A stretch of 29,868 bases of DNA from positions 1-29,868 of IMG/VR virus record IMGVR_UViG_3300022905_000047. One strand, 5' to 3'. Each line of letters opens with the position of its first letter. Position 1 is the first letter of the stretch. Both the position numbers and the translations under genes were made by a program. Positions 1 through 29,868 of the stretch are shown here, piece after piece. Origin of the DNA: a virus. The notes under the pieces were generated by a model, which was not told the origin of the DNA, ran no database searches, and saw only the letters and a program-made list of their open reading frames with translations.

Positions 1-471
1 CATATTATTGATGAGACACAAAGACTTAAATTGGCCAAACAATATTATTTACAAGCTCAAGTAATTAGAGTTGTTGCCAATGATATTACTGGTAAGTTTG
101 CTGATTATAGACTTGTTGTTGCTGAGGGGTTATATCGTCCAGCACCAGGTGAGATTCTTGACATTGGTAGTACAAATCATTATATGGCAAATGGTCAGTG
201 TGTTGTCTATGAACTCATTGATGAAGAAGGTAATAACGCCGCAGAAAAGACATTTGAACTAGCAGTATTCTTGAAAGATCACATTGAGTTTGATAAGCTT
301 ATTTTGGATTATGATTCATATGATCCAACGGGTGAATTGAATGCACAAATTGCAATCATTATGCCGGAGATTAGACCACCTTGGGCAGTAACATATGCAA
401 ATAAAATCGAAACTACATTCAATAATTACGTACAAAGTACAAATGAGCTTGTAGAAATATTAGAAGTTTAA
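1..471 (+). CDS. Baseplate-region protein, 5' end outside window
   Basis: The frame is open from the first base, so the true start probably lies to the left; a TTG at 31 would give 146 residues but nothing marks it as a real start. The visible 156 residues are mixed alpha/beta, with no signal peptide or membrane segment. I do not recognise a family. The gene ends 12 bases before the gp25-like gene and is followed by gp6- and gp8-like genes, so a baseplate role is likely from position alone. In T4-like phages genes such as 5 or 53 can sit here, but I see no motif that would assign either. Confidence 0.6.
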   Translation, partial: HIIDETQRLKLAKQYYLQAQVIRVVANDITGKFADYRLVVAEGLYRPAPGEILDIGSTNHYMANGQCVVYELIDEEGNNAAEKTFELAVFLKDHIEFDKLILDYDSYDPTGELNAQIAIIMPEIRPPWAVTYANKIETTFNNYVQSTNELVEILEV

Positions 472-483
472 TAAATACTACTT

Positions 484-927
484 ATGGTTACAAAAGCTTT
501 TTCAATCGAGGACGGAAGTCTTGCTACAAGATCTATTCTAGTAGCACGTAAAAGAGATTATAAAGATATTGATTTATCTTTTACGAATAAGACGACTGGT
601 GAGATTTATAAAAAAACAAATGCGGCGTCTGTCAAACAGGCCGTTAAAAATTTATTGCTTACCAATAGAACGGAAAAGCCATTTCAACCTTATTATGGTG
701 GTGAATTAAATAAATTCCTATTTGAATTATCAACGGAATTTGATGAGCAAGATATTAAGGATCATATTCTTCTTGCTATTGAAAACTATGAACCACGTGC
801 TAGAGTATTGGATATTCAGGTTTATATTTTCCCGGATTCATACGAAGCCAAGGTAACAGTGGTGTTTCAAATTGTATCAACATCAGAGATAGCTTCAGTC
901 GAAGTTTCATTAGCAAGGACAAGATAA
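484..927 (+). CDS. 25: Baseplate wedge subunit, gp25-like
   Basis: This 147-residue protein resembles the GPW/gp25 family, small wedge proteins conserved in contractile tails and type VI secretion, where gp25 helps join the wedges to the sheath start. The family-typical block lies around residues 50-75: an SVKQAVKNLLLTNRTEKPF stretch followed by a YYGGELNKFLFE segment. An ENYEPRARV motif near residue 100 matches the usual end of the domain. Length fits the family (T4 gp25 is about 130 residues). Its stop codon abuts the ATG of the gp6-like gene, which suggests coupled translation. No clear Shine-Dalgarno sequence precedes the ATG. Confidence 0.88.
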   Translation: MVTKAFSIEDGSLATRSILVARKRDYKDIDLSFTNKTTGEIYKKTNAASVKQAVKNLLLTNRTEKPFQPYYGGELNKFLFELSTEFDEQDIKDHILLAIENYEPRARVLDIQVYIFPDSYEAKVTVVFQIVSTSEIASVEVSLARTR

Positions 928-2760
928 ATGGCATCAACCATTAAATCATCAGATTTAGATTTTAATAATATTAAAGCAAACCTAACTGCTTATTTTAGGC
1001 AGCAGAGTGAATTTGCTGACTATGATTTTGAAGCATCTGGTTTATCAAATATCTTGGATGTTTTGGCATATAATACACATATGAATGGACTCATTGCAAA
1101 CTTTGCATTGAATGAAACATTCTTAAATTCAGCACAGTTGAGATCATCTGTTGTATCACATGCTGAAATGCTTGGGTATTCACCTAGATCTAAGACGGCA
1201 TCAAGAGCTACTGTAAATTTGAGTATGCTTGTTACCGATCCAGCCAGACCTAATATTATTACGATTCCGGCATTTACTAAATTTAATACATCAATTGATG
1301 GTAGTTCATACCAATTTCAAACAATTGAAGGTTATATTGCTACCGATGATGGTTCTGGTGGATATACCTTTGTTGATGAAAATAATAATCCCAACTTGGA
1401 AATTGCCGAAGGTGTTATACGCACAAAAACATTTATTGTTGGTGATACTTCAGATCAACAAGTCTATGTAATACCAGATAAAGACATTGATACATCAACG
1501 GTTTCTGTTAATGTATATGATACAACTACTAGTACGTCATATACTATTTACTCAGATCTGAATAAAGCAATTAGAATTAATGAATCAAGTTACCTATATC
1601 AAATAAAAGAAGTACCTAATGGATACTTTGAAATGATTTTTGGTGATGGTAGTGTTCTTGGTAATGCACCATCAATAGGCAATAAGATAGTAGTTACATA
1701 TTTGGCTACTAGTGGATCTGATGCAAATGGTGCTGATATTTTTACAGCACAGAATGATGTTTTTGTGGGTGGTATTGATTACCCACTTATTACAACTACA
1801 ATTTCTGCTTCCAATGGTGGCAATATAAATGAATCCATTTCGTCAATCAAACAAAATGCATCAATTGCTTTTGCTTCACAACAACGGATGGTTACTGCAG
1901 AGGATTATAGAGCTCAAATATTAGCTAATTATTCGTCTTCCGTATCTGATGTTATTGCTTGGGGTGGACAAGATAATACACCACCAATTTACGGCAGAAC
2001 CTATGTGGGTTTACAGTTTGTTGATGGTATTACTGCAGATCAAAAACAAACTATTAAAGATTCAATTGTTACTAATTTAACCAATAACTTGGCTATTATG
2101 TCGATTGATACCGTATTCTCGGATCCATTGACTGTTTATCTTGAACTTACAACTCGGTTTAACTTTGATCCAGACCAGACTAATATTACAATTAGAACAG
2201 CAGAAGGTAACGTAACCGATACAATTCAGAATTATTTTAATACACAGTTAAAGAAATTTAATAAAGTATTTAGAAGATCATCACTATTAACACTGATTGA
2301 TAATTTAAGTCCTGCTATTCTTAACTCTAGAATGGATGTTAAATTACAACTGAGAATTCAACCAACATTTGGTGCTCTTAATAATTTTGTGATATCATAC
2401 CCAGTAACACTAGCTGAACCAAGCATATCAACGTATACTGTTACGTCATCAAGGTTTGATTATTTGGGCCAAACTGCTGTAATTAGAAATAAGCTTGGGA
2501 CCAATGTGTTGCAGGTCCAATCAATCTCAGAAGAAATCATTATTGATAACATTGGTTCATATACACCATCTACAGGTAAAGTCGAATTGATTGCATTTAA
2601 TCCTGAAGCAGCGACGAATGATATCATTAAAATTTCCGTAGTACCTGCCAATGAATCAACAATTAGACCATTGAGAAATTATATTATAGATATTGATGCA
2701 GGCCTTTCATACGCAAAAGCTCAAATTGATTATCAAAATACTCTTAATGTCCTCTCATGA
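928..2760 (+). CDS. 6: Baseplate wedge subunit, gp6-like (baseplate J family)
   Basis: A 610-residue protein directly after the gp25-like gene. The N-terminus (IKANLTAYFRQQSEFADYDFEA, then SNILDVLAYNTHMNGL and NETFLNSAQLRSSV, roughly residues 15-75) is the typical opening of gp6 proteins of marine T4-like phages. The middle, with RMVTAEDYRAQILANY near residue 320, matches the baseplate J-like core shared with P2 gpJ. In T4, gp6 forms the inner ring that holds the wedges together and drives the change in baseplate shape. Length is close to T4 gp6 (660). The last bases overlap the next gene as ATGA, so the two are probably translated together. Confidence 0.85.
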   Translation: MASTIKSSDLDFNNIKANLTAYFRQQSEFADYDFEASGLSNILDVLAYNTHMNGLIANFALNETFLNSAQLRSSVVSHAEMLGYSPRSKTASRATVNLSMLVTDPARPNIITIPAFTKFNTSIDGSSYQFQTIEGYIATDDGSGGYTFVDENNNPNLEIAEGVIRTKTFIVGDTSDQQVYVIPDKDIDTSTVSVNVYDTTTSTSYTIYSDLNKAIRINESSYLYQIKEVPNGYFEMIFGDGSVLGNAPSIGNKIVVTYLATSGSDANGADIFTAQNDVFVGGIDYPLITTTISASNGGNINESISSIKQNASIAFASQQRMVTAEDYRAQILANYSSSVSDVIAWGGQDNTPPIYGRTYVGLQFVDGITADQKQTIKDSIVTNLTNNLAIMSIDTVFSDPLTVYLELTTRFNFDPDQTNITIRTAEGNVTDTIQNYFNTQLKKFNKVFRRSSLLTLIDNLSPAILNSRMDVKLQLRIQPTFGALNNFVISYPVTLAEPSISTYTVTSSRFDYLGQTAVIRNKLGTNVLQVQSISEEIIIDNIGSYTPSTGKVELIAFNPEAATNDIIKISVVPANESTIRPLRNYIIDIDAGLSYAKAQIDYQNTLNVLS

Positions 2761-3710
2761 TTAATGCAGTAGAAGATTTAGATAGAAGAAACTTAAGTTT
2801 CTCTAAAAGTAAAGTTAGAGAAGTACTACCCGAGTACTTTGAAGAATCATATCCCAATCTAGTTTTATTTTTAGAGAAATACTATGAATATCTAGAAGGT
2901 GAGAATCGACAGTCATTTAAGACTCAGATCAATAGTTTATTTGTTTCTAGAGATCCTGAACAAACATCAGTCGATAATTTGGATTTTCTTATTGAAGAAT
3001 TTGGTAATGGTTTAAAATCATCTGCTTTCTTTGATAATCCAAGATTGATGACATCTCTATTAGCTAAGTTTTATAGAGTAAAAGGTTCTCTTGCATCAAT
3101 CGAAGGATTCTTTAGAGGATTCTTTGGTGAGAATGTTGTTGTTGAATATCCAAAACAAAGTCTGTTCACTGTTGGTGATTCAAAAGTTGGATATGATTCA
3201 TTAAAATTTATTCAAGATAATGCCTTATATCAGACTTTTTCACTATTAATTAAAACACCATTCTCAACTGCTGATTGGCGTGATTTATATTTAAAATTTG
3301 TACATCCTGCTGGTTTTTACTATCAGGGTCAGGTTATTACTCAGACAGAAAAAGCTTTTGGTTTAACATCAATAAGTGAAGACCCATTAGCAATACCGGT
3401 AACACCTTTGGTTCTATCATCAGAAGGTTTTATTACATTAGGCACTGTATTTACAGAAACAACTGCCTTGTGGGATTCAAATAATGATGCAATTAATGAT
3501 TATAGATTCAATGTATCTCAACCACTTGGTTCTTATAGCTCATTAACAACAAGTAAGTTGGATGGTTTCTATAGTACAATTAGCGAATTGGTGATACCTA
3601 ACTCATTCACATTTGATGATTCTGATATAACAAGACCTGACTTCTCATTGGCATTGGAAACAATGGATAATGATATGTTTACCCGTTATCTTAGTGATTC
3701 AGCTTACTAA
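2757..3710 (+). CDS. Baseplate-associated virion protein after gp6
   Basis: A 317-residue protein whose ATG overlaps the stop of the gp6-like gene (ATGA). It opens with a charged segment (FSKSKVREVLPEYFEESYP, then a LVLFLEKYYEYLEG helix), followed by a helical part with LLAKFYRVKGSLASIEGFFR around residues 100-120. Proteins of this layout follow gp6 in many marine T4-like phages. The F-R-KGS-ASIE-FFR-FF part is reminiscent of P2 gpI-type tail proteins and of the start of gp7, but it is far shorter than T4 gp7 (about 1,030 residues), so I give no symbol. The C-terminal half looks beta-rich. The gene ends right at a late promoter. Confidence 0.7.
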   Translation: MINAVEDLDRRNLSFSKSKVREVLPEYFEESYPNLVLFLEKYYEYLEGENRQSFKTQINSLFVSRDPEQTSVDNLDFLIEEFGNGLKSSAFFDNPRLMTSLLAKFYRVKGSLASIEGFFRGFFGENVVVEYPKQSLFTVGDSKVGYDSLKFIQDNALYQTFSLLIKTPFSTADWRDLYLKFVHPAGFYYQGQVITQTEKAFGLTSISEDPLAIPVTPLVLSSEGFITLGTVFTETTALWDSNNDAINDYRFNVSQPLGSYSSLTTSKLDGFYSTISELVIPNSFTFDDSDITRPDFSLALETMDNDMFTRYLSDSAY

Positions 3711-3718
3711 TATAAATA
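3711..3718 (+). promoter_or_regulatory. T4-type late promoter (TATAAATA)
   Basis: A perfect TATAAATA lies in the short intergenic gap, 29 bases before the ATG at 3748. This is the -10-like element read in T4 by gp55 with the gp33/gp45 system; no -35 is needed. All-A/T octamers turn up by chance several times in 30 kb of AT-rich DNA, so position between genes is the main support. It would start a transcript covering the 3748 gene, the gp8-like gene and the genes after them. Confidence 0.65.
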
Positions 3719-3747
3719 TAAATTGATTTATTCAACTGGAATAAGAT

Positions 3748-4563
3748 ATGACAAGACAAAGTATTAACGTAGGTTCTACTGCCAATGATGGCACTGGTGA
3801 TACTCTACGTGCTGCCGGCCAAAAGATTAATAGTAACTTTATAGAACTTTTCAATTGGATTGGTGATAGTAATTCACTTAATTCTCAAATTTCTTTAGAG
3901 GATAGCGCAATTGCATTTGAAGGCTCAAGTACTGATGCATTTGAAACAAGATTGGCGGCGGTTAATCCAACGGCAGATAGAGTCATTCTACTTCCTGATG
4001 CCAGTGGCACAATTGTAGTTACATCAGCAACACAAACGTTGACTAATAAAACTCTTACAAGTCCTACTATTAGTACGCCAACAATCACGACGCCGACAAT
4101 TAATGATGCAAATAGTAATGAATTAATTAAATTTGCTACTATTGCTTCTGCGGTAAACGAGATTACTGTTTCAAATAATTCGACTGGCAATCCAGCTATT
4201 ATTAGTGCAACTGGTGGTGATACTAATATCAACTTGAGACTTGATGCAAAGGGTACTGGTGCAATTCGAGTTAGTAAAATTGCATTCTCATCTACAGAAA
4301 TTACAGCCAACGGTGCCGCATCGGCAATAACATCATACATCATCTGTAATAAAGCTACGGCACTGGCCGTTACATTAGCAAATGGTACTACAATTGGTGA
4401 GTCTAAAATCTTTACCAATAAAGGCGTTGGTATAGCAACTATCACACCAGCAAGTTTTGCACAAGGCACTACGGTTGCTTTGGATCAATATGATGCCGCA
4501 ACACTTGTTTGGGATGGAACAAATTGGTATGTGTCAGGTCATTACGGCGCAACAATAGCATAA
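3748..4563 (+). CDS. Fibre-like virion protein
   Basis: A 271-residue beta-rich protein. The first 35 residues (RQSINVGSTANDGTGDTLRA, then KINSNFIELF) are a head motif that recurs in fibre and structural proteins of marine T4-like phages. A TLTNKTLTSPTISTPTITTP stretch around residues 100-120 is a Thr/Ser-rich repeat of the type found in trimeric fibres. The C-terminus (TLVWDGTNWYVSGHYG) is a typical small tip. It follows the late promoter at 3711, has a modest purine-rich GGAATAAG before its ATG, and sits 13 bases before the gp8-like gene. It is probably a short fibre or baseplate ornament; there is no enzymatic motif. Confidence 0.7.
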   Translation: MTRQSINVGSTANDGTGDTLRAAGQKINSNFIELFNWIGDSNSLNSQISLEDSAIAFEGSSTDAFETRLAAVNPTADRVILLPDASGTIVVTSATQTLTNKTLTSPTISTPTITTPTINDANSNELIKFATIASAVNEITVSNNSTGNPAIISATGGDTNINLRLDAKGTGAIRVSKIAFSSTEITANGAASAITSYIICNKATALAVTLANGTTIGESKIFTNKGVGIATITPASFAQGTTVALDQYDAATLVWDGTNWYVSGHYGATIA

Positions 4564-4576
4564 CAGGAAATAAAAA

Positions 4577-5950
4577 ATGGCAGCAATTATTACTGATACA
4601 CTGAGAAGACAAGCGGCAGAGACACTCTTAACCGATATTTTAAATACAACTGGTTCCAATAATTATTTTATTGGTGTCGGTAAATCGGATCAATACGACT
4701 CGAGTGATACAGTTGTAACACCAGTTAATTCTTTAAGAGAACAAAGAATAGCTAGAGCAAATCTTCAATCAGTAAAACAAATTACATCTGGTGGAGCATC
4801 ATTTGTGGTGCCAAGATATAATTGGGCATCCGGTACCGTATACTCTGGTTGGAGTGATACTTACGCAGATGTGCCAGCAAATACACATTATGTTCTTACA
4901 GAGGATAATGAAGTATATGTATGTCTTCAACAAGGACGTAATTCTTTAGGTGTTGCCGTTAACTCTATTGTGAAACCTAGTTATACGGATGCTGGTGTTA
5001 CACAGACTCAAGCATTCCAAACGGCCGATGGATATAGATGGAAATTCCTATATGCGTTGAGTCCAACAAAGGCAAATAATTTCTTATCCGCAAATTATTT
5101 ACCCACACAATTCATTGCTGATTCCGCCGGGTATCCAGGTTTAAACACATTTGAAGTTCAACAAGCCTTGATTAAACAATCGGCTATTGGTGGACAGATT
5201 TTGGGTGTATCAATTACAAATGCTGGTGCAGGATATGCCAGTGCACCAACCATTATTTTTAGAGGCAATGGTACTGGAGCACAAGCAACAGCAACCGTAA
5301 GTGGTGGTGCTATTGTAAAAATTGAAATGGATGATGAGAGTGGTTCGTTAGGTAGTGGTTATCTTTATAGCAGCATTGAATTCTCTGGTGGAAGTCCAAC
5401 AACCCCAGCAACTGCTAGACCCATTATTACACCAATGGTCGGCATTGGTTACGATCCAGTCAATGATTTGTTATCAACTTCTATTATGGTTGTTTCCAAG
5501 CCTTCAGGTACGGAATCTGGTGATTTCTTGGTTGGCCAAGACTTTAGACAAATTCTTTTGATGAAAAATGTCAAATGGAAAGACAGTGCTGATTTATATG
5601 ATGAAGTTTCTGGTAAAGCATTAAGAGCAATTAGAGTTGATAATGCCGGAACACTAGCTATTGATAATATTTTATCTGGTGATTCAGCAACTGCATATAT
5701 TGATCAAATCAATGGCACTACTGTATTTTATCATCAAAATGAAACTACTGGTTTTGGTATATTTGGTAATGGTGAGACGATTAGTGATGATGGTGGTGGT
5801 ACAGCAACAATTGTGAATGCTATTGATAGTACTGGTTGGGGTGGTCAAGTAGATGCATGGTCCGGAGATTTGTTATACATAGAGAATAGAGCTCGTATTC
5901 TAAGAGATGCTGCTCAAACTGAAGATATTAAAGTTATTCTTACATTCTAA
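4577..5950 (+). CDS. 8: Baseplate wedge subunit, gp8-like
   Basis: A 457-residue protein matching gp8 of marine T4-like phages. It starts MAAIITDTLRRQAAETLL and has NNYFIGVGKSDQY near residue 30, YNWASGTVYSGWSD near 95, EVYVCLQQG near 115 and DGYRWKFLYALSP near 155. In T4, gp8 is a dimer in each wedge that binds gp10, gp7 and gp6. Residues from about 210 form a glycine-rich beta region (ITNAGAGYASAPTIIFRG), an insertion often seen in marine versions, and the protein is longer than T4 gp8 (334). The leader AGGAAATAAAAAATG gives a good ribosome site; the same 15 bases recur before the gene at 25783. Confidence 0.82.
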   Translation: MAAIITDTLRRQAAETLLTDILNTTGSNNYFIGVGKSDQYDSSDTVVTPVNSLREQRIARANLQSVKQITSGGASFVVPRYNWASGTVYSGWSDTYADVPANTHYVLTEDNEVYVCLQQGRNSLGVAVNSIVKPSYTDAGVTQTQAFQTADGYRWKFLYALSPTKANNFLSANYLPTQFIADSAGYPGLNTFEVQQALIKQSAIGGQILGVSITNAGAGYASAPTIIFRGNGTGAQATATVSGGAIVKIEMDDESGSLGSGYLYSSIEFSGGSPTTPATARPIITPMVGIGYDPVNDLLSTSIMVVSKPSGTESGDFLVGQDFRQILLMKNVKWKDSADLYDEVSGKALRAIRVDNAGTLAIDNILSGDSATAYIDQINGTTVFYHQNETTGFGIFGNGETISDDGGGTATIVNAIDSTGWGGQVDAWSGDLLYIENRARILRDAAQTEDIKVILTF

Positions 5951-5961
5951 GGCAATTATAC

Positions 5962-8900
5962 ATGGCAACGACATTCACTTCCAACACATTTGCTAACGTC
6001 TATAAAGATGATTACCGCGATAGTGATAACTATTATAGAGTTCTATTCAACAGCGGTAAGACACTTCAAGCTAGAGAATTAACACAACTTCAAACTATTA
6101 TCCAATCAGAGATTGGCCGATTTGCTCGTAACATATTTAACGAAGGTGCTGTTGTTAGCCCTGGTGGTGTTACCGTAAATAATAGATATGAATATCTAAG
6201 ACTTGATACATCTATTAATCAATTACCAGCAGTTGATTTGGTTGGTGAGCAGTTCGTAACATCCGACACCAATATTACTGTTGAAGTATTGGAAGTTGTT
6301 GCCGCAGATGCTTTGACTGGTGATCCTGCAACTCTTTATATTAAGTATATTGATACGGCAGATGCTACTGCTAGTGATACAACAATTAGAATACCAAACG
6401 GTACTGACATCTCTAATGGTACATATACGCTCACTTTGGAAGCATCTGGCGCAACAGGTACTGGTACCATTGCTGCCGTGGCTAGTGGTGAATATTTTAC
6501 CAAAGATCACTTTGTATTTGCTGAAAAACAAACACATTTTATTAGTAAATATACAAGCACACCGACCGTTGATTTAGGTTTCCTTGTTACAGAAGACATT
6601 GTAACTGCAACTGATAATTCAGCTCTTTATGATAATCAAGGTGCTGTACCCAATACTGCAGCGCCAGGTGCTGATCGTTATAGAATTAAGCTTACACTTA
6701 CCACAAGGGATGAAGTAGATTCAGCAGACAATTTCTTGTTCATTGCTCGAGTAGTAAATGGTGTTGTTTCAAGTGAAGCAAATGGGACAACAGAATATAA
6801 TAAGATTAATGAATTATTGGCCCAACGCACTAGAGATGAATCTGGTGATTATATTGTTAATCCAATCACTGCAAGGTTTGAGGATTTAAATGATTCAAAC
6901 TTGACTTTAAATGTCTCAGGCGGTGTTGCCTATGTTGAAGGTTATCGTCTTGAATCACCAATTACAACACTCACAGTACCTAAGGCCTATACTTATACTT
7001 CGGTGGTCGGGGAAAATGTTGTTGCACAATATGGTAATTATGTAAATCAAGATTCAGATGGTGGATGTCGTGGTTTGCCAGGCATTAATAACTTTGAACA
7101 ACTGAACTTAAGAACAGGTAAAGGTTACGGTGGTAGTACTATCGGTACGGCCAGAGTAAGAGCAGTTGAACGTAATCAAAGTAAAATTAGACATTATCTC
7201 TTTGATATTCAAATGAATAGTGGTCAAAGTTTTGCATCTGTTAAAAGTATTGGACTTACTACTAGTTCATATTTTGATGTTGAGCAAACTGATGGCATTG
7301 TCTTGCTTCAAGAGACTGCAAATAATTCACTCCTATTTCCATTACCCAATACACGGCCGACGAGCAATGGTGTTACTGTAAATAGTCTTATCGTCCAAAG
7401 AAGATACGCATTTACATCAAGTGGTTCCGGAACCTATACATTATCTGCTGGTAGTTTTGGTGGTTCAAGTTTAACATTTACCGATACAGGTGATTGGATA
7501 ATCACAACATTGGATGGTAACATTTCAGCAACCACTGCTTCATTTGCTCTTGCTGGTTCACCAACAGGTACTACTGTTAACATTACAGGCCTTGCAAACT
7601 CAACAGCATATGAACTTATTGCTATGGTTGATGTTTCAACACCAACCGTAAGAGCAAAATCAGTTGTAACAAAAACATTGACTAAAGCATGGCCTACGGC
7701 AGCAGATTCTGATGGTAATGGTTTGCGTTGGTTGACATTGAATCGTACTGATGTTATTGATATTCTAAATGTAAAAGTAAATGATGCCAACGGCAGAGAT
7801 TTAACTGAAAACTTTATATTAGACAATGGTCAAAGAGATAATCTTTATGCACTCGGCCGATTAGTTGAACGTACTGGATTGACTGTACCAACTGGTGATG
7901 TGTATGTTCAATATCGTCATTTCCAACACGACCCTGGTCATTTCTTTAATGTAAATTCTTACGCCAGTATTAACTATAATCAAATTCCAAAATATCGTAA
8001 AAACAATGGTGAAGTTATTTCACTAACCGATGTTTTGGATTTTAGACCTGCTCAGGATTCTAGTGGTAGTTATATTGAAGATCAAGACTATATCTCATTA
8101 TTACCTCAGAATACAAATAACATTGATGTTGATGTTGATTACTACTTACCAAGACGTGATACACTTGTTATTAAACGAATTGAAAATGACATTAAAACAA
8201 ATAGGGCTGAGATAAAATATATCCAAGGTGTGCCTGATTTCCAACCAGCATATCCTCAGATTCCTTCTAGTTCAATGGCACTGTATAATTTTGAATTAAA
8301 TCCATATACAGTTACTGATTCAGACTTGACATCAACATTTGTTGACCACAAGCGTTATACGATGCAAGATATTGGCAGACTTGAGAAAAGAGTTTCCAAT
8401 CTTGAGAAATATACAACATTGAGTTTATTGGAAAACAGTACTGCAATCCAATTGGTTTTGGATTCTGCTGGTAATCCTAGAACAAAGTCAGGATTCTTAG
8501 CTGATAACTTTAGAGATACTTCTTTTGCCGAACCCGGTAATAGAAATAGATCATCAATTGATCCTGTTGATAATACATTAAATACACCTTTTATTGCTAA
8601 AAATATTAGATTGGTTTATGATTCTGATAATGGTAGCAATACGGTTCAACGTACTGGTGATTTGATTACGTTACCATATACAAATAATACATTGGTAAAT
8701 CAGAATCTTGCAACAGAGACAATGAATGTCAATCCATTTGCTGTTATTACACAAACTGGACATACCATTCTATCACCGGCCTCAGATGAATGGATTGAAA
8801 CAAGATACGTAACTGAAGTCATTAAGGATGGTGGTACTATTAGTAATGTGAGAGGTTCAGCCATGTCAGGTTGGACTTTTGTTGGTACTGATGTTACAAC

Positions 8901-10971
8901 TAGAAGTCTTGTATCTGATGATGTACTTCAGGTTGAAGTCTTACCTTGGATGAGATCTAAGAAAGTCCAATTTAAGACTATTGGATTAAGACCTAATACC
9001 AAATATTTCCCGTACTTTAATAATGTTGATGTTACCAATTGGTGTAGAGAGGAAACTACATTTGAACGTTTTAGTTCTACCGATACCGATTATGGTAACA
9101 AGTACTCTAAGAGCACTGCACACCCAGATGGTAGCACGACTTTAATTTCAAGTGCAACAGGTGAATTGATTGGTTCATTCTTTATTCCTTCAACTTCAAG
9201 CATTAGATTTAGAACAGGTCAGGGTGAATTTAAAATGCTTGATGTTTCTGGTAATAATGATGCTGGTGCTGTAACTTCAACTAGAGCATTATACACATCA
9301 ACAGGCACACTTGAGACAAGACAAAAGACATATAAGTCAACAAGACGAATCACCGGAATGTGGTCACCACCACCATCTGATAACGGTATGTGGTGTGATC
9401 CTTTGGCTCAAACTTTTATGGTTGATAGAGTAGAATATCCAAATGGTATGTTCTTGACTCAAGCAAGTGTTTATTTTTCTTCCAAGGATTCAGTCATTCC
9501 TGTGATATGTGAAATTGTTTCCGTTGATAATGGTTATCCATCACAAGAAATTATCCCTGGTGGCACTGCTTCTTTATTGCCTGCCAATATTAATATCCCA
9601 GCTAATACAAATAATATTGCATCAGTAAGGGCTGCGCCAAGTGTATTCACATTTGATGAGCCTGTTTTCTTATCACCCGGTAGAGAATATGCAATTGTAT
9701 TGAAAGCAGAAAGCACTGCCTATAATGTTTATGTTGCTAAGACATACGATTTTATATTAGGCACAACATCTGCTCGTGTAACAAGACAACCAACATTGGG
9801 CTCACTGTTTCAATCACAAAATGCTTCTACTTGGACTGCTGACCAAACACGTGACTTGATGTTTAAATTGCATAAAGCAACATTTGCATCAACAGCAACA
9901 GCATTGCTTGAGAATGGCCCACCACCAGAAGAATTGTTAAGTTATAATCCCATTCGCACCAATACTGGCGACTCTGATGTACATATTTACTTAGAAGGCC
10001 ACGGCTTTATCTACGGTGATATTGTAACTGTGTCTGATTTTGCCGAAGATAGTATTGGCGGTATTACTGCTGGTAGCATTAATGGTAATAGAGTTATTAC
10101 TGGTGTTGATTGGACCGGATTTACAATCGGTGCTGATTCACAAGCAGATACTACATTACGGGGTGGTGGCGATGGTATTATTGTTACCCAACAAGCACAT
10201 TTTGATGAATATATCCCAGTGATTGAAACTCTTTTGCCTGAAGCAACCAATGTTTCGGCTAGTGCTAAATTCACTTCAGGTGGTTCGTATGCCGGTTCTA
10301 AAAATAGAACTACAGGCACCAATACTAGAGCTAAGGCTTCCATATATTCACCAATCTCAGTTAATAGTGTTAATTATGCAACAGAACCTAAAGTTATTCT
10401 AACAAGAGCAAGTGAAACAAAATACTTATCTTCTGCTAAATCAGCAACAATCAAGCTTGATTTGGTGACGAATGATATTAATGTATCACCAGTTATTGAC
10501 TTGCAAAGAACATCACTTATTTTAACAGAGAATGTGATTGATAAACAAGATGCTGTATTAACATCAGGTTATAATGTGCCATTGGTATTTGTTGCAGAGA
10601 CTGACCCTACGGAAGGAACTACTGCTGCTAAACATATTACCAAACAAGTCACCTTGCAAGAACCGGGTGTTGGCCTTAAGATTCTATTGTCTGCAAATAG
10701 ACCAACCGAAGCAGACTTTGAAGTTTACTACAAAACAGGCACAGGTGATGATGTTTTGGATGACAAGACTTGGATTTTGGTTGGTAAGGAAGCAGAACTT
10801 CCTGCCGATAATGATAGAACAACTTATAGAGAATATGAATACTTGGCTGGTGGCATTGGTGGTACATTACCTCCATTCACAACATATCAAGTTAAGATTG
10901 TAATGACTTCTACTAATAGTTCTAGAGTTCCAAAGATTAAGGACTTAAGAATTATTGCTCTGGCAACATAA
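5962..10971 (+). CDS. Large virion protein, DUF4815 type
   Basis: This 1,669-residue protein is the second longest in the window. The N-terminus (FANVYKDDYRDSDNYYRVLF, then LQARELTQLQTIIQSEI and FNEGAVVSPGGVTV, residues 10-75) is the hallmark of the DUF4815 family of virion proteins in marine T4-like phages. Residues about 485-575 form a Gly/Thr/Ser-rich beta segment that looks like an inserted immunoglobulin or fibronectin-like domain. The C-terminal third holds a conserved block from about 1146 (DPLAQTFMVD, IPVICEIVSVDNGYP, EPVFLSPGREYAIVL, then LGSLFQSQNASTWTADQTRD). It is expected at the outer baseplate, next to gp8- and gp10-like parts. The stop overlaps the next ATG as TAATG. Confidence 0.78.
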   Translation: MATTFTSNTFANVYKDDYRDSDNYYRVLFNSGKTLQARELTQLQTIIQSEIGRFARNIFNEGAVVSPGGVTVNNRYEYLRLDTSINQLPAVDLVGEQFVTSDTNITVEVLEVVAADALTGDPATLYIKYIDTADATASDTTIRIPNGTDISNGTYTLTLEASGATGTGTIAAVASGEYFTKDHFVFAEKQTHFISKYTSTPTVDLGFLVTEDIVTATDNSALYDNQGAVPNTAAPGADRYRIKLTLTTRDEVDSADNFLFIARVVNGVVSSEANGTTEYNKINELLAQRTRDESGDYIVNPITARFEDLNDSNLTLNVSGGVAYVEGYRLESPITTLTVPKAYTYTSVVGENVVAQYGNYVNQDSDGGCRGLPGINNFEQLNLRTGKGYGGSTIGTARVRAVERNQSKIRHYLFDIQMNSGQSFASVKSIGLTTSSYFDVEQTDGIVLLQETANNSLLFPLPNTRPTSNGVTVNSLIVQRRYAFTSSGSGTYTLSAGSFGGSSLTFTDTGDWIITTLDGNISATTASFALAGSPTGTTVNITGLANSTAYELIAMVDVSTPTVRAKSVVTKTLTKAWPTAADSDGNGLRWLTLNRTDVIDILNVKVNDANGRDLTENFILDNGQRDNLYALGRLVERTGLTVPTGDVYVQYRHFQHDPGHFFNVNSYASINYNQIPKYRKNNGEVISLTDVLDFRPAQDSSGSYIEDQDYISLLPQNTNNIDVDVDYYLPRRDTLVIKRIENDIKTNRAEIKYIQGVPDFQPAYPQIPSSSMALYNFELNPYTVTDSDLTSTFVDHKRYTMQDIGRLEKRVSNLEKYTTLSLLENSTAIQLVLDSAGNPRTKSGFLADNFRDTSFAEPGNRNRSSIDPVDNTLNTPFIAKNIRLVYDSDNGSNTVQRTGDLITLPYTNNTLVNQNLATETMNVNPFAVITQTGHTILSPASDEWIETRYVTEVIKDGGTISNVRGSAMSGWTFVGTDVTTRSLVSDDVLQVEVLPWMRSKKVQFKTIGLRPNTKYFPYFNNVDVTNWCREETTFERFSSTDTDYGNKYSKSTAHPDGSTTLISSATGELIGSFFIPSTSSIRFRTGQGEFKMLDVSGNNDAGAVTSTRALYTSTGTLETRQKTYKSTRRITGMWSPPPSDNGMWCDPLAQTFMVDRVEYPNGMFLTQASVYFSSKDSVIPVICEIVSVDNGYPSQEIIPGGTASLLPANINIPANTNNIASVRAAPSVFTFDEPVFLSPGREYAIVLKAESTAYNVYVAKTYDFILGTTSARVTRQPTLGSLFQSQNASTWTADQTRDLMFKLHKATFASTATALLENGPPPEELLSYNPIRTNTGDSDVHIYLEGHGFIYGDIVTVSDFAEDSIGGITAGSINGNRVITGVDWTGFTIGADSQADTTLRGGGDGIIVTQQAHFDEYIPVIETLLPEATNVSASAKFTSGGSYAGSKNRTTGTNTRAKASIYSPISVNSVNYATEPKVILTRASETKYLSSAKSATIKLDLVTNDINVSPVIDLQRTSLILTENVIDKQDAVLTSGYNVPLVFVAETDPTEGTTAAKHITKQVTLQEPGVGLKILLSANRPTEADFEVYYKTGTGDDVLDDKTWILVGKEAELPADNDRTTYREYEYLAGGIGGTLPPFTTYQVKIVMTSTNSSRVPKIKDLRIIALAT

Positions 10972-11195
10972 TGAGTAAATTAATTAAAGTCGATGGGTTT
11001 CCGGGTCTCGTAAGGGATCCGGTATCCGGTGCTATTTTGAATATAAATAAAAATCAAATAGATAGTGCAAGGAAAGCTAAGGCAGTCGTAAGAAAAAATC
11101 AATCCAAGATTGAACAATTGGAAAATGATATCTCGGATATTAAAAATATTCTATTGAAAATGCTAGAGGAAAAAAATGGCAGTAACAGTAATTAA
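10971..11195 (+). CDS. Small coiled-coil protein
   Basis: A 74-residue protein. Residues 1-30 form a short folded head (VDGFPGLVRDPVSGAILN); residues 31-68 are highly charged with heptad-like spacing (SKIEQLENDISDIKNILLKM) and should make a coiled coil. Small proteins with this head and coil occur beside the DUF4815 gene in marine T4-like phages, where they are annotated as hypothetical or virion proteins. It overlaps both neighbours: TAATG at its start, and a 20-base overlap with the next gene, whose ribosome site lies inside this coding sequence. A linker or adaptor role is inferred only from the coil. Confidence 0.7.
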   Translation: MSKLIKVDGFPGLVRDPVSGAILNINKNQIDSARKAKAVVRKNQSKIEQLENDISDIKNILLKMLEEKNGSNSN

Positions 11196-11661
11196 TTTAT
11201 CGGATCCAGTATCATCACTGGTTACAAAAACGAATACTATCTCCAATGATCTTGGTGATGTAGCTCAATTAGCAACTGGGGACAGTAACGTTGTTGATGC
11301 TATTAATACCATAAAACAATTGGTGGCACCATTTGACGATTCTGCTGAAATCCTTGCCATTGCTCGTAATGGATTATCAATTAATAATGATTCAGCATCA
11401 GGCTTATCACTAAGTTATAACACCAGTACTGGTATTATTAAATTAATTGGTGCTGTTAAAGAATCTTTTGCTAGTGATAGCGCTAATGGCATTGGATTTA
11501 ATTTTGGTGAAGGTAAGTTTGGTATTATCTCATCAGGTGTTACCGCAAATAAAATAGCGGCAGGTTCTATCACTAGTGCTAAATTTAATAGCGCAACATC
11601 TCTTATTATCTATGATGATGCTGGTTCAGTTGTAAAAACAATCTACAGTCCTGGAAGTTAA
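11176..11661 (+). CDS. Fibre or virion-surface protein
   Basis: A 161-residue protein with a strong AGAGGA ribosome site just before the ATG. Its N-terminus (NTISNDLGDVAQLATGDSNV, then VDAINTI) is a module seen at the head of short fibre-like proteins in marine phages. The rest is beta-rich with Gly/Ser/Thr repeats, ending in AGSITSAKF and a short tip, a layout typical of trimeric fibres. It belongs to the run of small virion genes after the DUF4815 gene. No catalytic motif is visible. Confidence 0.65.
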   Translation: MAVTVINLSDPVSSLVTKTNTISNDLGDVAQLATGDSNVVDAINTIKQLVAPFDDSAEILAIARNGLSINNDSASGLSLSYNTSTGIIKLIGAVKESFASDSANGIGFNFGEGKFGIISSGVTANKIAAGSITSAKFNSATSLIIYDDAGSVVKTIYSPGS

Positions 11662-11664
11662 ATT

Positions 11665-12633
11665 ATGGCAGTGAGACAACCACTATATTGGGATGCCGGA
11701 AGTGGTTCCATTAAAACAATGACTACTGGTCAAGTTAATAATATCATTAGCCAAGCCATTTATCAATACTCATTAAACCCATCAGTAACGTTAAGTGTAG
11801 TTTCTTCAGGCGGCAATCTTGGTACTATTTCTGATACCCGTAAAAAAGCTGGTGAATATTTAACTCGAGCAGGTGATGGTACTAGTGGTGATGATGGTGC
11901 TGCTGAATATCCACCAGAATCCCTTACACAAGAACCACAAACAGTAACAGTCAATTATGCTAAAATAAGCCAAACAGTTGCATCAGTATCAGCGCCGACA
12001 TCCGGTGCTGAAGGATCATATCCTGGTTATTATTATAATGGTGGCATTAGGCCAATGTCAAATACTGATGTGTATGATACATTTATTGAACCAGCAATAA
12101 ATAGTTTAACATTGGGTAGTCTAACTTCTAGTGGCCAAGGTGGTACATATCGTATTCATACATCATCTGGTGGTTTAGGTGGTCACACACTCGTAAGCGC
12201 AACTGCAGTATTTACAGATACACGTGCAGATACCTCATTATATACTGCTGCTGCAATACCTGAAGCTTTAGACCAACCAATAACAATTACTAATTTTTAT
12301 TTGTATCGCATCGATGGTACTGCAAGTAGTTATATTCAACCATTGAGAGTAACGGCTTCAAATAGCAATTTGCAAGTGTTTAGTACTTCACTGTTTAATA
12401 CATTATTGCAAAATCATGTAAGATATGCAGCGGCCGCAGCAAGTGGATTAAATATTAGATATAGTTATAGTACTGGCAATAATAGAGGTTCTGGTATGAC
12501 TAATACTATATTAAACGGTAGTGGTAATTATCAAACAAGATTTGTAAATTCTAATGATTATCGTGCTCAAGAATTCCCTAACGGTACTGCAGTGACTGCA
12601 AATACATATTATTTGAAAATTAATAAATCATAA
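11665..12633 (+). CDS. Virion structural protein
   Basis: A 322-residue protein starting three bases after the previous stop. The N-terminal block (RQPLYWDAGSGSIKTMTTGQ, IYQYSLNPSVTLSVV, GTISDTRKKAG) is a recognisable opening of a virion protein common in T4-like cyanophages and pelagiphages. The GSYPGYYYNGGIRPMSNTDV segment near residue 120 looks like a second, weaker copy of that opening (YW-x-GSG-I--M), suggesting an internal duplication. The rest is beta-rich. It is probably a baseplate or tail-surface component, inferred from context and from where relatives are found. Confidence 0.68.
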   Translation: MAVRQPLYWDAGSGSIKTMTTGQVNNIISQAIYQYSLNPSVTLSVVSSGGNLGTISDTRKKAGEYLTRAGDGTSGDDGAAEYPPESLTQEPQTVTVNYAKISQTVASVSAPTSGAEGSYPGYYYNGGIRPMSNTDVYDTFIEPAINSLTLGSLTSSGQGGTYRIHTSSGGLGGHTLVSATAVFTDTRADTSLYTAAAIPEALDQPITITNFYLYRIDGTASSYIQPLRVTASNSNLQVFSTSLFNTLLQNHVRYAAAAASGLNIRYSYSTGNNRGSGMTNTILNGSGNYQTRFVNSNDYRAQEFPNGTAVTANTYYLKINKS

Positions 12634-12645
12634 GGCAACATAAAA

Positions 12646-13218
12646 ATGCAAGGCTATAATTTACTCACAGCTCATTTTTCTAACAACGAACGCACCACGG
12701 TTGAAGTCTATTGGTGTAATGATGAAGGCGAAGATATTCAAGTTGAATATATTGAGGCCAATAAAAAAGATGCTGCTTGGCAAGATTTAATTACTCATAT
12801 TAGTATTGATCAATTACATGAAAATACATATAAGCACATCCGTGAACAGAATGATATATTTGAAAAGCAAGTTATTGACATTGCTAAAAAACGTGGACTG
12901 GTTCATGATATCAATACTGATAGGGGTGCTGCATTAAAACTTACTGCTGAAACCTTATTCAGAGAACTTAATGAAGAAGAACTTAAAGAATATTTGTTTG
13001 TCTATAAGCTTAATTTGTTTGAGAATGAAGTAATTAAGAATAGTAAAGATAGAACAGGTAAAGCGGCAATTCGTAAAGCAACTACTATTGTGGAAGCCAC
13101 CATGGCAGCGTGTACGTTATATCAAAAAGAATTAAGTAAGAAAATATCCACCCCAATAGAATCAGTCAATGAAACACCACCAGAATCAATTAATGAAATA
13201 GTTACGCCACCAACCTGA
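12646..13218 (+). CDS. Uncharacterised late protein, helical
   Basis: A 190-residue, mostly helical and charged protein that I do not recognise. It opens with a small beta part (NLLTAHFSNNERTTVEVYW), then long helices (about residues 35-165), and ends in a low-complexity Pro/Glu/Thr tail in which a PIESVNE/PPESINE unit is repeated twice. An AAGG ribosome site precedes the ATG. It is the last + strand gene of the block; its 3' end overlaps the convergent - strand gene by 33 bases, and its transcript should end at the terminator about 85 bases further on. Virion part or tail-assembly helper are both possible. Confidence 0.6.
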   Translation: MQGYNLLTAHFSNNERTTVEVYWCNDEGEDIQVEYIEANKKDAAWQDLITHISIDQLHENTYKHIREQNDIFEKQVIDIAKKRGLVHDINTDRGAALKLTAETLFRELNEEELKEYLFVYKLNLFENEVIKNSKDRTGKAAIRKATTIVEATMAACTLYQKELSKKISTPIESVNETPPESINEIVTPPT

Positions 13219-13746
13219 TTGTGTCATATATTCATAACGTTGATTGAATAGGTAAACATTAAAATCTTTTGTTTCTTCAGTCACAGTTTGAAATGAACAG
13301 AACCCCTTTACGAAAGTATTGGGGTTTTTTATTTCGTACAAATATTGATCCATTCCTTTGCTATACTTAAACATATAGTACTCTGGGTCAGAAGCAAATT
13401 CATCATATACATCTGACCTATCACCCGACCAAGATAAGATTGATGAATTTAATGGTGTGTGCCAGGCATCTCTCCACCATGCGCTACACACTGTCAACTC
13501 GTCTCTTAAAAATTGATTACAATCGCCTTTGATTAAAACGTCAAGATCAAAGTAAATATTAATACCATCGCGGTATCGGTCAAACATTTGTAATTTGTTA
13601 AATACCTGCAATTCGTATTCATTATCACGAATGACTTCAAATGAATCATACTCCAAACTAGAGTATGTGTCAATCATATGCTTTAGATTATTTTCATACC
13701 ACTGAGAGTATTTGTCTCCAGTGCGAACACATATTACTCGTATCAT
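13186..13746 (-). CDS. Glycosyltransferase-like protein, short GT-A type
   Basis: A 186-residue protein. It opens with a beta strand (IRVICVRTGDKYSQWYENN) and has NIYFDLDVLIKG at residues 63-74, a DxD-type metal and nucleotide-sugar site (D67-L-D69). NSSILSW near 100 and KGMDQYLYEI near 130-139 match the acceptor-side and DQ positions of a GT-A family common in marine phages and bacteria. It is shorter than most relatives. Its ATG overlaps the stop of the radical SAM gene (ATGA), so the two are coupled. A + strand terminator is embedded antisense in codons about 139-149 (KNPNTFVKGFC). Donor and acceptor sugars are not deducible. Confidence 0.68.
   Translation of the reverse strand: MIRVICVRTGDKYSQWYENNLKHMIDTYSSLEYDSFEVIRDNEYELQVFNKLQMFDRYRDGINIYFDLDVLIKGDCNQFLRDELTVCSAWWRDAWHTPLNSSILSWSGDRSDVYDEFASDPEYYMFKYSKGMDQYLYEIKNPNTFVKGFCSFQTVTEETKDFNVYLFNQRYEYMTQSGWWRNYFIN
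13301..13330 (+). terminator. Rho-independent terminator for the + strand late block
   Basis: AACCCC (13301-13306) pairs with GGGGTT (13321-13326). Inside, TAC pairs with GTA around a GAAA tetraloop, with a two-base T/T internal mismatch on each side. A run of six T follows (13325-13330). On the other strand no T-run follows, so the signal works in one direction. It lies about 85 bases after the stop of the 12646 gene, within the coding sequence of the opposite-strand gene. Confidence 0.82.
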
Positions 13747-14798
13747 ATTGGTGTGATTGGAATATATTCTCTAAAATAATCGGGCATTTTAATTCTACTG
13801 GAACAATGATTGACACATTGTTTTATGGGTGTTTCAGATTCCCAACTATCAGCCAACTTAGTTTTAAACCATTCATGATTGATTATATTACTTAATGAAT
13901 TATTAAATATATTTAAGTTTTTATTATCCTTAGTGTATTCTTTAAGTAATGGTGTGTTCATAAACCAGGGTGATTTTCTATCATAGGCATTACCAAAGTA
14001 GCAACAGGAGTGTACTTGTCCGTCAAATGAAATGTTTATCTTATTTTGTTTTTGCCAAGAACAATTAATAGTATTACTAAATTTTTCTATTTGTTCCTGA
14101 TAGTTTTTATTGGTAATTGGATCATCTGCTTTTTCCAATATTTGTTTATTACCATCAGCATCAATAAACTCAAATGTTTTTATATCTGTAGGTGAATCAA
14201 ACCTATCACTATAAACCCAGGTATGTAGAATTGCACCATATTCTTTTACTAGATTAGCAATATCATTCAAGTACGGTTGATTGTGTTTAAACACAATTGT
14301 CTGGACATGAGCCTTGGATTTTGTTTCAGAGTATGCTTTCATATTATTTAAAACTTTTTGCAAGTCAGTACCTTGTCTATATTTTGAATGCATCTCTTGT
14401 GTAGTACCATCAACATCAAAATTGATTATTAAATCATATCTACCGGCTTTTGATAACAAACCAAATTCCCACCACCAAGTTTCATCTCTAATAGATCCAT
14501 TAGTATCAATGGCAACTCTACACAATGGATTGTGTTCAAAGATATATTCAACCATATTATATGTGTGATTGCTCATCATTGCATCACCCCAAGTTGGACA
14601 AAATGAAATACTTGTAATTAATTTTAAATCAACTGGACTAAAAGCACGCTTGAAATCATCAAACGTCCATTGAGTTAATGGTAACCAATCTACTTTATCA
14701 AGACCCTCCGGATTAGTTCTGTGACACATAGGGCATTTAGCATTACAGTACGTTGTAGTATCTAATTGTATTTGTATGCCATGTTTATTCCAGCTCAT
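13743..14798 (-). CDS. Radical SAM enzyme with twitch/SPASM-like C-terminus
   Basis: A 351-residue protein. C18-x3-C22-x2-C25 in YCNAKCPMC is the canonical radical SAM cluster motif. GDAMM (71-75) stands at the GGE-like SAM-binding position, and INFDVDGTTQEMHSKYRQG (125-143) matches the beta-strand/DG motif of SPASM-type enzymes. The C-terminus has C246-x13-G-x4-C265, with C266, then C328-x3-C332, fitting an auxiliary Fe-S cluster of the twitch type (a short SPASM). Relatives modify peptides, proteins or sugars by radical chemistry. There is no RiPP precursor next to it; the neighbours are glycosyltransferases. A GAG before the ATG is the only ribosome-site hint. Confidence 0.85.
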   Translation of the reverse strand: MSWNKHGIQIQLDTTTYCNAKCPMCHRTNPEGLDKVDWLPLTQWTFDDFKRAFSPVDLKLITSISFCPTWGDAMMSNHTYNMVEYIFEHNPLCRVAIDTNGSIRDETWWWEFGLLSKAGRYDLIINFDVDGTTQEMHSKYRQGTDLQKVLNNMKAYSETKSKAHVQTIVFKHNQPYLNDIANLVKEYGAILHTWVYSDRFDSPTDIKTFEFIDADGNKQILEKADDPITNKNYQEQIEKFSNTINCSWQKQNKINISFDGQVHSCCYFGNAYDRKSPWFMNTPLLKEYTKDNKNLNIFNNSLSNIINHEWFKTKLADSWESETPIKQCVNHCSSRIKMPDYFREYIPITPI

Positions 14799-14854
14799 AT
14801 AATTCTCATTTGTAATTTTTTTGTAAGGATTTAATGTTATAATACACTTTAGTG

Positions 14855-15628
14855 TTAATCAAATGATTTACCAAATTCTTTTCTTACGTGGTGTAAAAGA
14901 TAACCACCTGCAGAAATTTCTGGATTAAGATCATCCAATAAAAAATTCCAAGGCAATCCAATATTAGTAAATGGTATATTATATCTTTCTATGATATAGG
15001 TAAAATATACTTCATTATTACTTTTCCAATGCCGGTTTATCTCAACCGGATATAAATTATCTTCGATTGCCATTTGTAATGTTTTGGCTATCTCATCAAA
15101 TCTATTATTAAAATCTAATAGCTCAATTGATTTTTTATTGCCACCGACTACACCTGTATTAATTATTCCGTTCGAACCATTCAACCCATCTAATTCTAAC
15201 ATTGCATTTTTAGCACAAGTTTTACAATAGATATTCATTGAATCAAAATTATTATATGATAATGATTTAACTAATCTATCTCTATCGGGTGTCCTGTCTA
15301 TATTGTATGCACATATAGTATTTAAATCCCAGACATCAAAGAAATTTAAATTTGTATTTGGTACTACATCAAAATCAAGATAAAGAACCTCATCATAATC
15401 TTTACTTAACTCTTCAAGCAAAAATATTTTTTCAAATTGTATATCATCATATGCTGTTGTTCTTGTTTCAAATAACATATATGATGCGCCACAGTTAACA
15501 GCATAATCTCTTTGCGCTTTATGTAAATGTTGTTTATATTTCTTGAATTGACTAAGTTTAAAATCTGATGATGATTTATGACCTGGATCCAACTCATCAG
15601 TATAAATGCTATAGACTATTCTTTTCAT
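14855..15628 (-). CDS. Glycosyltransferase-like protein B (GT-A fold)
   Basis: A 257-residue paralog of the gene just upstream on the same strand. Both open MKRI(I/V)YS(L/I)Y, share E(I/V)LYLDFDVVP with a DxD-type site (D85-F-D87 here), then FF-(A/V)WDL, an NTG(I/V)(I/V)G loop (157-162) and a C-terminal H-V-(N/R)K-F box (246-252). These features are those of GT8-like GT-A glycosyltransferases, in which DxD binds the metal and sugar nucleotide and the late His helps phosphate binding. An extra C135-x2-C138 pair is present only in this copy. Its start overlaps the end of copy A by 20 bases. A 56-base gap without a gene separates it from the radical SAM gene. Confidence 0.72.
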   Translation of the reverse strand: MKRIVYSIYTDELDPGHKSSSDFKLSQFKKYKQHLHKAQRDYAVNCGASYMLFETRTTAYDDIQFEKIFLLEELSKDYDEVLYLDFDVVPNTNLNFFDVWDLNTICAYNIDRTPDRDRLVKSLSYNNFDSMNIYCKTCAKNAMLELDGLNGSNGIINTGVVGGNKKSIELLDFNNRFDEIAKTLQMAIEDNLYPVEINRHWKSNNEVYFTYIIERYNIPFTNIGLPWNFLLDDLNPEISAGGYLLHHVRKEFGKSFD

Positions 15629-16493
15629 ACCAAGATTTTACAAAATCAAATTTTTTATTAATTACATGACATAATGTAGTGCCGGGTTTTATATAATCCC
15701 ATCGGTCAAAGAAGTGATGCCATTTTTCATCTAGCCATTGAATTTTCACTTCATTCATATTTATTTTATAACTCCAAATGGTTTCATTATCGTAACCAAA
15801 CATCCGACGTATTTCCTCTGGCCACATATCATTTTCATTCTTTAATTCATTCATTAATTCTAATGTGTCATTAAAGTCATCCCAGTAAGCCAGTTTCATT
15901 AAATCATTTGATGATGCTCCAATAATACCAGTATTAAACACGTCATTGTCACCAGATAGGTTAGAATCCATTAGCATTGCTCGGCAGTTCCAATATTTTG
16001 CCGTTGGTGATCGAATAGATGACGGATGTTCTTTATTTGTTATTTCATGGAATTTATATAATACATGTGAATTGTTTTGCAGAATTGCAATACCATTATT
16101 TTGTAAATCCCATGCTTCAAAGAAGTTATCATTATTTAATGGTACTACATCAAAGTCTAAGTAAAGTATTTCATCGTATTCTTTAGCCAATTCATAAAGT
16201 AAATGAATTTTATAAAAGTTTACAATATTATAAGCAGTAATTTGTGGATAGGTTTCATTAAAGAATTTTTTATAATTCTGCCATTTCTCATCATTTTCAT
16301 ATAAACGATATTCGATGCCAATAGTATTTGCATATTCAATCTGTCGTTCTTTAAGCCACGGATAGTATTCCTGAAATAAGAGCTTAGTCTTTTCAGTTTT
16401 TGGCAGTTGATCTGGATCCCAAGTATAAGGTCTTTGGTAATCCAATTCAGCTTTATCAAGGTCAATGTATAAACTATAAATGATGCGTTTCAT
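15609..16493 (-). CDS. Glycosyltransferase-like protein A (GT-A fold)
   Basis: A 294-residue protein, first gene of the - strand unit. Key features: MKRIIYSLYIDLDKAEL at the start, DEILYLDFDVVPLN with DxD at D113-F-D115, FNTGIIG at 186-192 and a terminal HVINKKFDF at 276-284. Compared with copy B it has about 35 more residues, mainly before and just after the DxD. Relatives occur in marine phages and in bacterial surface-glycan loci. The nearest promoter-like box on the - strand is CATAAATA at 16551-16558, 57 bases before the ATG. No Shine-Dalgarno is visible, as for most genes of this island. Confidence 0.72.
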   Translation of the reverse strand: MKRIIYSLYIDLDKAELDYQRPYTWDPDQLPKTEKTKLLFQEYYPWLKERQIEYANTIGIEYRLYENDEKWQNYKKFFNETYPQITAYNIVNFYKIHLLYELAKEYDEILYLDFDVVPLNNDNFFEAWDLQNNGIAILQNNSHVLYKFHEITNKEHPSSIRSPTAKYWNCRAMLMDSNLSGDNDVFNTGIIGASSNDLMKLAYWDDFNDTLELMNELKNENDMWPEEIRRMFGYDNETIWSYKINMNEVKIQWLDEKWHHFFDRWDYIKPGTTLCHVINKKFDFVKSWYEKNSL

Positions 16494-16500
16494 AATAAAT

Positions 16501-17079
16501 ATGTATATGAATTATAAAAATATTTTAAATGCAATTGATCGTTGTGATAATATTTATGATGTAAAGACTATCGTAAATTCTATTAATGATAATCAAGTTC
16601 AAAGTAAAGAATGGTTAATTGAAAACTGCTTTGAGTACTTTGATATGTTTAATGATGCAAAAATACTTATTGCTGCTGGCTGGTATGGTCTTTTAGGTGA
16701 TATGCTTTACCGTGGTGAATATTATTCTGATATTACTATATGTGATATGGATCCGAAGTGTAGAGAATTTGGTAAAAGATTGTATCCACACTTAAAACAT
16801 ATTACACAACGAATGAGTGAGATTGATGTTTCTGATTATGATCAAATCATTTGCACTGCTTGTGAGCATATTAGCGATGATGAATTAAATGAATTTTTAT
16901 CTAAAAAGAAACGTAGTGCTTTAACTGTACTACAAAGTAATGATTACTTCGGAATTGATGGACATATTAATTGTAAAAATTCATTAAAAGACTTTGAAAA
17001 TTCAGTCAATTTACAAATTATAAAGACCTTGGAACTACAAACCGAAAAATACAAACGATTTATGATTATAGGTTACTAA
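16501..17079 (+). CDS. Class I SAM methyltransferase-like protein
   Basis: About 192 residues from the ATG at 16501; ATGs at 16480, 16483 and 16507 are in the same frame. I prefer 16501 or 16507 because the earlier ones would overlap the divergent glycosyltransferase. KILIAAGWYGLLGDML stands at motif I (the SAM glycine loop, here with a GWYG variant), ICDMDP is the acidic end of strand 2, and DYDQIICTACEHISDDEL fits motif IV. LQSNDYFGIDGHINC and the final KRFMIIGY are also seen in a family of marine phage methyltransferases. The substrate is unknown. It is the only + strand gene of the island and is as AT-rich as the rest. No ribosome site is clear. Confidence 0.72.
   Translation: MYMNYKNILNAIDRCDNIYDVKTIVNSINDNQVQSKEWLIENCFEYFDMFNDAKILIAAGWYGLLGDMLYRGEYYSDITICDMDPKCREFGKRLYPHLKHITQRMSEIDVSDYDQIICTACEHISDDELNEFLSKKKRSALTVLQSNDYFGIDGHINCKNSLKDFENSVNLQIIKTLELQTEKYKRFMIIGY
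16551..16558 (-). promoter_or_regulatory. Possible late promoter for the - strand island (CATAAATA)
   Basis: On the - strand this reads CATAAATA, one base off the T4 late consensus at a position that marine T4-like phages are reported (from memory) to tolerate. It lies 57 bases before the ATG of glycosyltransferase A, the same distance as the + strand box at 17092 from its gene. It is inside the methyltransferase coding sequence. Chance occurrence is quite possible. Confidence 0.3.
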
Positions 17080-17091
17080 ACTTATTTAATG

Positions 17092-17099
17092 TATAAATA
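17092..17099 (+). promoter_or_regulatory. T4-type late promoter (TATAAATA)
   Basis: A perfect TATAAATA in the 77-base gap between the methyltransferase gene and the 17157 gene. It resumes + strand late transcription after the island. The predicted leader begins near the G-rich stretch at 17104 and can fold: GGGCGT (17110-17115) with ACGTCC (17123-17128) around a seven-base loop, including one G-U pair. A good AAGGA ribosome site (17146-17150) follows. Confidence 0.7.
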
Positions 17100-17156
17100 G
17101 TTTGGGCAGGGGCGTTATGTATACGTCCGACAAAGAAATCAAACCAAGGACATTTC

Positions 17157-17510
17157 ATGGCCACCTATGAAGAATTTAGCATCGATCAGGGTGCAGACGT
17201 CACCATTGAGCTACAATGTGTTGACATTACCGGCGCAAAGAAAGATTTGTCAGACCACTCGGTTTCTGCCAAAATGAAAAAGAATTACAACAGTGATTCT
17301 GCCGATACTCTTACATTTACCACAGGCATTAGTGCAGACCCCACGGATGGTATTCTAACACTTAGCCTCACAAATACCCAGACAGATACTTTAAAAGCCG
17401 GTAGATATGTTTACGATGTGGAATTGTCCTTCCTTGACAGTTCAGGTGATACCATTATTGAAAGAATCCTTGAAGGTAGAATTCAGGTAACACCATCAGT
17501 CACAAAGTAA
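17157..17510 (+). CDS. Small baseplate/fibre protein, BppU-N-like
   Basis: A 117-residue beta-sandwich-like protein. FSIDQGADVTIELQCVDITG at the start, then DLSDHSVSAKMKKNYNS, LSLTNTQTDTLKAGRYVYDV and IERILEGRIQVTP, follow the pattern of the N-terminal domain of siphophage BppU-type upper baseplate proteins and of short virion proteins that precede long fibres in marine myoviruses. It is first after the late promoter at 17092 and ends seven bases before the large fibre gene. It may be the fibre's attachment or collar protein; this is inferred from order only. Confidence 0.65.
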   Translation: MATYEEFSIDQGADVTIELQCVDITGAKKDLSDHSVSAKMKKNYNSDSADTLTFTTGISADPTDGILTLSLTNTQTDTLKAGRYVYDVELSFLDSSGDTIIERILEGRIQVTPSVTK

Positions 17511-17517
17511 AAATAAT

Positions 17518-20500
17518 ATGGCAATACAAGTTTTAACGACAGGAAGAACAATAGTCAAAAAGATTGTTGTTGGTGTACCATTAACAAAGAATATATCGAC
17601 TGCTGCAAATATTGATAACCTAGTAGGTGTTAATACAAACGGTAAGCTGACGGGTGATATATTATTGTACGATTCGGATGCTGGTGGTAATTACGTCACC
17701 ACGTCACTAGTCAATTTAGTCAGAAGTTACATCAGCGCCGGTGGTGATTTATCATATGATTCCGCCACAGGTGAATTTAGTATTGATGTTGAAGAAATCT
17801 ATTCTGCCCAAAACTTTGATTCTGATTTTATTCTTGCCATCCAAACAATTGATGGTGACCTATTGCCAAACCTGGACAGCACCTATGATTTAGGTAGTCC
17901 AACAAAGAAATGGAAAGAACTACATCTAAGTGGTAATACCATTTACTTGGGTGGTATTAGTCTTGTAGATCAAGCAGGTTCATTTGCAGTAAAAGATTCA
18001 AATGGTGCTCCTGCTCCATTCTCTTTGGATGCAAACACAACAAATGACCTAGCAGAAGGTAGTAATAATCTTTACTATACACATGAACGTGTTACAACGT
18101 TGTTGGATTCTGCAATTGGCGCAGGTACTGGACTTTCATATAATCCAACTACAAACGTATTGGATATTACCAATACTGGTGTTACTGCATCGACCTATGG
18201 TTCTTCTACTCGAATACCAGTATTCTCTGTTAATGCTCAAGGTCAATTAACACTTGCAACCGAGACGAATGTTGCTTCCGTTGAGTCAATTGACTTTGAT
18301 TCCGGCACTGGTAATTTTAATGTTACCACCACAGATGGTCAATCATTCAATACAGTCATTACGCTTGATCCATACACGACAAGTGATTTGGTTGAAGGTA
18401 GTAATCTTTACTATACTCGTGCACGATTTGATTCTGCCTTAGGTGATAACACATCTATTCAAACCATCCGCAGCTACTTGAATGCTGGTGGTGATATGAC
18501 CTATGATGCTAATACTGGTACATTCAGTATTGATGTTGAATTGGTCTATACTGCTGATAATTTTGATTCCGATTTGGATGCTGCCGTCACTGGTGGTGTG
18601 GGTATTAATTATAATACTGCAAATAATACAATCAATATTGACTCTGCAGAACTTGCTGCTTATTTTAGTACAGATAATATCACAGAAGGTGGCAACCTAT
18701 ACTATACCACGGCCCGTGCCGATAGTGATGCAAGACATGCAATCAGTGGTGCTGGTGATATTAGTTATGATCCAAATACTGGTGTTATTAGTATTGATGT
18801 AGAAGAAATCTACACCAAAGCAAATTTTGATTCAGACTTTAATGTCTCTATTGATGAAGCTGCGCTGAATGGTGATGGTCTATCTTATGATGCAGGAACA
18901 AATACTTTAAGCATTACCGCTACTGGTGTTGATTCTGGCACTTACGGTAGTTCGGTTCGAATGCCTGTATTTACAGTCAACGACAGAGGTCAGATTGATA
19001 GCATCGGTACCGTTGCCATTGCAACTGTTACTGATTTTACCTATGATTCTTCCTCAGGCCAGTTAGGAATTAATACCACTGATGGTGATTTATTCACCAC
19101 TGTTGTTACGTTGGATCCATTTACAACAACAACCTTGGCCGAAGGTGACAATCTTTACTATACTACTGCACGTGCAGACAGTGATGCAAAGAATGCCATT
19201 AGTGGCGCAGGCGATATTAGTTATGATCCAGTTACTGGTGTTATTAGTATTGATGTTGAACAGATTTACTCTAAGGCAAATTTTGATAGTGATTTAGGTC
19301 TTGCCCTGGATACTGATGCCGTAACGACCACTGATCTAACAGAAGGCGATAATTTATATTATACCACAGCCCGTGCTGATAGTGCAGCAAAGAATGCTGT
19401 AAGTGCAGTTGATGCTGGTGGTGATGGTAGTTTCTCTTATAATAACGGCACTGGTGTGTTTACCTACACTGGACCATCTGCAGCAGAAACAAGAGCTCAC
19501 TTTACTGGTGGTACTGGTGTTGATATCACAAATGGTGTGGTTTCAATTGATCAAGATGTTGGTATTACATCTGATGTTGTATTTGGAAAGATAACCGTAG
19601 ATTCTGCATCTGTTGGTGGTATTAATTTCAATACAACACCAGGTTCATATTCCAATGTATCTGGTGCCCTATATTGGGATTCAGATCCGCAAAAAGGTTT
19701 GAGTTTTATTCCTACTACTACTGAAGGTAGTACTGAGGTCACAATTAACATTGGACAAGAAAGTCTTATCTATGTCCATAACCAAACAGGCGAAGCCATT
19801 AACAATGGTGACGTTGTTTATATTTCAGGTACTGCTCACGGGACACATCCATCTATATCAAAAGCTCAAGCAAATGGTTCCACATCTGGTACTATTGCAG
19901 TAGCAACTCAAGACATTGTTGATAATGCTCACGGTTATGTCACACGTTTCGGTTTAGTAAGAGATGTTAATACTGGTGGTCTAACTGCCGGCAGTGATGT
20001 ATATCTTTCTAAGGATTCTGCTGGTAAGTGGACAACAACACCAGTAACCGTTGATGCTGGTTACCCAATGCATGTCGGTAAAATTATCCGAGTAGATTCC
20101 TCAACGGGTTCTATTTTGGTAGATCCTTTTACTGAACATTATGAATATTTAAGAATTGAGGATCAATTAATTGTTTCTGGATCAGTTCAAGCATCAACAA
20201 TGCTTATTGATTCTTCTCTTAAATTTACTGATGTTGATTATACACTTCGCCCTGCATGGGACGAAGGTAGAATGTGGTATGATCAAGATGGTAAGACAAT
20301 TGCTTTCCATACGGGTGATTCAGATTATGTGCAATATGTTGGTGAAAGAGAATTTGTAAGAGGTAGAAATAGTTCTGGCACATCCATTCCTAAAGGTACT
20401 CCAGTTTATACAGATGGTGTACATATTCCTGGACATCCTATTCATGGCCATCATCCATTAATCTATTCAGCAGATGCAGCAGTTGATGGCAAGTATGAAG

Positions 20501-22935
20501 TCATTGGTATTACAGCACAAAATATTCCCAATGGTTCACACGGATATGTTTTAACTCGTGGTTGGATCCAGGATATTGATACAACTGCTCTTATTTCTGG
20601 TGAAAGATTCCATTTAGCACCAGGTGGCGGTTTTCAGGCCGTGGCACCAGGATATCCTAACTACCCAATAGACCTTGGTATTGCATTTACTATTGATTCA
20701 GCAAATGCTGGTGGTTCAATTTATGTTGATATCAATAGTCACACACAAGAACAATTAAGAGTTACCGGTAGTGCTAGGATAGATCAGAATCTAACAGTAG
20801 GCGGCAATTTAAATGTTGTCGGTACTACAACTTCTGCAACAACACAAGATATTACGGTTTCATCAAACCTTGTAAAACTCTTGGATGGTAATACACTTGG
20901 TACTTCATATCAAAGTAGTGGTGGGTTGGATGATGCTACATTTATTGGATCGTACAGAGGTGACTCAGATCTATACTATTTTGTAAGAATAGTTTCTGCT
21001 GATTCCAGTGGCGATGTTATTGAATGGGGTATCTCAGATTCCGATCAGATGTCATACGGTTCATTTAATGGTACCTATGGATATGGTGCTGGATTTGATT
21101 CAGCCAATGGTCTTACTACTTGGAATTTAATCAGTAATGGATTAACTGCGGCACTAAGAAATAATATTTCTGTACAATTCATTAACGAAACTGGTCACCA
21201 AGTTTCTGATGTTTGGAATGCAAACCCAACTGAATTGAATCTTGATCTCGGTCTTGTTGGTAATTATAACGAGACTGGCCCTGGTGGTATTAAATACGCC
21301 GGTTTATATAGAAGTGCAACTGATGGCCGTTGGAGATTCTTTGATGGTTTGACTCAGAACCTTGATGGCGCTACTGTTACCATTTCTGATTCTGATGGAT
21401 TTGCATTATCTAGTGTTCAGGCAAATACTTTCTACGGTTCACTAAGTGGTAATGCATCAAGTGCAACCACGGCAACACAACTTACAACAGGTAGATCATT
21501 TAGTTTAACTGGTGATATTACAGCAACTGGTGTATCATTTGATGGTACTGGCAACGTCCAACTTACCACCGTATATAATCCAGGTTCTATTGTTAATGCT
21601 GATATTAATGCTACTGCAGATATTGTTGATACTAAACTTGCTACAATTAGTACTGCAGGTAAAGTTCAGAACTCTGCCACAACGGCAACTGCTCTGAACA
21701 CAGGTTCAGCAATTGTTACACGTGATGCTAGTGGTAATTTTGCGGCAGGTAATATTACTGCGTCATTAACTGGTACTGCATCAAACGCATCCTTGTTGAA
21801 TAACCAAAATGGTGCGTATTACTTAAATTATACTAACTTTACAAATGTTCCTATCAATGTAACTACATTTGTAAACGATGCCAATTATCTGGATAGTACC
21901 ACTGTACAAGGGGTTATTAATTCAGCATACATTAATGGGTTGGTTGATAGTGTTGGTAACGCAACAAATGCGGCTAAGTTGAACAATCAAGCACCATCAT
22001 TTTATCTTGATTATAATAATTTTACCAATACACCAACAATACCATCATTCGGCAATGATTATGTTGATTCTGCAAGTGTAAGTGCAATTATTACGTCAGA
22101 TGTGGATGCGGCATTTATTAACGCATTGACAATTGATGCTGATACACTCGGTGGTCAGAATAGTGCTTATCATTTAGATTATAATAACTTTACCAATACA
22201 CCTAGTAATATTAGTACATTTGTAAATGATGCTAACTATCTGGATAGTACCACTGTTCAGGGGGTTATTAATTCTGCTTATATAAATGCTTTGGTTGATA
22301 GTGTTGATAACGCCACCAATGCGCTGATTTCAAATCAAGTTACGTTAACAAATACAAGCACATCAGCCAGTTTTTATATACCGTTTGCTAATGGCAACTC
22401 AACAGGTAATTATGCATTAGGTGTAGATACAAATCTTTTTTACAACCCTCACTTAAACTTTTTGTCCGCTGGTACTTTTATTGGTTCAATTTCTGGAACT
22501 TTTGCATCTTTTAGTAGTTATGTATCATTAAATGGTGATAATGATTACATTAGATGGGGAGCCGATATCGACGCAAGGATGTTCTACGACGGTGTCAACA
22601 ACACCTTTGAAATGGAGCTTGAGGCTGATGCCACAAGTTTCATCATTACTGATAATGGCACAACCAAGTTTACATTTGATAAGGCAACAAGTAATTTAAC
22701 GGCTTCAACATTTACTGGTAATGCTACCAATGCGCTGAAATTAGACAGTCAAGACGGTAGTTATTATTTAAATTATAACAACTTTACCAATACGCCGACG
22801 ATACCATCATTCGGTAATGATTACGTTGATTCGGCTCAAGTAGTTGCACTTGTTGATAGTGATTACGTACAAGCAAGAGCTATTGAAGCAGATCCTGTTG
22901 GCACAGCAGTAGCAATGGCCATTGCACTTGGATAA
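17518..22935 (+). CDS. Giant repetitive tail fibre
   Basis: A 1,805-residue fibre. Residues 1-55 form a head (TTGRTIVKKIVVGVPLTKNI). Residues about 75-660 carry four GGD-YD--TG--SIDVE-(I/V)Y---NFDSD units and five (D/N/T)(L/I)-EG-N-LYYT--R units. Two copies of a compact domain follow, about 748-888 and 944-1081, each with a G-VVY or GTPVY--G, GTHP or GHHP, GYV and DVYLSK or ERFHLAP pattern. A shaft of NASSATTAT and YYLNY-NFTN repeats leads to VGTAVAMAIALG. There is no S74 autoprotease box, so trimerisation may need separate helpers. It is probably a side or long fibre that contacts the host. No ribosome site is clear, so coupling to the preceding gene is possible. Confidence 0.8.
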   Translation: MAIQVLTTGRTIVKKIVVGVPLTKNISTAANIDNLVGVNTNGKLTGDILLYDSDAGGNYVTTSLVNLVRSYISAGGDLSYDSATGEFSIDVEEIYSAQNFDSDFILAIQTIDGDLLPNLDSTYDLGSPTKKWKELHLSGNTIYLGGISLVDQAGSFAVKDSNGAPAPFSLDANTTNDLAEGSNNLYYTHERVTTLLDSAIGAGTGLSYNPTTNVLDITNTGVTASTYGSSTRIPVFSVNAQGQLTLATETNVASVESIDFDSGTGNFNVTTTDGQSFNTVITLDPYTTSDLVEGSNLYYTRARFDSALGDNTSIQTIRSYLNAGGDMTYDANTGTFSIDVELVYTADNFDSDLDAAVTGGVGINYNTANNTINIDSAELAAYFSTDNITEGGNLYYTTARADSDARHAISGAGDISYDPNTGVISIDVEEIYTKANFDSDFNVSIDEAALNGDGLSYDAGTNTLSITATGVDSGTYGSSVRMPVFTVNDRGQIDSIGTVAIATVTDFTYDSSSGQLGINTTDGDLFTTVVTLDPFTTTTLAEGDNLYYTTARADSDAKNAISGAGDISYDPVTGVISIDVEQIYSKANFDSDLGLALDTDAVTTTDLTEGDNLYYTTARADSAAKNAVSAVDAGGDGSFSYNNGTGVFTYTGPSAAETRAHFTGGTGVDITNGVVSIDQDVGITSDVVFGKITVDSASVGGINFNTTPGSYSNVSGALYWDSDPQKGLSFIPTTTEGSTEVTINIGQESLIYVHNQTGEAINNGDVVYISGTAHGTHPSISKAQANGSTSGTIAVATQDIVDNAHGYVTRFGLVRDVNTGGLTAGSDVYLSKDSAGKWTTTPVTVDAGYPMHVGKIIRVDSSTGSILVDPFTEHYEYLRIEDQLIVSGSVQASTMLIDSSLKFTDVDYTLRPAWDEGRMWYDQDGKTIAFHTGDSDYVQYVGEREFVRGRNSSGTSIPKGTPVYTDGVHIPGHPIHGHHPLIYSADAAVDGKYEVIGITAQNIPNGSHGYVLTRGWIQDIDTTALISGERFHLAPGGGFQAVAPGYPNYPIDLGIAFTIDSANAGGSIYVDINSHTQEQLRVTGSARIDQNLTVGGNLNVVGTTTSATTQDITVSSNLVKLLDGNTLGTSYQSSGGLDDATFIGSYRGDSDLYYFVRIVSADSSGDVIEWGISDSDQMSYGSFNGTYGYGAGFDSANGLTTWNLISNGLTAALRNNISVQFINETGHQVSDVWNANPTELNLDLGLVGNYNETGPGGIKYAGLYRSATDGRWRFFDGLTQNLDGATVTISDSDGFALSSVQANTFYGSLSGNASSATTATQLTTGRSFSLTGDITATGVSFDGTGNVQLTTVYNPGSIVNADINATADIVDTKLATISTAGKVQNSATTATALNTGSAIVTRDASGNFAAGNITASLTGTASNASLLNNQNGAYYLNYTNFTNVPINVTTFVNDANYLDSTTVQGVINSAYINGLVDSVGNATNAAKLNNQAPSFYLDYNNFTNTPTIPSFGNDYVDSASVSAIITSDVDAAFINALTIDADTLGGQNSAYHLDYNNFTNTPSNISTFVNDANYLDSTTVQGVINSAYINALVDSVDNATNALISNQVTLTNTSTSASFYIPFANGNSTGNYALGVDTNLFYNPHLNFLSAGTFIGSISGTFASFSSYVSLNGDNDYIRWGADIDARMFYDGVNNTFEMELEADATSFIITDNGTTKFTFDKATSNLTASTFTGNATNALKLDSQDGSYYLNYNNFTNTPTIPSFGNDYVDSAQVVALVDSDYVQARAIEADPVGTAVAMAIALG
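18046..19390 (+). repeat. Direct repeats in the fibre head-proximal shaft
   Basis: Five DNA copies encoding EG-NLYYT units lie near 18046, 18384, 18673, 19132 and 19333. Units encoding GGD-YD--TG--SIDVE lie near 18484, 18751 and 19207, with another at 17739. The longest match is about 18700-18840 against 19158-19294, which share most bases, including GATATTAGTTATGATCCA. They look like in-frame duplications. Confidence 0.75.
20419..20460 (+). other. His-rich HxH segment of the fibre
   Basis: Encodes VHIPGHPIHGHHPL in the second copy of the duplicated domain. Closely spaced histidines (including HGH) in a trimeric fibre could bind metal along the axis, as HxH repeats do in the T4 gp37 tip. The first domain copy has only AHGTHP. 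Confidence 0.3.
21865..22320 (+). repeat. Duplicated ~105-bp unit in the distal fibre
   Basis: Bases 21865-21969 and 22216-22320 are nearly the same and encode TFVNDANYLDSTTVQGVIN and the following SAYIN-LVDSV. A second pair, 22011-22074 and 22773-22836, encodes YNNFTNTPTIPSFGNDYVDS; a shorter copy starts at 22179. Many differences are at third codon positions, so the duplications are old or under protein-level selection. Confidence 0.75.
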
Positions 22936-22938
22936 ATA
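22931..22938 (+). promoter_or_regulatory. Possible late promoter variant (GATAAATA)
   Basis: GATAAATA spans the end of the fibre gene and lies 15 bases before the next ATG. It differs from the T4 late consensus only at the first base. The predicted transcript start falls beside the AAGGAA ribosome site (22942-22947), which leaves a very short leader and makes the call weak. Confidence 0.3.
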
Positions 22939-22953
22939 ATAAAAGGAAATCAT

Positions 22954-23274
22954 ATGGCAAATACATTTAAAAATTATGCAACTGCTGGTGTCGGGACTTC
23001 ACCGTCTACAATACTCACGGCAAGTGCAAACACAACGGTAATTGGTTACTCAATTGCCAATGTGACGGGAACCACTATTACGGCATCCGTGATAGTTACC
23101 GCAGGCGGCACGGATTGTTACCTTATTAAGGATGCGCTTGTTCCCGCAGGTGGTGCTTTAATTCCCATCGGTGGTGATCAAAAACTTGTACTGGAAATTG
23201 GTGATGTGATTAAGGTATCTACGAATACCGCAGCATCGGCCGATGTTATTATGAGTGTATTGGAGATAACTTAA
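22954..23274 (+). CDS. Small virion protein of the fibre region
   Basis: A 106-residue beta-rich protein with a clear AAGGAA ribosome site. MANTFKNYATAGVGTSPSTI, then NTTVIGYSIANVTGTTITAS, DCYLIKDALVPAGGALIPIG and LEIGDVIKVSTN, are recognisable elements of a small phage protein common beside fibres in marine phages. The pattern suggests a single jelly-roll or beta-sandwich domain, perhaps a cap or joint. Its stop overlaps the next ATG (TAATG). Confidence 0.65.
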   Translation: MANTFKNYATAGVGTSPSTILTASANTTVIGYSIANVTGTTITASVIVTAGGTDCYLIKDALVPAGGALIPIGGDQKLVLEIGDVIKVSTNTAASADVIMSVLEIT

Positions 23275-24014
23275 TGTCTTATATTGGATCATCTGCTGCA
23301 ATTATACCAGTTGCATTCTCTTCACTCAATTCACAATCATTTAATGGTGATGATTCATCAGTTGACTTTACGTTAAATCGTGCTGTACTGAATGCAAAAC
23401 AGATTGAGGTATTGGTCAACAACGTTCAGCAATCACCCTATGATGGTTCATATTCTGTATTTAATACAACACTAACATTTTCAGAAGCACCATCCACGGG
23501 CGTGTCAAATATCTATGTTAATTATAGAGACCAATCCGTAGGTACAATTATTGACGAAACTGCTTATAGAAAAGGTGAGGTTGATTCACTTATAGGTAGT
23601 ATTGACCTATCAAGCCGAGTAGCAAAAACTGGCGATACTATGTCAGGCACACTAATTATCAATGGTGAACTCTTTGTAAATAACAATGAAGTTAACCTTG
23701 ATGATTTGCAGAGTCTTACTTGGGGCGATGGATCCGTACAAGTACGAGGTAATGGTACAGCAGAAACTTTAGAATTAAGAACTGCTGCCACAACACGGCT
23801 TTACGTTACACCAACAGGTGATATTGGTCTGGGCACCCCAACACCAGAACGAACATTGGATGTCGTCGGTCATATTTCAAACCGTGGACTTTATTTTAAC
23901 CCTAATACAATTGATAGTGATGTGTTTATTGACTCGGACCGGAACGCAATGATGGTTGGTCCAGTCACTATAAATAGCACTATAACCATCAATGGTACAT
24001 TTACGGTAGTATAA
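23274..24014 (+). CDS. Short tail fibre with NAM--GP tip
   Basis: A 246-residue protein built of modules. Residues 1-85 (MSYIGSSAAIIPVAFSSLNS, FNGDDSSVDFTLNRAV, ISVYVNYRDQ-like end) form the head found on many marine phage fibres. A short GDTMSGTLIINGEL collar near 125 and a DIGLGTPTPERTLDVVGHIS segment near 185 are typical of trimeric fibres. The C-terminus (DRNAMMVGPVTINSTITI) is the tip module that reappears in the genes at 26175 and 26664. No chaperone domain is present. Confidence 0.68.
   Translation: MSYIGSSAAIIPVAFSSLNSQSFNGDDSSVDFTLNRAVLNAKQIEVLVNNVQQSPYDGSYSVFNTTLTFSEAPSTGVSNIYVNYRDQSVGTIIDETAYRKGEVDSLIGSIDLSSRVAKTGDTMSGTLIINGELFVNNNEVNLDDLQSLTWGDGSVQVRGNGTAETLELRTAATTRLYVTPTGDIGLGTPTPERTLDVVGHISNRGLYFNPNTIDSDVFIDSDRNAMMVGPVTINSTITINGTFTVV
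23969..23976 (+). promoter_or_regulatory. Possible internal late promoter (TATAAATA)
   Basis: A perfect TATAAATA in the last codons of the 23274 gene, 44 bases before the ATG at 24021, where the first paralog of the tip array begins. It encodes part of TINST, so it may be chance. Confidence 0.3.
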
Positions 24015-24020
24015 GAATAT

Positions 24021-24617
24021 ATGGCAAGTGAAATAACAGTACAAACAATCAGAGGTCCGGCCTCTGGTGCGAATGCAAATAAGATTTTAATTCCTGCCGG
24101 ACAGACACTCGATGCGAGTAGTGGATTTATTCCTCCTGCAGGTAGTGTGTTGCAGGTTGTTCAGGGTTATCTGGGAACAACTGCTTCAGCCTCTACTAGT
24201 TCTAATACAACAGTAGACACTGGACTACAAGCAAGTATTACGCCATCTAGCGCAAGCTCAAAAATATTAGTTCAATACAATGTATTTTTAGGTCAATACG
24301 ACTCATACAATATGTTTGTTCGTATTTTAAGAGATTCAACATATATAGGAAACGGAACATCAGAAGGTGGAAGACCAGTTGGGAACGCGGTTGCAAACAA
24401 CTACCATTCAACTAATGATGGATATTCAATAGCTCCAACTTCAAACGTTTATTTAGACAGCCCAAACACTACATCTAGTATAACTTATAAGATACAAATG
24501 GGCTGTTATGGTGGGAATCTTGTTTATATCAATAGATCGCGTATTTTTCAACTTTTGATAGGAGACTACGACACAATTCCCTTATCCACAATAACACTTA
24601 TGGAGATTGCAGGATGA
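24021..24617 (+). CDS. Fibre-tip paralog 1 (AGSV-QVV / MEIAG family)
   Basis: A 198-residue member of a family present four times here. Shared landmarks are AGSVLQVVQ (near 40), ITPSSASSKILV (near 73), a central variable part, LDSPNTTSSITYKIQ (near 144) and the end ITLMEIAG. The N-terminal 35 residues (EITVQTIRGPASGANANKI) differ from the other copies and are a common head of marine phage fibres. The pattern (conserved frame, variable middle) suits a receptor-binding or decoration domain with beta-sandwich fold; this is an inference. The stop overlaps the next ATG. Confidence 0.68.
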   Translation: MASEITVQTIRGPASGANANKILIPAGQTLDASSGFIPPAGSVLQVVQGYLGTTASASTSSNTTVDTGLQASITPSSASSKILVQYNVFLGQYDSYNMFVRILRDSTYIGNGTSEGGRPVGNAVANNYHSTNDGYSIAPTSNVYLDSPNTTSSITYKIQMGCYGGNLVYINRSRIFQLLIGDYDTIPLSTITLMEIAG

Positions 24618-25162
24618 GTATCGCATATGTAAATCAAATTCTTCCTAAGGACACAGCACAGGTTTCCATTCCTAACTTCGCTCCTATTGCGGGTAGTGTG
24701 ATTCAGGTTGTTAGTGTAACTAAGACAGATACATTCACTACAACCAGCGGAAGTATGGTGGATATTACCGGTTTATCAGCCACAATTACACCATCATCCT
24801 CTAGTAGCAAGATTCTTATTACCGGTAGTGTTTGTTGGGGCAATAGTGACGCTGCTGCTCCTTATTTGGCCGCGATGCAACTTGTAAGAAATTCAACAGC
24901 TATTTGTATTGCTGATGCAGACGGTTCTCGTGGTCGCTTCACAATAGGCGCTCAGGGTATTTGTAATACTGACAATACAGTATTTGCTCCACTGAACTTT
25001 TTAGATTCCCCAGCAACTACATCCGCAACTACATACAAAATGCAGGGACAAGTGGAAAGCGGTAGGACTTTATGGATTAACAAAAGTGCTGAAACTGACG
25101 GTAATCAGCCTATTTCTGGGCGCTTTGTTTCAACCATTACAGTTATGGAGATTGCAGGATGA
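24614..25162 (+). CDS. Fibre-tip paralog 2 (AGSV-QVV / MEIAG family)
   Basis: A 182-residue paralog. It has AGSVIQVVS, a TTSGSMVDITGLSATITPSS strand pair, SSSKILITG, LDSPATTSATTYKMQ and ITVMEIAG. Its N-terminus is short (MSIAYVNQILPKDTAQVSIP) and unlike that of paralog 1. Residues about 75-135, between the conserved blocks, differ fully in sequence from the other copies, as expected for a diversified binding surface. It starts inside the last codons of paralog 1 and ends in the same junction box. Confidence 0.68.
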   Translation: MSIAYVNQILPKDTAQVSIPNFAPIAGSVIQVVSVTKTDTFTTTSGSMVDITGLSATITPSSSSSKILITGSVCWGNSDAAAPYLAAMQLVRNSTAICIADADGSRGRFTIGAQGICNTDNTVFAPLNFLDSPATTSATTYKMQGQVESGRTLWINKSAETDGNQPISGRFVSTITVMEIAG

Positions 25163-25734
25163 CCAGTATAATTAAAGTTGATGCCATCCAAATGAGTAAT
25201 GGTGATACTCCATCTATATCCGATATAGGGTTCTCCGCACTTACAGCGACCGATATGCCAGCGGGTAGTGTGTTGCAGGTTGTTAGTGCAACTAAGACCA
25301 ATAGTTTTACTACAACATCTGTTAGCTATATACCAATTACTGGATTGACTGTAACTATTACGCCAACATCAACATCAAATAAAGTTCTTGTATCTTTTTA
25401 TTTAAATGCAGGTATTTCTGGCGCTGCGGGTGCTATACGCATTTATCGCAATGATACGGCTATAGCAATTGGAGATCCAATTAGTGAACCTGATAATAAC
25501 AGAATGGCGGTAAACGTATATAACGGAGGAGATGATACTAACTCAACACCTAATGTTTGTATGTCCGTACTAGATACTCCTAATACAACATCTGCAACTA
25601 CTTATACTTTAAGAGCTGGTTGTGTTCAAGGTAGTGGTACTATAGTTATAAACGATCAAACATCTCAAGTTAGAGGTCAAAGCTATTCAGCCGTTACTGC
25701 GTCAACAATTACAGCAATGGAGATTTCAGGATGA
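25159..25734 (+). CDS. Fibre-tip paralog 3 (AGSV-QVV / MEISG family)
   Basis: A 191-residue paralog with AGSVLQVVSATKTNSFTTTS, ITPTSTSNKVLV, LDTPNTTSATTYTLR and ITAMEISG. It shares with paralog 2 the stretch around QVVS-TKT-FTTTS even at DNA level, so these two are probably the closest pair in the N-terminal half. The head (TSIIKVDAIQMSNGDTPSIS) is again distinct. The next reading frame, beginning in its junction box, is the truncated MNH gene. Confidence 0.68.
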   Translation: MTSIIKVDAIQMSNGDTPSISDIGFSALTATDMPAGSVLQVVSATKTNSFTTTSVSYIPITGLTVTITPTSTSNKVLVSFYLNAGISGAAGAIRIYRNDTAIAIGDPISEPDNNRMAVNVYNGGDDTNSTPNVCMSVLDTPNTTSATTYTLRAGCVQGSGTIVINDQTSQVRGQSYSAVTASTITAMEISG

Positions 25735-25796
25735 ACCACACAGCAATTTACGCACTATATCCATATGAAAAGGAAATAAAAAATGTTACTTACTGA
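25731..25796 (+). pseudogene. Truncated MNH...LYP gene remnant
   Basis: ATG in the junction box opens a 21-residue frame starting MNHTAIYALYPY. Its first 12 residues match the start of the intact 86-residue gene at 29001 (MNHNAVFTLYPQ), which stands in the same place after paralog 4. After that the sequence becomes the leader of the next gene, AGGAAATAAAAAATG, and the frame stops at TGA inside that gene. It looks like the left scar of a recombination that replaced the rest of the gene. It could still be translated as a coupling peptide. Confidence 0.55.
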
Positions 25797-26163
25797 AGCA
25801 CTATCTACATTAGGCATCACTGAATGGGTGCTTAATGGTGATCCTAAAACGGAAGCAGAATTTACCACTATGTTTGGTAAAGTCACTGGTGTTGATGCCA
25901 ATGGTTCTGCAATCGTATCAAATAATCCATCTGACTGGGGTTTTACCTGGGCTGAATTAAAAGCCAAGTCCGATGAATTAGAAGCAGTGGCACCACTGAA
26001 AGCACTACGTGCTGAACGTGACCGATTGATTGCCGCAACCGATTGGTGGGCATCATCCGACTTAACAATGTCTGCGGAACAATCGGCATATCGCCAAGCG
26101 TTGCGTGATATTACAGACACATATCAATCACTCGATACCGTTGTTTGGCCAACAAAGCCTTAA
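25783..26163 (+). CDS. Tail fibre assembly chaperone-like (phage_tail_APC type)
   Basis: A 126-residue protein. The C-terminal half carries LRAERDRLIAATDWWASSDL, then MSAEQSAYRQALRDIT and SLDTVVWPTKP: the R--RD-L---TDW ... YRQALRDI pattern of the phage tail assembly chaperone family (T4 gp38-like in role). Such proteins help fold fibre tips and are normally encoded next to their fibre. The N-terminal part (ITEWVLNGDPKTEAEFTTMF) is a type common in marine T4-like phages. Its leader is the same 15 bases as that of the gp8-like gene, which suggests it is native to this phage rather than freshly imported. Confidence 0.75.
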   Translation: MLLTEALSTLGITEWVLNGDPKTEAEFTTMFGKVTGVDANGSAIVSNNPSDWGFTWAELKAKSDELEAVAPLKALRAERDRLIAATDWWASSDLTMSAEQSAYRQALRDITDTYQSLDTVVWPTKP

Positions 26164-26174
26164 GGTGTAATTAA

Positions 26175-26654
26175 ATGAGTAATGCAAGAAATCTAGCAAG
26201 TATAATTACAGGTAATTATGATATTCCTGTAGCATCCTTGGATAATATTTCAGCTAGTAATATATCTACAGGAACACTACCAATTGCTCGTATTGCTGAT
26301 GGCAGCATTACTCATACAAAATTAAATAGTAATCTTGTACTATCCGGCACAGATGCAGTAACAGTACCTAAAGGCACAGAGGCGCAACGTGGTGCTGGTG
26401 TTGCTGGTAAGTTTCGTTTTAATACTGAAACAAATGGATTCGAAGGTTATAACGGTACTGCTTGGGGTGAAGTTGGGGGTGGTGGTGGAGCTACTGGTGG
26501 TGGTGATGATGCCATATTCTACGAGAATGGCAAGACTATAACAACAAGTTATTCAATCACAGCTAATAGTAATGCAATGTCTGCTGGACCAATTACGATT
26601 AATAGTGGTGCTTCAGTTACAATCCCAGATGGTTCACGCTGGGTTGTTATTTAA
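26175..26654 (+). CDS. Short tail fibre with NAMSAGP tip
   Basis: A 159-residue protein. Residues 1-60 (SNARNLASIITGNYDIPVAS, NISTGTLPIARIADGSIT) are a common head module of marine phage fibres. The KGTEAQRGAGVAGKFRFNTE segment, then GFEGYNGTAWGEVGGG, is a known fibre collar repeat. A glycine-rich hinge leads to the tip module AIFYENGKTITTSYSI and NAMSAGPITINSGASVTIP, ending WVVI. The same tip forms the next gene and the end of the 23274 gene. It lies between the chaperone-like gene and the minimal tip gene. Confidence 0.7.
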   Translation: MSNARNLASIITGNYDIPVASLDNISASNISTGTLPIARIADGSITHTKLNSNLVLSGTDAVTVPKGTEAQRGAGVAGKFRFNTETNGFEGYNGTAWGEVGGGGGATGGGDDAIFYENGKTITTSYSITANSNAMSAGPITINSGASVTIPDGSRWVVI

Positions 26655-26663
26655 AGGATAGAT

Positions 26664-26882
26664 ATGAGTATTGTATTAAACGGAAATGGTTACATCACTG
26701 GTGCTGCTGGTGTTGGTAAAGGAGGCAGTGAAACAAATGTTGCTTTCTATGAGACTGATAACACTATCACTAGCGACTACACAATCGGCACAAACAAGAA
26801 CGCTATGAGTATAGGTGATATTGCAGTTGCCACGGGTGTCACGGTTACTGTTCCAACTGGTTCTTTCTGGGTGGTTGTATGA
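26664..26882 (+). CDS. Minimal fibre-tip protein (NAMS module only)
   Basis: A 72-residue protein with an AAAGGA ribosome site. After a short head (SIVLNGNGYITGAAGVGKGG) nearly the whole chain is the tip module: NVAFYETDNTITSDYTI, then NKNAMSIGDIAVATGVTVTV and a GSFWVVV end. It may be a free-standing alternative tip, or the 3' part of a former longer fibre. The stop overlaps the next ATG (ATGA). Confidence 0.62.
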   Translation: MSIVLNGNGYITGAAGVGKGGSETNVAFYETDNTITSDYTIGTNKNAMSIGDIAVATGVTVTVPTGSFWVVV

Positions 26883-27229
26883 GCGGAAATATTAACTTTA
26901 ACGGATGGATTAACGATGATGGCACAGAGAACTACAAGTGTAGGGCTTGGGTAAATTTCAATGGGCAAGGGACTGTGGCGATTAGGGCGGCAGGGAATGT
27001 GAGTAGCATTACTGATAATGGTACTGGTGATTACACAGTTAACTTTACCAATGCGATGGTGGATGCTAATTATGCTGTGTCAGGGATAACCACTTTAAAT
27101 CGTAGGTTACAACTTCAGAGCACTACATTAACGGCAACCCAAACAACAACCGATGTAAAACTTAGAACAACAAATGAAGTAACTACTGTACTTGACAACG
27201 AGGTGGTGTCAGTCACCATCTTCCGCTAG
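26879..27229 (+). CDS. Fibre-tip paralog 1 (KAWVNFNG family)
   Basis: A 116-residue member of a three-copy family. The core, about residues 20-66, is RAWVNFNGQGTVAIRAAGNV, then SSITDNGTGDYTVNFTNAM; the end is VVSVTIF. Residues between are unlike the other copies. This core is widespread in phage and prophage fibre tips of many bacteria. The head is only 20 residues (SGNINFNGWINDDGTENYKC). At DNA level the core is closest to that of the third copy (27625), suggesting recent duplication or exchange. It begins the GC-richer part of the window. Confidence 0.68.
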   Translation: MSGNINFNGWINDDGTENYKCRAWVNFNGQGTVAIRAAGNVSSITDNGTGDYTVNFTNAMVDANYAVSGITTLNRRLQLQSTTLTATQTTTDVKLRTTNEVTTVLDNEVVSVTIFR

Positions 27230-27837
27230 GAGCTAATATGTCAACAATTAAAACAGAAACACTAAGCACCCCTAGCAACGCAACCGTCCCAGTAGACACA
27301 GTGGTTAACGGGACAGCAAAGGCTTGGGTTAACTTTAACGGAACAGGTACGGTGGCTATTCGTAGGGCTTTTAATGTTAGCTCTATTACTGATAATGGTA
27401 CTGGAATTTACGCTGTTAATTTGACAACAGCCATGCCAGATACGTCATATGCGGCGTTGGCAACTGCTAGTTATGCAGGGACTGCAAACGTCTATGCGCA
27501 AGCACCTGCTTATGGACCCGGAGGAAGCAACACAACTTCTATTGTTCGTGTCGGTATTATCTCTGGCACATCAGTTGCTGATGCAGACATCATCAATGTC
27601 ACCATTTTCAGCTAAAGGAATCCCATGAGTACAACAATAAGCGGAACAAATGGTGTTACCTTTCCAGATAGCACCTCAATGCAAACAGGTCAACAGGCTT
27701 GTAAGGCGTGGGTTAACTTTAATGGCAGCGGGACTGTGGCGATTAGGGAGTCATACAATGTGAGCAGTATTACTGATAATGGCACTGGTGATTATACAAT
27801 TAACTTTACGACTGCGATGGTAAATGCTAATTATGCA
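26945..27837 (+). repeat. KAWVNFNG core repeated in three genes
   Basis: Bases about 26945-27062, 27323-27436 and 27708-27822 encode the shared core. Copies 1 and 3 share runs such as GGGACTGTGGCGATTAGGG; copy 2 is more diverged. Flanks differ, so similarity rises and falls sharply at the core edges. Confidence 0.65.
27238..27615 (+). CDS. Fibre-tip paralog 2 (KAWVNFNG family)
   Basis: A 125-residue paralog with AKAWVNFNGTGTVAIRRAFN, VSSITDNGTGIYAVNLTTAM and a terminal IINVTIF. The head, STIKTETLSTPSNATVPVDT, is a common fibre head found on many phage tips; the region after the core (YAALATASYAGTANVYAQAP) is specific to this copy. A strong AGGAGC ribosome site precedes the ATG, independent of the upstream gene. 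Role inferred: alternative tip or decoration protein. Confidence 0.68.
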   Translation: MSTIKTETLSTPSNATVPVDTVVNGTAKAWVNFNGTGTVAIRRAFNVSSITDNGTGIYAVNLTTAMPDTSYAALATASYAGTANVYAQAPAYGPGGSNTTSIVRVGIISGTSVADADIINVTIFS

Positions 27838-27993
27838 GTCGTAAGTGGACCTGCTGGAACATACAATGACTTTAATGCAATGGCTACACAATCTGATATT
27901 CCTACAGTTTCTTCAGTTAAACATCGTTGGAGAACCGAAAATGGTTCCACTGTTGACCCTGTGTATTGCCATGTCGCCATCTTCAGCAACTAA
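27625..27993 (+). CDS. Fibre-tip paralog 3 (KAWVNFNG family)
   Basis: A 122-residue paralog with CKAWVNFNGSGTVAIRESYN, VSSITDNGTGDYTINFTTAM and a final CHVAIFSN. The head, STTISGTNGVTFPDSTSMQT, is another widespread fibre head. The variable region (VVSGPAGTYNDFNAMATQSD) differs from both other copies. An AAAGGA ribosome site precedes the ATG. The chaperone-like pair at 28011 and 28193 follows after a short gap. Confidence 0.68.
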   Translation: MSTTISGTNGVTFPDSTSMQTGQQACKAWVNFNGSGTVAIRESYNVSSITDNGTGDYTINFTTAMVNANYAVVSGPAGTYNDFNAMATQSDIPTVSSVKHRWRTENGSTVDPVYCHVAIFSN

Positions 27994-28010
27994 TTTTTAA
28001 GGAGTTCATT

Positions 28011-28196
28011 ATGGACAACAAACGAGTAATTTACCCAACAGACGAAGGCGGTGTTGCCGTTATCGTTCCTGCACCCGGCGTTACACAAGAGCAGGTGCTA
28101 AAGGCTGTACCAGCAGGTAAGCCCTATAAGATTGTCGATGTGGCTGATGTGCCCAGCGACCGTACATTCCGCAACGCATGGGAGTATTCAGCATGA
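28011..28196 (+). CDS. Small fibre-associated protein, assembly-helper type
   Basis: A 61-residue protein starting at the ATG behind a strong AAGGAG site; an in-frame ATG at 27966 lies inside the previous gene and lacks a ribosome site. RVIYPTDEGGVAVIVPAPGV, then AVPAGKPYKIVDVADVPSDR and TFRNAWEYSA, match a small family that follows fibre genes in many phages and prophages and is almost always paired with a protein like the next one. A chaperone role is assumed in the literature of such loci but not shown here. ATGA overlap with the next gene. Confidence 0.68.
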   Translation: MDNKRVIYPTDEGGVAVIVPAPGVTQEQVLKAVPAGKPYKIVDVADVPSDRTFRNAWEYSA

Positions 28197-28420
28197 TTAC
28201 AGTTAACGTAGATAAAGCCAAGGGCATTGCCCACGAAGTTCGCCGTGCCAAACGTGCAGCAGAGTTTGCACCATTGGACGTAAAAGCCACCATCCCATCT
28301 GAGGCTACTGCGGCTGAAGAAGCTCGTGCGGCTATTCGTGCCAAGTATGCTGGTGTACAAACGTCTATTGATGCCGCCGCTGATGTGGACGCATTGAAGG
28401 CTATTGTTGAGGAGTTGTAA
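28193..28420 (+). CDS. Small helical partner protein of the fibre-helper pair
   Basis: A 75-residue, Ala/Glu-rich helical protein. I choose the ATG at 28193, which overlaps the previous stop, rather than 28178. It opens MITVNVDKAKGIAHEVRRAK and has a second helix (EEARAAIRAKYAGVQTSIDA) and a final ALKAIVEEL. The start resembles small phage proteins beginning with a VN-DKAK--- R-R--R pattern that always follow a TDEGGV protein. Its stop overlaps the next ATG (TAATG), linking the pair to paralog 4. Confidence 0.65.
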   Translation: MITVNVDKAKGIAHEVRRAKRAAEFAPLDVKATIPSEATAAEEARAAIRAKYAGVQTSIDAAADVDALKAIVEEL

Positions 28421-29004
28421 TGTCCAAGGTAACCATCCAAGGGGATGCCAGTGGGACAGGTATCTTTACAATAGCATCCCCAAATAGTAATACAGATAGG
28501 ACGCTAACCCTGCCTGATGAAGCGGGGACGGTGTTGACCACGGCAGGTGTTCCAACGTCAGCAATGCCAGCGGGTAGTGTGATTCAGGTGGTGCAGATGT
28601 ACGAAAGAACACCGTTTTCAACAACAAGCACTTCTTTTGTTGATGTTACTGGGTATGTTGCTTCGATAACGCCAACTTCGTCAAGCAGTAAAATTTTAGT
28701 AATGATTGATTCATTTACATCAAATAGCAGTGCAAATCAATATACATGGATTCAAGTTGTAAGAGATAGCACGGTAGTTATTAACCCTTTAGTTACTATG
28801 CTGTTCTCTGGTGTATATAGCCAAACAGGTATTCCAACCAGTGGAGCAAAGTTAGACTCTCCAAGTACCACTTCACCAGTTACTTATAAAGTGCAGATTA
28901 GAGCGGAGGCGGGTACTTCTCGTATTGGCGCTGGAGGAACTGGCGGAACTGACACAAGCGGGGGTTTTCCAACAGCACTGACTTTAATGGAGATTTCAGC
29001 ATGA
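28420..29004 (+). CDS. Fibre-tip paralog 4 (AGSV-QVV / MEISA family)
   Basis: A 194-residue paralog separated from the other three by about 2.7 kb. Its head, VTIQGDASGTGIFTIASPNS, then TLTLPDEAGTVLTTAGVPTS, is a well-known phage fibre module absent from the other copies. The shared frame follows: MPAGSVIQVVQ, ITPTSSSSKILV, LDSPSTTSPVTYKVQ and LTLMEISA. The C-terminal part has a glycine-rich insert (IGAGGTGGTDTSGGFP). It is more GC-rich than paralogs 1-3, so it may come from another phage. Its junction box leads into the intact MNH gene. Confidence 0.68.
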   Translation: MSKVTIQGDASGTGIFTIASPNSNTDRTLTLPDEAGTVLTTAGVPTSAMPAGSVIQVVQMYERTPFSTTSTSFVDVTGYVASITPTSSSSKILVMIDSFTSNSSANQYTWIQVVRDSTVVINPLVTMLFSGVYSQTGIPTSGAKLDSPSTTSPVTYKVQIRAEAGTSRIGAGGTGGTDTSGGFPTALTLMEISA

Positions 29005-29261
29005 ACCATAACGCTGTTTTTACACTCTACCCACAAGTTGTCTCTGTTTCTGATGAGCATGGCGCTTTTGACGCACAAGGTAACCAAGTCACTATTGACA
29101 TGGATGCTGTTAACGCTTGGGTTGATCCTAACGCATACAAAGACCAACGTGCCCAAGCCTACCCATCAATCGCTGACCAGCTAGACACCATCTACCACGA
29201 AGGCATTGACGCTTGGAAGGCAACGATTGCCGCAGTGAAACAGGAGTATCCAAAGCCATGA
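29001..29261 (+). CDS. Small tail-fibre helper protein (MNH...YPKP)
   Basis: An 86-residue protein, intact relative of the remnant at 25731. It starts MNHNAVFTLYPQVVSVSDEH and ends with YPSIADQLDTIYHEGIDAWK and IAAVKQEYPKP, a motif (YPS-ADQLD-IYH-G-DAWK--I--VK--YPKP) shared by many small phage proteins beside fibre genes. It may act in fibre assembly. It starts inside paralog 4's junction box and ends as ATGA with the next fibre gene, so four genes in a row (28193 onward) overlap end to end. Confidence 0.68.
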   Translation: MNHNAVFTLYPQVVSVSDEHGAFDAQGNQVTIDMDAVNAWVDPNAYKDQRAQAYPSIADQLDTIYHEGIDAWKATIAAVKQEYPKP

Positions 29262-29868
29262 GTACATTAGCAACCAATGCCATCACCGATGCTAGTGGTG
29301 GCAACACAGCAAGCATCAACGGGTACACCCCTACCGTGTCTAACATGGCAGGGCGCAATCGCATCATCAACGGAGATATGCGGATTGACCAGAGGAACGC
29401 TGGGGCTAGTTACACACAAGTTAATGGCGCATATAGTTTAGACCGTTGGAGTGGAAACTCTTTTGATGGTGGTGCGGCGTACAACAAGTACAGCGTTCAG
29501 CAGTCTACTACCGCTCCTGCTGGGTTTTCAAACTCCTTGTTGGTTACTTCATTAGCCGCTACTGCTGACAGCGGGAATGACATTTTCAACATAGAGCAAA
29601 AAATTGAAGGCTTTAATTCAGCAGACCTTGCTTTTGGAACGGCATCTGCAAAAACAATTACGCTTTCATTTTGGGTTCGGTCAAGTCTAACAGGCACATT
29701 TGGCGGCGCTATTAAAAACAGCGCAAGAGACAGAGCTTATCCCTTTGCTTACACTATTTCATCTGCCAATACCTTTGAGTATAAGACTATAACAATTGCT
29801 GGGGATACCTCTGGAACTTGGGTTGGGTCTACAAATGGAATGGGTTTATGGTTAAGTTTTGGATTGGG
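29258..29868 (+). CDS. Fibre protein, GRNRIINGDM type, 3' end outside window
   Basis: The frame stays open from the ATG at 29258 to the right edge, giving 203 residues. After a short head (STLATNAITDASGGNTASIN), the block MAGRNRIINGDMRIDQRNAG, then YSLDRWSG and KYSVQQSTTAPAGFSNSLLV, IEQKIEGFNSADLAFGTASA and TLSFWVRSSLTGTFGGA, is a widespread phage fibre domain with a jelly-roll, carbohydrate-binding look. Usually it is followed by a long C-terminal region. It is in the GC-richest part of the window. It is likely a host-binding fibre; no enzymatic residues can be seen in the part present. Confidence 0.72.
   Translation, partial: MSTLATNAITDASGGNTASINGYTPTVSNMAGRNRIINGDMRIDQRNAGASYTQVNGAYSLDRWSGNSFDGGAAYNKYSVQQSTTAPAGFSNSLLVTSLAATADSGNDIFNIEQKIEGFNSADLAFGTASAKTITLSFWVRSSLTGTFGGAIKNSARDRAYPFAYTISSANTFEYKTITIAGDTSGTWVGSTNGMGLWLSFGL

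Follow-up and report, generated by a model that had tools for sequence, protein, structure and literature searches.

The window, that is, the whole stretch of 29,868 nucleotides analysed here (IMG/VR record IMGVR_UViG_3300022905_000047), belongs to a T4-like marine myovirus, in which a gp25/gp6/gp8/VrlC-type baseplate module (VrlC-type gene at 5962–10971) is followed by an island of five genes and then by fibre genes. The island spans 13186–17079, with genes D, C, B and A on the − strand and gene E divergent on the + strand; these ORFs and their place between baseplate and fibre genes agree with the initial annotation. The locus comprises the following features:

11665–12633, + strand: s11665, an upstream structural protein and the anchor gene of the locus, adjoining the island in nearly all relatives
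12646–13218, + strand: the 12646 protein, small and conserved (alignment A10, 19 rows)
13186–13746, − strand: gene A, a predicted small GT-A-fold glycosyltransferase with an invariant DLD (alignment A8, model, Foldseek)
13743–14798, − strand: gene B, a putative radical SAM/SPASM enzyme, occupant of a cassette slot (Pfam, NCBIfam, alignment A4)
14837–14856, − strand: an intercistronic leader, AACACTAAAGTGTATTATAA, with the inverted repeat ACACT-AA-AGTGT inside (sequence comparison)
14855–15628, − strand: gene C, a probable GT8-type glycosyltransferase with DFD, NTG and H...K motifs (Pfam, alignment A1)
15609–16493, − strand: gene D, a probable GT8-type glycosyltransferase and paralogue of C (31% identity, alignment A1)
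16475–16482, + strand: TATAAATG, a candidate T4-type late promoter 32 nt ahead of the probable start of E (putative single-site variant)
16507–17079, + strand (ORF opens at 16480): gene E, a predicted class I SAM-dependent methyltransferase (alignments A3 and A7, model, Foldseek)
17092–17099, + strand: late promoter TATAAATA ahead of the fibre-assembly gene (motif position)
17157–17510, + strand: an L-shaped tail fibre assembly-like protein, the right boundary (PHROG 1084, 1.7e-22; PHROG 3304, 1e-13)

Adjacent minus-strand ORFs share 20 nt at D/C and 4 nt at B/A, and the 3' end of the 12646 gene runs 33 nt into gene A, tail to tail. The 12646 protein carries a C-terminal extension that is absent from the relatives aligned with it; it had no family match in PHROG or NCBIfam, and s11665 had none in PHROG. 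The island had been called AT-rich, which holds, with a GC content of 30.1% for 13219–17079 (27.5–34.2% for single island genes) compared with 36.2% and 39.0% in the 5 kb to either side, but the 25–28% originally given is somewhat too low. Low GC is also found elsewhere in the window (gp6 and the 2757 gene, 32–33%), and of 99 related loci, 97 show a higher AT content in the island genes than in the structural genes. No tRNA, Rfam match or convincing flanking repeat was found when these were sought as signs of a mobile element, and such an origin was set aside. A role in anti-phage defence was rejected after PADLOC gave no meaningful match.

Three glycosyltransferases, a radical SAM enzyme and a methyltransferase had been proposed, and conserved catalytic motifs, profiles and the models of A and E bear these families out. 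Gene C matches Pfam Glyco_transf_8 at 1.9e-5 (24.8 bits against a cut-off of 24.3); gene D of the window gave no direct Pfam match above cut-off, and a D-type relative in locus L007 reaches 27.4 bits with the GT8 profile. Together with the DxD, N-x-G and C-terminal His motifs (D113/D115, N187-T188 and H276 are invariant in alignment A1), these matches indicate that C and D are probably GT8 enzymes, and relatives of their family occur in at least 329 viral loci. Gene A, for which a Pfam search gave nothing above cut-off, is predicted to adopt a GT-A fold (AlphaFold, pLDDT 96) and has an invariant D67-L-D69 (alignment A8). Foldseek returned 62 PDB matches at E≤0.001, all of them glycosyltransferases among the matches listed, including GlyE, LgtC and glycogenin. 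The closest fold of the same size is the GT-A enzyme A64R of PBCV-1 (PDB 2p6w, TM 0.68/0.62), a viral glycosyltransferase that glycosylates the major capsid protein; it shares 14% identity with gene A and comes from a different virus realm. A profile comparison of A with C/D supported the DxD segment alone (probability 30%, E 6e-4), so A was assigned to the GT-A fold and its membership of GT8 was rejected.

Gene E probably starts at ATG 16507 and not at 16480, because its relatives begin MNYKNIL. It contains the motifs GGWxG, DxDP, T-x-x-E-H and QSN, with W68 and G70 invariant and D89 and D91 nearly so (alignment A7). A Pfam search gave nothing above cut-off; the AlphaFold model (pLDDT 94) matches many class I methyltransferases with a Foldseek probability of 1.00, pointing to that class, whose fold is also used by nicotianamine and spermidine synthases. 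Genomes were scanned for E relatives with alignment A9, A3 being too diverse, and bacterial E relatives have an ABC exporter gene and three glycosyltransferase genes as neighbours. Gene B is identified as a radical SAM/SPASM enzyme by its cysteines, with CxxxCxxC at residues 18–25 (C18, C22, C25) and CX13GX4C in the SPASM region. Its Pfam SPASM match (2.7e-4, 21.6 bits) lies just above the cut-off of 21.5 and its Radical_SAM match (3e-5, 24.7 bits) below that of 29.5, while NCBIfam gave weak scores to W_rSAM_matur, AlbA and MoaA, with no equivalog cut-off reached.

The initial annotation had made its reading depend on co-occurrence of the set in other phages and on the folds; A and E have the expected folds, and co-occurrence is widespread. 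The five genes stand in identical order in no fewer than two further viral contigs (L095 and L173). Among 81 loci with a C/D-type glycosyltransferase (the window and 80 related loci, many on incomplete contigs), a GT-A gene is found in 71 and a methyltransferase gene in 69. When loci were found from the structural gene alone, core genes lay at most four genes away, beside the 12646 gene, in 46 of the 48 distinct loci with at least two genes visible downstream. The five-gene set was not assembled by chance, and its conserved core consists, by these comparisons, of two types of nucleotide-sugar glycosyltransferase (GT8-type C/D and GT-A) and the methyltransferase; GT-A and methyltransferase are fused as a single ORF in L008 (3240–4610). 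Of 76 loci, 23 have an NDP-sugar epimerase gene (Pfam, 1e-27) that shares the strand of its two neighbours, the structural gene on one side and the 12646 gene on the other. Distances between glycosyltransferases and the neighbouring structural protein were compared, giving rho values of 0.04–0.43. Empty versions of the locus (L168, L177, L180) continue into two gp13/gp14-like neck genes, recognised by eye. Phage C48C1 was rejected as an empty site, as it has DxD glycosyltransferase-like and Asp-hydroxylase-like genes there (by eye, no family match).

The probable task of the cassette is to make and decorate a sugar coat, carried by either the virus or its host. The island had been proposed to build and tailor a sugar or to modify a virion protein; the sugar part is well supported, and a virion-protein acceptor is the best reading, which we infer. 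Minimal forms of the locus (L076, L077, L102) consist of glycosyltransferases alone and therefore indicate a glycan. This speaks against a very improbable alternative, a metabolic cluster that yields a small diffusible molecule or cofactor and no virion or envelope glycoconjugate. Extended relatives carry PP-loop, nitroreductase, Asp-hydroxylase, aminotransferase, desaturase and several radical SAM genes, and such added enzyme genes resemble natural-product clusters; B also gives weak matches to maturases of peptides and cofactors. However, neither a precursor-peptide gene nor an exporter was recognised.

A virion glycan would be expected to be made late. The motif TATAAATA shows no excess in the window (4 against 4.7 by chance), and it is its position relative to homologous genes that is informative: of 28 divergent E/D pairs, 15 have it at −17 to −39 ahead of E, and it precedes 34 of 56 homologues of the fibre-assembly gene. 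In 25 of 51 distinct loci the first core gene is read in the same direction as the structural genes, and in three of these the run continues unbroken to the fibre-assembly gene. Within the window no late promoter could be recognised for D-C-B-A, which counts against a virion acceptor; a sigma-70 scan showed no enrichment (27 against 31.6) and no site for D, and no common promoter was seen by eye upstream of D. The module is best read as soluble and partly late-expressed.

The locus had also been taken as the best candidate for a little-described system, which has to be tempered. In pelagimyophages, a host recognition cluster was described in 2020 (PMC7029224); it lies downstream of VrlC among tail-fibre genes and contains GT8 enzymes as well as radical SAM cassettes, and the likeness extends to the corresponding cyanomyophage variable region. 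The island shares its location (in the tail/fibre region after VrlC and, judging by the empty versions, ahead of the neck gene gp14, which itself lies outside the window) and its content (GT8-type C and D and the variable radical SAM gene B), and is a short form in which B is the single radical SAM gene. The glycosyltransferase/methyltransferase core, the fusion, the cassette slot and the operon epimerase are new details, not found in the available parts of that paper. In the cultivated Pelagibacter phage Mosig EXVC030M (MT647606), the cluster at 60.9–71.3 kb adjoins a homologue of the 12646 gene and includes counterparts of A (42%), D (44%) and E (27%), but it is much larger, with a carbamoyltransferase, several radical SAM genes, a nitroreductase and an aminotransferase, in another order.

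A putative acceptor on the virion is most likely, and its main rival is host lipopolysaccharide, hydroxymethylated DNA being less likely. GT8 enzymes such as LgtC work on lipopolysaccharide, enzymes of its core are among the members of the family, and Foldseek matched A to LgtC as well, which counts against a virion acceptor; a glycosyltransferase fold does not determine the acceptor. The island glycosyltransferases, E and B could then alter the host's core or O-chain in the course of infection and block adsorption of competitors or re-adsorption of progeny, a possible but somewhat unlikely role. Some island genes are oriented against the late operon, and a host-surface role is the published interpretation of the same region (PMC7029224). 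However, membrane or exported proteins number about 10 in 300 distinct cluster genes, no flippase, polymerase, priming glycosyltransferase or transporter was recognised among them, and no integral membrane component of a Wzx/Wzy or ABC-dependent O-antigen pathway was seen. Moreover, A, C and D have a pI of 4.7–5.1, with no TM or basic glycosyltransferases, E relatives have late promoters, and the epimerase gene lies within the structural operon. In a variant of this rival, core lipopolysaccharide may be modified in the cytoplasm.

It is improbable that the glycosyltransferases act on hydroxymethylated phage DNA, with E, B and the carbamoyltransferase as further hypermodification enzymes. A PF00303 protein is present in four of eight large island-bearing records, all possibly incomplete, and three of the four contain RSNDVV(F/Y)GYKNDYAW, in which Asp replaces the marker Asn of thymidylate synthase, as in dCMP hydroxymethylases (aligned by eye). 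DNA glycosyltransferases are also reported in viral metagenomes (Pyle 2024, cited in PMC12619734). However, the other four records (177, 166, 141 and 129 kb) have no PF00303 match, the island sits in the tail region, away from replication genes, and late promoters stand ahead of E in relatives.

For the preferred virion acceptor, C, D and A would build up a short glycan step by step, drawing on NDP-sugars of host and phage in the cytoplasm, E would methylate it, B would add a radical modification to the sugar or the acceptor peptide, and the acceptor would be a virion protein of the neighbouring tail/fibre module; the adhesive end of the particle would therefore bear a lineage-specific glycan. 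Core co-occurrence, the L095/L173 order, the L008 fusion, the bacterial E neighbours and the likeness of A to A64R were counted in favour, as were the epimerase (sugar supply), TATAAATA before E and codirectional first core genes (late expression) and the scarcity of membrane or exported proteins (a cytosolic acceptor). Position alone is weak evidence, because host recognition regions gather unrelated genes. We know of no biochemistry for such clusters. Phage-coded glycans on virion subunits are known from mycobacteriophages, which are different phages (Freeman 2023, cited in PMC12619734). We regard as evenly balanced the reading that the island is a short form of a modular glycan locus in the host recognition region, with an adjacent tail/fibre virion protein as likeliest acceptor. 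More tentatively, a nearly obligatory tail-fibre-region system may place a short, methylated, radical-SAM-modified glycan on the phage's own adhesion proteins. If so, a constant glycosyltransferase/methyltransferase core combined with exchangeable tailoring cassettes would equip every lineage with its own virion glycotype, in a phage type whose hosts are among the most abundant marine bacteria. If tied to adhesion genes, the module would diversify the particle surface chemically, beyond fibre sequence. The comparison replaces a vague 'AMG/LPS' annotation by a defined core (two glycosyltransferase types and the methyltransferase) and a defined slot for insertions, and it points to Mosig as a phage in culture that has the module.

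The slot between C and A is exchangeable: B stands where others have a carbamoyltransferase-like/SGNH pair, and the nearest relative, L012, is without B. An exchangeable radical SAM module is also found in Campylobacter phages CP220/CPt10, for whose radical SAM arrays a metabolic role was proposed (PMC2853527); Campylobacter phages were the only named phages matched by tblastn with B, at about 32% identity over half of it. The leader AACACTAAAGTGTATTATAA is common to the window, L012 and L079, ahead of different cassettes, and its core motif occurs in 7 of 318 loci, namely the window itself and members of its nearest clade.

The window comes from a T4-like marine myovirus (record of 29,868 bases) whose gp6, among named phages, is nearest to the Phage C48C1 protein (47%), with those of Melnitz, HTVC008M and Mosig (Pelagibacter phage Mosig EXVC030M) coming next. 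The island has fiber genes as its downstream neighbors, and the layout around it is as follows:

484-927, gp25
928-2760, gp6
4577-5950, gp8-type gene
5962-10971, VrlC-type gene, named from synteny with an annotated Mosig gene
11665-12633 (+), structural gene
12646-13218 (+), gene for a small conserved protein
13186-13746 (-), A, predicted GT-A glycosyltransferase
13743-14798 (-), B, radical SAM-type gene
14855-15628 (-), C, glycosyltransferase-type gene
15609-16493 (-), D, glycosyltransferase-type gene
16480-17079 (+), E, predicted methyltransferase, start probably at 16507
17092, T4-type late promoter TATAAATA before the fiber-assembly gene
17157-17510 (+), fiber-assembly gene

ORF calling was mechanical, and several script-derived gene names are labels, not functions. 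ORFs are found where the initial annotation had placed the five island genes, and the AT-richness it described is borne out by a GC content of 30.1%, the 5-kb flanks having 36.2% and 39.0%; in 97 of 99 related loci, the island genes are more AT-rich than the structural ones. D-C-B-A form a compact minus-strand group (overlaps of 20 nt for D/C and 4 nt for B/A), from which E diverges next to D. The 12646-13218 protein belongs to no PHROG or NCBIfam family, and in the window it has a Pro/Thr/Glu-rich C-terminal extension of about 23 residues that overlaps gene A and is absent from aligned relatives. Among the small fiber-region genes, two triplets of tandem paralogs (24021-25734, about 182-198 aa; 26879-27993, 116-125 aa) suggest recent duplication of fiber parts.

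C matches Pfam GT8 with a score barely over the cut-off, and D is, judged by its sequence, a paralog of C; the DxD, N-T-(G) and C-terminal His/Lys motifs are kept in an alignment of 14 C/D sequences. A has no match in Pfam, and D-L-D is kept across 34 aligned relatives. Its AlphaFold model (pLDDT 96) matches GT-A enzymes, with pneumococcal GlyE ranked first by Foldseek, PBCV-1 A64R second, and LgtC, glycogenin and others further down. Of the PDB matches listed, the one with the best two-way TM-score (0.68/0.62) is A64R, a capsid-protein glycosyltransferase similar in size to A. B carries radical SAM and SPASM cysteine motifs; Pfam SPASM is just at cut-off and Radical_SAM below it, and no NCBIfam equivalog cut-off was reached. 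E is confidently predicted to adopt a class I methyltransferase fold (pLDDT 94), with unusual motifs (GGWxG, T-x-x-E-H, QSN, H-x-N) conserved in alignments. The island glycosyltransferases are acidic, and membrane-crossing segments were predicted in none of the five proteins.

At least 329 viral loci came out of a C/D profile scan, and 80 of them were kept. Of these and the window together, many on cut contigs, 71 also have a GT-A gene and 69 a methyltransferase gene. Some of the loci matched are identical or nearly so (L010/L011 and L012/L075, among others), so raw counts make the loci seem more independent than they are; duplicates were removed from the key survey, distinct loci being defined at 95% identity of one protein. 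This enzyme-independent survey began from the structural gene at 11665 and counted loci that show two or more genes past the 12646 gene. Core genes lay within four genes in 46 of 48 distinct loci (a glycosyltransferase in 42), as judged from profile and single-sequence searches on contigs that are often fragments. The coreless exceptions, L168 and L177, represent an empty state, also seen in L180, in which the locus continues into two genes that resemble T4 gp13/gp14 neck genes by appearance. L095 and L173 have the exact gene order of the window, E / D-C-B-A / 12646. In another locus, L008, GT-A and methyltransferase domains are fused in a single 456-residue ORF, which argues that A and E are functionally linked.

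B occupies a replaceable slot in this conserved frame, as indicated by the varying contents of the slot behind a shared leader. L012, the nearest relative, lacks B, and its 203-nt A-C gap holds a carbamoyltransferase-like gene reduced to an in-frame remnant of about 50 codons. That gene is complete in the close relative L079 (287 aa, labeled by eye from an HDAS motif, with no NCBIfam match) and precedes an SGNH-type gene; in other relatives the slot is taken by different radical SAM genes. The leader AACACTAAAGTGTATTATAA, just upstream of the slot, is common to the window, L012 and L079, with small differences at its end.

Promoter and sugar-supply data bear on the acceptor. TATAAATA is found in sense orientation before 34/56 fiber-assembly gene homologs and in antisense before 6/56. 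Of the 28 divergent E/D pairs, 15 have it 17-39 nt ahead of E; in the window, TATAAATG lies 32 nt ahead of the probable E start. The first core gene is codirectional with the structural genes in 25 of 51 distinct loci, three of which form an uninterrupted run up to the fiber-assembly gene. In 23/76 loci, the structural and 12646 genes have an SDR-type gene between them on the same strand; for two of these, Pfam identifies it as an NDP-sugar epimerase (PF01370, 1e-27 and 6e-25). UDP-sugar dehydrogenase scored over cut-off in four large records near this group, and in L002 B-related radical SAM genes are followed by an epimerase and then a dehydrogenase-like gene. Several observations favor a virion protein as acceptor, a reading we hold at about an even chance: late promoters lie ahead of E, the epimerase gene is part of the structural operon, the island keeps a fixed place next to the 12646 gene, and a viral-capsid glycosyltransferase is the second-ranked fold match. 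Core LPS is a serious rival, already proposed for the pelagimyophage host recognition cluster (PMC7029224). A lipid-linked exported polysaccharide is an unlikely product, because only about 10 of the 300 distinct genes that separate the 12646 gene from the fiber-assembly gene encode a predicted transmembrane or signal segment (by eye, desaturases, a tricarboxylate-transporter-like protein and short exported proteins). DNA is a possible acceptor in some relatives: four of eight large records encode a PF00303 protein, three with Asp at the position marking dCMP hydroxymethylases in a by-eye alignment, whereas in the remaining four the island occurs with no such protein. By sequence, the PF00303 proteins of L155 (1441-2355), L156 (1357-2004) and L157 (1441-2139), which share the motif RSNDVVFGYKNDYAW/RSNDVVYGYKNDYAW, may be dCMP hydroxymethylases. 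In L155 and L156 the PF00303 gene is preceded by one of UDP-sugar dehydrogenase type, and in L155 and L157 it adjoins a dCMP deaminase-like gene.

GT8 enzymes and radical SAM cassettes were already reported in 2020 for the host recognition cluster, with O-chain modification suggested (PMC7029224), and in Campylobacter phages, too, radical SAM modules are exchanged as whole units (PMC2853527). The window is thus a further case of a known type. Added here are the defined core, the enzyme-independent survey, the fusion, the slot with its remnant, the promoter evidence and the membrane-protein count. A literature search found no experiment on any of these proteins.

A genome scan for E relatives gave at least 231 loci, the 80 kept being mostly from rhizobia and other Hyphomicrobiales. 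In the loci read, from rhizobia and other proteobacteria (L241-L243, L249), the E relative adjoins a large ABC transporter gene, opposite three glycosyltransferase genes, which lends circumstantial support to a role in glycoconjugates; this neighborhood is conserved and uncharacterized. L239, L240 and L257 are phage-like contigs in MAGs that carry the same cluster. A second cluster type was also seen in marine phages beside other tail genes (L013-L072, e.g., L020:2162-16599). It has several glycosyltransferase-like genes and between four and six for radical SAM proteins, with an E-type methyltransferase immediately after a radical SAM gene, and it also encodes an Asp-hydroxylase, an SGNH hydrolase and a PP-loop protein.
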